Origin: Halodesulfurarchaeum formicicum | GTDB taxonomy: Archaea > Halobacteriota > Halobacteria > Halobacteriales > Halobacteriaceae | Direction: 5' to 3' | NCBI RefSeq assembly: GCF_001886955.1 | Contig: NZ_CP016804.1 | Coordinates: 1,674,001-1,738,000, forward strand | DNA length: 64,000 bases | Shown here: one piece after another, positions 1-64,000 of the stretch | Layout of the letters: every line of letters starts with the position of its first letter | Position numbering within the stretch: position 1 is the stretch's first letter | Notes under the pieces: generated by a model | Database searches by the model: none | Told to the model about the DNA's origin: nothing | What the model saw: only the letters and a program-made list of their open reading frames with translations | Translations under genes and position numbers: made by a program

Positions 1-265
1 CCTCGAAGGCCAGTTGTGGGTGATCCTCGCCGCGCGCGGAGAGGATCGCCGCGAGGTGAAAGACCGTATCCACGTCGTACTCCGAGAGCGCCGCCGCGAA
101 GGCCTCGGCGTCTCGGACGTCGATCTCCTCCGTCGGGCCGCCGTCGTCATCGGGTTCTTCGATGTCGGTCGCGACGACAGTCTCCACGTCGTCCCGGGCC
201 CGGAGTGCGGGAATGAGTTCGGAACCGATCTGACCACGCGCGCCAGTCACGAGGACATTTTGCAT
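1..265 (-). CDS. NAD-dependent epimerase/dehydratase, N-terminal part
   Basis: This gene runs off the left edge of the window, so only the first 88 codons are visible. The translated start contains the Rossmann NAD-binding motif VTGARGQIGSELIPALR, followed by an acidic region and VFHLAAILSARGED, the strand that lines the cofactor site in extended short-chain dehydrogenases (the UDP-galactose 4-epimerase fold). The GQIGSEL form is common in the epimerase-like L-threonine dehydrogenases, so that enzyme is one option, but the catalytic Tyr-x3-Lys lies outside the window. The start is the ATG read from 265 downward. It is divergent from the aconitase gene, and about 127 bases between them must hold both promoters. 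Confidence 0.85.
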   Translation of the reverse strand, partial: MQNVLVTGARGQIGSELIPALRARDDVETVVATDIEEPDDDGGPTEEIDVRDAEAFAAALSEYDVDTVFHLAAILSARGEDHPQLAFE

Positions 266-392
266 GGGTAGTCATTTGGCGGACATCGGTAATAATTGGC
301 GTGTTTTTCCCGTGTTGCCATTCCCCAGTCACCCCACCGGTAGTAGTGACGCAGTCTAACCATTCAAGTCGGCCCGTCCCATACGCCGCCCC

Positions 393-3155
<2,763 letters not shown>

Positions 3156-3192
3156 GGGAAACGGTTAGGGTGGCTCCACACCCCCGAACGGT

Positions 3193-4002
3193 ATGAGCGA
3201 AGCGGACGCGATCGAGCGGGTCGAGAAGCCAGTGACCGCGAGGGGGATTCGCTCGGAGCTTTCCGAACTGGGGGTCGAAGCCGGTGACACGCTGCTCGTT
3301 CACGCCTCGCTCAGTGGCCTGGGCTGGGTGAGCGGCGGTCCACAGGCCGTCATCGAGGCCCTCCAGGCCACCGTCACCGAGTCCGGCACGCTCCTCATGC
3401 CCGCCCACACGGGCCAGTTCACCGATCCCGCCGACTGGGAGAACCCACCGGTTCCCGGGGACTGGGTCGAGACGATCAGGGAGACACAGCCCCCGTTCCG
3501 CCCCGAGGCGACCCCCAGCCGAGGCGTGGGGACGATTGCCGAGGCCTTCCGAACGTTTCCGGAGGTCTCACGCAGCGAACACCCGATTTACTCCTTTTCG
3601 GCCTGGGGAAGCGAGTCGGAACGGATTCTCGAGGACCACGCGCTGGACTACGGCCTGGGCCCGGACTCCCCACTGGGCGGACTCTACGAGCGAGGCGGCA
3701 GCGTCCTGTGTCTGGGGACGGGCCATCGGACGAACACCTCGCTCCACCTGGCCGAGTACCTGGCGGCCATCGACGCCCAGGAGCGAACCCGCCGGGCGCC
3801 AGTCCTGGAGGAGGGAAAGCGGGTCGAAGTCGAGTTCCGGGACATCGAACTCGACGTGTCGGATTTTGCCGAGCTGGGGGCGGCCTTCGAGGCCGCGGTC
3901 GGGTGTGACACCGGCACCGTCGGCGCCGCCGAGACCAAACGTATCGAGCAGCGAGCGCTGGTCGATTTCGCGGTCGAGTGGCTCGAAACCCATCGCGGCT
4001 GA
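3193..4002 (+). CDS. Aminoglycoside N3-acetyltransferase family protein (AAC(3) fold)
   Basis: The 269-residue protein belongs to the AAC(3)/YokD acetyl-CoA-dependent N-acetyltransferase family. Visible family features are LLVHASLSGLGWVSGGPQAV near the N-terminus, LLMPAHTGQFTDP, the ATPSRGVGTIAEAFR segment with the conserved Arg, RSEHPIYSFSAWG, and the CLGTGHRTNTSLHLAEYL stretch near residues 175-192, which contains the family His/Glu. Archaeal ribosomes differ at the main aminoglycoside site, so resistance is an unlikely native role; the physiological amine substrate is unknown. The ATG lies 37 bases after the aconitase stop, so the two may be cotranscribed. Confidence 0.85.
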   Translation: MSEADAIERVEKPVTARGIRSELSELGVEAGDTLLVHASLSGLGWVSGGPQAVIEALQATVTESGTLLMPAHTGQFTDPADWENPPVPGDWVETIRETQPPFRPEATPSRGVGTIAEAFRTFPEVSRSEHPIYSFSAWGSESERILEDHALDYGLGPDSPLGGLYERGGSVLCLGTGHRTNTSLHLAEYLAAIDAQERTRRAPVLEEGKRVEVEFRDIELDVSDFAELGAAFEAAVGCDTGTVGAAETKRIEQRALVDFAVEWLETHRG

Positions 4003-4036
4003 GTTCAACACATACATGTCTTGTGCAACCTGAGTT

Positions 4037-5131
4037 GTGCTCATGGATCTCCGGACGCGGACGATCACCTGGATCGGTGTGCTCTCGATCGTCCTCTTCG
4101 GGACCGTAACCGCAAGCGCCGGGATCGGTCCGGTCTCGATCGCGCCGCTTGCGGTTCTCAAGGTGCTTTTGAACCAGCTCGCCGTCCCCACCTCGCTTTC
4201 CCTGGAACCCGCCGCGCTCTCGCTTGGCGGCCTCTCGATCCCGTGGCCCGCGCTCGGCTACACCGATGTCTTCGCTTTCGAGGTCTCACAGACCTACCGG
4301 ACGATCGTCTGGACCGTTCGGATGCCTCGCATCCTTCTGGGGGCGCTCGTCGGCTTTGCCCTCTCCGTGGCCGGGTCGGTCATGCAGGGCTTCTTCCGGA
4401 ACCCGATGGCCGACCCCTCCATCATCGGCGTCTCCTCCGGCGCGGCCGTCGGGGCGGTGGCGGCGATCATCCTCCCGATTCCGATCGGCCTGCGCTGGGC
4501 CGCGTTCACCACCGGGATCATCTCGGCCTTCGGCGTCTATCTCATCGCGACCGAGGACGGCCGAACCCCGGTCGCGACGCTGTTGCTCGCCGGCGTGGCC
4601 GTCCAGACCTTCCTCTCCGCGATCATCTCCTTCATGCTCACCATGGGCGGGCACAGCCTCGAACAGGCGGTGTTCTGGATGATGGGCCATCTCCACAACG
4701 CGACCTGGGAAGAGGTCGGGTTCGCTGCCCTCGTGATTCCGATCCTCTTCGTCATTCTAGCCTGGTACAGCCGCGATCTCAACGTGCTGTTGCTGGGTGA
4801 GGAGGACGCGGCAACCCTTGGGATCGAAGTCGAGCAGACCAAACGCATCCTGCTGGGTGTGTCGAGTCTGATCACCGCCGCGGCGGTCGCGGTCTCGGGC
4901 GTGATCGGTTTCGTGGGCCTGATCGTCCCGCACATGATGCGGCTGATCGTCGGGCCCGACCACCGGATCTTGCTCCCGACGAGTGCGCTCGCTGGCGCGG
5001 CCTTCCTCGTGGCCACCGACACCATCGCTCGAACGGGGGCCGGTGAGATCCCGGTCGGCATCGTCACGAGCGCGCTGGGAGCGCCGTTTTTCCTCTTCCT
5101 GCTCCGTCGCCGGGAGGTGCATTCCCTGTGA
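4037..5131 (+). CDS. btuC: FecCD-family ABC importer permease (cobalamin or iron-siderophore), BtuC type
   Basis: An integral membrane permease of about 363 residues with the FecCD/BtuC pattern of roughly ten helices. Recognisable segments are RMPRILLGALVGFALSVAG near residues 95-113, the GFFRNPMADPSIIGVSSGAA region, GVAVQTFLSAI, and the coupling region with GVIGFVGLIVPHMMRLIVG. It overlaps the ATPase gene by 4 bases (GTGA), so the two form one transport unit. No substrate-binding protein gene lies beside it. The start is GTG 4037 or ATG 4043, and the sequence does not decide between them. Cobalamin is favoured over iron because the window is rich in corrinoid enzymes and the ATPase resembles BtuD, but this is an inference. 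Confidence 0.88.
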   Translation: MLMDLRTRTITWIGVLSIVLFGTVTASAGIGPVSIAPLAVLKVLLNQLAVPTSLSLEPAALSLGGLSIPWPALGYTDVFAFEVSQTYRTIVWTVRMPRILLGALVGFALSVAGSVMQGFFRNPMADPSIIGVSSGAAVGAVAAIILPIPIGLRWAAFTTGIISAFGVYLIATEDGRTPVATLLLAGVAVQTFLSAIISFMLTMGGHSLEQAVFWMMGHLHNATWEEVGFAALVIPILFVILAWYSRDLNVLLLGEEDAATLGIEVEQTKRILLGVSSLITAAAVAVSGVIGFVGLIVPHMMRLIVGPDHRILLPTSALAGAAFLVATDTIARTGAGEIPVGIVTSALGAPFFLFLLRRREVHSL

Positions 5132-6444
5132 GCAGTCTGCTCCCGAGCCTGGTCGATTCCATCCGGGGGACCGCGGAGCGAGAACTCGATTCGGTGGCGC
5201 CGGGCGAGCCCATCGTGGACGTGACCGACGTGTCGGTCACCCTGGGCTCGGTCCAGGCCCTGGATTCGGTCTCTTTAGAAGTCGAACAGGGTGAATTCCT
5301 GGGCGTCATCGGCCCGAACGGTGCGGGCAAGACCACCCTCTTGCGCACGATCAGCGGCGTGCTGACACCGTCCGGCGGAACAGTCACCGTCGACGGCCAG
5401 GACATTACCGACCTGCCCTCGAAGGCGAGCAGTCGGCTGGTGGCCGTCGTGCCCCAGGAGACGAGTCTCGCCTTCGATTTCACGGTCCGAGAGGTCGTCG
5501 AGATGGGGCGCACGCCGTATCGCAATCGGCTGACCCTGGAGTCAAGCGCCGACGAGGAGATGGTCACTCAAGCCCTCGAACGGACCCGGACCGCCGGGTT
5601 CGCCGACCGGGCCATCGGCGAGGTCTCCGGAGGTGAACGGCAGCGCGTGCTGCTGGCCCGCGCGCTGGCCCAGGACACACCAGTCTTGCTGCTCGACGAA
5701 CCGACCGCGAGCCTCGACATCAACCACCAGATCCGGACCCTCGAACTGGTGAAGTCACTCGTCGAGGCGGGCAAGACGATCATGGCCCCGATCCACGACC
5801 TGAACCTCGCGGCCCACTACTGTGATCGGTTGCTCCTGCTCGCGGACGGAAAGCGCACGGCGCTTGGCTCGCCGGACGAGGTGTTGACCGAATCAAACCT
5901 GGAGGCGGCGTTTGGCACCGACGCCGTCGTGACGAACAACCCGGTCACCGGCTCGGTCTACGTAATGGCGCTCCCGGATGGAGCCCGGGACCGGGACGGC
6001 CCCCACGTCCACGTCATCGGGGGTGGCGGCGCCGCCGCACGCCTGCTGTACCTGCTCGCGGCCAGCGGCTACCAGGTGACCACCGGCGCACTCAACGAGG
6101 GCGACGCCGACGTCGAAACTGCCCGCATGCTCGGGATCGACGCTGTGACTCTCGAGCCCTATGCCCCGATCGACGAGGCTTCGGCCGAAAAAGTCAAAGA
6201 GGAAGTCGAGTCGGCGGCGGTCACCGTCATCCCCGATCTCGCGATCGGGCACGGCAACCTCCCGAACCTCCGGGCCGCGGCACACGCCGATAACCTGATC
6301 CTCGTCGAGGATCGCCCGTTCGAGGAGCGCAACTACGCCGGTGTCCGAGGGGAAGAACGCTATCATTCGTTGCGGGAGCGGGGAACTGTCGTCGAGTCCC
6401 GAAACGTCCTCGAAGCAGTGGAGTCCGCGATCGAATCGAGTTAG
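5128..6444 (+). CDS. btuD: ABC importer ATPase, BtuD type, with an extra C-terminal domain
   Basis: This is the ATP-hydrolysing subunit for the permease in front. Walker A is GPNGAGKTT (residues 62-70), the signature is VSGGE (166-170), Walker B is VLLLDE (186-191), and the switch His follows in PIHDLNLAAH. A normal BtuD or FhuC ATPase ends near residue 260. This one continues to 438. From about residue 292 a second module begins with a glycine-rich, Rossmann-like HVHVIGGGGAAARLLYLL, followed by VTVIPDLAIGHGNLPNLRAA. The function of this tail is unknown; it might bind a nucleotide or cobamide precursor. The start is GTG 5128 inside the permease stop. The gene ends tail to tail with the MttB-family gene, with stop codons overlapping. 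Confidence 0.9.
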   Translation: MSSLLPSLVDSIRGTAERELDSVAPGEPIVDVTDVSVTLGSVQALDSVSLEVEQGEFLGVIGPNGAGKTTLLRTISGVLTPSGGTVTVDGQDITDLPSKASSRLVAVVPQETSLAFDFTVREVVEMGRTPYRNRLTLESSADEEMVTQALERTRTAGFADRAIGEVSGGERQRVLLARALAQDTPVLLLDEPTASLDINHQIRTLELVKSLVEAGKTIMAPIHDLNLAAHYCDRLLLLADGKRTALGSPDEVLTESNLEAAFGTDAVVTNNPVTGSVYVMALPDGARDRDGPHVHVIGGGGAAARLLYLLAASGYQVTTGALNEGDADVETARMLGIDAVTLEPYAPIDEASAEKVKEEVESAAVTVIPDLAIGHGNLPNLRAAAHADNLILVEDRPFEERNYAGVRGEERYHSLRERGTVVESRNVLEAVESAIESS

Positions 6445-7862
6445 CCCTCGAGGGCCGCCTCGATTTCGGGGTCGATCGGTGGCCGCTCGTAGCGCTCACG
6501 AAGCGTCTCGACCCGCTCGGTCGCTCGCTCCGTGAGCGTCGGCGATCCGGCGCCCACCCAGGATTCGTAGTCGCCCCGGTCGCCGATCGGCGCCTCGAAG
6601 GTCGTGGCGTCGGGCAGGGTTGCTGGGTCCCGGTCGTCGAAAAACGGAGTGCCCGGCTGGGAGTTCCGGACCGTCTCGATCGAGGGGCCCGACTCGACGG
6701 CTGCCAGAAGTGCTTGCTCGTCCCGAACCCCCTGACTGAGGGCTCTGATCCGCTCTGCGTCCAGCACCGTCTTCTCGGGGGAGACGGTGGCGTAGGTGTC
6801 GAGACCACCGGTGGCGTTCAACAGGAGGTCCGCGCCCGAATCGAGTGCCTGAGCGAGGTGTGCGGTCGACTCGGCCCCACTCTGATAGTCGATCGCTTTG
6901 GCGTCGGTTCCCGCGCCGCTACCCCGACTGGGGAGATCATAGAAGTCGGCCATCTCGACCACGACATCTTGCAGCACCGCACCGCGAGGACTCCCGGCGG
7001 CCACCGCGTCGGCCTGTGGGTCATAGACCGTTCCGGAGCGGCCCAGCACCACCGGGGTGCCGGGAGTAAGCTGCTGTACGAGCACTGCGCCGAAAACCGT
7101 CTCGGCGATCACTTGCACCGCCGCTTCGGACAGCGAGTGGGGTGCTGAGGCGCCTGGAATCGCCCCCGAGGCGACGACCAGCGGTTGCCCCGCCCGGGCG
7201 AAACGAATCAGTCCCTCGACCATCGGCTCGTTGAAGACCCGGGGTGACCGGGCGTGGAGGATCCCCAGGACGACGTGTTCTGTGAGTTCTGCCGCCCCGA
7301 ATGCCGTGCGGGCCGTTTCGAGGGACGCCGCCGCCTCGGGCCCGCTCCGGGCGGTCGCGACGATCGGCTTGTCGGTCGTGAGAAAAAGCGTCTCCAGGAG
7401 TTCATAGCCGACCTCGGCCTGCTCGAACCCGCCGGGATTGCCGGGGAGCGAGTAGCCCTCGGGGCTACAGAGGTCATACCCCACCACGTCGATGGTCGGT
7501 TCCATATGGACGAGTTCCGCCAGGCGCTCGAAATCCGCCATCGTGGCCCGATGGCGGGTTTCTCCGGGGCGTTTGACGTACCGTGGGCCGCGGGTGGGCG
7601 CGATCACCGGGTCACCCTCGCCCACCGTCACGCTCTTGTCCGGATCCCGGGCGCGCCAGTCGAAGCTGCTTGGCGCGGATTCGAGCGCGTCGCGGACGAC
7701 TGCCGGCGGGAGGGTGACAACGGCACCGTCTGCGGTCCCCCCGGCCGCGATCAGTGTCTCACGGGCCGCCGGGTGTTCGACCCGCATGCCGGCGGTGGCG
7801 AGCACGTCGAGGACCGCCTCGTGAATCGATTCTCGGGCCGACGGGGTGAGGCGTTCGGTCAC
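6441..7862 (-). CDS. MttB-family (trimethylamine/glycine-betaine type) methyltransferase, non-pyrrolysine
   Basis: The 473-residue protein belongs to the MttB superfamily of TIM-barrel methyltransferases, which move a methyl group from a methylamine or quaternary amine to the cobalt of a corrinoid protein. Family traits seen are LDVLATAGMRVEHP at the N-terminus, GPRYVKRPGETRHRATMADF, the VVGYDLCSP region, and GGLDTYATVSPEKTVLDAE near the C-terminus. The frame contains no amber codon, so it is not a pyrrolysine enzyme; it groups with the MtgB-like branch that includes glycine betaine methyltransferases. The frame extends upstream to 8096, but GTG 7862 is preferred because the zinc-ribbon gene occupies 7900-8208 in another frame. 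No corrinoid partner is adjacent; the nearest in this window is 43 kb away. Confidence 0.85.
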   Translation of the reverse strand: MTERLTPSARESIHEAVLDVLATAGMRVEHPAARETLIAAGGTADGAVVTLPPAVVRDALESAPSSFDWRARDPDKSVTVGEGDPVIAPTRGPRYVKRPGETRHRATMADFERLAELVHMEPTIDVVGYDLCSPEGYSLPGNPGGFEQAEVGYELLETLFLTTDKPIVATARSGPEAAASLETARTAFGAAELTEHVVLGILHARSPRVFNEPMVEGLIRFARAGQPLVVASGAIPGASAPHSLSEAAVQVIAETVFGAVLVQQLTPGTPVVLGRSGTVYDPQADAVAAGSPRGAVLQDVVVEMADFYDLPSRGSGAGTDAKAIDYQSGAESTAHLAQALDSGADLLLNATGGLDTYATVSPEKTVLDAERIRALSQGVRDEQALLAAVESGPSIETVRNSQPGTPFFDDRDPATLPDATTFEAPIGDRGDYESWVGAGSPTLTERATERVETLRERYERPPIDPEIEAALEG

Positions 7863-7899
7863 GTTTCGGACTCGCGGGGAGCGAGTATGTAACCTGGGA

Positions 7900-8208
7900 T
7901 CAGCGGTGCTCGACGGACTCGACCAGCATCCGACTCCCGCAGTCGGGACACGCCCAGCGGTTCGTGGGGCCAAAGCCCATCTCGCCCCAGGCGACAGTCT
8001 CGTAGCCACAGCGCGGGCAGCCGAGTTCCCAGGTGCCCGGCTCCCAGTCGGCCTCGGGGACGAGTTCGAGTGTCGTCGTTCGATGACAGCCCCCATAGGC
8101 CCCCTGGCACTGGGTGTTCCCGAGCCGAGCCGGCGGGTCGTCCGGATCGACGTCGGTCACCGGCTGGCGGGTCCCACAGACCGGACACTCATAGACTGGA
8201 GAGTTCAC
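7900..8208 (-). CDS. Small protein with zinc-ribbon cysteine pairs
   Basis: A 102-residue protein with four cysteine pairs or clusters: CPVCG near residue 8, CQGAYGGC in the middle, CPRCG near 64 and CPDCG near 86. This suggests two zinc ribbons. The aromatic, acidic stretch between the pairs resembles no catalytic domain I recognise. It starts at GTG 8208, overlapping the stop of the VWA-protein gene by 4 bases, so translation is probably coupled. It is the third gene of the AAA-VWA unit. A plausible role is an adaptor or substrate-binding partner of that machine, but this is inference. Confidence 0.8.
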   Translation of the reverse strand: MNSPVYECPVCGTRQPVTDVDPDDPPARLGNTQCQGAYGGCHRTTTLELVPEADWEPGTWELGCPRCGYETVAWGEMGFGPTNRWACPDCGSRMLVESVEHR

Positions 8209-10109
8209 TCGAAGAGCACCTCCTGGACGAGTTGCCGGAGTGCGCGCCGCAGGTCCCGTGTTTCGGGGGCCACAGTCACCTGTCGGTGGAACTCGCTCTC
8301 GCCCGCAGCGGCTTCCGTGGTGAGATTGACGCCCAGCACCGGGACGGTAAAGCGGCTCAGGGCCTGCCGATACCGGTTCGGGTCAGACGGTCGTCCGTCT
8401 GTCACCACGATCACGAAGCGGGTTCCCGACTCCGCCTTGAGGAGTTCACGGGCGATGTGTAGCGTGTCGGTCAGCGGCGTCCCGCCGCCTGCATCTCCGT
8501 GATACAGCCGGCCCGTCGACTGCTCGACGGTTCGATCGCCGGGTTTTGCCAGCCGGACCTCCTTGTCGAGCAGTTCGAGGACCGACACCTCGACGTCCAC
8601 GGCCTCCAGCGCGACCGCGAGCATGCCCATCGCCCGCTCGGCAACCCGGACGTGCTGGCGCATGCTCCCGGACCGGTCCAGGACGAACAGGCAGTGATGG
8701 TCGGACTCGTCGGGGCGCTCGCGGCGCTGTTTCACCCGCCGGTCGCCGGTCGCAGTTCGGTGCAGCGCCGCCGGGTCGAGCCGCCCCCGGCGCTGATTCC
8801 GCCGCGTCGATCGCTTGCGCTCCTTCTGAAAGCGATTGCGCAAGACGCGGGCGAGGCGGGTCCCGTCCTCGCGGGCGGCCCTGGCGGTCGGCTCGTGGGG
8901 TGTCGGGTCGTCGGTCGGGACGACCACCCCGGCGCTCTCCAGTTCGGACTCGGCCGCCGAGACGGCGTCCTGGAGGTGTTCGATGTTCGCGGCGCGGTCC
9001 GCTGGTCCCTCCCGATCTCGCCCGGCGGCGACTTCAGCCGCGAGGTCGTCGGCGAGTTGCTCGTCGGTCACGGTCTCCACGTCCGCCGGGTCGGCCTCGG
9101 GATCGATTTCGACGTCCCGGTCGGCCGCGTCGGCTTCAGAAGCCGGCGACACGTCACCCGGTGACGAGACCGGCGATTGGTCGTGCACGGCATCCCCAGC
9201 CTGGTCGTGCTCGTTGGGATCCACTGCCGGCAGTGGCGCTGGCGACCCGATCTGCTGGCTTCGAGCGGCGTCGTCCGGCATGCCCCAGGCATCCGTACGG
9301 GCAGCGACCTGCGCGCGACCGTCGGCCCTGGCCGCGGCGATTGGCGGGCGAATCGCCTCGAAACACGCGATCGCCTGGCGGTTTCGCTCGACCGGGTCCG
9401 AAATCGTGGGGATGGACTCGGCCGTTTCAGTCACGACCGGCAGCACGTCGGTCACGAAGCGCCGCCGGTCGGTTGCGGTGTAGAAGTGATGAGCGGAATC
9501 CGCGGGGTCGAGCAGGCGGGTGAGCGCCCCCGAATCGACGGCTGTCCCGTCCAGGATGGCGAGGACGGCCGCGTGCACCAGCGGATAGACCTGCCCACCC
9601 GCAGGATCGTGGATCCCCGGGCCGACACCCGCGAGCAGGTTCGTCCGGACCTGCTCGAACCAGGGCCCGTAGTTCGGGAACTGCGTCCGGATCGCGGCCT
9701 CGATCGCGGCGTCCTCCAGGGCGTTCCAGATCGCGCCGGCGACCGGTCTGTCCCCCGACTCGATCTTCTGGAGGCGCTCCCCCAGATCGGCCACGTCGCT
9801 GTACTCCAGGTGGGCCATCACGTGGGCGATCCAGACCCGCTGAACGAGCAGGTCCCACTCCTCGGCCCGGTAGTTCGTGACTGGCTGGGGAACCCGATCA
9901 CCGGAAACGACGATCGTGGGCGGCTCAATCGACTCGACCGTCGCTGGCGGGTGATCGGGCTCGATCCGGACTGAGAGCTCCCACTGACCCGTTCGGATGC
10001 GAGCGTCCCGCTGGAGCCGGTCGGCGCGTGCCGATCCCAGCCGGCGTGGCTCGCTCCCTGCGAGTCGGGCGGCCACCGCCTCCGGGTCCGAGTCAGGCGT
10101 GAGACGCAT
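8205..10109 (-). CDS. VWA-domain protein, partner of a MoxR-type AAA ATPase
   Basis: A 634-residue protein with a C-terminal von Willebrand A domain. Its MIDAS metal site begins with FVLDRSGSM near residues 475-484, followed by a GGTPLTDTL threonine loop and FVIVVTDGRPSD. A long acidic, low-complexity middle joins this to an N-terminal helical domain with WIAHVMAHLEYSDVADL and NALEDAAIEAAI, which resembles the N-terminal halves of NorD/CobT-type proteins. Such proteins work with a MoxR-family ATPase to remodel or insert cofactors into metalloenzymes. ATG 10109 is chosen because the frame upstream overlaps the ATPase gene; the start then falls one base beyond the ATPase stop. The target enzyme is unknown. 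A CobS/CobT-like chelatase role is possible but unproven. Confidence 0.85.
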   Translation of the reverse strand: MRLTPDSDPEAVAARLAGSEPRRLGSARADRLQRDARIRTGQWELSVRIEPDHPPATVESIEPPTIVVSGDRVPQPVTNYRAEEWDLLVQRVWIAHVMAHLEYSDVADLGERLQKIESGDRPVAGAIWNALEDAAIEAAIRTQFPNYGPWFEQVRTNLLAGVGPGIHDPAGGQVYPLVHAAVLAILDGTAVDSGALTRLLDPADSAHHFYTATDRRRFVTDVLPVVTETAESIPTISDPVERNRQAIACFEAIRPPIAAARADGRAQVAARTDAWGMPDDAARSQQIGSPAPLPAVDPNEHDQAGDAVHDQSPVSSPGDVSPASEADAADRDVEIDPEADPADVETVTDEQLADDLAAEVAAGRDREGPADRAANIEHLQDAVSAAESELESAGVVVPTDDPTPHEPTARAAREDGTRLARVLRNRFQKERKRSTRRNQRRGRLDPAALHRTATGDRRVKQRRERPDESDHHCLFVLDRSGSMRQHVRVAERAMGMLAVALEAVDVEVSVLELLDKEVRLAKPGDRTVEQSTGRLYHGDAGGGTPLTDTLHIARELLKAESGTRFVIVVTDGRPSDPNRYRQALSRFTVPVLGVNLTTEAAAGESEFHRQVTVAPETRDLRRALRQLVQEVLFE

Positions 10110-10110
10110 C

Positions 10111-11115
10111 TCAGAGTTCGGCCGTGATGGTGTCCCGGATCGTCGCCTTGTCGAGTTTGAGCGTGGCGTGCCCGACCAGCACCAGCCGGGCCGCCTCGCC
10201 GATGGACATGAACTGTTCCTCGGGCCCGGCGAGTTCGACGACCTTGAGCAGTTCACGATGACTGATCGGCGTCTCGAGTTCGTCCCGGCGGTGGGCCTCA
10301 CGAAGCCGTTCGGCCATGGTCGTGAGATCGCTGGCCCGCTCGGGGTCGACGCCGGTCTCCTCGACGAGCAACTCGGCTTCCTCCTCCGGCGGGAGATACT
10401 CGATCGGCAGGACCACGAATCGGGAGCGGAAGGCGTCGTTCATCTCGCTGGTCCCGGCATACGAGAGTGGATTGGCGGTCCCGACGAAGCGAAACGCCGG
10501 GTGGATGTACCGGCCGAGGTGTTTTTCGGGGTCCCACTCGACTCCCGGCGGCAGATCTGTGAGCGTCCGACCCGTTCCCCGGAGCGTGAGACGGCGCCGG
10601 CCAACCTCCTCACAGATGGCGTGCAGATGGGAGGTAATGTCCCCCTCGGCCATGTTGATCTCGTCACCCACGAAGACCCAGCCGAACAGCGCGGCTTTCG
10701 CGAGTTCCCCCAGCACGTAGACGGTTTCCCCGCCCACCAGATCCTTCTCGCCGACGAGGTCGAAAATCGTCGTGTCCGCGCCGAAGTTCATCCGGGTGAC
10801 CGGGCGGTTGGTTCGCCCCGCCAGGGTCAGCACGGCCGTGTTCTTCCCGGTCCCGGCCTCGCCCTCCAGCAGGACGGGCTTGTCCATCTCGCCCAGCGCC
10901 CGGGCGATGATCTGCTCCGAATCCCGTCCCGCGGTCATCGAAGCGGGGTGATAGGCGGTCCGAACCTCCGGCACCTGGGCCGGCCCCGGCTCGCGGACCG
11001 GCAATCCGTGATAGGTCTCGCCGGTCGGCGGGCCCACGAGGTTGCCCGTCGGATCGAGTGTCACCCGGATGCCCGCGAGGTCGTGGTACTCGCCGGCGTC
11101 GGTCTCACCCGTCAT
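10111..11115 (-). CDS. MoxR-type AAA+ ATPase
   Basis: A 334-residue AAA+ ATPase. Walker A reads GEAGTGKNT (residues 85-93), with Asn where Thr or Ser is more usual. Walker B is VFVGDE (147-152). Sensor 1 lies in FRFVGTANP, and an arginine finger is likely in DAFRSRFVVLPIEYL. The MoxR/CbbQ/NorQ/GvpN clade shares this layout and pairs with VWA proteins to mature metalloenzymes or protein complexes. It heads the three-gene unit with the VWA and zinc-ribbon proteins; the second start follows its stop within a base. The first 60 residues form a short acidic extension of unknown role. Confidence 0.88.
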   Translation of the reverse strand: MTGETDAGEYHDLAGIRVTLDPTGNLVGPPTGETYHGLPVREPGPAQVPEVRTAYHPASMTAGRDSEQIIARALGEMDKPVLLEGEAGTGKNTAVLTLAGRTNRPVTRMNFGADTTIFDLVGEKDLVGGETVYVLGELAKAALFGWVFVGDEINMAEGDITSHLHAICEEVGRRRLTLRGTGRTLTDLPPGVEWDPEKHLGRYIHPAFRFVGTANPLSYAGTSEMNDAFRSRFVVLPIEYLPPEEEAELLVEETGVDPERASDLTTMAERLREAHRRDELETPISHRELLKVVELAGPEEQFMSIGEAARLVLVGHATLKLDKATIRDTITAEL

Positions 11116-11232
11116 GTGGACCCTCGCCGTCGGTCAGTTGGTCCGGAGGCGGTCGGAGATGGATATGCAGTCCTCGAATCGACCATCGAATCACCCGGAG
11201 CTTTCGGCGGCGGATAGAAAGGTCTGGCCGTT

Positions 11233-11979
11233 TCAGAGCCGGCGGTTCCAGGTGTCGGTCTGGAACTTCGTCTCGACCAGGTCCCTGGCAGCCTCGACCG
11301 TCGCTTCGTCCAGCGAGCCCGATGTCGCCCCGAAGTGGGTGTCGATGGCCGTCTTCAGCGATTCGATGACCGTCTCCCGCGGTTCGTCGACGTGGTCCGC
11401 GATGCGGGCGACCCGCTTCTCGGCGGACTTGACCGCCTTGTCGGAGACTTTCTCCTTGCCGATCCGGAGGACCTTGAGCATCGACTCGATGTCGAGGGCG
11501 TAGCTCATCGTCGTGTGATGGAGCACCGCCGAGCCGGAGCGTAGCTGGGCGGACCCGCCGATCTTCCCCTCGGGATGGCTGATGTCGTTGAGCGGCTCGT
11601 GATGGGCTTCAAGCCCCATGTCACGCAGTCCCTCGAGCACCCACTCGTCGAGGACCGCGTAGCTCTCCTCGATATCCTCGGGCACGTCCTCCTCGGGGAG
11701 GTAAAGCGAGTAAGTGATGACGTTGCCCGGTTCGACGTACATGGCGCCACCGCCAGTGATCCGACGAACCACGTCGATCCCCTGGTCGGTCACGTAGTCG
11801 GCCGCGACCTCGTCGTCGTGGGCCTGGAAGCGGCCAAGTGGCACGGCCCGGTTCTTCCGGTACCAGAAGCGGACGGTCGGCTCGATCTCGCCCCGATCCA
11901 GCCGGTCCAGGAGCACCTGATCGAGGGCGTGATGCATCGGTTCGGAATACACACCCTCGTCGATCACGCGCATCGTCAT
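11233..11979 (-). CDS. lplA: Lipoate-protein ligase, catalytic subunit
   Basis: A 248-residue LplA/BPL-fold protein that activates lipoate with ATP and attaches it to E2 or GcvH lysines. Visible motifs are the lipoate-binding loop RRITGGGAMYVEPGN starting at residue 72, and GKIGGSAQLR followed by LHHTTMSYALDIESM. Bacterial single-chain LplA carries an extra C-terminal domain of about 80-90 residues. That domain is absent here and is supplied by the gene immediately upstream, whose stop overlaps this start (ATGA at 11976-11979). This matches the two-protein ligase described from Thermoplasma. Confidence 0.9.
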   Translation of the reverse strand: MTMRVIDEGVYSEPMHHALDQVLLDRLDRGEIEPTVRFWYRKNRAVPLGRFQAHDDEVAADYVTDQGIDVVRRITGGGAMYVEPGNVITYSLYLPEEDVPEDIEESYAVLDEWVLEGLRDMGLEAHHEPLNDISHPEGKIGGSAQLRSGSAVLHHTTMSYALDIESMLKVLRIGKEKVSDKAVKSAEKRVARIADHVDEPRETVIESLKTAIDTHFGATSGSLDEATVEAARDLVETKFQTDTWNRRL

Positions 11980-12245
11980 CGGATCGCCTCCACGGTGGCC
12001 TGGGCCAGATCGGACGCCTCAAAGCCGATACACTCCGCGTCGACGGCGGCGATCTCGGCGGCCAAATCCGCGACGGAGATGTCGGCTGGCTGGCCCTCGA
12101 TGGCCGCTTCGAGGTCGCTGCGGGCCTCCGGCGGTTGCAGGAAGAAATCGCCCGTGATCTGTACGTCCTCGATCGACTCCTCGAAGGTCACCGCGACCCG
12201 GACCAGTTTCCCGTCGGGTACCTTGACGGATTCGGTCGCCTGCAT
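11976..12245 (-). CDS. lplB: Lipoate-protein ligase, C-terminal accessory subunit
   Basis: An 89-residue protein matching the small accessory domain of lipoate ligases: KVPDGKLVRVAVTFEESIEDVQITGDFFLQPP followed by a helical tail ending in the VEAIR region (only part of the first stretch is diagnostic: VQITGDFFLQPPE). In archaea with a split ligase this subunit is needed for lipoate adenylation. It is the first gene of the pair and overlaps the catalytic subunit by 4 bases, so equal expression is expected. The gene symbol follows the archaeal naming, not the unrelated octanoyltransferase LipB. Confidence 0.85.
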   Translation of the reverse strand: MQATESVKVPDGKLVRVAVTFEESIEDVQITGDFFLQPPEARSDLEAAIEGQPADISVADLAAEIAAVDAECIGFEASDLAQATVEAIR

Positions 12246-12340
12246 ACCAGTCTGATGGGGCGGCGGCGGTTTGTACCCGCCGGTTCCGGCGGTCGCCCGG
12301 CACCGGTGGATTCATCCCATCGTGTCTCCCATGACCGCGT

Positions 12341-12580
12341 ATGCCGGAATCGGAAGTGACGCTGCCGGACCGTGTCACGAGCGACATCGATCGTTTCGTC
12401 GAGTCGGGGGAGTTCCTGAACTGGGACCAGGCCGTCGAGGAGCTTTTGACCCTCGGGCTCTCGGCCTACCAGTCCGACGAGCAGAACCTGGACGAGGAGT
12501 CGGTCTTCACCGGCGCGGTGGAGGACCAGCAGGACCCGGCCATCGCGGACGACGACCCCGGTTCGGACCGGATGTACTGA
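12341..12580 (+). CDS. Small ribbon-helix-helix-like protein
   Basis: A 79-residue acidic protein. Residues 5-45 (beginning VTLPDRVTSDIDRFVESGEF and ending in a helix LLTLGLSAYQ) fit the ribbon-helix-helix/CopG pattern: a beta strand followed by two helices. The tail is disordered and acidic. Proteins of this kind are widespread in haloarchaea and could be a DNA-binding dimer, but no target or toxin partner is visible. It ends one base before the stop of the DsrE-like gene on the other strand. The assignment rests on pattern only. Confidence 0.7.
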   Translation: MPESEVTLPDRVTSDIDRFVESGEFLNWDQAVEELLTLGLSAYQSDEQNLDEESVFTGAVEDQQDPAIADDDPGSDRMY

Positions 12581-12907
12581 TCAGCCGATCGTCACCGTCT
12601 CGTCCGCGTCCTCGATGAGCGACAGCAATTCGTCCATCCCCGCCCGGGGCCGGAGTTCGTCGCCGTCCAGATCCCGGTGGTCGAGACACCGGTCACAGGC
12701 GAGGAGTTCCCCACCCTCCAGCAGAAACTTCCGCATGACACCGTGTGGGTTGACGTCGTCACCCGCCGGCTGATCGGGGGCCTCCACGCCGTCTCCGAGG
12801 AGGTAGGCCGTCACGTCGTGACCGGCGGCGAGGGCCGTGTTCCCGAGTCGGAACCCGTTCCAGATCGCGCCGGGATCGTTCGTCTCGACGATGAGTCCAA
12901 GCTGCAT
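12581..12907 (-). CDS. DsrE-like small sulfur-relay family protein
   Basis: A 108-residue protein with the DsrE/DsrF-like fold pattern: an N-terminal strand (LGLIVETND), a helix beginning with AIWNGFRLGNTALAAGHDV, then YLLGDGVEAP, and a late cysteine pair in ELLACDRCLDHRD. In this family a cysteine carries persulfide sulfur or the protein only has a structural role. The pair CDRC, about two-thirds of the way along, is the likely active site. The neighbours give no pathway. The gene is convergent with the RHH-like gene and codirectional with the SDR gene behind it. Confidence 0.75.
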   Translation of the reverse strand: MQLGLIVETNDPGAIWNGFRLGNTALAAGHDVTAYLLGDGVEAPDQPAGDDVNPHGVMRKFLLEGGELLACDRCLDHRDLDGDELRPRAGMDELLSLIEDADETVTIG

Positions 12908-12954
12908 AGCCTGGCTTCACGCGCCCGGGTTAAGGAGTCCGCGCTCCCGGCGAG

Positions 12955-13740
12955 TCACAGGTTCGACTGGGTCGCCCCGCCGTCGATGGGGATCGCGGCC
13001 CCGTTTACGAATCCCGACCGGGGCGAACTGAGGAAGGCCACGAGAGTCCCCAGTTCGATGGGGTCACCGATCCGTTCGAGGGGGTTGTCGGCCCACTCCG
13101 CGAGCCCGGCCTCGTAGTCTTCCACGTCGCCACGCTCGACGGCGTCCGCGACCAGTTCCCGGATGCGGGCCGTCTCGTGTGGCCCGGGCAGGACGGCGTT
13201 CGAACGGATTTCGGGGGCCAGTTCCTTCGAGAGTGTCTTCTCCAGGCCGATCACGCCCATGCGAACCGAGTTCGAGAGCACGAGGGAGTCAATGGCCTCC
13301 TTCACGCTCCGGGAGGTGATGGTGACGATGGTGCCCTCGCCTTGCCGGAGGTGGGGTTCGGCTCGGCGAACGAGCCTGACCACGCTCATAAGGAGGAGTT
13401 CGAAGGCGGCCTCCCAGTCCGTGTCCTCGGTCTCCAGGAAGGGCCCGGCTGGTGGCCCTCCGGCACTCGTTACCAGGTGATCCAGGCCACCGAAGGCCGC
13501 GACAGTTTCGTCGACGAGCGTGGGTCCGGCGTCCGGATCGGTCAGATCGGCCTGGATCGTGTGCACCGCCCCAGGGCCGGCGGCCTCGATGTCCTCCCTG
13601 GCCGCGGCCAGTCGGTCGGGGTCCCGGCCGTTGATCGCGACGTCCACGCCCTCGCGGGCGAGCGCGATCGCCGAGGCCTTTCCCAGCCCACTTGAAGAGG
13701 CTGTCACCAGTGCCGCGTTGCCCTCGATGTCGAGATCCAT
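12955..13740 (-). CDS. Short-chain dehydrogenase/reductase with an altered active site
   Basis: A 261-residue classical SDR. The cofactor loop is TASSSGLGKA (about residues 13-22) with the downstream NGRDPDRL that would favour NADP, then the SAGG strand (about 92-95), and an IPIDGGATQSNL C-terminus. Where most SDRs have Tyr-x3-Lys, this protein has LSNSVR (155-160), with the catalytic Ser probably in ITSRSVKEA. This Tyr-less form exists in a subgroup annotated as FabG-like oxidoreductases, so the gene is probably intact, but the reaction is unknown. ATG 13740 is chosen because it starts the fold directly; the frame upstream overlaps the divergent sensor gene. Confidence 0.85.
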   Translation of the reverse strand: MDLDIEGNAALVTASSSGLGKASAIALAREGVDVAINGRDPDRLAAAREDIEAAGPGAVHTIQADLTDPDAGPTLVDETVAAFGGLDHLVTSAGGPPAGPFLETEDTDWEAAFELLLMSVVRLVRRAEPHLRQGEGTIVTITSRSVKEAIDSLVLSNSVRMGVIGLEKTLSKELAPEIRSNAVLPGPHETARIRELVADAVERGDVEDYEAGLAEWADNPLERIGDPIELGTLVAFLSSPRSGFVNGAAIPIDGGATQSNL

Positions 13741-13834
13741 GAGCGTTCGAGACGACCGATCGCCAAAAGCGTTGAGCCACTTCCGGCCAGACTTTTGACC
13801 GGGGCCGTCATTGCAGGGGATATGGGATCCGGGC

Positions 13835-16800
13835 ATGGATGACGGAACCACGCTCCGCTCGGCGCTGTTCGAGGCAAGCGGAGCGCTGATACTCGGGATC
13901 GACGCCGCCACTGGGGAGATCGTCGAGGCCAACGAGCGGGCCAGCGAAGTCCTCGGGCAGTCACAGGCGGACCTCCTGGGGTCGACGGTCAGCACGGCGA
14001 CGGGGTTCACCGACCTCGAAGCGATGCTCGCCCGAGTGCCAGCCCCCGATGCCAGCCACGAGTTCACGACGACGGGCCTGCATCCGGACGGCGCTCAGTC
14101 CCCAGCGGTGACACTCACCCGTCGGCCAGTCGCCCACGACCGGGATGAATACATCGTGCTGACCGGGCAGGTCCATCCCGACGGAGAACCCGACGAGGGA
14201 GAGTCTGCGGTCCGATGGAACATTCTGGAGGATTTGATCGAGCAGATCAGCGACGCGGCCTTCGTCCACGACGAGGCTGGCCGTTTTCGAGCGGTCAATC
14301 AGGCCGCGATCGACCTGCTGGGTTACGCGGAGGACGAACTGCTGGGGGCCGATCCGTCGCTGTTCGATCCGGCGGTCTCCGAGTCCCACCTCGGGCCCCG
14401 GCTGGCGGAACTCGAACGCGAGGAGTCCGTGCAGTTCGAGGCCACCTACGTCACGGCGAGTGGAGAAGAAGTCCCCGTCGAGATCACCTCGTCGCTGCTT
14501 TCCTGTACGGACCAGCGGGTCATCGTGAGTGTCGCACGGAACCTGCAGGCCAAAAAACAGCGGATTCGAAACCGTGAGCTGGCCGAGACGCTGTTCGAGG
14601 ACCACCGGGAGGCCACCTTCATCGTCGACGTCGACGAGGAGTTCACCATCGAACGGGTCAATCCGGCCTACGAGGAGGCGAGCCCGCTTTCGGCCGCCGA
14701 CATCGAGGGGAAGACCCCCCGGGAGATCTTCGGGGCGAAGCGGGGCGGGGAGATTGCCGATCGGTATCGACGCTGTGTGGAAAATCGGGAGTCCCTCGAC
14801 GTGGAACAGACCCTGGAGATGGACGGCCGCCAGACCCACTGGTGGACCCGACTGGCGCCGGTCGTCGTCGAGGACGAGGTGCAGTACATCGTGGGCTCGA
14901 CCCGGGAGATCACCGACCGCAAGAACCGGGAACGACAGATCGAGACCCACCTGCGTGAGGCCCAGCGGATCGCGAACATCACCAGCTGGTACTACGACCT
15001 GCGGGACGTCTCCGGCAACGAGCGGTTCACCGGCGAGAAGTTCATGGGCCAGGTCCACCCCGCCGACCGCGACCGCGTCGAAGGGCAGTGGGAGCGGGTC
15101 CTCGAATCCGGGGGCAGCTACGACATCGAATATCGGGTGAAGTTGGGCGCGGAGATCCGCTGGATGCGCGAGAAAGTCGAGTCGTTCAGCGAGCCCGGCC
15201 ACGCGGAGCCCGTCGAGGCGATCGGAGTCGTCCAGGACATCACCGACCGCAAGGAACGGGAACTCGAACTCGAACGCTACGAGCTCTTCCTGGAGAGCAT
15301 TCAGGACGCCGTGACCGTGATCGACGCCGAGGGACGCCTCCAGTACGAGAGTCCCGGCATCGAGGCGATCGTGGGGCAGTATCCCTCCGGCCGGGTCGGT
15401 GCGGACGCCTTCGAGTTCATCCATCCGGCCGACCGCGAACTCGTCAGAGAAGAGTTTACCCGGCGGTTGCACGGCGACCAGTCGGTCGAGCCCCTGGAGT
15501 ACCGGATTCGAACCACGGACGGATCCTGGACCTGGGTGGAGAGCCGCGGGCAGGCCCTCCTCGAGGATCACGACTTCGAGGGGCTGGTGGTCACGAGCCG
15601 TGACGTCTCGGCCCAGAAGGAACAACAGCGCCAACTGGACACCCTCATCAGCAACCTGCCGGGGATCGTCTACCGCTGTAAGAACGAACAGGGCTGGCCG
15701 ATGGAGCTGGTCCGCGGCCGGGCCAAAGAGTTGACCGGCTACACGGCGAAGGAACTCGTCTCGGGGGCGGTCAACTGGGAGGAAGCGCTCGTCCATCCCG
15801 AAGATCGAGCGCGAGTCAGAGAACAGACGAGCGCCGCCGTCGACGCCGGGCGGCCCTTCACGGTGACCTATCGGATTCGCACCCGCAATGGCGAGGAGAA
15901 GTGGCTCTGGGAGCAAGGCCAGCCGGTCACCCAGATCGGGGCCCAGGAGCCGAAACTGGAGGGCTTTATCACCGACATCACCGACCGGAAGCGACGCGAG
16001 CAGGAGCTCGAACGGCGCAGCCAGCGCCTGCACGAGTTAGTGGGGGCGACTCGCGAACTGTTGACCGCGAAGTCGAAACCGGCCCTCTACGAAGGGGTCA
16101 TCGACGCGGTCTGGGAAACCCTCTCTGTCGCCCGCTTTGCCGTGCTTGGCTACGACGAGGCCGCTGGCGTGTTGCGGGCCCAGGCCGTCTCGCCGGCAAT
16201 GGAGACCCCCGCCGACGCCGTGCCCCCGATCGAACCCGGACAGAACTCGATCTGGGAGAGCTACCGGGCACAGGAGACCGACCGCCTCACGATGACGGAC
16301 ACACCCTGGGCCCCGGCGGAGGGGACCAATATGCAGGACCTGCTCGTCGTCCCGATCGGGGCCTTCGGCCTCCTGCTGGTCGGGATCGAGCCGGACACGA
16401 CCGTGTCTGCGGACGACCGACAGTGGCTGGAGCTCATCGCGACCAACGCCGCGGCCATCCTCGAACGCATCGAGCAGGAACACAAGCGCCGACAGGCCGA
16501 CGAACAGCTCCAGACCCAGCAGACCCGCACGGCCGAATTGACCGACCTGCTGAACGCCGTGGAGGCGGTCCAGCGGCGCTTCGCCGAGAGTGACACCCGC
16601 GAGGAACTCGAGGCAAGTGTCTGTGAGGAGGTGGTCAGGACCGACCCGGTGGACTTCGCGTGGATCGGCCGGCCGGAGGCAAACGACGCCGAACTCACGC
16701 CCGCTGCCTGGGCCGGCGAGGACCGGGGCTATCTGGACGCGATCGACACCACGACCGTCGACGGGGCGCGCTGTCCCGCCCAGCAGGCCGCCGACGACCA

Positions 16801-17719
16801 CCGGCTGCGAAACGTCTCACAGATCCCGCGGAACGTGCCCGAACAACCCTGGGCGACCCAGGCGCTGACCGGGCGATTCCGGTCGGTGCTTTCCATCCCG
16901 CTGGAGCAAGACGACGTCCTCTACGGCGTGTTGACCGTCTTCAGCCGACAGGCCGAGGCCTTCGGTGACCTGTACGAGTCCCTGCTCGCGGACGTCGGGT
17001 CGCTTCTGGCGACCTCGATTCGCACCGTGACCATCCGGAACGCCGGCGCGGAGTCAGATACCGTCGAGGTGGAATTTTCGATCCAGGACCCTCAGTATCC
17101 ACTCTACCGGGTGGCCGAGCGTACCGACAGCGAGATCCGGTTCGAGACGATCCTGGCGACGACCGACGGAACGGTCACGGAGCTCTGGACGGTCCTGGAC
17201 GGGGACCCGGAGGCGGTCTTCGAGGCAGTTCAGGAGAACACGAAGATCGTCTCGGCCGACTGGTTTGGCGCCCCGGAACACGGGCAGCTAACCGTCGAAA
17301 TGGCCAAACCGATGCTCGCGGACGGGATCAGGGACCACGGCGGCCGGCTCGCCGAAGCCATCGGGACCCCAACAGGCGCGACGGTCACCCTCGTTCAGAC
17401 CGCGGAGCAGCCGGTTCGGCCGGTCATCGCCTGGGTGAGCACCCAGTACACGGACGTCGAACTGACGGCCCGGCGAACCCGAACGCCCCAGGATGCGGGG
17501 CTTTTGACCAGCACGAGTGAGCTGCTGACCGACCGACAGCGTGAGATCCTCCGGGCGGCCTACTACGGCGGGTACTACGAGACGCCAAAGCAGATCACGG
17601 GCGAGGAGCTCGGGACCAGTTTCGACATCTCGCGTCCGGCCGTCTACAAACACCTGCAAGCGGCCCAACGTAAACTCCTGCGGGCACTGTTCGACGACGG
17701 TGCAACCCTCCACAGTTAA
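13835..17719 (+). CDS. Giant PAS/GAF sensor with bacterioopsin-activator HTH output
   Basis: A cytoplasmic sensor-regulator of 1294 residues counted from ATG 13835; a TTG at 13811 would add 8. Successive PAS units can be seen, several ending in the PAC signature DITDRK (TREITDRKNRE, VQDITDRKERE, ITDITDRKRRE), giving about six PAS domains. They are followed by two GAF-like domains (from about residues 740 and 910), a BAT-type domain, and a C-terminal HTH_10 region: LTDRQREILRAAYYGGYYE, then ISRPAVYKHLQAAQRKLL. No histidine-kinase H-box or ATPase domain is present, so it probably binds DNA directly, like the bacterioopsin activator family. The ligand (redox, light or gas) is not evident. It is divergent from the SDR gene, with 94 bases between starts. 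Confidence 0.9.
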   Translation: MDDGTTLRSALFEASGALILGIDAATGEIVEANERASEVLGQSQADLLGSTVSTATGFTDLEAMLARVPAPDASHEFTTTGLHPDGAQSPAVTLTRRPVAHDRDEYIVLTGQVHPDGEPDEGESAVRWNILEDLIEQISDAAFVHDEAGRFRAVNQAAIDLLGYAEDELLGADPSLFDPAVSESHLGPRLAELEREESVQFEATYVTASGEEVPVEITSSLLSCTDQRVIVSVARNLQAKKQRIRNRELAETLFEDHREATFIVDVDEEFTIERVNPAYEEASPLSAADIEGKTPREIFGAKRGGEIADRYRRCVENRESLDVEQTLEMDGRQTHWWTRLAPVVVEDEVQYIVGSTREITDRKNRERQIETHLREAQRIANITSWYYDLRDVSGNERFTGEKFMGQVHPADRDRVEGQWERVLESGGSYDIEYRVKLGAEIRWMREKVESFSEPGHAEPVEAIGVVQDITDRKERELELERYELFLESIQDAVTVIDAEGRLQYESPGIEAIVGQYPSGRVGADAFEFIHPADRELVREEFTRRLHGDQSVEPLEYRIRTTDGSWTWVESRGQALLEDHDFEGLVVTSRDVSAQKEQQRQLDTLISNLPGIVYRCKNEQGWPMELVRGRAKELTGYTAKELVSGAVNWEEALVHPEDRARVREQTSAAVDAGRPFTVTYRIRTRNGEEKWLWEQGQPVTQIGAQEPKLEGFITDITDRKRREQELERRSQRLHELVGATRELLTAKSKPALYEGVIDAVWETLSVARFAVLGYDEAAGVLRAQAVSPAMETPADAVPPIEPGQNSIWESYRAQETDRLTMTDTPWAPAEGTNMQDLLVVPIGAFGLLLVGIEPDTTVSADDRQWLELIATNAAAILERIEQEHKRRQADEQLQTQQTRTAELTDLLNAVEAVQRRFAESDTREELEASVCEEVVRTDPVDFAWIGRPEANDAELTPAAWAGEDRGYLDAIDTTTVDGARCPAQQAADDHRLRNVSQIPRNVPEQPWATQALTGRFRSVLSIPLEQDDVLYGVLTVFSRQAEAFGDLYESLLADVGSLLATSIRTVTIRNAGAESDTVEVEFSIQDPQYPLYRVAERTDSEIRFETILATTDGTVTELWTVLDGDPEAVFEAVQENTKIVSADWFGAPEHGQLTVEMAKPMLADGIRDHGGRLAEAIGTPTGATVTLVQTAEQPVRPVIAWVSTQYTDVELTARRTRTPQDAGLLTSTSELLTDRQREILRAAYYGGYYETPKQITGEELGTSFDISRPAVYKHLQAAQRKLLRALFDDGATLHS

Positions 17720-17804
17720 CGTACTAAGTTTGGTAGCTGCTGTTTTGGTTTCCATGTTAACCATCGATTTGAAGGCCGATACCGCAGTCATGTAGACCAA
17801 ACCA

Positions 17805-18278
17805 ATGTATCAGGCCGAACCCACCGTCGTCGCCAGGCGGTATCTCGACGAGAACCTCGACGTCCTCGAAACGGACTGGGTCACCACGGACCAGGCCCAG
17901 TCCGGGACCGCGCCGGCCGACCTTCGGGACGCGATCGAGCGGGCCGAACGCGAGGAGGTAAGCCGACTGCAGGACACGGACCGCGAACAGGTCGAAATCG
18001 AACTCGACTCCGCCCCGAGTTCGGGCCAGCGCCTCCGTCTTTTCGCCGAGGAGTACACGACCGGCGCGGAGACATTCGAGGGCGTGGTCGAGACGTTCAT
18101 CACCGAGCCCGATCAGCACGCCAGGGTCGTCAAACCGACGGACGAAGAGACACTCGAGGCCGCACTCAAGGCAGTGCTGCACGAGGCCGCCGCGAGCGGC
18201 GTCGTCGAGGAGGACCAGTGGGAGATCGCGGCCGACGGCGGCGGGACGTCTTGGACGGTGCAGGTCGATCCCAAGTAG
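17805..18278 (+). CDS. Hypothetical haloarchaeal protein, 157 aa
   Basis: I do not recognise a family. The protein is acidic, has no membrane segment and no cysteine, and begins MYQAEPTVVARRYLDENLDVLET. It has an amphipathic middle (DLRDAIERAEREEVSRLQ) and ends with a strand-like SWTVQVDPK. Base composition matches the neighbours and the acidic bias supports coding. It lies 85 bases after the PAS sensor, so cotranscription is possible but not needed. It is convergent with the sulfhydrylase gene. Confidence 0.75.
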   Translation: MYQAEPTVVARRYLDENLDVLETDWVTTDQAQSGTAPADLRDAIERAEREEVSRLQDTDREQVEIELDSAPSSGQRLRLFAEEYTTGAETFEGVVETFITEPDQHARVVKPTDEETLEAALKAVLHEAAASGVVEEDQWEIAADGGGTSWTVQVDPK

Positions 18279-18292
18279 GTTCAAATCGGGGT

Positions 18293-19585
18293 CTACCGGG
18301 TCGCCGCCTCGATCGCCTGATCCAGATCCGCGATGATGTCCGCGGGGTCCTCCAGGCCGACCGAGAGCCGGATCATGTCGGGTTTCACCCCCGCAGCGGC
18401 CAGTTCTGACTCCGAAAGCTGCTGGTGGGTGGTCGAGGCGGGGTGAATGATCAGCGTCTTCGCGTCCCCGACGTTCGCGAGAAGGCTCGCCAGTTCGGTC
18501 GATTCGGTCGCCCGCTGGGCCGCGTCATAGCCCCCGTCGATGCCGAAGGTGATCATCCCGCCGTACCCGCCATCGAGATAGCGATCCGCGTTTTCGGCCG
18601 TCTCGTGGGTCTCCAGTCCCGGGTAGTTGATCCACTGGACGGCCGGGTGATCATCGAGGTACTCCGCGACGATGGCCGCGTTCTCGCAGTGCCGGGCCAT
18701 CCGCAGCGGGAAGGTCTCCAGTTTCTGGAGGGTGACCCAGGCGTCGAAGGGGGCCTGCTGGTTCCCCAGATCGCGCAGCCCGCGGGCGATGGCGGCGTTG
18801 GTGAAGGCCGCGTCGCCGAAGCGTTCGGCGAAGTTCACACCGTGGTAGGCGGGGTTCTCCCCGCCGATTTCGGGGTACGTCTCGGCGTGCTCGGCCCAGG
18901 GGAACGACCCGCCGTCGACGATCACGCCGCCGACGGTCGAACCGGCCCCGTGGAGCCACTTGGTGGTCGAGTTCCAGACCAGGTCCGCGCCGTACTCGAT
19001 GGGGTTCGCGAGGTACGGGGTCGCGAAGGTGTTGTCCACGAGCAGCGGCGTGTCGTTCTCGTGGGCGATCGCCGCAATCTGCTCGATGTCCGGGGTCACC
19101 AGCGCCGGGTTGCCGATGGTCTCGATCAGGACGTAGGCGGTGTGTTCGTCGATGGCCTCGCGGTACGCGGCGGGCGAGAGCGTGTCGACGAAGCGGGTCT
19201 CGATCCCCCGCCGGCTCGCGGTGTGGTTCAGATAGGTGTGGGTCCCGCCGTAGAGCGCGGAGGCGGCGACGATGTTGTCACCGGCCTGAGCCAGCAGGAA
19301 GGTGACCAGATCCAGTGCGGCCATGCCGGAGCCGGTCGCGACCGCACCCACGCCGCCTTCGAGGCTGGCCAACCGCTCCTGGAGGCTCTCGACGGTGGGG
19401 TTGCCCAGCCGGGAGTAGATGTAGCCGGGTTTCTCCAGCGCGAACTGTTCGGCGGCGTCCGCGCTGTCCTCGAAGGTGTAGGAGGTCGTCTGATAGATCG
19501 GTGGCGCTCGCGAGTGGGTCGCCTCGTCGGGGGCCTGCCCGGCGTGGATCGCGCGGGTGTACAGGCCCGGCTCGTCGTCGGTCAT
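18293..19585 (-). CDS. metY: O-acetylhomoserine sulfhydrylase (PLP enzyme)
   Basis: A 430-residue Cys/Met metabolism PLP enzyme that makes homocysteine from O-acetylhomoserine and sulfide. The PLP lysine is Lys209 in NSTTKWLHGAGSTVGG. Other family marks are YSRLGNPTVESLQERLASLE (about residues 57-76), ASALYGGTHTYLNHT, and LLVDNTFATPYL. The length, over 420 residues, and HPASTTHQQLSESEL near the C-terminus favour MetY over cystathionine gamma-synthase or lyase. ATG 19585 matches the family N-terminus; the frame upstream is low-complexity and not conserved in character. It stands alone. Confidence 0.93.
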   Translation of the reverse strand: MTDDEPGLYTRAIHAGQAPDEATHSRAPPIYQTTSYTFEDSADAAEQFALEKPGYIYSRLGNPTVESLQERLASLEGGVGAVATGSGMAALDLVTFLLAQAGDNIVAASALYGGTHTYLNHTASRRGIETRFVDTLSPAAYREAIDEHTAYVLIETIGNPALVTPDIEQIAAIAHENDTPLLVDNTFATPYLANPIEYGADLVWNSTTKWLHGAGSTVGGVIVDGGSFPWAEHAETYPEIGGENPAYHGVNFAERFGDAAFTNAAIARGLRDLGNQQAPFDAWVTLQKLETFPLRMARHCENAAIVAEYLDDHPAVQWINYPGLETHETAENADRYLDGGYGGMITFGIDGGYDAAQRATESTELASLLANVGDAKTLIIHPASTTHQQLSESELAAAGVKPDMIRLSVGLEDPADIIADLDQAIEAATR

Positions 19586-19734
19586 CACTGGGAGGAAACG
19601 GTGGCCCCGGCATAAACTCTGCGAATGAAGCAGGTGGAGAAAATGCCCGGGGGTAATTGCCCGGATGCAGCCGGGCGGCTCGAACGGGGGTGAAAAAACG
19701 GGGGAAAACTGGGACCCGACCGGTCTGCTCGGGC

Positions 19735-20016
19735 TTATTCGAGCGGGAGAACCTGCTGCACTTCGATGATCTCGTCGCTCGGGGCCATCTCGGCCGCGCC
19801 GGACTCCTCGTAGATCTGCTCGACGGTCGCGACGTCGGGGGCCTCCCACTCGCAGATGCCCATGCCCTCGTCGTTGGCGAAGGTGCCCTTGAACTCGACG
19901 TCGTCGTAGTTCGATACTGTCTCGACGACGTTGGCCTGGAGCTCTTCGAGTTGCTCCTGGGTTGCGTCGGGGAGTCGACCTTCGTCGGAATACCGCATCG
20001 TGATGATTCGTGCCAT
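19735..20016 (-). CDS. Small DUF4242-like protein
   Basis: A 93-residue protein with a dimeric alpha-beta barrel pattern: MARIITMRYSDEGRLPDA, a helix (QEQLEELQANVVETV), GMGICEWEAPDVATVEQIY, and a final strand IIEVQQVLPLE. This arrangement is typical of small DUF4242-type proteins, which some annotations call nickel-binding. No metal ligand set is obvious beyond one Cys and few polar residues. ATG 20016 is the natural start. The upstream 120 bases before the PGF-CTERM gene contain a short AT-rich run. Function unknown. Confidence 0.72.
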   Translation of the reverse strand: MARIITMRYSDEGRLPDATQEQLEELQANVVETVSNYDDVEFKGTFANDEGMGICEWEAPDVATVEQIYEESGAAEMAPSDEIIEVQQVLPLE

Positions 20017-20137
20017 TAGTAACTCACCAGGAACATGTTGGGTAGCGAGCACCATAATGTTTCTGTCGGAGGCAACCCGGTCGCGTGGCGCGAAAAATAA
20101 GCCGCTCGCTCGGACCGGTTTCGCCGGTCAGTCGTGG

Positions 20138-21244
20138 TTAGGCGTGTCGCCGAAGTGCCAGGAGCGCCGCCCCGATGAGCGCGACCAGCGAGAGTGAGAT
20201 CCCGAATCCGGGGGTGTCAGTTTCGGTGGTCGTCTCGGTGGGCGTCTCCGTGGTCGTGTCGGCTGGCGGTTCCGTCGTCTCGGTCGGCGTGTCGCCCGTC
20301 GCCGTCGTGGTCGTCACGTCCTCCTGGGCGAGGACCGCGTAGGTGGAGAAGCCCACAGATGGGGCTTCGACGACCACCGGGCCGTCAGTACTGACCACGG
20401 TGGTGTCGAGTTCCTCCCACTCGTCGTCACCCAGGTGGGCGACGACCAGGCCCGACGGCGTCACACCGAGTTCGTCCAGCCGGGACTGGGACACCGACAG
20501 CCGGACCATGTCAACACCTTCGCCGTCGCCGTCACTGAAGGTGATCTCGGCAGCCGAGACGAACTGGCGTGCCTCGGGCACCGGCTGCGGCGGGTCCTGG
20601 AGTGCCTGGACCGAGACCGAGCCGCTGAGTTCGGTCTGGGACTGGAAGCCAACAGCCACGAGGGAGTCACCCTCGATGGCGACTTCGGCTTCCGTGCCGC
20701 TCAGACCCTCTTCAACAGGCTCGCTGGGCGGGGCTGTGGTGGTCGTGGTGGTCTCAGTACCATCGTCAGCACCACCGCCACCGCTCGGTGCCCCACCGCC
20801 ACCGGTGTCACCATCGTCGGTGTCGCCATCATCGGTGTCGCCGTCGTCAGCGCCACCGTCACCGGTATCGGTCTGGATTTCGACATCCAGGTCGCGGTTA
20901 TCCACCGCGGCCGACTCCCAGGTGATCGAGGCCTGGTCGTCGCTCTGGGTGCCGGTCGTTCGGATCGTCACTGTTTCGCCCGACGCCTCATCGTTCGGGT
21001 CGGGGACTTTCAATTCGTAGTAGCCGTCGCTATCGGTGGTCGTGGAGACCAGGACCTCGCCGTCGTGGACCGCTTCGACCGTGACGCCATCGACGGCGTC
21101 GCCATTCTGGTCGGAGACGGTTCCGTACACCTCGTTGGGTGCGACCGGAACCGCCGCGGCCGTGCCGGCGATGACGAGCATCGCCATGGCGAGGACTGCG
21201 AGGGTCCGCAATCCACCGCGTGTCCAGCGTGTTTGGTGTGTCAT
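20138..21244 (-). CDS. PGF-CTERM surface protein with a Cna_B-like domain
   Basis: A 368-residue secreted protein. It has a signal peptide (residues 1-31, hydrophobic run TLAVLAMAMLVIAGTAAA), then a carboxypeptidase-regulatory/Cna_B-like beta sandwich (VYGTVSDQNGDAVDGVTVEA, then STTTDSDGYYELKVPDP), and an Asp-Gly-Thr-rich linker with repeated DDGDT units. A second beta domain follows, then a Thr-rich stalk (probably O-glycosylated), and the archaeosortase signal TPGFGISLSLVALIGAALL with a basic end RRHA. The tail should be cut by ArtA and replaced by a lipid. Its N-terminal sandwich resembles the truncated gene at 29.7-29.9 kb. It is transcribed in the same direction as the giant gene upstream. 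Confidence 0.9.
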   Translation of the reverse strand: MTHQTRWTRGGLRTLAVLAMAMLVIAGTAAAVPVAPNEVYGTVSDQNGDAVDGVTVEAVHDGEVLVSTTTDSDGYYELKVPDPNDEASGETVTIRTTGTQSDDQASITWESAAVDNRDLDVEIQTDTGDGGADDGDTDDGDTDDGDTGGGGAPSGGGGADDGTETTTTTTAPPSEPVEEGLSGTEAEVAIEGDSLVAVGFQSQTELSGSVSVQALQDPPQPVPEARQFVSAAEITFSDGDGEGVDMVRLSVSQSRLDELGVTPSGLVVAHLGDDEWEELDTTVVSTDGPVVVEAPSVGFSTYAVLAQEDVTTTTATGDTPTETTEPPADTTTETPTETTTETDTPGFGISLSLVALIGAALLALRRHA

Positions 21245-21288
21245 CTATGTGTTACCCCCAAAGATGGTGGAAAGTTGGTGGTTGCGGT

Positions 21289-24200
21289 TTACCGGTCTCC
21301 GAACGGCGTCTCGCCGTAGACTTCGTCGTCAGTGACGAAGACCCAGTAAGCTTCACCGGGCTGGAAGCGGTCCTCGGGGGTGACCAGAGTGTACGACCAC
21401 TCGCCATCTGTCTGCTGGCCGTACGCACTATTCACAGATCCATGGACCGATCCAAGAGCGATTTCAGCGTTCTGATTGCCTTCCTGCCAGTGACCGACGA
21501 GGTTCCAGCCTTCCTGGAGTTCGGTCTGCTGCGGCGTGGCGGAGGCAGCGCTGTCACCACCATCGGGCGTGTTGTAGACGTTCACGTCCCAGGTGGTTTC
21601 GCCGTCAACCTTCACGATGTAGCCGACACCGCCTTTGAGTTCTTCGAAGTCGTCATCGTGGTCTTCGTTCGGCGTCCACGTAGCCCAGTTGCCTTCGACC
21701 GAGCGGTCGTAGGTCATGATGGACTCGACGTTTGCCAGCTCCTCATCCGAGAGGTCGGAGAGGGACAAGCTACCAGTGGCGGCCGGAACGGAGACGAAGT
21801 TGACACCCTCCGAGAGGTGATACTCGTGAGTGTTAAGGGTGGTAGACGCACCCGCACTCACTGGAGTCGCATCGTTGACGCCATAGAACTCGGTCAGACC
21901 GTCTCCACTGAACGAGAGAGATGGCGCATCGCCAGTAGCCACATTGTCACTGATCTCGAAGAACACTTCACCAGTTTTCGTCGGATCAGTAGTCGAGTAG
22001 TCCGAGTGGACAGTGGCAACCTGATCCACGCCGTCGATCTCAATCTCCCAGTTATCAGAGACTATGTCAACCGGTTCGTTGAACTGAACAGCAATCGCAG
22101 TGGCCCCACTTCCGGCATTGACGACCTCCGCATCGACCGGGTTGGGATCCTCCTGATCAACCGTCGCTCGGTCTTCAACGTAGTACCCGTCGTTTTCAGT
22201 GGCGTCGTAGGACTGTCCACCGACAGTCTCCACGGACTTCAGAGCAGCCACATAGCTGCCGTCTCGCGGGACCTCTTCGTCAACGAACGTGTACGTGAAC
22301 GCCCCGTCCGTCTCGGAGACCTCGAAGTCCGACTGATCGAGTTCGGTGATCTCGTCGTCACCGTCGAACTCAACGAGATCGCCGTCAGTGAAGTAGTCGA
22401 TTTCGAAGGATTCGAGTTCCTCACTGGTCGTGAAGCTGACCTCGACCGAGCCGTCGTCGCTGGTGACCTCGTAGGACGAGAGATCCACGATTTGCTCTTT
22501 GACAGTGACAGTGTCCGTGTTATGGTTCTCTTCCGAATCGTAGAGGGAGACCTCAACTTTGTCCTCGTTGAGATCTGCTCCCACGAGCGGCGAGTCAATC
22601 GTCACCATCGCACTGCCATCACCGGCGTCGTAGGTGACATCAACAACCTCGTGATCCTCGCCACTGACGTTCACGTACGTGAAGTCATCAACGGTGAGGT
22701 CTTCTTCGGACTCGTTGTACACGTTCTCCGAGAAGCGCACCTCGAAGCTCGTGGTGCCGTTGGACGTCCAGATACCGTAAGCGTTCGGCGACTCCTCGTC
22801 CGAGAGGGTAACTGCAGCCCCTTCGACGCTAGATCCGACATCGTTCTCGACGTCTTCTGTCGCCGTCACCGTGACGTTTTCGTTGCCGATATCGTCCGGT
22901 TCGATCGGATCCTGCACCGTAAGCCGGACCCGCTTATCATCTAGCCATTCGGAGTCCTCGAACGTGAGGTTACTCAGCTCGTAGCTTTCACTCGAATTGG
23001 CGTCGTTGACCGATTCGTCGAAGGCCACGACGATCTCGTCCGTGCCGGCGTTCGTCGACGCGGCAGTGACCTCCGGTCGCACAGTGTCTTTGGTCACCGT
23101 CGTCGATTCGGACGCTTCGTTCTCACCAGCATCAACAAGGTCGACTGCGACAGAGACATTACCATCTTCGAGTTCACTCGCGTCGAAGTTGAAGTCGTGT
23201 GGGCCTTCAACAGACGCGGTCGAGTTGACCTCGGTCTCGTTCGGTCCGGTCAACGTGACCGTGACCTCGGACACCTTCTCGTCGCCGGTGTCCACGGTCA
23301 GGTCGTAATCCTTGACGTTGTCAGCGTTGATCGGATCTTCGATGATCGATGCACTCGGTGGCGTGGTGTCTTGGAGTGCGTCAGTCTCATCGCTTGCCGC
23401 ATCGCGCGGTCCGGCGTAGTCAGGCTCTTCTATCGGTTCTTGGAACTGAAGCGCGCCGGAATTGACTTTGATGGCATCTCCTGTGCTGTCCATCCCGCTC
23501 CTGACATCCTCATAGGCAAGATCATCGTTCAGAGTCAGGAGGATGGTATTTGGTGAAGTCTGTTCTGCGGCAACAATCCCACTTGCTCCGCCCTCACTGA
23601 GGTCCCAGTAGGAGAAGTCATCGGCGCTAACTTCACCATCTGCAGCCTCAACTGGCGCAGTGAATGTGACTTCGACCTGGCTTTCCGTTCCGGCCATGAA
23701 GTCGAAGTTATCTACGGGACCGAGACCCGGTTCGAACTCCTGGACCTCTTCGTAATTGTAACCGCCCAGAGGCACCCATTCGTTCGAAACGTCCTCTAGA
23801 GCAGTAACCACATCAATTTCGGCCGTATCGTGGATAGCGCCCTTGCGGACACTCACCAGATCTGCCTCCAGACCGTCAGCAGAGACATCCTGGTCCAGTT
23901 CGAGCTCCACAGTTGCCGGGCCCGTTTGAGTGGCACTTTCGATGGCGCTCGCGCCACTAGCGCTGACATCCTGGTACGCGAAGTCGTCAGCGCTGATAGT
24001 GCCGTCTGCAGCCTCAACGGGCTCACTGAACGTGACCGTCGCCGTCGAAGTCCCAGCGTCCGTTTCAACGGATTCGATATACGGCGCTTCCGCGTTCACG
24101 TCCAGAGCGCCAAATTCTGAGAGGGCGTAGTTCTGGAAGCCACTCTCGTCAGTCGCGGTGACGACGACGGTGTAAGCCTCGTTGTCAGCAATTGTTTCGG

Positions 24201-27200
24201 GCACGGTGATGGATTCCGTGTAGGTGTCTCCATCTTCCGTGGGCGTGTACGTCAAGTCGGTCTTGACGCGTTCCTCCGTATCTTCCTGCACAAGGATGAT
24301 ATCGACGTTGGTGACATCCGTCGCATCAGAGAGATCGAATTCAACATTTGCTGAGTCACCGGGTGCAATGTCGTCCTGTGGGGAAACTTCGACGTTGCTA
24401 ATACCTGGTGCTTCGTCGTTGATGACCACCAGTTCCTCAGTCGGGTTGGAGGAGTACTGGTTTTCGGCGGCGTCAGTCACGCTAACTTCGACCGCGTACT
24501 GATTATCCTTCAGACCACCTTTATCGCCGAGGTCCAGCGTGACCGTCTTCAGCGTCCCATCGTTGGCGTACTGGCTGTCGTCGATATCGAACTCGTAGGT
24601 ATCGTCATCACTAACGAGCTTGACCGTGACATCCTCAACGCCATCCGGGATGTTCTCGGTGTACTTGTACGCAACCTGGAGCGTGTCGTCCGACTGCTTG
24701 ATGTCCCGATTGGACGGCTCCACGACCTCTATAGCGTCCGGTTGGGTGTCGTCAGTGATCCCTGCAGTGAGTTCGTCCGTGTCTTGCTGAACGTTATCGA
24801 AGCGGTCGGAAACGCCAGTCGCTTTGATCTGCTCACTGTCGTCGATTTCGTCGCTGGTGACCTCACCATCGAGGTGCACCGTTGCGGTTTTGGTTTCAGC
24901 AGTGTGATCGACGCTAACGACGGACGCATCACCCGAGTAGGTGAAGTTGCCCGCCGTCAGTGCGTCACCGTTCTCGTCCACGACCTCCTGGTCGAAGCCG
25001 ACATCGATGGTCGATGCATTCTCACCGACATCGTAGTTCGCCGAGTCAAACGCGGGTGCGTCCGTCTCGTCGAACGTGCTGTTCACTGCCGGAACGACCT
25101 TGTCTTCAGACTGGACACTCTTGAAGACATCCGGCTGAATACTCAGGATGTCAGTTCCAACAGCATCCTCAAGGACATTGTCTTCGAGTGTGACTGAGAC
25201 GTCCCGATCACCATCCACATCCGAGACACTGGTGACGTAGTTCGTCTGACCGCTCACGTTCTCGTACGCGAAGTCATCAGTCGAGATGTCTACGTTCGCG
25301 GTCACCGGCCGGTCGAACGTGATTGTCAGCGAGTTGCTCGGCGTATCCACGTCATCAACTTCGACGTGTTCGATGCTCGGAACGATCGGCTCCTGGCTGG
25401 TCAACGTCGCAGTGGCGGAATCCACTGTGTCACTTTGGGTCGCAACATCGCTGGTGGATGTAGCCTTGACAGAGACATCCTTTGTGTCGTCGACATTGAC
25501 TGTGTAGTCGAGCACACGGTCAGCATCTTCAGTCAGGTCGTCACTGAGGTTTACGCCAACCGTCTTGGTGGCGGTAATTGTCTCATTGTCGACGACCTGA
25601 ATGTTGTCGAAGCTCCCACCAGTGATGTTGCCGACTTCGTTGTTCACGTACGTCTCAGCAGAGTCGTCATAGTACGTGATGTCGTATGTCACCAGATCGT
25701 CGGCTGAGTCGATGGTAACGCCATTGAGGTCCTCCGCACTCGGATCAAGTGCACCGGGATCCTCGACTTCGGTTACCGAGACGTTGTAGGTGACATCGAC
25801 TGTAACTTCCTCACTCGTGTCGTTGAGATCGGCAGTTGCAGTCACTTCCTCGAAGTTGACTGAACCACTCTCATCGTTGTTGTTGATTGCGACCGGTCCA
25901 TTGTCGGTCGAATCAACGTACTCGTTACCCGCAAGGTCAGTCACAGTCACGGAGACGTTGTACCGACCGTCGGCCAACGATCCAGTGTTAAAGGAGTCGA
26001 AGAGCTGAGCTTCGAAGCTTTTCACAACACCGTCGTCGACATAGAGTGACTCGTCGACGGTCATGTTCGCCACCGCACCGGACTCGTTCGTCAGCGACAC
26101 CGTCACTTCGTCAGTGTTGTTCTCAGTGTATCCGTACGAGATTGGTAGGCCGTCATTATCTTCGTATTCCTTCGGCTCGGTGGGCGAGAGGAGGCTGAAT
26201 CCTTCCGGACTGGTGTCGTCGAGGAACAGCGCGTCCTCGAAGGTAGCAGTCGTCGACTGTCCAGGCTCGTCTTCAACGGTCACCGAAAGGTCGTACAGCG
26301 TCTGGGTGTCGAAGCTGAAGTTCTCATCAACCTGAGTCGGGAGAACTTCGTTCTCGTCAGCAGTCGCGTCCTCCGAGACGTTCAGCCTCAACGTTGCAGT
26401 ATTGGCAGTCTCTCCCCCAGTGTTGTCTATACCAACCTGGTACTCGGCGATATTGCCCTCATCGTCGGTCAGCTCAACAGTTGCATCGCCAGCAACGTTC
26501 AACTCATCGACAGTGAACCCAATTTCCAGAGTTCCGTCAGTCGGTGCAGCGGTCGTTTCGGCCGGATTCGAGACTGTTACGTCGGGCGCAGTATTGTCGA
26601 CGGAGATCGATCCCGTCGTCGCACTGACACTGTTCCCAACGTCGTCAGTCCCGACGGCCTTTATCACGAGGCTGTCCGTATCTTCGACACTTTCGGAATC
26701 GAAGCTTTCAGAGACCTCGGTAAACGTACCATCCTGAGCGCCAGTCGTGTTGATCGAGTAGGTGACGGAGCCACTATCGGACTCAGCACCGCTCACGTCG
26801 AAGTAGGTGCTAAGGTCAAGGGTCCCGTTCACGATCTCTCCAACGGGCGCGTCATCACTTACCGTAACGGATGGTTCCTCTGTATCGACGATTAACAGTG
26901 TCTCATCGTCGAATGAGGTTTGGTTGAACGCAACTTGGGCGTTATCGGCACTGTCAATACCATCAGAGACATCGACGAAGACCTCGGTGTCTTCATCGTT
27001 GTCTGTAACCTCACTAGCGGTGACAACTGACAGATTGGCGTCTGTCGCGGATTCAACTTCGTTGGTGCCAATTTCTCCTTGTCCAAGTCCAGCGAGCGTA
27101 ACGGTTGAGTCCGTTTCTAGTGCCTCGCTGAAGGTGACATTGACTTCAACATCAGTCGGGACATCGGAGTTGTTAATCACCGACTCATTGAGGGAGATGT

Positions 27201-29478
27201 CGGTGACGATCGGACTTGCGCCATCGACCGCACGCTGTGTCTCCTCCACTGTCGGCCCTGTATTACCAGCAGTATCCTCCAACGAATTCTGTTTGACCGT
27301 CAGCTCCGGCGCCACTGCCGTGTCTTCAGAGGGAAGTCCCTCAATGTCGAGGAAGATGATGTTGTCATTATCGACCTCACCGGTCTCCCAAGACGTAATC
27401 GTGGCATTCGGATCAGTGACTTCGAAGTCGTCAGTCTGAACCGAGTTGTCGTTTAGGTCGTCGTTGAAGTCAACCTTTAGCTGATCTACGGTCCCATCCT
27501 CGTCCGTGTCCAGAGTTGTGACCGTACTGTCCGACAGTTCTGGCGGGACACGGTCGACGTCCAGAAGACGCTCCGGACCGTCATCGGCCGAGTTGAAGTC
27601 GATGTTGCTGTTACCAGCATCGTCTTCCACAGCGTCGGTTACTTCAACCGCACCGAAGTAGTCAACCCCAACATCACCACCAAGGTCCGCAACTGTCGTA
27701 CCGGAGAGAGTGTCGTTATCGATGGAGCCGTCAATCGACACCTTTCCGTCATCGGACTGGCGGGTTAGATCGGGAGTGACTTGGAAGGTCCCTCCGTTGG
27801 CGGAGCTCACCGATTCCGAGAAAGTTACGGTGATTGTTGGGCTCGTTGGTGCGTTTCCACTGTTTATCACAGACGGCTCGGCCGAGACGTCAGTGACGAC
27901 CGGTTCTGCACTGTCCGTGATTTTCCTGGACAGATCACCCGCGCTAAATTCACTTTCGGACTTGTTCAGGTCCGAAATCGTTGCCGAGAAGGTGTCCAGT
28001 ACTCCAGTTCCAGTTCCTGTGAGTTCGTTGTCGCCCTCATATTCGAGAACAATTGTCTCGTCAAAGGCCGTTCCAGTCTTGATCTCGCTGGGGTTTTGCC
28101 CGTCGATGCTGAAGTCCGTCTTGTCAAGTTTCTCGTCGTCAATGGCTTCATCGACAGTAATCGTCACGTTGTCGATGTTGCCGTTGTTGTTAGTGTCGGT
28201 TATCTCAGCCTCCTGAATCACCGGACTTCCAGATGTGTACACGGCGTTAGCCGATTGATTGCCATCGCTGTCGAGGTAGAACGGAACGTAATCAACGTTT
28301 GCGGAGATGGACGCGCCATCACCATCGGCCTCGCCGCTTGGGCCTGTTCTGTCACCCCACCAGTTATAGGCGGCGTCTACTGTTCCAGATCCATCAGTTG
28401 CGTTGATTCCATTGCTTACGTCATCGATATTGTTCTGGGTGACAACGATTCCGGTGCCCGCATCAGCGTCAGCACCAACATCCACGCCAGTTGAGTCGGT
28501 TTCCAGCGTAAAACCGGAAACTGTCACTCCTTGGGAACTGATGGAGACCGCATCCCCACTTTCGGTTGCATTGATGGTCGTCGCGTCAGCACCAGCCGTC
28601 GATTCGAGCGTGACGTTCGCCGTATCGATGGTCACGCTCTCTTTGTAGGTGCCCGGAGTAACGAGAATCGTGCCATCTTCTGTTGTCGTATCGACAGCAT
28701 TCTGAACCGTGTCACCCGGGCCAGTGGCTGTAATTCCAACAGTCGCTAGATTAATCCTATCGACTCCCGTGTTGTCTTCGAGAACCGACAGTGCAGCATC
28801 TTCCAGATTCGTGTAACTGTTTATCGAGCCGATTTCACCATTATTCGTATCAATGGATACGTCACCGGTTGAGTCGGTAGAGTCGTCATATCCGGACAGG
28901 TCGTTATTTTCAATTACGACGTCACCGACCGAGTCGACACCAAAAGTAAATATTGGGTGATCGTTTTTCGGGTTCGTTCCACTTAACGTGTTATTCCGGA
29001 TAATGAAGTCACCCGACATCTGACCCCCAATCGTGCCACCATCAACATCGTTGTTGATGATGGTCGACGAGTCAGCAACTACGTTTATAACCGGGTTAGT
29101 ATTCGAAGAGCTTTCAGTCCGATTGAAGTCTAACCCATTGACGGTGACGTCATCAGATTCAATCCTGAGCCTCTCGTTGCTGGAGAGACTAATCTCTGGA
29201 TTTTGTCCATCCGCAGCACGGATGGTTACGTTATCTACAGAGACTGTTATTGTTGAGGTTTCAGGGTAATTACCCTCCTCAACAATAATAGTGTCACCAG
29301 GGCCAGCATCACCGTCCCCAGTGACGTTGGTTTCGAAATCGGTCAGATTATCCACTGTGATCTCATCGCCGGATTGCGCTACCGCTGAGCCAGTGAAAGC
29401 CACACCTGCGGCCATCACGGACGTGACCATAATCAGCGCAAGGAAGATCGCACGTGCCTTCTCCCGTCTACTACTCAT
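21289..29478 (-). CDS. Giant secreted surface protein, 2729 aa, N-terminal beta-helix and Ig-like repeats
   Basis: The protein starts with a haloarchaeal surface-glycoprotein signal (KARAIFLALIMVTSVMAAG, cleaved after about residue 35). Residues about 40-380 form a right-handed beta-helix of the NosD/pectate-lyase kind (ADSSTIINNDVDGG, VTLESTAGAD). From about 400 to 2500 there are many Ig/cadherin-like repeats with SADDFAYQDVS and VTFSEPVEAADG units, and many Asn-x-Ser/Thr sites. The C-terminal 180 residues are a paired module: GVNFVSVPAATGS and later EGWNLVGHWQEG. There is no PGF-CTERM and no membrane helix at the end, so the anchor is unseen. It is very acidic. A strong ribosome site (GGAGGTG) precedes ATG 29478, and a 63-codon frame overlaps the start by 4 bases. 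A cell-surface or adhesin role is likely. Confidence 0.9.
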   Translation of the reverse strand: MSSRREKARAIFLALIMVTSVMAAGVAFTGSAVAQSGDEITVDNLTDFETNVTGDGDAGPGDTIIVEEGNYPETSTITVSVDNVTIRAADGQNPEISLSSNERLRIESDDVTVNGLDFNRTESSSNTNPVINVVADSSTIINNDVDGGTIGGQMSGDFIIRNNTLSGTNPKNDHPIFTFGVDSVGDVVIENNDLSGYDDSTDSTGDVSIDTNNGEIGSINSYTNLEDAALSVLEDNTGVDRINLATVGITATGPGDTVQNAVDTTTEDGTILVTPGTYKESVTIDTANVTLESTAGADATTINATESGDAVSISSQGVTVSGFTLETDSTGVDVGADADAGTGIVVTQNNIDDVSNGINATDGSGTVDAAYNWWGDRTGPSGEADGDGASISANVDYVPFYLDSDGNQSANAVYTSGSPVIQEAEITDTNNNGNIDNVTITVDEAIDDEKLDKTDFSIDGQNPSEIKTGTAFDETIVLEYEGDNELTGTGTGVLDTFSATISDLNKSESEFSAGDLSRKITDSAEPVVTDVSAEPSVINSGNAPTSPTITVTFSESVSSANGGTFQVTPDLTRQSDDGKVSIDGSIDNDTLSGTTVADLGGDVGVDYFGAVEVTDAVEDDAGNSNIDFNSADDGPERLLDVDRVPPELSDSTVTTLDTDEDGTVDQLKVDFNDDLNDNSVQTDDFEVTDPNATITSWETGEVDNDNIIFLDIEGLPSEDTAVAPELTVKQNSLEDTAGNTGPTVEETQRAVDGASPIVTDISLNESVINNSDVPTDVEVNVTFSEALETDSTVTLAGLGQGEIGTNEVESATDANLSVVTASEVTDNDEDTEVFVDVSDGIDSADNAQVAFNQTSFDDETLLIVDTEEPSVTVSDDAPVGEIVNGTLDLSTYFDVSGAESDSGSVTYSINTTGAQDGTFTEVSESFDSESVEDTDSLVIKAVGTDDVGNSVSATTGSISVDNTAPDVTVSNPAETTAAPTDGTLEIGFTVDELNVAGDATVELTDDEGNIAEYQVGIDNTGGETANTATLRLNVSEDATADENEVLPTQVDENFSFDTQTLYDLSVTVEDEPGQSTTATFEDALFLDDTSPEGFSLLSPTEPKEYEDNDGLPISYGYTENNTDEVTVSLTNESGAVANMTVDESLYVDDGVVKSFEAQLFDSFNTGSLADGRYNVSVTVTDLAGNEYVDSTDNGPVAINNNDESGSVNFEEVTATADLNDTSEEVTVDVTYNVSVTEVEDPGALDPSAEDLNGVTIDSADDLVTYDITYYDDSAETYVNNEVGNITGGSFDNIQVVDNETITATKTVGVNLSDDLTEDADRVLDYTVNVDDTKDVSVKATSTSDVATQSDTVDSATATLTSQEPIVPSIEHVEVDDVDTPSNSLTITFDRPVTANVDISTDDFAYENVSGQTNYVTSVSDVDGDRDVSVTLEDNVLEDAVGTDILSIQPDVFKSVQSEDKVVPAVNSTFDETDAPAFDSANYDVGENASTIDVGFDQEVVDENGDALTAGNFTYSGDASVVSVDHTAETKTATVHLDGEVTSDEIDDSEQIKATGVSDRFDNVQQDTDELTAGITDDTQPDAIEVVEPSNRDIKQSDDTLQVAYKYTENIPDGVEDVTVKLVSDDDTYEFDIDDSQYANDGTLKTVTLDLGDKGGLKDNQYAVEVSVTDAAENQYSSNPTEELVVINDEAPGISNVEVSPQDDIAPGDSANVEFDLSDATDVTNVDIILVQEDTEERVKTDLTYTPTEDGDTYTESITVPETIADNEAYTVVVTATDESGFQNYALSEFGALDVNAEAPYIESVETDAGTSTATVTFSEPVEAADGTISADDFAYQDVSASGASAIESATQTGPATVELELDQDVSADGLEADLVSVRKGAIHDTAEIDVVTALEDVSNEWVPLGGYNYEEVQEFEPGLGPVDNFDFMAGTESQVEVTFTAPVEAADGEVSADDFSYWDLSEGGASGIVAAEQTSPNTILLTLNDDLAYEDVRSGMDSTGDAIKVNSGALQFQEPIEEPDYAGPRDAASDETDALQDTTPPSASIIEDPINADNVKDYDLTVDTGDEKVSEVTVTLTGPNETEVNSTASVEGPHDFNFDASELEDGNVSVAVDLVDAGENEASESTTVTKDTVRPEVTAASTNAGTDEIVVAFDESVNDANSSESYELSNLTFEDSEWLDDKRVRLTVQDPIEPDDIGNENVTVTATEDVENDVGSSVEGAAVTLSDEESPNAYGIWTSNGTTSFEVRFSENVYNESEEDLTVDDFTYVNVSGEDHEVVDVTYDAGDGSAMVTIDSPLVGADLNEDKVEVSLYDSEENHNTDTVTVKEQIVDLSSYEVTSDDGSVEVSFTTSEELESFEIDYFTDGDLVEFDGDDEITELDQSDFEVSETDGAFTYTFVDEEVPRDGSYVAALKSVETVGGQSYDATENDGYYVEDRATVDQEDPNPVDAEVVNAGSGATAIAVQFNEPVDIVSDNWEIEIDGVDQVATVHSDYSTTDPTKTGEVFFEISDNVATGDAPSLSFSGDGLTEFYGVNDATPVSAGASTTLNTHEYHLSEGVNFVSVPAATGSLSLSDLSDEELANVESIMTYDRSVEGNWATWTPNEDHDDDFEELKGGVGYIVKVDGETTWDVNVYNTPDGGDSAASATPQQTELQEGWNLVGHWQEGNQNAEIALGSVHGSVNSAYGQQTDGEWSYTLVTPEDRFQPGEAYWVFVTDDEVYGETPFGDR

Positions 29479-29666
29479 GCTCCCACCTCCGTGGGAATCA
29501 TGGTTCCCGATTCGACTGTCACATAGCCAGTACCTGACCGTGATACTGGACTAGTACCCGTCGTAATCTGCCCCAGCGAACGCGAGACAGTCGCCCCGAA
29601 TACGGAGACGACCATCAGCGCCGCGAGGAAGATTGCGCGGGCTTTGTCTGTATAGCCTTCGTTCAT
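29475..29666 (-). CDS. Short chimeric frame (signal-peptide start) overlapping the giant gene
   Basis: A 63-codon frame beginning MNEGYTDKARAIFLAALMVV, identical at its start to the signal peptide of the second giant surface protein because it lies in the 116-bp repeat. After the repeat the sequence changes to a serine/threonine/glycine-rich tail with no domain (GQITTGTSPVSRSGTGYVT) and stops in an ATGA overlap with the giant gene start. It may be a translated leader peptide that couples translation of the giant gene, or the scar of a recombined surface-protein gene. The strong ribosome site just before the giant start fits the coupling idea. Whether the peptide is made is unknown. Confidence 0.4.
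   Translation of the reverse strand: MNEGYTDKARAIFLAALMVVSVFGATVSRSLGQITTGTSPVSRSGTGYVTVESGTMIPTEVGA
29484..29490 (-). promoter_or_regulatory. Strong ribosome binding site of the giant surface protein gene
   Basis: On the minus strand GGAGGTG lies 5 bases before ATG 29478. It is complementary to the 3' end of 16S rRNA and stronger than anything before most other genes here. It supports this ATG and suggests reinitiation after the overlapping short frame. Confidence 0.75.
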
Positions 29667-29726
29667 GGTTGGTTTGTGTTTGAATGCAGACGCCGAAACA
29701 GCACCACCGCCACCCGTCGATGATAG
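29611..29726. repeat. 116-bp direct repeat, copy 1
   Basis: This block is identical, base for base by eye, to 35580-35695 and has the same orientation. It contains the ATG and the first 18 codons of a surface-glycoprotein signal peptide plus 60 bases of leader. Here one end joins the truncated Cna_B gene and the other joins a non-homologous tail in front of the 2729-aa gene. See also copy 2. Confidence 0.95.
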
Positions 29727-29925
29727 CCTGGACTGTGACCCCTTCGATCGCGTCGCCGCTCTCGGAGACCACGTCACCGTAGACGCGGTGTGGGGGTTCA
29801 GGCGGGGAGTCCTGGGCGACCGCTAACCCAGGGGCGACCCCGCCGAGGATGGTCCCCAGTACGACAGCGACGACGAGAATCCTGAAGGCTGCTGATCGTA
29901 TAGTCTTGGTATGTTGGCTTGGCAT
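29713..29925 (-). pseudogene. Truncated Cna_B-type secreted protein gene
   Basis: From ATG 29925 the frame encodes a signal peptide (hydrophobic run RILVVAVVLGTILGGVAPG) and then HRVYGDVVSESGDAIEGVTV, closely resembling the first strands of the Cna_B-like domain in the intact PGF-CTERM protein at 20-21 kb (VYGTVSDQNGDAVDGVTVEA). After about codon 71 it runs into the 116-bp repeat and the reading becomes meaningless (WRWCCFGVC). The rest of the domain, the stalk and the PGF-CTERM are missing. It is therefore a 5' fragment left by recombination at or near the CTATCATCGACGG bases shared with the repeat edge. Confidence 0.8.
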
Positions 29926-30301
29926 AATACCGTTCGATAAATCCAGGGTGGGGAGATTACTTAGTTCTGTTCCTCGGCGTTTGGTCAATTTAATAACTCA
30001 TTAACACGCGGCCACGGAGTTGGATTTGATTCGTTAAGCTCTGATTACGTGGAGCATCGGTTGACCGAGATTAGTATCAAAATCATTTATCTTAATCACG
30101 TAATTTCCGGGCGAAACCAGTCTGGAATTAGAGCTTCACTAGTTGACACAATTAGCCTTGGAAGGGAATTATCTGGCCTGACCGCCGTCAAGTTTGGCCT
30201 CCGCTCAAGTGAGCTAATTAGACGACCACGGAGGTATTGGCGAAGAGAAACAGATGCTCGCCTCAGAGAAGGAGTCGAGTGGAAAGCAACCGTAGCTCGC
30301 A
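29926..30301. other. AT-rich region without an intact gene
   Basis: No convincing gene is visible here. The stretch is AT-richer than the rest (runs such as TTTAATAACTCATTAA near 29988-30003) and probably includes the promoter of the truncated gene. A plus-strand frame across 30049-30333 contains KFGLRSSELIRRPRR, which loosely resembles the start of the tyrosine-recombinase catalytic domain. It could be an eroded upstream part of the integrase remnant that follows, in another frame. Confidence 0.45.
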
Positions 30302-30625
30302 TTCTACAACGGGAAAGCGGCCGACGCGTTTGAGGCGTTCAAACCTGTGCGAAAGGCCGGCGAGGAATGAGAGTTCCAGACGACGAAGCAGCCCCTGAAT
30401 CGAAAGTTCCGTCACGTCTCCGAGGATACGGGTGTAAAGGTGACGGTACAGAAGCTCCGTCGGTGGTTTGCCACGGAAATGAGTCGGTGTGGTGTCGACG
30501 CGACGTATATCGACGCTTTCGCTGGACGGACGCCCTCAAGCGTCTTGGAGAAGCATTATCTCGACTACTCACCGGAACGGCTGAGAGGGATTTACAATGA
30601 GGCGGCTATCACGGTGCTCGAATAG
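30302..30625 (+). pseudogene. Tyrosine integrase remnant, C-terminal part with an internal stop
   Basis: One frame reads FYNGKAADAFEAFKPVRKAG, then an in-frame TGA near 30368, then RKFRHVSEDTGVKVTVQKLR, RWFATEMSRCGVDATYIDAF and KHYLDYSPERLRGIYNEA. The last part is the C-terminus of XerC/archaeal-virus type integrases: the LRRWFATEM box (catalytic Arg, with Gln where His is usual) and the catalytic Tyr in KHYLDYSP. The N-terminal domain is missing and a further stop lies at 30293. The gene is dead. It marks past mobile-element activity at the surface-protein locus. No matching attachment site or tRNA was seen. Confidence 0.75.
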
Positions 30626-30715
30626 TCCCGTGGCTGTCGAGTCGTGAAAGAATGAAGGAAAGCGCGGTCAGTTAGCGAGCGGTCACGTCGAAGGGGTAGG
30701 CGAGTGGCCTATTTA

Positions 30716-33700
30716 TTATGAGTTATCTGGCGCAATGTCGAATAGCTGTTCACCTCCGAAGTCGATTGGACCAACCTGTGTGGAGCCCGGATTGAAGGTA
30801 TTATTCGCTTCAATAGCATCCCGGTCAAGGCCAACAACGCTACCGTCTCCACCTCGCCGGTCAGAGACGAATGCAACTATACCAGCACCTTCAGTCTCGG
30901 TAAAGGTATTAGATTCGATGGTGATGTCGGTAGTAGCGCCAGTCTGATGGTCTATTCCTATGTTGCTGTCCTCAAATGTATTCCCCGATATCTCGACTTC
31001 GCCGTTGTAGCTACCGCCCAGTTGCACTCCGACGCGGTCGTTCTCCACGAACTCGTTGTTCGTGATTGTGTATTCGGGGGATGGTCCGTCGAAGCCGGAC
31101 GGCCTGACACCGACGTCAGTTTCAATTGTGTTACCGTCGACCACAATTGCAGTGTTCTCAAGCTGAACTGCTTCGACGAGGCCGCGAACCTGTGCCTCAC
31201 CCGTTCCGTCACCAGTCTGGGTCAGCAGGTTATCCTCAATCTGAATCTCTCCATCAATATGTTCGATGAGGATGGTCCCAAGATTACTTGGTCCATCCGA
31301 AGTCGCTGTAATGACGTTGTTCCTGATGGTCAGGTTGTTCGCTCCGGGGTTGGACGTCGAGCCGATTTGGACGACACCTTCGGCTTCTCCGATGGTCCGT
31401 TCAATTGCGAACCCGTCAATAACAACGTCACTCGGGTTTCCGTCAACGAATACACCGCTGGTAATCGTCGCTTCAGAGCCACGCTGGTCGCTATCACCAG
31501 CGACGCCAGCGTTCGGGCCTTCGAGCGTCAGGTCAGTCTTCGAGACACTGAAGCCATCATAAGTCGTGCCCTCAGAGTTCTCTTCGACGTAGATGGTTGT
31601 TCCAGCACTAGCGGAATCTTCTGCGTTCGCGATAGCGCTCGCACCGGTCTCAACCGTCCAGTCGCCCTCCGTGCTGTAGTAGGCCATGTCCTTCATGACC
31701 GGGGTGGAGACAGTGGTCGAGGCCATGCCGGCGTCGGTGTCAGAGACCACGTACTCGCCGCTCTCACTGTTGTCGACAAGCTTCGCATTCAGATCCGCGT
31801 CGTCCTCGGGAAGGTTCTGGGGATTGAACGTGACCGTCTTTTCTCCAGCAGAGGAAAGGTCGACGGTCTTGAGGTTGTCACCGTTCTGCTTCTCGATGAC
31901 GAGGGCCGGATCCACGACTCCGTCGTTGTATTCCACATCGAACGTGACCGTACTGTCAGGTGTGAGGTCGTTGCTATTCACCGAAACCGAACCACTACGG
32001 TCGGCCGGATCGACTTTCTCACCGTATTCACCAACGTTCCCGTCGGTGGTGACAGCCCGAATATTGATGTATTCAGATTCAATTCCGTCGTAATCTGATT
32101 GGTAATCAACGTCGAAGGTTCCCTCGTAGAGGGTCGCTTCCTGCAGGTTGCTATCGACGGCTTTCAGCTCGCCATTGTCGATACCGAGATCGTGGTTGTC
32201 AGCAGTGACACTCCGCAGTGCGGCGTCACTATCGACGGCCACCTTAATTGTGACCTCTTCGCCGTTCTCGATGGTGGAGTCAATGAAATTGACGCCAGAT
32301 GCAGCATACACGTCCGGCTTTTCGCTAGTCGGGCCGCCGTAATTCACCGGCACGTGTAGGCCACCTTCGCTGGTGAACAGCCAGTAGCCCTGGCCGGGCT
32401 TGAGGTTACGGTCGGTCGTGAGTTGCTCGCCAGTGTAGCCGTTCTCGATCTGGTAGACCTGGTCACCGAGCGGCGTCAGTGCCTGGCCAACCTTCTGGTA
32501 ACCCTCCTGGTAGTGACCGATCAGGTTCCAGCCAGCGTTGAGCGATTTCTGCGTCCGGTCGCCCGAGACTGGTGCGTTCTGCGCGTTAACCGAAATCTGA
32601 GTGTCACTTACCGTGCTGACGATGTACCCCTCGCCACCTTTCAGGTAGTCCAGGGAGTTCTCCTCAGCACCAGGTGCGAATTCCAGCCATCCGTTCTCGC
32701 CAGCATCGGGGTCGTCAGGTGCGTACGCCCACACGGCCTCAACCTCATCACTGTTGAAGTCCGTCTCAGTGATGTCGAGGCGGCCAGTTTCGGCCGGCAC
32801 GGAGATGACGTTCAGTCCCTCACTGGAGAGATCGAACCTTTCCGTTCGAATCGGCGTCTTCACTTCGTCGCTGTTAGATTCGTATTCGCTCCCGAACGCG
32901 TCGGAAAGACTCCCAGCGTCGAAAGTGATATCCGGCGCGTCGGCAGTCTGGAACTCCTCGTCAAAGGTGACGAAGATAACACCAGATTTTGATTCGTCGT
33001 TCAGAGCGTCGACCCTTCGAACATCAGTGGAAACCCCTTCAACGCCGATCTCGTCGGTCTCGGGTTTTTTGTCCAGGGGTTCGCTGAACAGCACTTCAAT
33101 AGTTAGTTGGTCTTCATAACCATTGGCCACCGTTGCCTCGATTGGCTTGGGCTGCTCGGTATCGACGAGGGTCGTGCTTGTCGGATCCTCACCGTTCCAC
33201 ACTTCAGAATCGCCCTGTTCGTCCAGATACGTGGCATCGGTGACAGTCAGTTCGTACTGACCGTCGTAATCCACCTGAACAGGTGCCGTGTACCGGTACT
33301 CACCGTTCGACTGCTTCACTTCCGTGAAGTCGTCGATGGAGAGGGTCGTCGTGCTGTCCTGATCGTAGTGGAGGTTCGCCACCGTGGCGCCGAGCGTCTC
33401 GAGTTCGTGATCCGATACGATGACGGGCAGGACTTCTTTGTCAGCGTTGGCGTTCTCCAACGCGACAGTACCAAGGTCCGGGGTAGGACCGGATTCGTAC
33501 TGCACCGAATCGATATTATCGACATCGACCACCTGCGTGACCGAGTCACTACCGCCTTCAGCACCGTGGACGGTCGCCTTCAGCTTGATCAGTCCGTCTT
33601 CGTAATTGGTCGTGTCGATCCATTCACCGTTGAGTTCTTGGTAGTTTCCGAACTCAGCCGTGGTTTCGTTGTACTCGGCCACCGAAATGGTGAAAGATTC

Positions 33701-35635
33701 ACCCGACTCGAGAGCATTTGTGTCTCCGTCCCCGTCGTAATCGAACAGTTCATCGGAGCTATCATCGGTGCTTTCGGTCAGGTGCACCCAATCGGATAGG
33801 GTGTTAGGAGTGTCTACTTTTTCGACCGTTCCAACAACGTTGTCAATTGTGAATTCCGCAGAGTCCGAAGCAGTATTGCCGTACTCATCCTCAACGTCGA
33901 CGACGAAATTGTAAGTACCGTCGGGGAGGTTGTTCGTGTCGTAATTCTCGACGGAATCCGAGATCTCGATGTAATTCGAATTCTCAGTGTCTTCAATTCG
34001 GTACGTGGCCTCCACGTCATCATCCATCTCGGTCACGAACGTGGAGAAGTTTACCGCGCCACTGAAGTCGTCATCTAGGGTTGGGCTGGGTGCCTCGACT
34101 GTAATCTTCGGTGTCTGGGTGTAGACCTCGAAAGTTGTCTCGTTCTGGCCTTCGGTCTGCAGTGCATTGTTAGCAACGTCCTCAGCGGCGGTGACGTTGG
34201 CTATAGCAGACCCATTCTCAATGTCATTGAGAACTGTCGGATCTGATGTGTCCGAAGGAGTGAACCCGATATCGACTTCATCGGTGTAATCTAATGACGC
34301 AATTCCTTTGCTAACCGTCGTGTTGACTTCGCCATCGACTCTCAATTCGACTTCTACGGTTGCAGGATCGACCGGCTCGTCAAACGTCACCGTGACCGTA
34401 TCCTGTTCGTCGTAGTCGGCTTCTGTGATTGTCGTGTCCGAGAGCTCGATGCTCTCTGCGGTCGGCGAGGTGGTGTCGACCTTGACATCGTAAGTCTCTT
34501 CGATCGAATTGCCAGCCGTGTCTTCACCGGAGATCGTCACCGAGTACGTGCCGTCTGCACTGAAGTTGTAGTCGTCACCGTCCGTGTTGACGCTGAATGT
34601 GCCACCCGAAGTGTAAACGTCGTCGGCTTCGTTGTCGAATGTCACTTCGCCGTCTGCACCAGGTCCGTCAATGACCAGTTCGGCGGTGCCGTCGTTGATC
34701 AAACTCGCGGCCGGCGCCTCCAAGGACACATCAAAGTCGACAGCGTATTCGTTTTCGTCGTAGACATTGAGCTCGTTTGAGCTATCGAATGGGTTTCGAT
34801 CCTCACCCTGGGAGAATGTTTCTTCAGCGGCATTCGAACCATCCTCGTTATCTGCGACGAATTCAGTTTCGAGCGAGTCGGTTTCTACCTCAAACGAGAA
34901 CGAGGCGTCCTTGCTATTACCCGCTGTGTCAGTGGCCGTCACATAGACGGTCGTCGTGCCGTCCTGGAGGGCAGGAATATTGCCACTGCCAGGATTAATT
35001 GTCAGGTTCTCGTCCGCATATGCGAGCCCATCCGGCTCATTGTCCGGAGTGAGGTCGTAAGCGCCCATCTGGTCGCCATTGTGGTAGAGTTCGACCTGAA
35101 TGGTTTCGACATCGGTCGTCTCATCACTCACAGGGACGGCGATTTCTTGATTAGGGTCATTGACTTCACCAGTTGGAGTGGCTTCACTATCGGATATGGT
35201 TGGCTTATCAGCATCAACCTGCAGTGAAGCTGACCGCTCACCTTCATCATCCTCGTCTATTTCGGTTTCCGTGTCACTCTCGTCTTGGAACACATAGACA
35301 TCATACGTGCCACTTTCGCTCGGGGCTGTGAGCGTTATTGAGTAGGAATTGTCATCCTCATAATTATCTATGTGCTCTAACCCGGATGTGTCTTCAGCAG
35401 AACTGTAGTTACCTGCATCGTCTTCGTCGATGAAGGCGTGAACGGTTCCATTTGCATTTACTGTGCCATTTACGTAGATATCATCGCCATCCTGAACGAG
35501 GTCATCGCTCAAGGACATCGATGCTGTGTTCGCCGCCGCACTTCCCGCAAACGCGATTGACCCTCCCGCGATCGAGAGGACCATCAGCGCCGCGAGGAAG
35601 ATTGCGCGGGCTTTGTCTGTATAGCCTTCGTTCAT
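30716..35635 (-). CDS. Giant secreted surface protein, about 1639 aa, Ig-like repeats and C-terminal beta-helix
   Basis: From ATG 35635 the protein has a surface-glycoprotein signal (KARAIFLAALMVLSIAGGSI, cleaved near residue 36), Ig/cadherin-like repeats with VTVTFDEPVDPATVEVELRV-type units to about residue 950, and a module with GLNVISVPAETG and AGWNLIGHYQEGYQK near 950-1130. Two further beta domains follow, and a C-terminal beta-helix (about 1380-1639, with NNLTIRNNVITATSD and VEISGNTFEDSN rungs). The same parts occur in the 2729-aa protein, but there the beta-helix is first and the GWNL module last. There is no PGF-CTERM or terminal membrane helix. The frame continues upstream to 35719, but ATG 35635 starts the signal peptide and is preferred. 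The leader and signal lie in the 116-bp repeat. Confidence 0.88.
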   Translation of the reverse strand: MNEGYTDKARAIFLAALMVLSIAGGSIAFAGSAAANTASMSLSDDLVQDGDDIYVNGTVNANGTVHAFIDEDDAGNYSSAEDTSGLEHIDNYEDDNSYSITLTAPSESGTYDVYVFQDESDTETEIDEDDEGERSASLQVDADKPTISDSEATPTGEVNDPNQEIAVPVSDETTDVETIQVELYHNGDQMGAYDLTPDNEPDGLAYADENLTINPGSGNIPALQDGTTTVYVTATDTAGNSKDASFSFEVETDSLETEFVADNEDGSNAAEETFSQGEDRNPFDSSNELNVYDENEYAVDFDVSLEAPAASLINDGTAELVIDGPGADGEVTFDNEADDVYTSGGTFSVNTDGDDYNFSADGTYSVTISGEDTAGNSIEETYDVKVDTTSPTAESIELSDTTITEADYDEQDTVTVTFDEPVDPATVEVELRVDGEVNTTVSKGIASLDYTDEVDIGFTPSDTSDPTVLNDIENGSAIANVTAAEDVANNALQTEGQNETTFEVYTQTPKITVEAPSPTLDDDFSGAVNFSTFVTEMDDDVEATYRIEDTENSNYIEISDSVENYDTNNLPDGTYNFVVDVEDEYGNTASDSAEFTIDNVVGTVEKVDTPNTLSDWVHLTESTDDSSDELFDYDGDGDTNALESGESFTISVAEYNETTAEFGNYQELNGEWIDTTNYEDGLIKLKATVHGAEGGSDSVTQVVDVDNIDSVQYESGPTPDLGTVALENANADKEVLPVIVSDHELETLGATVANLHYDQDSTTTLSIDDFTEVKQSNGEYRYTAPVQVDYDGQYELTVTDATYLDEQGDSEVWNGEDPTSTTLVDTEQPKPIEATVANGYEDQLTIEVLFSEPLDKKPETDEIGVEGVSTDVRRVDALNDESKSGVIFVTFDEEFQTADAPDITFDAGSLSDAFGSEYESNSDEVKTPIRTERFDLSSEGLNVISVPAETGRLDITETDFNSDEVEAVWAYAPDDPDAGENGWLEFAPGAEENSLDYLKGGEGYIVSTVSDTQISVNAQNAPVSGDRTQKSLNAGWNLIGHYQEGYQKVGQALTPLGDQVYQIENGYTGEQLTTDRNLKPGQGYWLFTSEGGLHVPVNYGGPTSEKPDVYAASGVNFIDSTIENGEEVTIKVAVDSDAALRSVTADNHDLGIDNGELKAVDSNLQEATLYEGTFDVDYQSDYDGIESEYINIRAVTTDGNVGEYGEKVDPADRSGSVSVNSNDLTPDSTVTFDVEYNDGVVDPALVIEKQNGDNLKTVDLSSAGEKTVTFNPQNLPEDDADLNAKLVDNSESGEYVVSDTDAGMASTTVSTPVMKDMAYYSTEGDWTVETGASAIANAEDSASAGTTIYVEENSEGTTYDGFSVSKTDLTLEGPNAGVAGDSDQRGSEATITSGVFVDGNPSDVVIDGFAIERTIGEAEGVVQIGSTSNPGANNLTIRNNVITATSDGPSNLGTILIEHIDGEIQIEDNLLTQTGDGTGEAQVRGLVEAVQLENTAIVVDGNTIETDVGVRPSGFDGPSPEYTITNNEFVENDRVGVQLGGSYNGEVEISGNTFEDSNIGIDHQTGATTDITIESNTFTETEGAGIVAFVSDRRGGDGSVVGLDRDAIEANNTFNPGSTQVGPIDFGGEQLFDIAPDNS

Positions 35636-35695
35636 GGTTGGTTTGTGTTTGAATGCAGACGCCGAAACAGCACCACCGCCACCCGTCGATGATAG
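35580..35695. repeat. 116-bp direct repeat, copy 2
   Basis: This is the copy in what looks like its native setting. It spans the 5' leader (60 bases) and the first 18 codons of the 1639-aa surface protein, which then reads on smoothly into a normal signal peptide. The identity with copy 1 at 29611-29726 starts and ends sharply. Confidence 0.95.
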
Positions 35696-35970
35696 GTACT
35701 GTTGTCTGTCGGCGTCCACATATGCCAGTGGTATATGCGATCGAACTTAAAGCTAATTGCTCGCGTAACGGTCGCCGTCCAGGAATTCAATAGCCGCTTA
35801 ATCCGCTGTTAATGCGGTATTAACCGCCACAACCGCGGATCCAGCACCACCAGCCGGCCACATATTTGTAGCCCTGCCAACATTTCCAGCACCCAATCGA
35901 ACTCACGAACGAGCCACATTCCACCCCGCCAAGCGAGCCATACTTCACTTTCCACCCGATATTTCGTCCC
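35696..35970. promoter_or_regulatory. Divergent intergenic region of surface protein and DUF364 genes
   Basis: Counting the leader, 335 bases separate the two starts. On the minus strand an AT-rich TAGCTTTAAG lies near 35745-35754, about 110-120 bases before ATG 35635, and would imply a leader of roughly 85-90 bases. On the plus side I see only a weak candidate near 35922-35955 (TACTTCACTTTCC). A CATATGCC/GGTATATG pair near 35720-35738 is a possible operator. No gene is seen here. Confidence 0.4.
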
Positions 35971-36759
35971 ATGCCTTCCGCATCTCCTCACGCCATCCTC
36001 CGCGCGCGCCTCGACACCATCCAGGACGCCCCACCCATCACGGGCGTCGCGACCGGCGACGAACTCACCATGGTCGTCCTCGAAGACGACCGGGCCGGCG
36101 TCGCGATGCTCCCCGAGGGCACCATCCCCGAGGTCGCCGGCGAGTCGGCACGCGCCGTCGCAAAACGGGGCATCGAGAGTACGGACCCACGCGAGCGCGC
36201 GCTCGGGGTCGCCGCGCTCAACGCCCTCGACGCCCCGGCGGACGTTCGCCCCGGACTGGACCCATTCCGCAGCCTCGACCCCGCGACTGAACGGGTGGCG
36301 ATGGTCGGGCTGTTCGCCCCCGTACTCTACCACCTCGATGCGGGCCACGTGGACGTCTTCGAGCGCGATCCCGACGCGATGGACCTGCCCGAGGACCTCC
36401 CGGCGGACATCGAGGTCGCGATGCACGCGCCCGAGAGCGCGAGCGAAATCGTCCCCGAATCGCAGGTGCTCTTCGTCACCGGCTCGACGCTGGTCTACGG
36501 CGGACTCGAGAACTATCTGGACGCCGCGCGGCCCGACCAGACCGTGGTGATCGTGGGCGCGAGCGCGTCGTTCACGCCGGCCCCGCTCTTCGAGGCCGGG
36601 GTCGATCTGGTCGGCGGGGCCAGCGTGGCCGACATCGACCGGCTCCACACCGAAATCGAGGCCGGGCGCTCGGAAGCTCAGCTGCACGACGTCGGGCTGC
36701 ACAAGTGGGCCGTCCTCGATCCCCAGGCCACCGACCTGCCGGGACTCCAACTCGAGTAA
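35971..36759 (+). CDS. DUF364-type Rossmann-like protein
   Basis: A 262-residue protein resembling the DUF4213/DUF364 family, which structural annotators call a putative heavy-metal chelation domain. The C-terminal half shows the pattern: VAMVGLFAPVLYHL, DVFERDPDAMDLP, then VLFVTGSTLVYGGLENYLDA and VVIVGASASFTPAPLFEAGV. The first half carries the enolase-like N-terminal part. In other organisms such proteins sit beside cofactor or metal uptake genes, but here no such neighbour exists. Function remains unproven. It is followed by a RecA-like ATPase gene 78 bases downstream. Confidence 0.75.
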   Translation: MPSASPHAILRARLDTIQDAPPITGVATGDELTMVVLEDDRAGVAMLPEGTIPEVAGESARAVAKRGIESTDPRERALGVAALNALDAPADVRPGLDPFRSLDPATERVAMVGLFAPVLYHLDAGHVDVFERDPDAMDLPEDLPADIEVAMHAPESASEIVPESQVLFVTGSTLVYGGLENYLDAARPDQTVVIVGASASFTPAPLFEAGVDLVGGASVADIDRLHTEIEAGRSEAQLHDVGLHKWAVLDPQATDLPGLQLE

Positions 36760-36837
36760 TTACGGACTGGTGACAGGCGTGGGAACGCGAACGGCCTGCA
36801 GAAACACTGAAAGCCGGAGATCGCTGTATTAGAGACG

Positions 36838-37599
36838 ATGCCGACCGACACGTTCGCGCCCGACGCCGAGTGGTTCAGCGCGGTGGCTCCCGAAGGGATC
36901 CCGACCCGGACCTCCACGGTCATTTCGGGGCCCGGGGGCTCCGGCAAACCGCTGATCGGCTTCGCGATCGTCGACGCCTGGCTCGCGGCCGGCGGCGAGG
37001 TCGTCTTCCTCCTGACGAACTCCGACGCCGAGTTCGTCTACGAGACGATGGAGCTGCTCTATGACACCGACCGGGAGACCATCGACGAGGGAGTCTCCTT
37101 CGTCTCGTTCGACCCCGAAATGGAGCCGTCCGTCGAGGCTATCGAGACCACCGCTGACGGCGTGATCCGGGGGAACCTGCTCGCAGCCGACGTGTGGAAA
37201 GAGACGATCGAGTTGGCCCTCGAGCAGACCACGGATTCGGGGCCCGGAACGCTCCTCTTCGGGACGGCGCTCAACCTGCTGCTCTTCTCGGATACCTACC
37301 GCGAGTCGATCCTCGACGCGTTCGTCGAGACCGCCGGCCGCGAGGACGTGACCACCCTGTTCACCGTCAGTTCCTCGGCCTACGAGGACCAGATCGGTCG
37401 CGTCGAGGACGCCGCGGACACCGTCTTGCTCACGGACATGGACGAGGGCACCCTGCGGCTTCGCGGGGAGCGCTCCGAGAGCGTGCCCCTCGAAACCGAG
37501 TTCGTAGACGTGCCGTTCACGGCGGACGAACTCGATCACGTCCGTGAGGTCGCCGAATCCTCCCGCGACGACCTGATTCCGACGATCAAGTCACTCTGA
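36838..37599 (+). CDS. RecA/KaiC-superfamily ATPase-like protein
   Basis: A 253-residue protein with a P-loop in SGPGGSGKPLIGFAIVDAWL near residues 30-48. The loop has GGSGKP in place of GKT or GKS. Next come VVFLLTNSDAEFVYE, as in KaiC/RadA relatives, and a LLFGTALNLLLFSD strand in the Walker B position. The length matches haloarchaeal KaiC-like proteins of signal transduction. Only one domain is present and there is no catalytic Glu pair visible, so ATPase activity is uncertain. No clock genes are nearby. Confidence 0.72.
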   Translation: MPTDTFAPDAEWFSAVAPEGIPTRTSTVISGPGGSGKPLIGFAIVDAWLAAGGEVVFLLTNSDAEFVYETMELLYDTDRETIDEGVSFVSFDPEMEPSVEAIETTADGVIRGNLLAADVWKETIELALEQTTDSGPGTLLFGTALNLLLFSDTYRESILDAFVETAGREDVTTLFTVSSSAYEDQIGRVEDAADTVLLTDMDEGTLRLRGERSESVPLETEFVDVPFTADELDHVREVAESSRDDLIPTIKSL

Positions 37600-38334
37600 A
37601 CGGTACCGACTCGCTCGCAGACACCGCACCGCCAGGCAACAGTCGGGGACCGGGTCGAACAGCAGGCAGGATTATGATCCGCTGATTCGACGATCGTCGA
37701 GAACGTTTCGAGAGCGGCTATTTTCCCAATACCGCCACTGATGCCGTCGAGACGCCTGGAGACGGCTGCTCCCAGTAACCAGCGATAGCGTTTCACACAG
37801 CACCTCCGATCGAATCCGGATCGACCCGATTAACCTGCCAGAATACAAAAGGTAGATCGAAGGAAAACAGAATCACTGGTGAACGAGAAATTCAGAGGTC
37901 CGAATTCGAATGCTCGAACTATTGAGACGAGGGCCGAAGAAATCAAAATTGTCTCGGGAGCACTCACACGAATTTTCGCCAATCCGCATCGTTACATTAT
38001 GACATGAACGCGCAGTTTGTGCGGACACAGTGACCGAAACGCGGGGTGGACTGTCGGACCGAACGCGGCCTCGTCTGCCCGGGCCGAACTGGCGTCCGAA
38101 CCGAGCAAAACGCGCCAGCACACACCGGAACCTGCGGATCGTGTGACTCAGTCCAGTCACCGAAGCCGGTTCGTGTGCCCGACACACTGAGCGAGCGAAC
38201 TGCCAGAACGACGAGCGAGCGAGTGGGAGTCACTGTAGTCACTCGTCTGGTACGTCGGGGTCCTGGCGGCAGTTTCACGACCACGAACGGACTTCGACGA
38301 ATAACGAACTCGATCGACGGGACCGGCGACCCGA
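37600..38334. other. 735-bp stretch without a recognisable gene
   Basis: No open frame on either strand shows the acidic composition or a family resemblance. The left and middle part (about 37700-37990) is AT-richer than the neighbours, and the right part contains repeated GAGCGAGCG-like words near 38189-38224. It may be a decayed gene or a long regulatory region. I see no tRNA-like arms and no integrase site. Confidence 0.4.
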
Positions 38335-38835
38335 TCAGGACTGGCCGGCCGTCTCGGCCGGGCCGGAGCCCTCGATGGCCTGCCCGGGAACGTTCTCACA
38401 GGGCGTCTCCCAGATGCGTTCGTCACAGCGGTCCTCACAGTCGATGCCCACGTAGGCCCGGGCCTCGTCGATCACTGCGGCCGGGAGGGCGAAACTCGCC
38501 TCGTAACTGGCCGTCTCGGGGATCGAAACGTCGAGGGACTCCTCGAAGAACTGGGTGAACACACACTGTCGCCACTGGAGGTGTCGGGCCATCAACGCCC
38601 CTTTTCGTGTGAGCGAGATCCCGCCGTAGGGTTCGTGGTCGACGTAGCCGTCTGCGGCCAGTCGACGGGTCATCTCGGTTACGCTCGCCGGCGTCACACC
38701 GAGTCGATCGGCGATGTGGGAGGGACGGACCTCCTCGTCCGGGCCCGAAACGGCGGCCAGGATGGTCCGGAGGTATCGGCCGGCGTTCCGGTTGGGCAGA
38801 TCCGCAACTGGGTCCGGCTGGTCAGTTCGGGCCAT
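38335..38835 (-). CDS. DtxR-type metal-dependent regulator
   Basis: A 166-residue DtxR/MntR/SirR-family repressor. The N-terminal wHTH reads RYLRTILAAVSGPDEEVRPS, then HIADRLGVTPASVTEMTRRL, AADGYVDHEPYGGISLT. The dimerisation and metal domain has HLQWRQCVFTQFF, AYVGIDCEDRCDERIWE and TPCENVPGQ. Cysteines and acidic residues here are candidate Fe or Mn ligands. Such proteins shut down metal uptake when metal is high. ATG 38835 gives the family start. The gene follows a wHTH gene with 4 bases between, so they form an operon. Its targets are not in view. Confidence 0.85.
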   Translation of the reverse strand: MARTDQPDPVADLPNRNAGRYLRTILAAVSGPDEEVRPSHIADRLGVTPASVTEMTRRLAADGYVDHEPYGGISLTRKGALMARHLQWRQCVFTQFFEESLDVSIPETASYEASFALPAAVIDEARAYVGIDCEDRCDERIWETPCENVPGQAIEGSGPAETAGQS

Positions 38836-38839
38836 CGGT

Positions 38840-39187
38840 CTAGGGCTTATCCTCCGGCCCGGCGCGCCAGTACACGCGGGTGCCGCCGACTTTGCGACGG
38901 TCGAGGACACCCGCATCACACAGATCGTTGAGTTTGCGGCGGGCCCCCTCGGTGGTGCTGTCGAAGTGCTCGGCCACGTCCGTCGTCGCGATCACCGGTC
39001 CCGGGATCCGGTCGAGCAGGGCGAGGATTTCTGACTCGGTCATCTGTTCGACGTACTGGCCACGGTCGTTCCGTCGCCGCGACCGGTCTCCCCGTCCGCG
39101 TCGATCCCCACCACGGCCGCGGCCCCGACCGCCCGTGTCAACGGGCCGTTCGGTCGTCGAGCCACCATGCTTCTGTTTCCTGGACAT
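38840..39187 (-). CDS. Winged-helix protein with an Arg/Gly-rich N-terminal tail
   Basis: A 115-residue protein. The first 45 residues are a basic, low-complexity Arg/Gly tail (RGRGRGGDRRGRGDRSRRR) unusual for the acidic haloarchaeal proteome and likely to contact nucleic acid. The rest is a winged helix: YVEQMTESEILALLDRI, then TTDVAEHFDSTTEGARRKL, NDLCDAGVLDRRKVGGTRVY. The wing sequence resembles small regulators. It precedes the DtxR gene by 4 bases and is probably cotranscribed. ATG 39187 is chosen because the frame upstream lacks coding character. Confidence 0.75.
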   Translation of the reverse strand: MSRKQKHGGSTTERPVDTGGRGRGRGGDRRGRGDRSRRRNDRGQYVEQMTESEILALLDRIPGPVIATTDVAEHFDSTTEGARRKLNDLCDAGVLDRRKVGGTRVYWRAGPEDKP

Positions 39188-39410
39188 ACCTATTCGTAGT
39201 GGACGAGTCGGCTTAACCGTTTTGGACCTCCCAAGTGGCCTGGACCAAGTGGGATCCACGGGCCGGCGCCGGGATTCGGCGATCGATCCGAAGATACCGG
39301 CCAAATAGCGAGAGTCAGGAACCCTTTTGCGGGTTCAGTTCCAACTTCTATTCGAATGTAGTGGCCCCTGTTCGGCACACAGGCGCCCACTCCCCCCCCC
39401 CGACACATCC

Positions 39411-39833
39411 ATGGCACAAACGATCAAGGAGATGGTCTACTCGAGTGTTTCCCCCGAGGAGGTCTTCGAATCCTTCTACGGCCTCAATCATCGGGAGCGC
39501 AAGACCTACGAGACACTCCTGACCGCCGAGGAGCCCCTCTCCGTCGAGACGATCGCCGAGCGGATGGACTGCTCGCTCTCGACGGCCTATCGGTACATTG
39601 ACACACTGGAAACTCACAACCTCGTCCACGAGACGGGCCTGTACGACGGCGAGTACCTCAAATCCGGGTACACCGCCGAAGATCCAGCCGTGATCGCCGA
39701 ACACATGTTCGATTACGTGGACTTCAAAGTCGAGAAGTGTCGCAAGAACATCGAGGCGGTGACCGGCACCGACCTGGAGACCGACTGTGAGGAGACCGAG
39801 TGGGATCGAGCCGGCACCTTCCTTTCGGAGTAG
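39411..39833 (+). CDS. HTH regulator, TrmB-like winged helix
   Basis: A 140-residue protein with a winged helix near residues 25-65: HRERKTYETLLTAEEPLSVE, then TIAERMDCSLSTAYRYIDTL, ETHNLVHE. The recognition helix is CSLSTAYRYIDTL. The C-terminal half (DYVDFKVEKCRKNIEAVTG) is helical, with two cysteines (positions near 114 and 127) that could be redox or metal ligands. It ends 33 bases from the psrC-like stop on the other strand. A role in regulating the sulfur/DMSO-type reductase operon is possible but only from position. ATG 39411 follows a C-rich run (39392-39401). Confidence 0.8.
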   Translation: MAQTIKEMVYSSVSPEEVFESFYGLNHRERKTYETLLTAEEPLSVETIAERMDCSLSTAYRYIDTLETHNLVHETGLYDGEYLKSGYTAEDPAVIAEHMFDYVDFKVEKCRKNIEAVTGTDLETDCEETEWDRAGTFLSE

Positions 39834-39866
39834 CGGAAAAAACGAACCGCGAACGCGAGGTTTTGC

Positions 39867-40949
39867 TCAGGCGACCGTCAGCGGGAGTTTCACCGCCGCG
39901 AAGATGATGACATAGCGGAGGAAAAAGCCGCCGACGAGCACCAGGCTATACTTGAGGACATACCCCGCCCGGAAGATCTGATGCCAGGTGTGGCTCCGCT
40001 CGTCGAGATCGAAGAGCGCCGACGCGCCCGTCATCACCAGTGACATCGCCAGGGGCGTGAGCAGTCCCAGGCCCACGACACCGACCCAGAAGGGCATGGA
40101 GAACACCGAGTTCAACGAGTCCACCGTCGCCTGGCTCGCCATACAGCCCGTCCGGCCCTGCAGGAAGTTGTAGAAGGCCAGCAGGATCCCCAGTTCGACG
40201 ACGATCAGTGCGTCGTCCGCCAGACTGTACTGGTGAACGGTCTCGGTCAGGCCGTCGAAGATCGCGGGCATGGCCACCGTGGCCGCGAGCCCGGTCGAGA
40301 TCCCACTCATCAGGAAGAGTGGCGGCAGGTAGGTCCGGTTCCAGAGCGGGCAGGTCCAGAGATCGGAGAGCAGCATCGACGTGTAGACGATGACCCCCAT
40401 TCCGAGGAACGCCCCGAACACCCGGATCGCGGTGTGAAGTTTCTGGGGCGGCTTCGTGATGTCCGAGAACCGATCCAAGAGGTTCAGAACCACCGGTTCG
40501 CCGCCGATGGCGATCCAGCCGAGGATCCGTCGGACGAAGAAGCTTCCCGAGGTCCGGCCCTGCTTCTCGCTCCCGAAGAAGTTCCAGACGAGGTCCAGGG
40601 TGGCCAGCGTCGAGAAGATGACGATGAGCCAGGTCCCGATCACGAGCCAGGAACCGTAGTTCGTGAAGTTCCAGGCGAAGGTCAACGCCCGCAACGGCGC
40701 ACCGAGGTGATAGAGCAGCGCGCCGGTCCCCACACCGATAGCCACGACGGACAGCAGGCTCCCCCAGCGAGAGGTCTCGTCACGAGACTGCCATTCGACG
40801 TCACTACTCGCCCGGCCCCGGATCAACTGTGCCGAGACCGAGGTCACGTAGGAGCCACCGCTCACACCCCCGAGGAAGAGGTAGGTGGCGATGAACAACC
40901 CCCAGTGAACGCGGGGCACCCAGATGACGCCACTTTCAGCTGCGAGCAT
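39867..40949 (-). CDS. psrC: NrfD/PsrC-family membrane subunit of a molybdoenzyme
   Basis: A 360-residue polytopic protein with about eight to nine helices of the NrfD/PsrC family, the quinol-linked membrane anchor of polysulfide, thiosulfate or DMSO-type reductases. Segments include VPRVHWGLFIATYLFLGGVS near the N-terminus, LRALTFAWNFTNYGSWLV with the conserved Asn/Ser pattern, and LPPLFLMSGISTGLAATVAM. It would take electrons from menaquinol and pass them to the iron-sulfur subunit. The start ATG 40949 is 4 bases after the ferredoxin subunit stop (read in the gene direction), giving an ABC operon. The gene symbol reflects the family, not a proven substrate. Confidence 0.85.
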   Translation of the reverse strand: MLAAESGVIWVPRVHWGLFIATYLFLGGVSGGSYVTSVSAQLIRGRASSDVEWQSRDETSRWGSLLSVVAIGVGTGALLYHLGAPLRALTFAWNFTNYGSWLVIGTWLIVIFSTLATLDLVWNFFGSEKQGRTSGSFFVRRILGWIAIGGEPVVLNLLDRFSDITKPPQKLHTAIRVFGAFLGMGVIVYTSMLLSDLWTCPLWNRTYLPPLFLMSGISTGLAATVAMPAIFDGLTETVHQYSLADDALIVVELGILLAFYNFLQGRTGCMASQATVDSLNSVFSMPFWVGVVGLGLLTPLAMSLVMTGASALFDLDERSHTWHQIFRAGYVLKYSLVLVGGFFLRYVIIFAAVKLPLTVA

Positions 40950-40953
40950 CGTT

Positions 40954-41577
40954 TTACCCCTGGTACGGAATCGGCGTCTCGACGTTTGCCGCGGCCTGGC
41001 CCTCCTCGCCAGTCTGCGGTTCGACGATGACCGATGTCGGGTTCTGTTCGAACTTCCGGGCGGCCGCATCCGAGGCCAGATCCATCAGTTCGCCGATCGG
41101 GCCGGCGTGAAGCGCCTCGCCCACACACTCATCGACACAGGCGGGTTCGAGCGGGTCGTCCTGTGTGTTCTTGGACTCGGCGTCCGCACCGGCACCCGGA
41201 CCTTTGTCGAGACAGAGGTTGCACTTCTGCATCAGGCCCTCCTCGCCGTACTGGGGCGCGCCGTACGGACAGGCCCAGCCACAGTACCGACAGCCGATAC
41301 ACTCGTCCCGATCGATGGTGACGATGCCGTCACTCTCGCGCTTCTCGATGGCGTTGGTCGGACAGACATCGACACACGGCGGGTCCTCACAGTGCATGCA
41401 GGAGAGCGAGACGTTGGTCTCCTGGTAGTCGGGGAACTCGCCGGTCGAGACGGTCTCGACCCGTCGCCAGTCGACGTGACCGGCCTCGGTTCCGTGCCGG
41501 TTCTTGCAGGCGATCGCACAGGCGTTACAGCCCATACAGGAGTTGGGATCGAAGTAAAAGCCCCACTGCTCACCCAT
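40954..41577 (-). CDS. psrB: [4Fe-4S] electron-transfer subunit (PsrB type)
   Basis: A 207-residue DmsB/PsrB-type ferredoxin with four cysteine groups: Cys14-17-20-24 (CMGCNACAIAC), CMHCEDPPCVDVC near 60, CIGCRYCGWACPYG near 93, and CNLCLDKG with CVDEC near 117 and 150. That arrangement holds four [4Fe-4S] clusters and carries electrons between the NrfD-like anchor and the molybdenum subunit. An acidic GPGAGADAESKN insert between the last two groups is a haloarchaeal feature. Its start overlaps the stop of the catalytic gene by one base (TGATG). Confidence 0.9.
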   Translation of the reverse strand: MGEQWGFYFDPNSCMGCNACAIACKNRHGTEAGHVDWRRVETVSTGEFPDYQETNVSLSCMHCEDPPCVDVCPTNAIEKRESDGIVTIDRDECIGCRYCGWACPYGAPQYGEEGLMQKCNLCLDKGPGAGADAESKNTQDDPLEPACVDECVGEALHAGPIGELMDLASDAAARKFEQNPTSVIVEPQTGEEGQAAANVETPIPYQG

Positions 41578-43928
41578 CAGTTCTCACCTCCGGATTTGGT
41601 GACCGAGATAGCGATGTGCCTGTCGATTTCGCCGGAGATCGGATCGATCTGGTCTGGACTGTTCAGTAACATGTTGTTGGCTCCGTCCTCGTCCGGCTGG
41701 ATCGAGCCGCGGCCGAACCCGTAGGGCTCGACGCTGACGGCTCCCGGCCGAATACCCTCGGTGACGAAGGCCATCAGTTCCGCCTCGCCGTGATCGGAGC
41801 TGATCGTGACCATGTCACCGTCCTCGATATCTCGCGCGGCGGCGTCCTCGGTGTGCATCACGAGGTAGTTCCCGCGGTAGTCGGCGTGTTCGTGGTCGTA
41901 GGATTCAGCCAGCTGTTCGAGCGGCTTGGTGAGGGCCTGGTCCCCGCCGTGGGAGAACTCGACTGTGCGAGCGTCGAGCATCTCCAGGGGGTACTCCTCG
42001 CTGAGTTCGTCGCCGATCGTTCCCGGCGGCACCCACTGCGGGCCCGTGCCGATCTCGGCGCCGGCCTGCTCGCTGAGCTTCTCGTACGCGCCGGTGAGCT
42101 TCTTGTCCAGGTCGAACCAGAAGGTGTCCGCGCCCTGGGCGAAGCCGCCTTTCTTCCACTTCTCGTAGCCGTACTCCCCGGTGAGGACGTAGGTGTCCTC
42201 GTCCTCGAGATCATCGAGGGTGAGATCGAGCCCGGAGAGCTGATCGTTGATGTACTCCTCCTTGGAGTCCCAGACGAAGTAATCGTCATACCCCATCGCG
42301 CGACCGAGCCCCTGGATGATGTCGAAGCCAGGCTTGGTGTTCCACTGGGGATCGATCGCCGCCTTCGAGCCGGTGACCCACGCTTCGGTGTTGTAGGCAC
42401 CGTACCCGCCGGAGCCGAGCATCGGCTTCTCCAGCTGGGAGGACTCGGGGAAGACGACGTCGGCTTTCTTGGTCGTTTCACTCCAGAAGGCGTCGATACC
42501 GATGACGAGGTCCATCTTGTCGAGGGCCCCATCCGTCTCGTCGGTGCCGAGCCACTCCTGGGTCGCACCGTCCGTGACGGGGTTCCGGTAGTAGTAGACC
42601 ATCCCGTTGACGTCCCCGTTGTCGACCATCTCGGGGACGTTGTTCTGGACCGGCTTCTTCGTCAGGGACGCGTAGCCAGCCTCCGGATCGGTCAGGTAAC
42701 ACTGGTTGCCCTCGGCGTTGTTCGGCAGTTCGGCCTCACAGCCGACCTCGAACGGGTTCGAGAGCCCGGCGCTCCCGAACCAGCGCTGGCCGCCGGGCCG
42801 GTCGATGTTGCCCACCAGCCCGGTGAGCGCGACGAGGTTCTGGGCACCCTTCTGGTGATCGGCGCTCTGTCCGAGCCCCGTCCAGGAGGTGATTCCCGCA
42901 TTCGGGGCGGCGCGGCCGAAGCCCAGGGCGACCTCGCGGATGACCTCGGCGTCGAGGCCGGTCTTCTCTGCGGCCCATTCGGGGGTCTTGCCCTCGACGG
43001 CCTCCTTGTACGCGTCGAAGCCGTGGGTGTAGTTCTCGACGAACTCCGCGTCGTAGAGCTCCTCCTCGATGATGACGTTGGCTATCGCCAGGGCCAGCGC
43101 GCCGTCGGTCCGGGGCTTGATCGGGAGCCACTTGTCGGACTTCTTCGCGGTCTCGGTGTACACGGGGTCGATCGTGACGATCGTCGCCCCGCGCTCGCGG
43201 GCCTTCAGGAGCTGTTTGGCCTCCCACTGGCCGGCGAAGGTCTCCAGGACGTCACGCCCCCAGACCAGAACGTACTCGGTGTTCTCGTAGTCGACCCAGC
43301 GGATGTTGCCACCGCCCAGGCCCATCAGGGTGCCCGTGACCGCCATCGACCCGAAGCAGGTCGGAGTGGGGTGTGGGACGGAGTTCGGACAGCCATAGAG
43401 GTTCCCGAAGAGCGTACTGAAGGTCCCGGCCGTGCCCCAGCCGTGGAACTCGACCAGGCTCTCGGCCCCGTGTTCCTCCTTGAACGTCTCGAGTTTGTCC
43501 GCGGCGTACTCGAAGGCCTCGTCCCAGCTCACGGCCGTAAGTTCGCCATCCTTGCGGACATATGGTTCCTTGATGCGTTTGGGCGAGTACGCCTTCTCGA
43601 CCTGGGAGAGCCCCTTGGGACAGAGTGTGCCCTTGGTACCCTCGCCCGCGCTCCCGCGCGGGTGGCCATCGATACCGTGAACTTCAGTCGCGACTTCCGT
43701 CCCCTCGCTGTTCTCCTCGAGGGTGACCTCCATGCCACACAGCTTGTGACACTGCCAGCAGTTCCCGTAGGCCGTGTTCTCGGACTGCTCGTCGGTCGCT
43801 GCGCCACTCGTCTGTACGGCTGTGCCACCGATACCAGCTGCGAGGGCACCGGCTGCCGACGTCTTGAGCAAGGTCCGTCGGGTCAGCCCGCCCTGCGTGT
43901 TTTCGGTTTCGGATGTTGATTTCGACAT
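41577..43928 (-). CDS. psrA: Molybdopterin oxidoreductase, polysulfide/thiosulfate/DMSO-reductase type, Tat-exported
   Basis: A 783-residue catalytic subunit with a twin-arginine signal, TRRTLLKTSAAGALAAG (residues 16-32), so it acts on the outer face of the membrane. The N-terminal [4Fe-4S] cysteines are Cys57, Cys60, Cys64 (CWQCHKLCG) and Cys103 (GTLCPKG). Cys191 in PTPTCFGS is the probable molybdenum ligand, as in polysulfide/thiosulfate reductases and formate-related enzymes, and unlike the Ser of DMSO reductase proper. Molybdopterin-binding parts include VLVWGRDVLETFAG and, in the C-terminal domain, YLVMHTEDAAARDIEDGDMV. Together with subunits B and C it makes a terminal or substrate reductase. 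The substrate cannot be fixed from sequence. Confidence 0.88.
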   Translation of the reverse strand: MSKSTSETENTQGGLTRRTLLKTSAAGALAAGIGGTAVQTSGAATDEQSENTAYGNCWQCHKLCGMEVTLEENSEGTEVATEVHGIDGHPRGSAGEGTKGTLCPKGLSQVEKAYSPKRIKEPYVRKDGELTAVSWDEAFEYAADKLETFKEEHGAESLVEFHGWGTAGTFSTLFGNLYGCPNSVPHPTPTCFGSMAVTGTLMGLGGGNIRWVDYENTEYVLVWGRDVLETFAGQWEAKQLLKARERGATIVTIDPVYTETAKKSDKWLPIKPRTDGALALAIANVIIEEELYDAEFVENYTHGFDAYKEAVEGKTPEWAAEKTGLDAEVIREVALGFGRAAPNAGITSWTGLGQSADHQKGAQNLVALTGLVGNIDRPGGQRWFGSAGLSNPFEVGCEAELPNNAEGNQCYLTDPEAGYASLTKKPVQNNVPEMVDNGDVNGMVYYYRNPVTDGATQEWLGTDETDGALDKMDLVIGIDAFWSETTKKADVVFPESSQLEKPMLGSGGYGAYNTEAWVTGSKAAIDPQWNTKPGFDIIQGLGRAMGYDDYFVWDSKEEYINDQLSGLDLTLDDLEDEDTYVLTGEYGYEKWKKGGFAQGADTFWFDLDKKLTGAYEKLSEQAGAEIGTGPQWVPPGTIGDELSEEYPLEMLDARTVEFSHGGDQALTKPLEQLAESYDHEHADYRGNYLVMHTEDAAARDIEDGDMVTISSDHGEAELMAFVTEGIRPGAVSVEPYGFGRGSIQPDEDGANNMLLNSPDQIDPISGEIDRHIAISVTKSGGEN

Positions 43929-43930
43929 GA

Positions 43931-44152
43931 TTAGTCTTCGTCTGGATCGACCGGCCGATCGTCGAATCCGAACTCCTCGACGACCTGGTCGTGAAATTGC
44001 TCGTAGAACTCCGCTTCAGTCATCTCACCGGTGCGCAGTTTCTTCGCGGCTTCACCCATTGCTTTCCCGAGTTCCTGATCGAACTCCTGCTCCGAGTCGG
44101 CGATATCAGCGAGCGGAGCCCCATCGGGATCTCCTGGGTCGTCGTCCGGCAT
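43931..44152 (-). CDS. Small acidic protein at the head of the reductase operon
   Basis: A 73-residue acidic protein, two bases upstream of the molybdoenzyme gene. The middle reads QELGKAMGEAAKKLRTGEMT followed by EAEFYEQFHDQVVEEFG, which loosely resembles SHOCT-like helical motifs. I do not recognise a family. As the first gene of the operon it may be a dedicated chaperone or regulator, but it is far shorter than the TorD/NarJ chaperones of about 200 residues. The start is ATG 44152. Confidence 0.7.
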   Translation of the reverse strand: MPDDDPGDPDGAPLADIADSEQEFDQELGKAMGEAAKKLRTGEMTEAEFYEQFHDQVVEEFGFDDRPVDPDED

Positions 44153-44345
44153 TGTGAGTCTACACTATGGCCTTACCCCTACGGGCACATAGACCCACGA
44201 TGAGTTCCAAGAATCTTGTAAGCATTTTCAGTATCCACCCAACACCGCGCCAACGGTTGGTACTCGTTAACACAACTCTCCAGCCCTGAAACGGCTGTTT
44301 TCCGCGTTTGGTTCTTCGAAACGGCGGTGAAGTCCCGGTTCGTTT

Positions 44346-44360
44346 GTGTAGTAGTTACAC
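44346..44360. promoter_or_regulatory. Candidate operator: 15-bp inverted repeat
   Basis: GTGTA and TACAC flank GTAGT, forming a symmetric 15-bp site that overlaps the end of the IclR-type gene and lies about 195 bases before the reductase operon. IclR-family operators are often palindromes of this size. The partial word TACACTAT recurs at 44161-44168, closer to the operon start. This is a pattern only. Confidence 0.3.
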
Positions 44361-45218
44361 TATATTGATCCCGATGGCCGTCGCCGCGTCCTTCATGGCC
44401 GCGATGAGGTCGGGGTCGGCGGCCTCGTCCGTGTAGATCGTCCGTCGCGGGGCCAGCACGCCGACCGACCCGACGACGGTATCGCCGCTGCCGAGGATTG
44501 GCACCCCGAGACACGCGATCTGCCCGTGGTCAGTCACGGCGTATCCCTGCTCGTCGATAGCCGCCAGCCGGTCGTAGAGACTCTCCCGTTCGACCGGTAG
44601 CTCCCGGGCGTACTTCGCGAGCGGGCAATCGAACTCACAGCCAGTATCACAGGAGAGCAGCCCGTAGCGGTCGACGATGTCCTCGACGGTCTCGGTTTCC
44701 ATGCCGGAGAGAATCGAGAGTCCGGGGCCGTTACAGTGGAGGTATCGCCGTGTCCCCTGGGCGAGCCGGTTCTTCGAGATGAGATCCGAGGTCGTCCGGG
44801 AGTACAGACAGTAGCCATAGCCGTGTTCGGGGACCATTACGGTGAAGACGCCCTCGAACTCCTCGGCGAGGGCGTCGATCTTGGGTTTCCCTTCGGTAAA
44901 CAGCTCTCGCTCGTGGATGGACTTGTTACAGACGTCAAGCACCCGGAGCCCGATATCGAACTCGCCGGTCTCCAGTTTCGTCACGAACCCCTCCTCCCGA
45001 AGCGTGCTCACGTAGTTCGAGGCGGTCCCCTTCGAAACATCCAGTTCCGTCGCGATCTCGCCGATCGTGGCTCCACCGGACTCCTTGAGCACCTCGATCA
45101 GCTCCATCGTCCGACTGGCGGACTGCACCGGGTTCGTCGGCTCTTCGGGCGGGGTCCGATCGGGGACCCGATAGCCCGATTCCGGATCGGCCGACCGGGG
45201 CGGGATGGGTTTGGACAT
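44355..45218 (-). CDS. IclR-family transcriptional regulator
   Basis: A 287-residue IclR protein. The wHTH lies near residues 35-95: SASRTMELIEVLKESGGATI, then GEIATELDVSKGTASNYVST, LREEGFVTKL. The effector-binding GAF-like domain follows, with RYLHCNGPGLSILSGM and DHGQIACLGVPILGSGDTVV. Cysteines at LLSCDTGCEFDCPLAKYA (near 195-212) form a compact cluster absent from classical IclR proteins; they may bind a metal or Fe-S cluster and make it redox-sensitive. It lies upstream of and codirectional with the reductase operon and is a good candidate regulator. A candidate TATA (TTTCTTTACG on the minus strand) is near 45241-45252. Confidence 0.88.
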   Translation of the reverse strand: MSKPIPPRSADPESGYRVPDRTPPEEPTNPVQSASRTMELIEVLKESGGATIGEIATELDVSKGTASNYVSTLREEGFVTKLETGEFDIGLRVLDVCNKSIHERELFTEGKPKIDALAEEFEGVFTVMVPEHGYGYCLYSRTTSDLISKNRLAQGTRRYLHCNGPGLSILSGMETETVEDIVDRYGLLSCDTGCEFDCPLAKYARELPVERESLYDRLAAIDEQGYAVTDHGQIACLGVPILGSGDTVVGSVGVLAPRRTIYTDEAADPDLIAAMKDAATAIGINIV

Positions 45219-45519
45219 ACTAAAACAATGGAGGTCCGCACGTAAAGAAATTGTCTCTCGGCCCGATCAAGCGGGGCGCCCAAACCCACTGACGTGGCAG
45301 CACCAGGAATGATTAGTAAGGCGATCGTTTTAGTCTGCAAAACTGGTTGCGGCATATGTCAGTTATTGGACCCCGTCGGCCACTAGATTAGCCACCGGCC
45401 AGTGTGATTGCGAAGTCCAAATGGAAACGATTTTGGGCTACCCAAACAGAATCTTGCCGCCGGGAGTGGGTCTGGAACGTGCCCTCAGAAGTAGACCGCC
45501 CTGTCGAGGCGTGTGCGAG
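45219..45519. other. 301-bp intergenic region
   Basis: No gene is visible. The segment at 45301-45420 is AT-rich and includes an inverted pair GTTTT/AAAAC at 45327-45343 and the word GGCATATGTCAG. It precedes the IclR gene on the minus strand and may hold its control sites. Because both flanking genes read leftward, any promoter here would serve the IclR gene. Confidence 0.4.
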
Positions 45520-46119
45520 CTACTTGAGCTCCCAGCCGGCCTCTTCGGCGGTCGGTTCCAGCGGTTCGAACTCCCAGCCATCCTCGGGGGCAAAGCCCTC
45601 CTCACCGGGCACCCCGACGAGCACCAGTCGATCGGAGTGGAACGTCGAGCCGGACTGGGCGACCCGTGCCAGGCGCTCGGCCGGTCCGTTGGCCCCGTTG
45701 AAGAAGTCGATGTCGACGCCGTTGCGCCGGAGGAAGGTGTTCATCGTCGGCGAGTCGACCGTCCCGACGACCCCGACCCAGTCCGACCAGTTCCGGGCGT
45801 CGTCGACGACCGCTGCTGGATCGGCAGTGCTGGCGAGCGCGTTGAGCGTAAAAGCCGTCGTGAGGCCGTGAGTCACGTCGTCCTCGGCGTCCTCGGTTGG
45901 CGCCCCACAGGTGTTGCCCTCGTTCGCCTTGGCGGCCGGCTCCGGGCCCTTGCTGTCTGGAACCCCGGGCATCTGGGCGCCCGAACTCGACGTCGATGTC
46001 GAGTCTGGCTCGGGCTGGCTCTCCTCCTCGCCGCTCGGAACGCCCGGCATCTTCGAGCCGCCGTCGGTGCGGAGTCTGGCCTCGTCCGCCCCGTCGCCAC
46101 CGTGTGGATCCGCGTTCAT
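45520..46119 (-). CDS. Hypothetical haloarchaeal protein with a disordered N-terminus
   Basis: From ATG 46119 (GTG 46125 is possible) the protein has about 199 residues. The first 75 are low-complexity and contain MPGVP twice, separated by Ser/Glu-rich linkers (KMPGVPSGEEESQPEPDS, then QMPGVPDSKGPEP). The folded part begins near residue 80: VTHGLTTAFTLNALASTADP, then WSDWVGVVGTVDSPTMNTFL, RRNGVDIDFFNG, ending DRLVLVGVPGEEGF. This matches a haloarchaeal family of unknown function. The repeated MPGVP may be a docking motif. It precedes the MIP18 gene in the same direction only by position. Confidence 0.75.
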   Translation of the reverse strand: MNADPHGGDGADEARLRTDGGSKMPGVPSGEEESQPEPDSTSTSSSGAQMPGVPDSKGPEPAAKANEGNTCGAPTEDAEDDVTHGLTTAFTLNALASTADPAAVVDDARNWSDWVGVVGTVDSPTMNTFLRRNGVDIDFFNGANGPAERLARVAQSGSTFHSDRLVLVGVPGEEGFAPEDGWEFEPLEPTAEEAGWELK

Positions 46120-46173
46120 GTTCACCCTGATGAACGTGATTGGTGCCTATTACCTTGATGGTCGGCCGGCCGT

Positions 46174-46548
46174 TCAGAACGGCGGATCGGCGGTATCGTC
46201 ATCGTCCCCAGCCTCGCCCTCGGGCCCGTCGACGCCGTCGATGCCGCCGGACCAGTTCTGCTGCTCCAACTGGAAGAACTGCTCGCGCTGCGTGTCTGAC
46301 ATTACCGCGATCTCGGACTCGAACTCCGCACCGACCTCCTCGACGGCCTCGCGAAGCCGTCCCACCAGAATGTTCTTGACCTGATCGGGGATGTTGAGCA
46401 TCGGGAGTGCGAGGGTCACTGTCGCCGTGTCGCCGTCCATCTCGATCCCGTTGATCATCCCGAGCTGGGTCAGCGTGGCGTCGATCTCCGGGTGCGTAAC
46501 CTCATCGACCGCCGCTTCGACCGCCGCTTTCGTTGGGTCTTCGGCCAT
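46174..46548 (-). CDS. MIP18/DUF59-family iron-sulfur assembly protein
   Basis: A 124-residue protein of the MIP18 (SufT, PaaD) family. Typical segments are VDEVTHPEIDATLTQLGMIN (residues 14-33), VTLALPMLNIPDQVKNILVG and a helix REAVEEVGAEFESEIAVMSD. The Cys of many members is absent, so it may be an accessory rather than a cluster carrier. The tail is acidic and disordered. Iron-sulfur enzymes abound nearby (reductase subunits, RACo), but this link is positional. It is followed by TrmO in the minus-strand order. Confidence 0.8.
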   Translation of the reverse strand: MAEDPTKAAVEAAVDEVTHPEIDATLTQLGMINGIEMDGDTATVTLALPMLNIPDQVKNILVGRLREAVEEVGAEFESEIAVMSDTQREQFFQLEQQNWSGGIDGVDGPEGEAGDDDDTADPPF

Positions 46549-46641
46549 AGCCCCCGATAGCCGCGCATCGGGTGAATAGATGCTGGTTCGGGCTGGGTGT
46601 TATTACAGTGTTGGGCGGGTCACGCAAATCCCGACGGTCAG

Positions 46642-47079
46642 TCAGAGATCGGCCATCCAGCCGATCTCGATCTCGTCGCTGTTGGGCCCTTTCGGGGCGT
46701 AGGGCTTGATGTCCAACACCGGCGTCCCGTCGATCAGATCGAGGTTCGAGACCGAGAGCCGGGTCCCCTCGATCCCGTCCAGCCGGAGAACCGACTGGCC
46801 GATGGGATTCGGTCGCGGCGGGCCCGACGTCGCGAAGATACCCACCGGATCACCACCCATGGGGCGGACCGTGAGTCGCGTGTCAGTCACCTCGTGGAGG
46901 TGGGAGAGAACCACGATGTGAGAGAACTCGGCGAGACCCTGAAGGCCAGGTTCGTACGACTCCTCCAGAAGGACGCGTCCGGAGGCCTCGACCGGCTCGG
47001 CCCCGGGGCGGGGCACGTCTTCGGGGGCCTCGAACGGCGACTCGACGACGCCGATCGGCTGGTACGTGACCGGTTGCAT
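46642..47079 (-). CDS. trmO: tRNA t6A methyltransferase (TrmO)
   Basis: A 145-residue TrmO/TsaA-type enzyme that N6-methylates threonylcarbamoyladenosine at position 37 of tRNA, using S-adenosylmethionine. Family marks are YQPIGVVESPFEAPEDVPRP at the N-terminus, YEPGLQGLAEFSHIVVLSHL, and the SAM-binding TSGPPRPNPIGQSVLRL (residues about 84-100), then LDLIDGTPVLDIKPYAP. It is shorter than the E. coli protein (about 235 residues), as usual for archaea. It is divergent from the RACo gene with 116 bases between starts. Confidence 0.9.
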   Translation of the reverse strand: MQPVTYQPIGVVESPFEAPEDVPRPGAEPVEASGRVLLEESYEPGLQGLAEFSHIVVLSHLHEVTDTRLTVRPMGGDPVGIFATSGPPRPNPIGQSVLRLDGIEGTRLSVSNLDLIDGTPVLDIKPYAPKGPNSDEIEIGWMADL

Positions 47080-47157
47080 ACCGGACGCTCGTGCCCCGGG
47101 AAGATAACGGTTGGCAGCCGCCGGCGGTCACCAGTATTGTCCGTCTAGCAAAACCAT

Positions 47158-47170
47158 CACAATACCTATT
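47158..47170 (+). promoter_or_regulatory. TATA-like box of the RACo gene
   Basis: The sequence AATACCTATTAGC lies 26-38 bases before ATG 47196. That distance fits an archaeal promoter giving a leaderless or nearly leaderless transcript. The surroundings are AT-richer than coding DNA. It may start expression of the RACo gene alone, because a second box lies before the next gene. Confidence 0.45.
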
Positions 47171-47195
47171 AGCGGTTTCGCCCAAATTGGACCTG

Positions 47196-49118
47196 ATGGA
47201 GCGTGATCTAACGGTCTCGTTTGGCCCCTGGGACGTCGATGTTGAGGCCGCGACCGGCGAGACGATTCTGGACGCGGCGGAACGAGGGAACGTCGGTATC
47301 GAGGCACTCTGTGGCGGCAACGGCCTCTGTGGCACCTGCATGGTCCAGGTCGAAGACACGACTGCCGTCTCGCCAGTCGATGCCGACGAGCGGAACCTGC
47401 TCGACGCCGACCAGCTAGAGGCCGGCTATCGGCTGGGGTGTCGGGCCGAGGTGACCGAGGACGTCTCGGTGTTCGTCCCCGCGTCCTCGCGCAGTGAAGG
47501 GGAGATCGTGATGACCGAAGGACGGGAGATCGACTTCGAGCACGCGCCGGCGATCCGTCGCTATCAGCTCGAATTCCCGGCCCCAACCCTGGAGGATACG
47601 CTCCCGGACCGCGAGCGAGTGCTTGGGGCCCTGGAATCCGAGTACGGAGTCAGGGCCGACTCGATCGACCGGCTCGCACTGACGACACTCCCGACGGCAA
47701 TCCGCGAGGGAGAGACCGACGACGGCGACCTGCGGACGACCGCGACGGTCTTCGAGGAGTCCGAGGTGCTGGGGATCGACCCCGGTCGGGTCGGACCCGC
47801 GTACGGCCTCGCGATCGACATCGGAACGACCACGCTGGCGATCTACCTCCTGAACCTGCAGACCGGGGAGGTAGCCGCCGTCAGCTCCAAGATCAACCCC
47901 CAGAGCAGCCATGGCGGCGACATCATCAGCCGGGTGCAACACAGCACGCGATCGCCGGAAGGAAAGACCGAGCTCCAGGACGAGATCGTCGCCGGGATCA
48001 ACGACAGCGTCGAGGAGGTCGTCGCCGAGGCGGGGATCGAACCGGCCGAGATCTACGAGGCCGTCTTCGTGGGCAACACGGCGATGCATCACCTCTTCCT
48101 GGGCATCGACGCGGGCCCCGTCGCGGCCAATCCCTACGTCCCGGCCAACCAGGCCATCCTTCGAACGAAAGCCCGGGAACTAAAGCTCGACACGAACCCC
48201 GCTGCAATGGTGTCCTGGCTGCCCATCATCGGTGGCTGGGTCGGGCCGGACTTCGTCGCGGACCTCCTGGTCTCCGGCGTGCTCGACAGCGACGAGACCG
48301 CCATCGTGATCGACATCGGGACGAACGGCGAGATCGCCGTCTCGGGGCCCGAAGAGACCTACGTGGCGTCCGCACCGGCGGGCCCGGCACTCGAAGGAGC
48401 CGAGATCGCCCACGGCGTGCGGGCGAAACCGGGAGCCATCCAGGCAATCACGCTGGATCCCGATACCTGGGAGCCCGAACTCGATATCATCGAGGACAAG
48501 ACCCCGATCGGGATCTGTGGGTCGGGAATCATCGACATCGTCGCCCAGCTGTTCCTCGTCGGGGCGATCAATCGCCGCGGGCGACTGGTTGACCCCGAAG
48601 ACGGACACGGTCGGGTCCGGGACACCGAGGACGGGAGTCGAGAGTTTGTCCTCGTTGACACCGACGAAGCGGACATCGAGGAGGCCATCGTGGTCTCCCA
48701 GTCGGACATTCGAGACATCCAGAACGCGAAGGCCGCGATCCAGACCGGCATCTCGGTCCTGCTCTCGGAGGCGGGCTTCGAGACGGTCGACAAACTGATC
48801 ATGGCCGGCGGGTTCGGGAACTACATCGATCCGGAGTCCGCGAAGCTGCTGGGGCTGTACCCCGAAGTCGGGGCCGAGGACGTGGAGTTCCTGGGCAACG
48901 CGGCGGGATACGGCGCGATGTACGCACTGCTCAACGACGACGCGAAGGCCGAAGCCGAGCGAATCGTCGAGGAAGTTTCCTACGTCGAACTGGCGGCCTG
49001 GGACGGCTTCCACGACGCCTTCGCCCAGTCGATGTATCTCCCACACCGGGACTTCGATCGGTATCCATGGGTCAAAGAACGGGTCGAGGCCACCCGTGGG
49101 GCCGACGACGAGTTGTGA
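47196..49118 (+). CDS. Reductive activator of corrinoid proteins (RACo / RamA-like)
   Basis: A 640-residue protein matching RACo. The N-terminal [2Fe-2S] domain has Cys39, Cys45, Cys48 (CGGNGLCGTC) and Cys82. A linker region follows, and an ASKHA-type ATPase domain from about residue 205 (LAIDIGTTTLAIYLL, later VIDIGTNGEIAVSG and IMAGGFGNYIDPES). RACo re-reduces Co(II) to Co(I) in corrinoid methyltransferases, using ATP. This is the plant-type ferredoxin form with DUF4445, not the [4Fe-4S] RamA of methanogens. It directly precedes UroD-like and corrinoid-protein genes. ATG 47196 is the natural start; a frame to 47091 adds unconserved residues. Confidence 0.92.
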   Translation: MERDLTVSFGPWDVDVEAATGETILDAAERGNVGIEALCGGNGLCGTCMVQVEDTTAVSPVDADERNLLDADQLEAGYRLGCRAEVTEDVSVFVPASSRSEGEIVMTEGREIDFEHAPAIRRYQLEFPAPTLEDTLPDRERVLGALESEYGVRADSIDRLALTTLPTAIREGETDDGDLRTTATVFEESEVLGIDPGRVGPAYGLAIDIGTTTLAIYLLNLQTGEVAAVSSKINPQSSHGGDIISRVQHSTRSPEGKTELQDEIVAGINDSVEEVVAEAGIEPAEIYEAVFVGNTAMHHLFLGIDAGPVAANPYVPANQAILRTKARELKLDTNPAAMVSWLPIIGGWVGPDFVADLLVSGVLDSDETAIVIDIGTNGEIAVSGPEETYVASAPAGPALEGAEIAHGVRAKPGAIQAITLDPDTWEPELDIIEDKTPIGICGSGIIDIVAQLFLVGAINRRGRLVDPEDGHGRVRDTEDGSREFVLVDTDEADIEEAIVVSQSDIRDIQNAKAAIQTGISVLLSEAGFETVDKLIMAGGFGNYIDPESAKLLGLYPEVGAEDVEFLGNAAGYGAMYALLNDDAKAEAERIVEEVSYVELAAWDGFHDAFAQSMYLPHRDFDRYPWVKERVEATRGADDEL

Positions 49119-49127
49119 GATCACTAC

Positions 49128-49140
49128 AAAATTATAAGTA
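49128..49140 (+). promoter_or_regulatory. TATA-like box before the first UroD-like gene
   Basis: AAAATTATAAGTA lies just after the RACo stop and about 105 bases before ATG 49243. A leader of roughly 75-80 bases would follow. The box suggests that the methyltransferase-like gene can be expressed independently of RACo. Confidence 0.4.
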
Positions 49141-49242
49141 CGTTTCAATCGAACATCTTCGTGGGAGAATGGACCCAATCGCCCAGTCATTGCCGGCGAT
49201 TGGCCACTGACCGAACGACGAACCACCCACCAAAACCAATAC

Positions 49243-50538
49243 ATGACAGACGAAATGGACGTATCCCTCGAGAACTGGGAACAGGGCGTTGGCATCGACT
49301 TCGTGGACGAGGAGGCACGCGAGGCCTATCAGAAGCGGGCCGGACGGATCGCAACCGCGATTCGTGGCGGCACCCCCGATCAGATCCCGACCGTGCTGAG
49401 CGCGACCTTTTACCCCGTCTTCCACGCCGGTATCACCCCCGAGACCGCGATGAACGACGCGGAAGCGCTGGGTGACGCCTTCGAGCAGACGATCACGGAC
49501 CTCGAACCTGACGGCCAGCAGACCACCGCGACCCTGCTGCCCTCGGCGAAGATGCTGGACATGCTCGATTACAAGCTCTACGCCTGGCCGGGCGACGGCG
49601 CCTCACCCACGACGGGGTACCAGGCCCTGGAAGACGACTACATGGGGCCGGACCAGTACGAGCACTTCATTCAGGACCCGACTGACTTCTGGCTCCGGGA
49701 GTACATCCCGGAGATCGTCGGCGAGCTGGAGGGGTTCCGCCAGCTCCCGAAGTTCACCGACCTCGTCGAGATCCCGAACATCCACCTCATGGCGCTGTCC
49801 TTCGGGCTCCCGGAGGTCCAGGAGTCCCTGGAGACCCTGATGGAGGCCGGCGAGGAGGCGCTCCGCTGGCACGAGACCGTCGAGGGGCGGGCCATGGGTC
49901 TGGTCGAGCAGGGATATCCCCGATCCTTCGGCGGGTTCGCCAAGGCCCCATACGACGTGATCGCTGACACGCTCCGTGGGACCCACGGCGCGTCCATGGA
50001 CCTCAAGCGAAATCCGGACGAACTGCTCGAAGCGACCGAATCGCTCATCCCGAAGATGATCGACATGGGCATTCGGTCGGCACAGGCTTCGGCCAACCCG
50101 CTGGTTTTCATGCCCCTGCACAAGGGCGCTGACGGGTTCATGTCCGCCGAGGAGTTCGAGGAGTTCTACTGGGGCCCGCTCCGGGAAGTCATGGAGGGAC
50201 TCCTCGACGCCGGACTCGTCCCGTGGCTGTTCGCCGAGGGTGGCTACAACTCCCGGCTCGACGTGATCGCCGACCAGCCCGAGGGCAATATCGTCTGGCA
50301 GTTCGACCAGACCGACATGGTCGACGCCAAAGAGACACTCGGCGATCAGGTCACCATCGCCGGCAACGTTCACAGCTCCCTTTTGAACACCCAGACCCCG
50401 GAAGAGGTCACGGAGTACTGTGAGCAGCTCATCGATGACGTGGGCCCGGACGGATTCATCCTCGCCCCGGGGGTCGCCCTCGACGAGGCCGAACCGGCGA
50501 ACGTCAAGGCGATGATCGACGCGCCGAAGAACCGGTAA
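49243..50538 (+). CDS. UroD-fold methyltransferase-like protein 1
   Basis: A 431-residue protein of the uroporphyrinogen-decarboxylase fold family that includes MtaA, MtbA and CmuA. These TIM-barrel proteins move methyl groups between a donor and a corrinoid protein. Visible parts are RAGRIATAIRGGTPDQIPTV near 30-50, FTDLVEIPNIHLMALSFGLP in the middle, FMPLHKGADGFMS (His293), WLFAEGGYNSRLDVIADQPE, and the C-terminal VTIAGNVHSSLLNTQTPEEV. Where MtaA-type enzymes bind zinc through His-x-Cys and a distant Cys, this protein has HKG and only one cysteine (in EYCEQL, near residue 387). True UroD activity is unlikely, because no haem pathway is nearby. It is followed by a corrinoid-protein gene 180 bases away. 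The substrate is unknown. Confidence 0.82.
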   Translation: MTDEMDVSLENWEQGVGIDFVDEEAREAYQKRAGRIATAIRGGTPDQIPTVLSATFYPVFHAGITPETAMNDAEALGDAFEQTITDLEPDGQQTTATLLPSAKMLDMLDYKLYAWPGDGASPTTGYQALEDDYMGPDQYEHFIQDPTDFWLREYIPEIVGELEGFRQLPKFTDLVEIPNIHLMALSFGLPEVQESLETLMEAGEEALRWHETVEGRAMGLVEQGYPRSFGGFAKAPYDVIADTLRGTHGASMDLKRNPDELLEATESLIPKMIDMGIRSAQASANPLVFMPLHKGADGFMSAEEFEEFYWGPLREVMEGLLDAGLVPWLFAEGGYNSRLDVIADQPEGNIVWQFDQTDMVDAKETLGDQVTIAGNVHSSLLNTQTPEEVTEYCEQLIDDVGPDGFILAPGVALDEAEPANVKAMIDAPKNR

Positions 50539-50675
50539 GAACCGACGTTCCTTTTTGCGGTCGAGCTTTCGGAATGTGCCGGTGACGGGTGTCGGCCGCT
50601 GTGCCAGTTCGGTGCAATTGTGTTTGTACAAGTGAAACTGCTGTTTTTGGGAGTGTGCGCGCCTCAAACCCCCAA

Positions 50676-50685
50676 AACTATAAAT
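50676..50685 (+). promoter_or_regulatory. TATA-like box of corrinoid protein gene 1
   Basis: AACTATAAAT lies 34-43 bases before ATG 50719, giving a very short leader. Because it is the best TATA match in the island, the corrinoid protein and the overlapping methyltransferase-like gene behind it may be highly expressed as a separate unit. Confidence 0.5.
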
Positions 50686-50718
50686 CCAATGCAGTTGATT
50701 ATTTCACTTGCATTACTA

Positions 50719-51387
50719 ATGTCAGACGAATTCGTACAAGCACTGGCGGACCTCGAAGAGGAACGAGCAATCGAGATGGCCAAAGAGCGGTTGGATGCTG
50801 GCGAGGATCCGATGGCCGTTCTGGACGACCTGAAGAAGGGGATGGCCATCGTCGGCGATCGATACGACGCCGAGGAGTATTTCATCCCCGACCTGATGTA
50901 TGCCGGGGACATTATCGATCAGATCTCCGATCTGCTCCAGGAAGAGATGGAGATGGAGGAAGGTGAAAAGCTCGGGACCATCGTTCTGGGTACCGTCAAG
51001 GACGACATCCACGACATCGGCAAGGATCTGGTCTTCTTCATGTTCGACCTCAACGGCTTCGACGTGGTCGATCTCGGCGTGGACGTGCCGCCCGAGAAAT
51101 TCGTCGAGGCCGTCGAGGAGAACGATCCCGATATCATCGCACTCAGTGGCTTTCTCACGGCCGCCTTCGACTCCATGAAGGAGACCGTCGAGGCGCTGGA
51201 GGAAGCCGGGCTGGTCGAGCCGTTCAACGAGGACGGACTTCGTGACGGCACCAAGATCATGATCGGTGGCGGGCAGATCACGGCCGACGTGCGAAACTAC
51301 GTTCGTGCAGATGGCTTCGAAACTGACGCTCCCAGCGGAGTTCGCCTGGCCAAGGAGTGGCTCAAGACGGTGGAGGCCGCACAATGA
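50719..51387 (+). CDS. Corrinoid protein 1 (MtaC/MtbC-like cobalamin carrier)
   Basis: A 222-residue methyl carrier. The N-terminal helical cap (about 1-85) resembles the methionine-synthase cap region, and the B12-binding Rossmann domain follows. His98 in DDIHDIGKDL is the lower axial ligand of cobalt. LDLGVDVP-type DLGVDVPPEKFVEAVEEN and ALSGFLTAAFDSMKETVE, then IMIGGGQITADVRNYVRADG, complete the domain. The family carries Co(I)/methyl-Co(III) cobamide. ATG 50719 is chosen; the longer frame from 50620 begins in the upstream region. Its stop overlaps the start of the second UroD-like gene (ATGA), so the two proteins are likely partners. About 90% identical by eye to the protein at 57.6 kb. 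Confidence 0.92.
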   Translation: MSDEFVQALADLEEERAIEMAKERLDAGEDPMAVLDDLKKGMAIVGDRYDAEEYFIPDLMYAGDIIDQISDLLQEEMEMEEGEKLGTIVLGTVKDDIHDIGKDLVFFMFDLNGFDVVDLGVDVPPEKFVEAVEENDPDIIALSGFLTAAFDSMKETVEALEEAGLVEPFNEDGLRDGTKIMIGGGQITADVRNYVRADGFETDAPSGVRLAKEWLKTVEAAQ

Positions 51388-52685
51388 GCGACGAGCCGGC
51401 AGGGCCGACCCTGGAGACGTGGCAGCGAGGGGATGGAATCGACTTTGCCGACGAGGACGCGAAGGCGGACTACCAGCGGCGAGCGAAGCGCATGGTCGAT
51501 GCGCTCCGCGGCGCTGATCCGGACCGGGTCCCGGTCAACCTGCTCTCGACGTTCTACCCGGTCTTCCACGCCGGGTACACGCCCGAGGAGGCGATGTACG
51601 AGGGCGAAAAATTGCGCGATTCGCTCCTGACGTTCGTCGACGACCTGGAGCCGGACCTGTTTCCCTGGGCCGCCTCGCTGATCCCATCAGCGACGGCCCT
51701 GGAGATCGTCGATTACCAGGGCTTTGACTGGCCGGGGGACGGTTCCTCGCCGGAGACGGTCTACCAGGCGCGCGAGCGGGAGTACATGGGCGTCGAGGAC
51801 TACGAGGCCTTTTTCACGGATCCGAGTGACTTCTTCATCCGACAGTACCTGCCCGAAGTCTTCGGCGAGTTGGACGGCATGGCTCACTTCCCACAGTTCT
51901 CGAATCTGACCGCCGGGATCGCCGGGGTCCATCCGTACCTGCTGCCCTTCGGCATGCCGCCCATGCGAGAAACGCTGCAGAACCTCCTCGACGCTGGCGA
52001 GGAAGCGATGCGGTGGCAACAGCTCATCGGCGGGACCGTCGAGGAGATCGTCGGCGCGGGCTACCCCCAGTCCGTCGGCGGGATCACCCTCGCGCCCTAC
52101 GACATGCTCGGTGACATGGTGCGGGGAACCCACGCGATCATGATGGACCTCAAGCGCCGACCGGAGACGCTCCTGGAGGCTGTCGACCGGCTGGTACCCA
52201 TCGCCATCGAGATGGGAATCACCTCCGCGCACGTGAACAACAACCCCTTCGTCTTCATCCCGCTGCACAAGGGCGCGGACGGGTTCATGTCCGGCGAGGA
52301 GTTCGAGACGTTCTACTGGCCACAGCTCCGTCAGGTGATCGAGGCACTGACCGAGGCGGATCTCGTGCCCTGGCTGTTCGCCGAGGGGCGATACACGTCC
52401 CGGCTGGAGACGATCAGTGACCTCCCCGAGGGCGAGATGATCTGGCACTTCCAGGACACGGACCTCGAACTGGTCCGAGAGACACTCCCCGAGTCCGTCA
52501 CCATCGCGGGCGACGTCTCGACGGGCCTCCTGAACACCAGGGAGCCCGAAGCAGTCACCGAGTACAGCCAGGACCTGATCGAGCGAATGGGCCGAAACCG
52601 ATTCGTCCTCTCACCGGGCGTGGGGCTCGACGAGGCAAAGCCGGCAAACGTCAAGGCGATGATGGACGCGCCGAAGAACCGGTAG
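51384..52685 (+). CDS. UroD-fold methyltransferase-like protein 2, cysteine-free
   Basis: A 433-residue paralogue of protein 1. It shares FYPVFHAGYTPEEAMYEGEK near 57, the FIPLHKGADGFMSGEEFETF segment (His295), PWLFAEGRYTSRLETISDLP and VTIAGDVSTGLLNTREPEAV. I find no cysteine in the whole sequence, which excludes the zinc-thiolate site of MtaA-like enzymes. His295, neighbouring acidic residues and aromatics may form a site suited to a charged methyl donor. The start overlaps the corrinoid gene by 4 bases. The pair is the tightest coupling in the island and marks protein 2 as the partner of corrinoid protein 1. Substrate unknown. Confidence 0.82.
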   Translation: MSDEPAGPTLETWQRGDGIDFADEDAKADYQRRAKRMVDALRGADPDRVPVNLLSTFYPVFHAGYTPEEAMYEGEKLRDSLLTFVDDLEPDLFPWAASLIPSATALEIVDYQGFDWPGDGSSPETVYQAREREYMGVEDYEAFFTDPSDFFIRQYLPEVFGELDGMAHFPQFSNLTAGIAGVHPYLLPFGMPPMRETLQNLLDAGEEAMRWQQLIGGTVEEIVGAGYPQSVGGITLAPYDMLGDMVRGTHAIMMDLKRRPETLLEAVDRLVPIAIEMGITSAHVNNNPFVFIPLHKGADGFMSGEEFETFYWPQLRQVIEALTEADLVPWLFAEGRYTSRLETISDLPEGEMIWHFQDTDLELVRETLPESVTIAGDVSTGLLNTREPEAVTEYSQDLIERMGRNRFVLSPGVGLDEAKPANVKAMMDAPKNR

Positions 52686-52737
52686 GCCGTTTCGAACTGG
52701 GGAATCCTTTTTAGCTGCCCGAACGCGTAGGTGGTGT

Positions 52738-53406
52738 ATGTCAATCGGCGAGCCCGTCGTGTTGCGGGACATCTCCGTCGAACTCGACCTCGAACAGCTC
52801 GAGACACAGCCGCCCTTCGCCCAGTGGCTCGCCGCGAAATCGGGCGCCGCCACTCGAACGCGAATCGAGACGTTGCGCGAGGAGGTCGTCGCCTCGATCG
52901 ACCCACGAGGATTGTACCTGATCGAGCCGACCCAGGAATCGGTGATCGAGCGATACGACCCGCCGGCGGAACTCGTTTCGGGCAGTCACCTCGTAACCGG
53001 CGTGGTGACCCTCGGCGAGGATCCCGTGGCGACGAACGAACTGTCCCGGTTCGACGCGCTCCTCTGGGACGCACTGGAAAACGCCGCGCTCCAGGATGTC
53101 AGGGAGGCGATGCTCGAAGCGATCCGGGCCGAGACCGACGAGCGGGGCTGGAACACGACTCGGGTGTACGCCCCGGGCACGAAAGACGACGGCTGGCCGC
53201 TGGAGCGCCGGGAGTACGTCTTCGAGGCCCTCCCGACCGAGGAGATCGACTGTACGCTCCAGGGGACCTACACCGAACCGCGAAAGACCCTGACGTTCAC
53301 CATCGGCGTCGGCCCCGACATCGAGCAGGCGGAGTTTCTGCTCTCCTGTGCGGACTGTGAGATTCTGGCCGAATGCCCCTACGCCGGGGCGAAGACGATG
53401 GCCTGA
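52738..53406 (+). CDS. Protein resembling the methionine-synthase activation domain
   Basis: A 222-residue protein. Its centre, VYAPGTKDDGWPLERREYVF (about 141-160), resembles the conserved PGY-WPL-Q region of vitamin B12-dependent methionine synthase activation domains, and its end LLSCADCEILAECPYAG has Cys204, Cys207 and Cys213 like the C-terminal CxxC-x-CP pattern of stand-alone activation-domain proteins. Such proteins are found beside corrinoid methyltransferases and may assist reductive reactivation. The N-terminal 100 residues look divergent. ATG 52738 lies 52 bases after methyltransferase-like protein 2. The call is from motifs and context, so moderate. Confidence 0.6.
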   Translation: MSIGEPVVLRDISVELDLEQLETQPPFAQWLAAKSGAATRTRIETLREEVVASIDPRGLYLIEPTQESVIERYDPPAELVSGSHLVTGVVTLGEDPVATNELSRFDALLWDALENAALQDVREAMLEAIRAETDERGWNTTRVYAPGTKDDGWPLERREYVFEALPTEEIDCTLQGTYTEPRKTLTFTIGVGPDIEQAEFLLSCADCEILAECPYAGAKTMA

Positions 53407-53418
53407 GAAAGAAGGAGT

Positions 53419-54918
53419 CTAGTCGTGGAAGACCCGGTCGAAGACGTCGAAGTTCTGGTCGACGATCTCCTTCGAGGGTGGGCTGGTCAGCAGTGAGACG
53501 ACAACCACGAGTGCACTCGCGAGCAGCAGCGACGGCGCGGAGTAGTGGAAGCCGAAGGTCGTCCAGGCCGGGAGGACCTCGAAGGCCCAGAGCGCGACGA
53601 TCGGGGTCGTGATCACGACGGAAGCCACCACACCCGTGCTCGTCGTCCCCTTCCAGTAGAGAGCGGCGAAGTAGGATGGCACCAGCGTCGCAAAGCCGGT
53701 GAACGCGAACACGCCGACCGCCAGGATCGTGTCCGGACGGGCGAGCACGAGCAGGTACGTGACCAGGGCCACCACCAGGATGAAGAACTTGCTGAAGCGG
53801 TTCTCCCACTGCGTGGAGAGCTCATAGCCCTGCATCTTGGCGATCGGCTTGATGATGTCATCGGAGAACATCGAGGACGTCGCCAGGAGCATGCCGTCCC
53901 AGGAGGTCATGATCGCGGCGAAGATCCCAGCGGCGATCAGGCCGACCATCCAGGTCGGGGCGTACATCTCCGCCAGTGCCGGCAGAATCCGGTCCACGGC
54001 GGTGCCCTCCAGTCCGGGGAGTGCGATACTGCCCCAGACCCCAAGCGAGATGGTCATGAAGAAGAGGACGCCGACCAGCACGGGGTAGATGTAGGTGTTG
54101 CGCTTGATCGTCTTCGGGCTGTCCGCGGACATGTTCTTGACCAGCACGTGAGCGATGACGCCGTTAGACATCCCCGTCGCGATCAGGCTGAACGGGATCC
54201 AGACCTTGGGGTCCTGGACCGCCGCGCCGCCGAGCGAGATCATCTGTGGGGAGAGCTGATCGAGGATGGCCTGGCCACCACCGAGTGCGTTGTAGACGAT
54301 ATACATCATCGGGACCAGCACCGCGAGCATGAGCGCCCCCTGGAAGATGTTCGTCCAGGCGCTGCCCCGCTGCCCGCCGGCGTAAGCCACCCAAGTCGTG
54401 ATGAACAGGATGATCAACGCGCCGAGCCAGTAGGGGATGAACCCGTCGGTCACGACTTCGAAGATGATCCCGGCCCCGATGCCACCGATCACGATGTACT
54501 GGATCTCGTAGATGATCTGGGCGATCGAGATGACAAAACGCGGCATGTAGGACTCGAATCGGTCACCGAAGAAGTGCACCGGCGTGACGTGATCGAACGC
54601 TTCGGCGAGCAGCCAGACGCGATAGCCGATCACGAAGAAGGCCGCCGCGGCCATGAACTGGGCCATTCCAACGATGTACCCGTACGCGGAGTACCCGAGT
54701 CCGTAGGCGGCTCCCGGAGCCCCCATCATCCCGAAAGCGGTTACCTGGGTCCCGAAAATCCCCATCGCCGTGGCCACGAGCCCCAGACTTCGCGAGGCGG
54801 TGAACAGGTCACCGACGTCCGATTCGAGGACTCGCCAGGCGAGATACCCGATGAGAAGCGTCCCGGCCAGGTAGGCCGCGATGATGGCGAGAATCAGGAC
54901 GGTGTCGGATTCGACCAT
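53419..54918 (-). CDS. Sodium:solute symporter family (SSS) transporter
   Basis: A 499-residue integral membrane protein of the SSS/PanF type with about 13 helices. The first helix is ILAIIAAYLAGTLLIGYLAW, followed by DVGDLFTASRSLGLVATAMG, the conserved re-entrant stretch FGTQVTAFGMMGAPGAAYGLG (two parts), and sodium-site-like region GLIAAGIFAAIMTSWDGMLL with TSSMFSDDI. SSS members import sugars, amino acids, pantothenate, choline-like or organic-acid solutes with Na+. The pairing with a small two-helix protein upstream is typical for one subgroup. It is convergent with the activation-domain-like gene and is a likely importer of the methylated substrate. Confidence 0.85.
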   Translation of the reverse strand: MVESDTVLILAIIAAYLAGTLLIGYLAWRVLESDVGDLFTASRSLGLVATAMGIFGTQVTAFGMMGAPGAAYGLGYSAYGYIVGMAQFMAAAAFFVIGYRVWLLAEAFDHVTPVHFFGDRFESYMPRFVISIAQIIYEIQYIVIGGIGAGIIFEVVTDGFIPYWLGALIILFITTWVAYAGGQRGSAWTNIFQGALMLAVLVPMMYIVYNALGGGQAILDQLSPQMISLGGAAVQDPKVWIPFSLIATGMSNGVIAHVLVKNMSADSPKTIKRNTYIYPVLVGVLFFMTISLGVWGSIALPGLEGTAVDRILPALAEMYAPTWMVGLIAAGIFAAIMTSWDGMLLATSSMFSDDIIKPIAKMQGYELSTQWENRFSKFFILVVALVTYLLVLARPDTILAVGVFAFTGFATLVPSYFAALYWKGTTSTGVVASVVITTPIVALWAFEVLPAWTTFGFHYSAPSLLLASALVVVVSLLTSPPSKEIVDQNFDVFDRVFHD

Positions 54919-54921
54919 TCC

Positions 54922-55155
54922 TCAATCCTCACCTCCCGACTTCGGCATCGGCCAGGCGAACCGGCCGATCAGGTAGTTCAGGACCGGGAACAGGAAGGTG
55001 ACGAACGCGAACCGGTAGAGGAACTCCTGTGTCCAGGCCAGATACGTGAACTGTTCGGCCCCCCAGTTCCAGAAGTCATAGTGGAGTATCGTGACAATGA
55101 TCACCAGGACGAAAACGAACGCCAGTGACCCATTCGTGCTTTTGGTGTTGACCAT
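54922..55155 (-). CDS. Small two-helix membrane protein, partner of the SSS transporter
   Basis: A 77-residue protein with two membrane segments, SLAFVFVLVIIVTILHY and YRFAFVTFLFPVLNYLIGRF. Small proteins of this type (DUF3311/YhdT-like) precede many SSS transporters. Its stop is 3 bases before the SSS start, so the two are cotranscribed and may form a complex. ATG 55155 is chosen because the frame upstream enters the promoter region shared with the MFS gene and has no coding character. Confidence 0.75.
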   Translation of the reverse strand: MVNTKSTNGSLAFVFVLVIIVTILHYDFWNWGAEQFTYLAWTQEFLYRFAFVTFLFPVLNYLIGRFAWPMPKSGGED

Positions 55156-55310
55156 GACGTGATTGGCAAACCTCCTGGGTACCAGTTTGAAACCACCCAT
55201 CTTAATTGTTGGTACCGATTCCCACGTGACCGAGCCCGAGTCCAGGCAACTGTCGCCGCCGAGTGGAGTGCAAAACTCCTTAAACGGGGCCGTGCCATGT
55301 TCCGACGACG

Positions 55311-56507
55311 ATGACAGACGCCCCATCTCAGAGACGGTGGGCAGTCCTGGCTATCGCCTGGGCCGCCTTCTTCAGCATCGCGATGAGCTGGTATACGATG
55401 CCGACCCTTCAGCCCCAGCTCCTGGAGAGCTACGGCCTGAGTCCACAGCAGTTCCGGACCGCACTCACCATTCCGTTTCTCGTGGCCGGGCTCCTGTCGA
55501 TTCCCGGTGGGATGCTCGCGGACCGGTTGGGGATCAAGCGGGCGGCCTCGATGGGGATCGCGATTGCGGCCGTGGGCTTTCTGCTCCGATCGCTGGGCGG
55601 CGGGTTCGGACTCCTGCTCGTTGCGATGATCACCATCGGCGTCGGCCTCGGGATGGTGATGCCGAACCTGCCGAAACTGGTCAACGTCTGGTTCCCGCCC
55701 GAGGAGACCGGGCTCGCGACCGGCATCTACAACACCGGGATGATGGCCGGGCTCTCGACCGGACTCGTCATCGCCCCCTCCCTTCCGTCCTGGCGGACCG
55801 GCAACCTGGTCTTCGCCGGGGTCGTCCTGGCGCTGGCGCTTGCCTTCTACCTGATCGTCGAGGACGCCCCGCCCGGGAAATCGCTCCCGCCGGCGAACCT
55901 CTTCGAGGGCATTCAGCGGGCAGTCAGAAGTAAAAACGCCTGGATCGCTGCCATCGCGGTCTTCGCGGGCTTCAGCGGAATGGTCGCGATCCAGGGAGAG
56001 TTTCCGGTGGCGCTCAACGAGGTGTACGGCATCGAACAGGCGACCGGCGGCCAGATCGCCTCGATGATTACCTACGCCGGGGTCTTCGGTTCGCTCTCGA
56101 TTCCGACCATCGCGAATCGACTCGATCGACGGAAGGCGGCGCTTGTCATCGCCGCGGTCGGGTTCGGGGTCGTCGAGTTCCCCGTCTGGTTGACCGGTAA
56201 CACCAGCGTGTTGTTCGTCGGGACGGCCGTCGCGGGCTACCTGGCCGGCGGGGCCCTGCCGATCATCATGGAGGTACCAGCCTGGCTTCCCAGAGTAGCG
56301 AACGATCCCGTCGAGACCCAGCACGTCGGTGGCGCCTCGGGACTCATGACGGCGATGATGAACATCGGCGGGTTCGTTGGCCTCCCGCTCATCATCGGCC
56401 CGACGATCGGAGCCTACGGCTACACCGTCGGCTTTGGCGTCGCCATGTTCATCTTCGCGTTCCAGGGGCTCGGCGTGTTCCTCTCGATGCCGGACGTGGC
56501 CACGTGA
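55311..56507 (+). CDS. Major facilitator superfamily transporter 1
   Basis: A 398-residue MFS protein with 12 helices. The family loop is DRLGIKRAASMG (about 65-76) between helices 2 and 3, with helix 4 GVGLGMVMPNLPKLVNVWFP. The central loop is short and helix 7 begins near residue 215 (NAWIAAIAVFAGFSG). It resembles nitrate/nitrite- or CynX-like exporters and importers, so a small anion is one option, and a substrate or product of the methyl pathway another. It is divergent from the SSS unit, with about 155 bases between starts, and convergent with the pterin-binding gene. Confidence 0.8.
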   Translation: MTDAPSQRRWAVLAIAWAAFFSIAMSWYTMPTLQPQLLESYGLSPQQFRTALTIPFLVAGLLSIPGGMLADRLGIKRAASMGIAIAAVGFLLRSLGGGFGLLLVAMITIGVGLGMVMPNLPKLVNVWFPPEETGLATGIYNTGMMAGLSTGLVIAPSLPSWRTGNLVFAGVVLALALAFYLIVEDAPPGKSLPPANLFEGIQRAVRSKNAWIAAIAVFAGFSGMVAIQGEFPVALNEVYGIEQATGGQIASMITYAGVFGSLSIPTIANRLDRRKAALVIAAVGFGVVEFPVWLTGNTSVLFVGTAVAGYLAGGALPIIMEVPAWLPRVANDPVETQHVGGASGLMTAMMNIGGFVGLPLIIGPTIGAYGYTVGFGVAMFIFAFQGLGVFLSMPDVAT

Positions 56508-56535
56508 GTCGGCAGGAAAAATTCGCTGCGGGGCG

Positions 56536-57393
56536 TTACTTCGAGCGGTAGAAACCCAAAAAGCGCTTCGCGAAGTTGTCCCGGCCCATCATCAGGTCGG
56601 CAAGGAGGATCGCCTCGCGAGTCTCACCGGCGTTGACGATCGGGACGCTCAGACCGGACTGGATCGCCATCGCGAGATAGAGATCGTTGATCTTCTCCCG
56701 CTCGGGCATCTCGAAGGAGATGTTGCTCAGCCCCAGCGTGATGTTGTTCCCGAGTTCGTCCCGGATCCGTTCCATCGCTTTGAGGATCTCGAACCCGATG
56801 TCCGAGTTCGAGGAGAGGGGCAGCGCGATCGGGTCGATGATGACATCCTCGCGGGGGACGTCGTAGGATTCGGCTTCTTCGAGGAGCGCTTCGGCCAGTT
56901 CGACCCGGGTCTCGGCGTCGTCCGGCGGGCCGGACTCGTCCATCGTGAGGCCCACGACCGCAGTTTCGTACTCGGCGACCAGCGGGAAAATTGCCTCACG
57001 CGAGGCCTCCTCCATGCTTACCGAGTTGATGACGGGTTTGCCGGGGGCGACCTGCAGGGCCGCCTCGAGGGCCTCGGCGTCGTCGTAGTTCGTGTCGATG
57101 ACGATCGGTACGTCCACCGCATCGGCCACGGCCTCGACGGCCATCGGCAGGACGGTCTCCTTGTCCACGCCGTCGACGTCGACGTTCACGTCGATCAGAT
57201 CGGCCCCGTTCTCGACCTGTTCGATCGCGAGTTCCCGGACCGGTTCCATATCCTCGTTTGCGAGTGCTTCCGCCAGGTCGGATTCCGGTCGCGGGTTGAT
57301 CCGCTCGCCGATGATCCGGACCTGGTCGGTCCGGTCGATCGTGAGCGACGAATCTGCTCCCTCGACTGTCGTTTGTAGTGACATGCTGTCCAT
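56536..57393 (-). CDS. Pterin-binding methyltransferase (MeTr/MtgA-like, dihydropteroate synthase fold)
   Basis: A 285-residue TIM-barrel protein of the pterin-binding family. It reads IIGERINPRPESDLAEALAN near the N-terminus, then ENGADLIDVNVDVDG (the pterin-binding Asp-x-Asn), PIVIDTNYDDAEALEAAL, PVINSVSMEE, and GNNITLGLSNISFEMPEREK. This is the signature of methyltetrahydrofolate:corrinoid methyltransferases (MeTr, MtgA, MtvA), not of folate synthesis, because DHPS has other loops. It would pass methyl groups between the corrinoid protein and tetrahydrofolate, which haloarchaea use. The start is ATG 57393; ATG 57384 is also possible. It is divergent from corrinoid gene 2. Confidence 0.88.
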   Translation of the reverse strand: MDSMSLQTTVEGADSSLTIDRTDQVRIIGERINPRPESDLAEALANEDMEPVRELAIEQVENGADLIDVNVDVDGVDKETVLPMAVEAVADAVDVPIVIDTNYDDAEALEAALQVAPGKPVINSVSMEEASREAIFPLVAEYETAVVGLTMDESGPPDDAETRVELAEALLEEAESYDVPREDVIIDPIALPLSSNSDIGFEILKAMERIRDELGNNITLGLSNISFEMPEREKINDLYLAMAIQSGLSVPIVNAGETREAILLADLMMGRDNFAKRFLGFYRSK

Positions 57394-57530
57394 CTGAAAC
57401 CACTCAGCCAGTCTCTAAAAGGATTGTGTTAGGTGACGCGTTGTCGACTGGAACTCGCTGGGAGAAAAACTGAGTTGGGATAGCACAACTGAATATGTGC
57501 AATTCCCAGATTACAGGGGCGCTACCCCGC

Positions 57531-57540
57531 AATCTTTAAG
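57531..57540 (+). promoter_or_regulatory. TATA-like box of corrinoid protein gene 2
   Basis: AATCTTTAAG lies 34-43 bases before ATG 57574, the same spacing as the box before corrinoid gene 1, although the sequence differs. Matching spacing suggests similar promoter design for both carrier genes. Confidence 0.45.
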
Positions 57541-57573
57541 GAACGACCCGACCACTTTTCAAGCGGGTTACCG

Positions 57574-58230
57574 ATGTCCGAGGAATTCGTACAAGCACTG
57601 GCGGATCTAGAGGAGGAACGAGCAATTGAGATGGCCAACGACCGGTTGGACGCTGGCGAGGATCCAATGGACGTTCTCGACGACCTGAAAAAAGGAATGG
57701 CCATCGTCGGCGACCGCTACGACGCGGAGGAGTATTTCATCCCGGACCTGATGTACGCCGGGGACATCATCGATCAGATCTCCGATCTGCTCGTCGACGA
57801 GATGGACGCGGACGAGAGTGAGACACTCGGAACGATCGTCCTCGGAACCGTCAAGGACGACATCCACGACATCGGCAAGGACCTGGTCTTCTTCATGTTC
57901 GACCTCAACGGCTTCGAGGTCATCGATCTCGGCGTCGACGTGCCGATCGAGAATTTCGTCGAGGCCGTCGAGGAGAACGACCCCGATATCATCGCGCTCA
58001 GTGGCTTCCTCACCGCTGCCTTCGACTCTATGAAGGAGACCGTCGAAGCGCTCGAAGAGGCCGGCCTGGTCGAGGAGTTTGACGAGGACGGACTTCGTGA
58101 TGGCACCAAGATCATGATCGGCGGTGGCCAGATCACCGACGACGTGCGAAACTACGTCCGGGCTGACGGCTACGAAACGGACGCTCCCAGCGGGGTTCGC
58201 CTGGCCAAGGAGTGGCTCGGCGAGGCGTAA
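57574..58230 (+). CDS. Corrinoid protein 2 (MtaC/MtbC-like cobalamin carrier)
   Basis: A 218-residue near-copy of corrinoid protein 1. The cobalt ligand is His98 in DDIHDIGKDL, and the IMIGGGQITDDVRNYVRADG segment is kept. Most differences cluster in the linker between the helical cap and the Rossmann domain (LLVDEMDADESET against LLQEEMEMEEGEK) and at the surface loop after DLGVDVP. This looks like a recent duplication followed by divergence at sites that could set partner choice. It sits between the pterin-binding gene (divergent) and the third UroD-like gene (convergent), each of which may be its partner. Confidence 0.92.
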   Translation: MSEEFVQALADLEEERAIEMANDRLDAGEDPMDVLDDLKKGMAIVGDRYDAEEYFIPDLMYAGDIIDQISDLLVDEMDADESETLGTIVLGTVKDDIHDIGKDLVFFMFDLNGFEVIDLGVDVPIENFVEAVEENDPDIIALSGFLTAAFDSMKETVEALEEAGLVEEFDEDGLRDGTKIMIGGGQITDDVRNYVRADGYETDAPSGVRLAKEWLGEA

Positions 58231-58332
58231 GTGAGGCGGCGTTCCATCCAGTGAAATTCTGCGCGGGGAAGATTGACGATTTTCGCCGAGTGAAGCGGTG
58301 TCGAACGAAACACGTCGTGGGGCAGAACGTCG

Positions 58333-59610
58333 TTAGTTCTCTTTGACCGAGTTGATCATCGCGTGGATGTTCTCCTTCGGCGTTCGGTAGATTCGAGCGC
58401 TCGTCGTCAGGATGAACCGCTCCCGACCGATGTCCTCGGCGAGTTCTTTGCAGTGGGCCTGAATGGCCTCGGGTTCGGCGGTCTTCATGAGCGAGGTCGA
58501 AACGCCACCAGCGACCGTGACGGTATCGCCCAGAATCTCGTGGGCCTCACGAACGTCGGTGCGGTCGAAAATCCACACCGTGGGCCCCTCGGGGTGGTTC
58601 TCCGCGAGGAACTCGAGTCGGGCGTCGTACGTGCCTTCGGCGAACATGAGCGGCACGTAGCCCTCGTCGATCACGGCCTCCATCGTCTCCTTCAGCGTCG
58701 GCCAGTAGAACTCCTCGAAGTCGTCCTGGGACATGAAGTTATCCGCTCCCTTGTGGAGGACAAAGAGGACGAAGGGGGACCCAGTCGCTTCCGGCCCGGA
58801 CGTTCCGAGATCTTTCATCATCGGCGTGACCGCCCTGGTGGCCGCCTTGATCTTCTCGGGGCGCTTTCGCATGTCGATCATCGCGTTGCGCGTGCCACGA
58901 AGCATGTCGGCAATCGTATCGAATGGTGCCTTCGAGTACCCGCCCGAGAACGAGGGATACCCCTTCGCCTCGGCCTCGGAGGCAACCACGCCCACTTTCT
59001 CTTGCCACTCGGCCATCGCATCACCCGCGTCCATCAGCGACTCGAGTGCGTGTTGGACCTCCGAATCTCCGAAGGGGAGGGTCAGTGGCTTGATCATCGG
59101 GAGTTCCTGGCTCAGGGAGAAGTTCGGCAGTTTGCCGAGTCCCTCGAGTTCTCCGAAGACCCGGGTCATGTACTGTTTCAGGAACCAGGACTCCGGATTG
59201 GCGATGAACTCATCGTAGTCCGCCGCCGTCATGTACTCGCCTTCGAGTGCCTGGAACCCCGAATTCTCGTCGACGCCGTTTCCGGGCCAGTTGTAAAGGT
59301 TGTAGTCGAGGATATCCGCCGGTTTTCCGGGCGGCTCGATCGTGACGTGGTTGTTGTCCGGGTCGAACTCCTCGAGGAACTCCCGATAGGCGGCCGCGGC
59401 CTTCTCGGCGTCGTACATCATCTCCTCGAAGGTCACGTCGGCCTGGTGGCCGGCGAGATACCCACTCCGAACCCGTACCGGCACTCGATCGGGCGTGTTC
59501 CCGACGACAGCGTCTTTGAGCCGGGTTGCCTTTCGCTTGTATTTTTCCGCCGCTTCGGCACTTTCAAAATCGACGTGCTCTCCATTCGCCCAGGAGTCAA
59601 GGCTGACCAT
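58333..59610 (-). CDS. UroD-fold methyltransferase-like protein 3
   Basis: A 425-residue paralogue of the two genes at 49-53 kb, more divergent. It keeps RATRLKDAVVGNTPDRVPV-like KDAVVGNTPDRVPVRVRSGY, LFVLHKGADNFMSQDDFEEF (His286), PLMFAEGTYDARLEFLAENH and VTVAGGVSTSLMKTAEPEAI. A single cysteine lies in AHCKEL near 375. The zinc His-x-Cys is again replaced by HKG. The N-terminal half, with YLAGHQADVTFEEMMYDAEK, differs most from its paralogues, so the methyl donor probably differs. The frame continues upstream to 59904, but ATG 59610 gives the length of its relatives. A TATA-like TATTTATT is at 59651-59658 on the minus strand. Confidence 0.82.
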   Translation of the reverse strand: MVSLDSWANGEHVDFESAEAAEKYKRKATRLKDAVVGNTPDRVPVRVRSGYLAGHQADVTFEEMMYDAEKAAAAYREFLEEFDPDNNHVTIEPPGKPADILDYNLYNWPGNGVDENSGFQALEGEYMTAADYDEFIANPESWFLKQYMTRVFGELEGLGKLPNFSLSQELPMIKPLTLPFGDSEVQHALESLMDAGDAMAEWQEKVGVVASEAEAKGYPSFSGGYSKAPFDTIADMLRGTRNAMIDMRKRPEKIKAATRAVTPMMKDLGTSGPEATGSPFVLFVLHKGADNFMSQDDFEEFYWPTLKETMEAVIDEGYVPLMFAEGTYDARLEFLAENHPEGPTVWIFDRTDVREAHEILGDTVTVAGGVSTSLMKTAEPEAIQAHCKELAEDIGRERFILTTSARIYRTPKENIHAMINSVKEN

Positions 59611-59650
59611 ACCACTTATTTCGAGAGATGGAACCCTCTTAGCTTTTTTC

Positions 59651-59660
59651 AATAAATAGT
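59651..59660 (-). promoter_or_regulatory. TATA-like box of methyltransferase-like gene 3
   Basis: On the minus strand ACTATTTATT lies 41-50 bases before ATG 59610, leaving a short leader. The intergenic region (59611-59809) separates it from the MFS gene, so this gene probably has its own promoter. Confidence 0.45.
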
Positions 59661-59809
59661 CGAAGAAATCAGTCGGTCGCGGGGCAGGCACCGACGAACG
59701 TGCCGTTTGCACCGCACACTGGCTCGATGAGAGGTTCGAGTTCGCTGGGCTGAAGCAAGTCACTCGAACGCTGTTGTCGAAAGCAAAATCGAAATCTCGA
59801 AGCTGCGAG

Positions 59810-61117
59810 TTAGGAAGCGGTCGAGTAGCGCGTTCCGACAGCGGCCGCGCCAGCGGAGATGAACCGGATGGCGATTGCAACCGCAAAGGATGCCAGATAG
59901 ACACCGGTCAGGTCATTAATGTAGGCAAAGACGATCGGTCCCAGAAAGACACCCGAGCCGACCGAGACAGCGTTCATGTAGGTAAGGATCTTGCCCACGT
60001 TCTCCCGGCCGAAGAAGTTCGGGACCGCAGCGTAGTGAACCGGGGGCTCACCACCCAGTCCGAAGAAGATCAGCGCTCCAATGACCAAGACTGGAATCAG
60101 CATGGTGTAGCTCAGGAAGAAGAGCGCATAGAGGGTCGCGGGAATCCCGTAAATGAGGATCAGCGCACGGAACGGGCCGCCAAGATAGTCCATTACGCGA
60201 CCCCAGAAAATCGCGCCCGCACCCATGAACAGGTAGTTGACCGAGAGGAACGTCGGGACCACAGTTCCGGTCACGAACGCCTCCGAGTAGCCGGCGTTTT
60301 CGACCAGCCCTTCCACCAGGATGAGCGAGAAGTTCTGCATGAAACCCATGTACGAGAACGCGGCACCCGTCATGGCGACGAGAAGGATCCAAAATCGGGC
60401 GTCCTTGAATGCAGCGGCGAACGTCATGGCCTCACCCGAGGATTCGGTGTCCGTTTCGGATTCCTGGTCAAACAACTCGCGCTGTTCATCAGCCGTCGGG
60501 AACCGCCACACGACCGTACCAAGGACGATCGTGATCGCGACACCGAAGAGCGTAACGACCATCGCGAAGCCAAAGGAGAACCCAAGCAGGCTCAACAGGC
60601 CCCCGATAATCGGAGAGGCAGCAGCCAGCGCGAGATACCTGGCACCCATCATCAGCCCCTGGGCGCTGCCCTGTTCGTCGTCGCTAAACCATTGTGACAC
60701 CAGCGGCGGGAGCAACCCTGTCGCGAGCGCTGTTGCGCCGCCACCAAGCAAGAAGCTTGCCGCGTACCAGAACCACTTTCCCATCACCCAGGACTCCGCC
60801 GTTGTCATCAGCGAGAACGAGACCCCACCTAAGGCGATAAGCACGGCAGCCACGAGCGAGGGGATAACGGCGGAATCCGTCCGATCCAGGATCGTCCCGA
60901 TGATCGGCGGAAATACCACCATCGCACCGAGCCCGGCCAACGAACTTCCCAGTGCGATAGCCGCTGTGGACTCCAGAGCGAACTGGTTCTGAACGTACGG
61001 GAAGAAGATCGTCCACGTGTATTGGAACGCAATGAGTCCGATGATCAGCGCCGACCCGGGATACAATCGACGTTTGTCTAGTCCTATACCTCTGTTTTTC
61101 AGGCTATTCGCTGGCAT
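59810..61117 (-). CDS. MFS transporter 2 (oxalate:formate antiporter-like)
   Basis: A 435-residue MFS protein with 12 helices. It resembles the OFA (oxalate:formate antiporter) group: YPGSALIIGLIAFQYTWTIF in helix 1, then GAMVVFPPIIGTILDRTDSA, WFSDDEQGSAQGLMMGARYL and the second-half loop FFGRENVGKILTYMNAVSVG. OFA members exchange organic anions or lactate-like acids. It may import a methylated acid or export the demethylated product. ATG 61117 is used; a TTG at 61135 would add 6 residues. It is divergent from the DUF1638-like gene, with 135 bases between the starts. Confidence 0.82.
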   Translation of the reverse strand: MPANSLKNRGIGLDKRRLYPGSALIIGLIAFQYTWTIFFPYVQNQFALESTAAIALGSSLAGLGAMVVFPPIIGTILDRTDSAVIPSLVAAVLIALGGVSFSLMTTAESWVMGKWFWYAASFLLGGGATALATGLLPPLVSQWFSDDEQGSAQGLMMGARYLALAAASPIIGGLLSLLGFSFGFAMVVTLFGVAITIVLGTVVWRFPTADEQRELFDQESETDTESSGEAMTFAAAFKDARFWILLVAMTGAAFSYMGFMQNFSLILVEGLVENAGYSEAFVTGTVVPTFLSVNYLFMGAGAIFWGRVMDYLGGPFRALILIYGIPATLYALFFLSYTMLIPVLVIGALIFFGLGGEPPVHYAAVPNFFGRENVGKILTYMNAVSVGSGVFLGPIVFAYINDLTGVYLASFAVAIAIRFISAGAAAVGTRYSTAS

Positions 61118-61222
61118 ACCAGTTCTGGGTTCCAATCACGACGACTTATAGTTACTGGATAGTTTTGCCTCTTTTAGAACGTCGGATTGGAAATCGACAA
61201 CCAATGTCAAGAAGGGAAACGG

Positions 61223-61230
61223 GTTTAAGG
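61223..61230 (+). promoter_or_regulatory. TATA-like box of the DUF1638-like gene
   Basis: GTTTAAGG lies 23-30 bases before ATG 61253, the classic distance for a leaderless archaeal transcript. It sits in the 135-base divergent region shared with the MFS gene. Confidence 0.5.
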
Positions 61231-61252
61231 AAACGAACGCAGTAAATGAGTT

Positions 61253-62074
61253 ATGCACGGAATCGTCGCCTGCGAAACGCTGTACCCCGAAATCCGCCGA
61301 ATCGCGCCGGATGCTGTCGTGGCCTACGTCCCCCAGTGGTACCACGAGTTCCCGATCCACGCACCCGAATCGGAGACGGCCCACGAGCTGCTTCAGGAGC
61401 GGATCGACGAACTCGAATCGCAAGGCGTCGAGTCGGTAACGGTTGTCTACCACGATCCAGCGGCCCTGGAGGGACTTCAGACCGAGTCCGTGCCACTTTC
61501 CGTCTATCGGGGCCGGGACTGCATCGAGTTGCACCTGGACCGGAAGCCCAGTGGGCCCGGCGGCGAACGAAAGAACGGAGGGACCTACTATCTCACACGG
61601 GGCTGGATCGACGTGGCCGTCGACTCCTACAAAGTCTTCAACGCGTACGCGGGCAAACTGAACGATCTCGTCGAACGGTTCGAGGAAGCCGAACGGGCGG
61701 ATCCGGACATGCGAGTCTCCTGGACGGAAAGCGAGAAGATCGAACGGGCCGCCGCACGGAGTGAGGGGATGGGCACGGACCCAGCGAAGCTCCTGCGACA
61801 AGTAATCGGGACCTACCGGCACGTCGTGTTGATCGACACGGGACTGCTCCGCCCGTTCCACCACGAGTACGCGGAGCGTTTCCGGGACTTTCTCGCGAAC
61901 GATATCCCAGACGGCGACCCGGTTGCGGTTTCCCTGACCGTCGAAGCGGGAACGACGGAGCCGCTCGAAGCGATCCTCACGGCGCCAACGTCGGTTTCGG
62001 AGGTCCTTACCGTCGAGCCGGGAACGCCGGTCCCGGCCGAACCCGGTTTCCGGACCGGGCCACAGCATCCCTGA
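61253..62074 (+). CDS. DUF1638-like protein
   Basis: A 273-residue soluble protein beginning MHGIVACETLYPEIRRIAPD. The plan, with Cys7, an RIDELESQGVESVTVVYHDP segment, YYLTRGWIDVAVDSYKVFNA and VVLIDTGLLRPFHHEYAERF, fits the DUF1638 family, whose genes occur beside corrinoid methyltransferase and RACo genes in anaerobes. Its role is unknown; it may be an additional corrinoid or cofactor handling factor. The start ATG 61253 has a leaderless-type promoter. It is followed by the IclR regulator gene 128 bases away in the same direction. Confidence 0.68.
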   Translation: MHGIVACETLYPEIRRIAPDAVVAYVPQWYHEFPIHAPESETAHELLQERIDELESQGVESVTVVYHDPAALEGLQTESVPLSVYRGRDCIELHLDRKPSGPGGERKNGGTYYLTRGWIDVAVDSYKVFNAYAGKLNDLVERFEEAERADPDMRVSWTESEKIERAAARSEGMGTDPAKLLRQVIGTYRHVVLIDTGLLRPFHHEYAERFRDFLANDIPDGDPVAVSLTVEAGTTEPLEAILTAPTSVSEVLTVEPGTPVPAEPGFRTGPQHP

Positions 62075-62202
62075 CCGCAACAGTTCGCTAGACTCGAACA
62101 GAGTTTCACCGTTCTCCCGGCTTCTCGAACCCGTATTCGCCAATATCGAGGGACAGAACCCGGACGATAACCCTTTTCAACTGCTGGAACCCCACTTCCA
62201 CT

Positions 62203-63000
62203 ATGGCACACGCACCGATCCGGGCGGTCGACCGCTTGTTCGACATCGTCGAAGCCATCCAAGTCCGGAACGGCGCCGGTGTCTCGGAACTGGCCGACGC
62301 ACTCGATATGCCGAAAAGCACCATTCATGGCCATCTCGCTACCCTCAGGGACCGTGGCTATCTGGAACAGGACGAGACCAACGACTATCATCTCAGTCTC
62401 CAGTTTCTGACCCTCGGCGGAGCCGTTCGCCAGCAGCGAACGATCTACGGACACGTCGAACCGCTACTCGCTGAACTCGCCGAAGAGACCGGCGAGAGCG
62501 TGAATTACGTCGTCGAGTCACAGGGAAAACTCGTGTTCGTGGGTTCGGTCTCGGGCAAGGACGGGATCCGGACCGAGGTCGACATCGGATTCACGACGGA
62601 CCTGCACACCACCCCGGAAGGCAAGTTGACCCTCGCGCACCTTCCCGAGACCCGGCGTGCGGCGATCATCGATCAGATCGAGTTTCCCATCGACAACTCG
62701 GTCGGTCGGGCCGCCTTCACCGCCGAACTCGAAGCGATCAGGGAGCAGGGATTCACCCACGGGAACGAGACCATCATCAAAAACGTCACGACGATCGCGG
62801 CCCCAGTGATCGACAACCAGGACCGGTTCTACGGGACGGTCGTCGTCGCCGGGCCCTCCCTCAGGTTCACCGAAGAGCGCCTCGAAAACGTGACCGAGAC
62901 CCTCCGCTACAAGATCGGGAAACTCAACATCGACCTGAGTTACGAGGGAACCCGACCGGTCACCGAGAACCAGGTTCGAACCGCCCGACCGAGTCAGTAG
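62203..63000 (+). CDS. IclR-family regulator of the methyl-transfer island
   Basis: A 265-residue IclR protein. The wHTH is VDRLFDIVEAIQVRNGAGVS, then ELADALDMPKSTIHGHLATL, RDRGYLEQ (residues about 10-58). The effector domain has YLSLQ-type DYHLSLQFLTLGGAVRQQRT, FTTDLHTTPEGKLTLAHLPE and ITTIAAPVIDN-type TIAAPVIDNQDRFYGTVVVA. IclR proteins often control catabolic genes beside them in response to the pathway substrate. This is the only regulator in the island and closes it on the right, so it is the best candidate to sense the methylated compound. It is unlike the cysteine-containing IclR at 45 kb. Confidence 0.88.
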   Translation: MAHAPIRAVDRLFDIVEAIQVRNGAGVSELADALDMPKSTIHGHLATLRDRGYLEQDETNDYHLSLQFLTLGGAVRQQRTIYGHVEPLLAELAEETGESVNYVVESQGKLVFVGSVSGKDGIRTEVDIGFTTDLHTTPEGKLTLAHLPETRRAAIIDQIEFPIDNSVGRAAFTAELEAIREQGFTHGNETIIKNVTTIAAPVIDNQDRFYGTVVVAGPSLRFTEERLENVTETLRYKIGKLNIDLSYEGTRPVTENQVRTARPSQ

Positions 63001-63092
63001 AATCGGCAATTCCCTCACAAGCCTACGTTTGTTATGGAATGTGGCCGGCATCGACCAGCAACTACTTGAACACAGGCGTGTACGTGCTGGTA

Positions 63093-64000
63093 ATGAGTAA
63101 TACAAGACCCAGCACGGGGCACGTTGAGGTTCACGTGGAGAACGTTGGGGGGATCGACGAGACTGCCCTCAGCCTGACACCGGGAGTCACCGTTCTCAAG
63201 GGGGAAAACGCGACGAACCGAACCTCGCTCCTGCGGTCGATCATGGCGGCACTAGGGAGTGACCGCAACGCGCTCAAAGCCGACGCGGACGAGGGCTTCG
63301 TCGAGCTTTCGATCGACGGGGAGACCTACACTCGCCGGTTCGAGCGGACGAAGCGGGGCATCCGTCGGACCGGGGACCCGTATCTGGACGATCCAACCGT
63401 TGCAGAGCATTTTGCCTTCCTCCTGGAGACGAATCCGGCCCGCCGGGCGGTCGCCAGCGGCGAGGACCTGCGGCCGGTCATCATGGAGCCCATCGACACG
63501 ACCGCCATCCAGGCCGAGATCACACGGAAGACGGCCCGCCGGTCCCAGCTCGACGAGCAACTCGCGGAACTCGACCGGCTCCGAAACCGTCGGCCCGAAC
63601 TCACCGAGCAGGTCACGCAACTGGAGGCCGACATCGAGGAGAAGCGGGACACACTCGCCGGGGTCAGAGACGAGATCGCCGGGACCGAAGCCGACCTCTC
63701 GGAGACAAAGGAGACGAAAGCGGCCCTGGAATCGGCCTTCGAAGAGGTGCAGTCGCTTCGGTCGGAACTCAGTTCGGTCACCGACCGCCTCGCCGCGGAG
63801 CGGGAGAGTCGCTCGGCCGCCCGCGAGGAGCAGGCCGAGATCGAGGCCGAACTGGAATCCGTCCCGGAATCGGTCCGCGCCGAGCGCGAGGAGCTCGAGT
63901 CCCGACGCTCCTCGCTCCGGGCCCAGAAATCGACGCTGGAAACGGAGGTGAGCGAACTCCAGAACTTGATTCAGTTCAACGAGGACCGCCTCGACGAAGA
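63093..64000 (+). CDS. Archaea-specific SMC-related protein, N-terminal part
   Basis: The gene leaves the right edge, so about 302 codons are visible. The N-terminal ATPase part reads VEVHVENVGGIDETALSLTP, then VTVLKGENATNRTSLLRSIM. The P-loop is GENATNRTSL, with Arg where SMC/Rad50 proteins have Lys, a form I know from haloarchaeal SMC-related proteins. From about residue 145 a long coiled coil follows (QLDEQLAELDRLRNRRPELT, LEADIEEKRDTLAGVRDEIA). The partner DNA-binding protein (RdfA-type) is often adjacent and may lie beyond the window. It is separate from the methyl-transfer island. Confidence 0.82.
   Translation, partial: MSNTRPSTGHVEVHVENVGGIDETALSLTPGVTVLKGENATNRTSLLRSIMAALGSDRNALKADADEGFVELSIDGETYTRRFERTKRGIRRTGDPYLDDPTVAEHFAFLLETNPARRAVASGEDLRPVIMEPIDTTAIQAEITRKTARRSQLDEQLAELDRLRNRRPELTEQVTQLEADIEEKRDTLAGVRDEIAGTEADLSETKETKAALESAFEEVQSLRSELSSVTDRLAAERESRSAAREEQAEIEAELESVPESVRAEREELESRRSSLRAQKSTLETEVSELQNLIQFNEDRLDE

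Follow-up and report, generated by a model that had tools for sequence, protein, structure and literature searches.

Gene content of the locus

The window, a 64,000-nucleotide stretch of the 2,085,946-base genome of Halodesulfurarchaeum formicicum HSR6, contains a complete corrinoid system comprising a reductive activase, two corrinoid proteins, one tetrahydrofolate (H4folate) methyltransferase (MT2), and transporters (Table 1). Among these genes lie three open reading frames of the UroD superfamily (PF01208), here called MT1a, MT1b, and MT1c; the other two are 54% and 42% identical to MT1a. Both corrinoid proteins carry a DxHxxG motif. FolP (dihydropteroate synthase) and this MT2 are the two Pterin_bind proteins encoded in the genome, and the MT2 retains the INS, IDP, and GLSN motifs together with the SFxMPxR stretch of O-demethylase MT2. 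The neighbors that mark a corrinoid methyltransferase I (MT1), namely, a cognate corrinoid protein, an MT2, and an activase of the RACo type, are thus all present, and a second Halodesulfurarchaeum genome preserves the full layout of the cluster.

Table 1. Genes and sequence features of the cluster, with predicted functions (window positions)
Feature	Position	Strand	Remarks
Reductive activase of corrinoid protein	47091..49118	+	[2Fe-2S] and RACo domains
MT1a, UroD-superfamily corrinoid methyltransferase I	49243..50538	+	HKG type; His293 and Glu332
HKG codons of MT1a (His293-Lys-Gly)	50119..50127	+	Position from residue number
Glu332 codon of MT1a	50236..50238	+	FAEG motif; column of MtaA/MtbA zinc Cys; position from residue number
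CP1, corrinoid protein	50719..51387	+	B12-binding_2 and B12-binding domains; DIHDIG motif
MT1b, UroD-superfamily MT1	51384..52685	+	His295; no cysteine
Sodium:solute symporter (SSF)	53419..54918	-	
Small protein upstream of symporter	54922..55326	-	No family match; conserved in G012
Second MFS transporter	55311..56507	+	
MT2, methylcorrinoid:tetrahydrofolate methyltransferase	56536..57393	-	AcsE / D. hafniense O-demethylase MT2 type
CP2, corrinoid protein	57574..58230	+	
MT1c, UroD-superfamily MT1	58333..59610	-	His286
MFS transporter, oxalate/formate type	59810..61135	-	Upstream of MT1c on same strand
DUF1638 protein	61253..62074	+	Cluster edge
IclR-family regulator	62203..63000	+	Cluster edge

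Family placement and the zinc-site columns

All three proteins carry a His-Lys-Gly (HKG) motif, at His293 in MT1a, His295 in MT1b, and His286 in MT1c, and very few cysteines (C393 in MT1a, none in MT1b, C387 in MT1c), as the initial annotation of this DNA had described. Nearly every one of 44 homologues, the most distant at ∼32% identity, has HKG or HRG, a conservation that rules out a chance origin and bears out the earlier statement that the region is under strong selection. The same annotation had measured these proteins against MtaA and MtbA, which are methylcobamide:coenzyme M (CoM) methyltransferases with an MT2 role on CoM and an H-x-C...C zinc site. Those enzymes share the UroD fold (PF01208) with the window proteins, as does the decarboxylase HemE, but both lie outside the MT1 clade in our tree. 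The phylogeny that had been proposed as a check separated HKG proteins, MtoB-like proteins, and CdmB from MtaA-like proteins and HemE (support, 100/100), with MtoB-like proteins and CdmB forming a supported group (100/100) inside the HKG diversity. The Halodesulfurarchaeum copies form one clade (100/100), which in this sampling implies duplication after a single acquisition.

Profile comparisons give the same placement. The nearest solved structure is that of CdmB, the chloromethane:corrinoid methyltransferase of Acetobacterium (9rui; profile E value, 2e-72, against 0.0076 for 4ay7, a CoM methyltransferase). Scores of the three proteins were 32.6, 41.7, and 39.3 bits with the methylcobalamin:CoM methyltransferase model NF004889 (cut-off, 244), 23 to 27 bits with the MtaA model (cut-off, 400), and ∼25 bits with the hemE equivalog model (cut-off, 302.95); a separate UROD-family protein (359 bits) is encoded elsewhere in the genome. 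The appropriate yardstick is therefore not MtaA/MtbA but the MT1 enzymes MtoB and CdmB, with which MT1a to MT1c group. These two were the characterized MT1 enzymes compared here. A thiol acceptor is not to be expected of proteins that group in this way and adjoin their own corrinoid proteins as well as an H4folate MT2.

We compared 44 proteins of the HKG family with seven references of the MtaA/MtbA type, all seven retrieved with NF004889 from a single archaeal genome (G576) and four of them scoring above the cut-off of that model. In hhalign and MAFFT alignments alike, the zinc H-x-C-G motif (7/7 references) falls on F330-A331-E332-G333 of MT1a and the C-terminal zinc Cys (7/7) on V411, leaving F330, E332, and V411 in the columns of the His, Cys, and Cys ligands, which is not the ligand set of the MtaA/MtbA/CmuA type. 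The HKG column is the non-ligand end of the barrel strand preceding the zinc-motif strand, and no H-x-C pattern occurs anywhere in the three sequences. The initial annotation was thus right that the zinc site is missing, since all three ligand positions are without their ligands, but it had placed HKG at the zinc His-x-Cys, which aligns one strand later. HKG is a separate feature rather than a replaced zinc motif, and Glu332 of F-x-E-G takes the place of the first zinc Cys. Lack of the H-x-C site is ordinary for the MtoB/CdmB-type MT1 branch and not surprising.

These results bear on whether MT1a to MT1c could be MtaA/MtbA-like MT2 enzymes that methylate CoM or another thiol without zinc. Such a role would fit the shared fold and the weak matches (32 to 42 bits) to NF004889, but the scores are far under the cut-off, every zinc-ligand position is lost, the tree places the proteins with MtoB and CdmB, the locus has its own H4folate MT2, and bacteria have several HKG genes per corrinoid protein; we consider this reading very improbable. 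For MT1b, a zinc-thiolate mechanism had been excluded earlier from its lack of cysteine. A Cys-ligated zinc-thiol mechanism is indeed unavailable to this protein, but zinc itself is not excluded by the cysteine count: some UroD-type O-demethylases are reported to contain it and others to lack it (PMC13222342), and His293 and Glu332 could in principle contribute to a metal site.

A conserved histidine-glutamate pair

Position 293 is His in 42 of 44 HKG-type proteins (Thr in L053 and L054), and position 332 is Glu in 42 of 44 (Asp in 2). Both residues are also invariant across all 17 MtoB-like O-demethylase relatives compared, which come from the same archaeal phylum and include AF_0007 of Archaeoglobus; they occur there as the His of PLH and the Glu of F-E-G, and the K-G insertion is absent from these proteins. 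CdmB aligns with Trp at position 293 and Gln at position 332. An AlphaFold2 model of MT1a (44 sequences in the alignment; mean pLDDT, 93.8; pTM, 0.92) has strands 287-292 and 326-331 stopping directly before His293 and Glu332, so the pair is predicted to sit where two consecutive strands of the barrel reach its catalytic end. Foldseek searches with this model matched UROD and the CoM methyltransferase 4ay8; CdmB was apparently outside that structure library. A third strictly conserved His, Cys, or Glu was not evident. Asp358, because CdmB has Asn there, was weighed as a possible third ligand, but HemE shares the Asp, and the residue opens helix 359-366, so that it is more likely a structural helix cap.

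Chloride is a good leaving group, and phenolate or alkoxide is not. The pair is absent from the dehalogenase CdmB, the one sequence representing the dehalogenase side of this contrast, and kept in the O-demethylase relatives, a distribution suggesting that the two residues ease release of the oxygen, whether they act as acids or hold a metal. For the metal option, His293, Glu332, and perhaps other residues would hold zinc or another metal that polarizes the leaving group, a role reported for zinc in the Acetobacterium O-demethylases that act on veratrole and vanillate. The modeled placement of the two residues at the ends of adjacent strands would suit this, as would their joint retention in the HKG and MtoB-like groups and joint loss in zinc-free CdmB, and some O-demethylases contain zinc (PMC13222342). 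The missing third ligand speaks against it, with Asp358 looking like a helix cap. Zinc-containing O-demethylases of Acetobacterium reportedly share an E-x14-E-x20-H zinc motif, but a scan of all three window proteins found no such motif. Moorella MtvB is reported to be zinc free. On balance, we regard a metal-holding pair as rather unlikely and acid catalysis as the simpler role. The prediction that follows is that His293 and Glu332 matter for ether cleavage and are dispensable for methyl halide cleavage; a misread zinc site is thereby corrected into a testable prediction.

Proposed role and distribution

Taken together, MT1a to MT1c are probably the substrate-specific MT1 components of a corrinoid-dependent demethylase of the Odm/Mto kind, with an acid-assisting His/Glu pair and methyl transfer to H4folate. 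The activase would reduce the corrinoid protein to Co(I), the MT1 barrel would hold the methylated substrate, and Co(I) of CP1 or CP2 would attack its methyl group. His293 and Glu332, in the simplest case by acid catalysis, would assist release of the oxygen, and the AcsE-type MT2 would pass the methyl group to tetrahydrofolate. Methyl-H4folate could then be oxidized through the known folate C1 pathway of the host, feeding sulfur or dimethyl sulfoxide (DMSO) respiration. H. formicicum HSR6, an anaerobic haloarchaeon, uses formate to respire sulfur and DMSO, forming dimethyl sulfide (DMS) from the latter, and its folate C1 pathway is complete; the main text of its description makes no mention of corrinoid, cobalamin, or B12 (PMC5437934).

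Two characterized systems bear closest comparison. MT1a to MT1c resemble CdmB as UroD-superfamily MT1 enzymes in length, in fold class, in lacking an MtaA-type zinc site, and in having a corrinoid protein and an H4folate MT2 as gene partners. They differ from it in the His/Glu pair (Trp/Gln in CdmB) and the K-G insertion, and CdmB has an aromatic hydrophobic cavity and haloalkane substrates. Its structure contains no zinc, EDTA or zinc is without effect on activity, and the protein is described as a metal-free scaffold with an aromatic cavity and no active part in catalysis (PMC13222342). MtoB of Archaeoglobus fulgidus (AF_0006-0013) and Methermicoccus shengliensis (PMC8359953, PMC8630106) shares the PLH His and F-E-G Glu, and Mto clusters likewise contain corrinoid proteins, several MT1 genes, a RACo-type activase, and MFS transporters, but MtoB is only ∼30% identical to the window MT1 and lacks the K-G insertion. 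One genome in our MtoB-like set, whose MT1 genes lie at 8.2 and 14.1 kb, has its corrinoid protein, MFS, and activase genes in the published AF_0006-0013 order (PMC8359953) and is presumably that of A. fulgidus. Its MFS protein next to mtoB is similar (217 bits) to the window MFS protein that adjoins MT1c. MtoA is of the MtrH type and uses H4MPT, whereas the window MT2 is of the AcsE type and the host uses H4folate; phmmer found no match to this MT2 in the A. fulgidus mto cluster.

Several observations count against the demethylase reading: the closest comparable characterized MT1, CdmB, uses chloromethane, with MtoB as distant as stated above; Thr replaces His293 in two HKG relatives; the kinds of sodium symporter and MFS transporter present do not point to a particular substrate; and the window MT2 is not an MtrH-type MtoA. 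Methyl ethers, as in O-demethylases, are the most likely substrates, at roughly even chances. To our knowledge, the HKG clade has no characterized member, and MT1a to MT1c might instead act on haloalkanes, methylated sulfur compounds, or other N-methyl compounds. Dehalogenases exist in this MT1 branch, as CdmB shows (PMC13222342), and the host turns DMSO into DMS (PMC5437934) with traces of methanethiol. The His/Glu pair, which MtoB-like proteins have and the dehalogenase lacks, argues for ethers, and betaine-type substrates are served by a separate locus with a BCCT transporter and a corrinoid protein, plus an MttB-family protein. Non-ether substrates are accordingly possible but less than an even prospect.

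Among 394 Halobacteriales-order genomes searched, the proteins occur in only three, all Halodesulfurarchaeum. Strong matches were found in 37 of 151 genomes of the order of a Dehalococcoidales MAG, several with at least 11 copies. Most members of this Dehalococcoidia group (e.g., L065-L092, L116-L119) are 36 to 46% identical to MT1a, and they share the HKG motif and operons with a corrinoid protein and an MT2 of the same type, but differ in their copy numbers and tandem arrays. At three loci (L116, L117, and L119), one corrinoid protein and one same-type MT2 accompany 5 to 6 tandem HKG genes; many MT1s per acceptor enzyme would be expected where substrate choice lies with MT1. A scan of genome contigs with the three-protein alignment, using narrow patterns, returned three loci, plasmid tblastn searches returned one distant Sporomusa protein, and a viral contig scan returned no match.

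The enzyme branch was already known; what is new is mainly the haloarchaeal host, the HKG gene set, and the candidate catalytic pair. More tentatively, the haloarchaeal system may demethylate methoxy compounds at salt saturation and couple oxidation of the H4folate-bound methyl group to the respiration of sulfur or DMSO, and the HKG clade may represent a broad MT1 radiation with a His/Glu acid pair instead of zinc, from which the dehalogenase branch lost the pair. The locus suggests that this anaerobic haloarchaeon catabolizes methyl groups, an ability on which the main text of its published description is silent, and it draws attention to a large Dehalococcoidia family of candidate demethylases.

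HKG-type genes in other genomes

Three Dehalococcoidia loci (L116, L117, and L119) each carry five to six UroD-superfamily methyltransferase I (MT1) genes of the HKG type in tandem, flanked by one corrinoid protein and one methylcorrinoid:tetrahydrofolate methyltransferase (MT2), and a first look at one Dehalococcoidia genome of 3.3 Mb returned 42 HKG-type candidates. An archaeon of another class (G576) encodes a single HKG-like MT1 with a shortened motif, HKGIF, together with a corrinoid protein (locus L120); searching its genome with the CoM methyltransferase model gives nine matches.

Other genes in the window

The MttB-superfamily gene is solitary and adjoins the vitamin B12 importer genes, of which the BtuD-like ATPase beside BtuC scores slightly below its model cut-off; no corrinoid protein gene adjoins it in its immediate neighborhood. 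The polysulfide/thiosulfate-reductase-like complex lies ∼3 kb away from the activase gene. The aminoglycoside 3-N-acetyltransferase-family protein is haloarchaeal and scores under curated resistance-model cut-offs.

Features of the window and the second corrinoid locus (window positions unless marked)
Feature	Position	Strand	Model
Aminoglycoside 3-N-acetyltransferase-family protein	3193-4002	+	
Vitamin B12 ABC importer (BtuC, BtuD-like ATPase)	4037-6444	+	
MttB-superfamily methyltransferase (trimethylamine/glycine betaine type)	6441-8096	-	PF06253
Single open reading frame, 2729 residues	21289-29478	-	
Polysulfide/thiosulfate-reductase-like complex (NrfD, ferredoxin-like iron-sulfur, molybdopterin subunits)	39867-43928	-	
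Second corrinoid locus, L125 (also L129), outside window	G000:C1:1778001-1798000 (genome coordinates)		

A second corrinoid locus in the same genome

Outside the window, L125/L129 encodes a second reductive activase of corrinoid protein (RACo), a third corrinoid protein, MTHFR-like, FolD, and ETF proteins, aldehyde ferredoxin oxidoreductase, a BCCT transporter, and an 846-aa FAD oxidoreductase-GCV_T fusion that is dimethylglycine/sarcosine dehydrogenase-like. Gene order suggests that this fusion is the protein named GcvT (HTSR_1750), given as "100%" in the HTSR1 proteome in the Figure 7 legend of the 2017 paper on Halodesulfurarchaeum formicicum (PMC5437934). The locus as a whole looks like one for glycine betaine catabolism.
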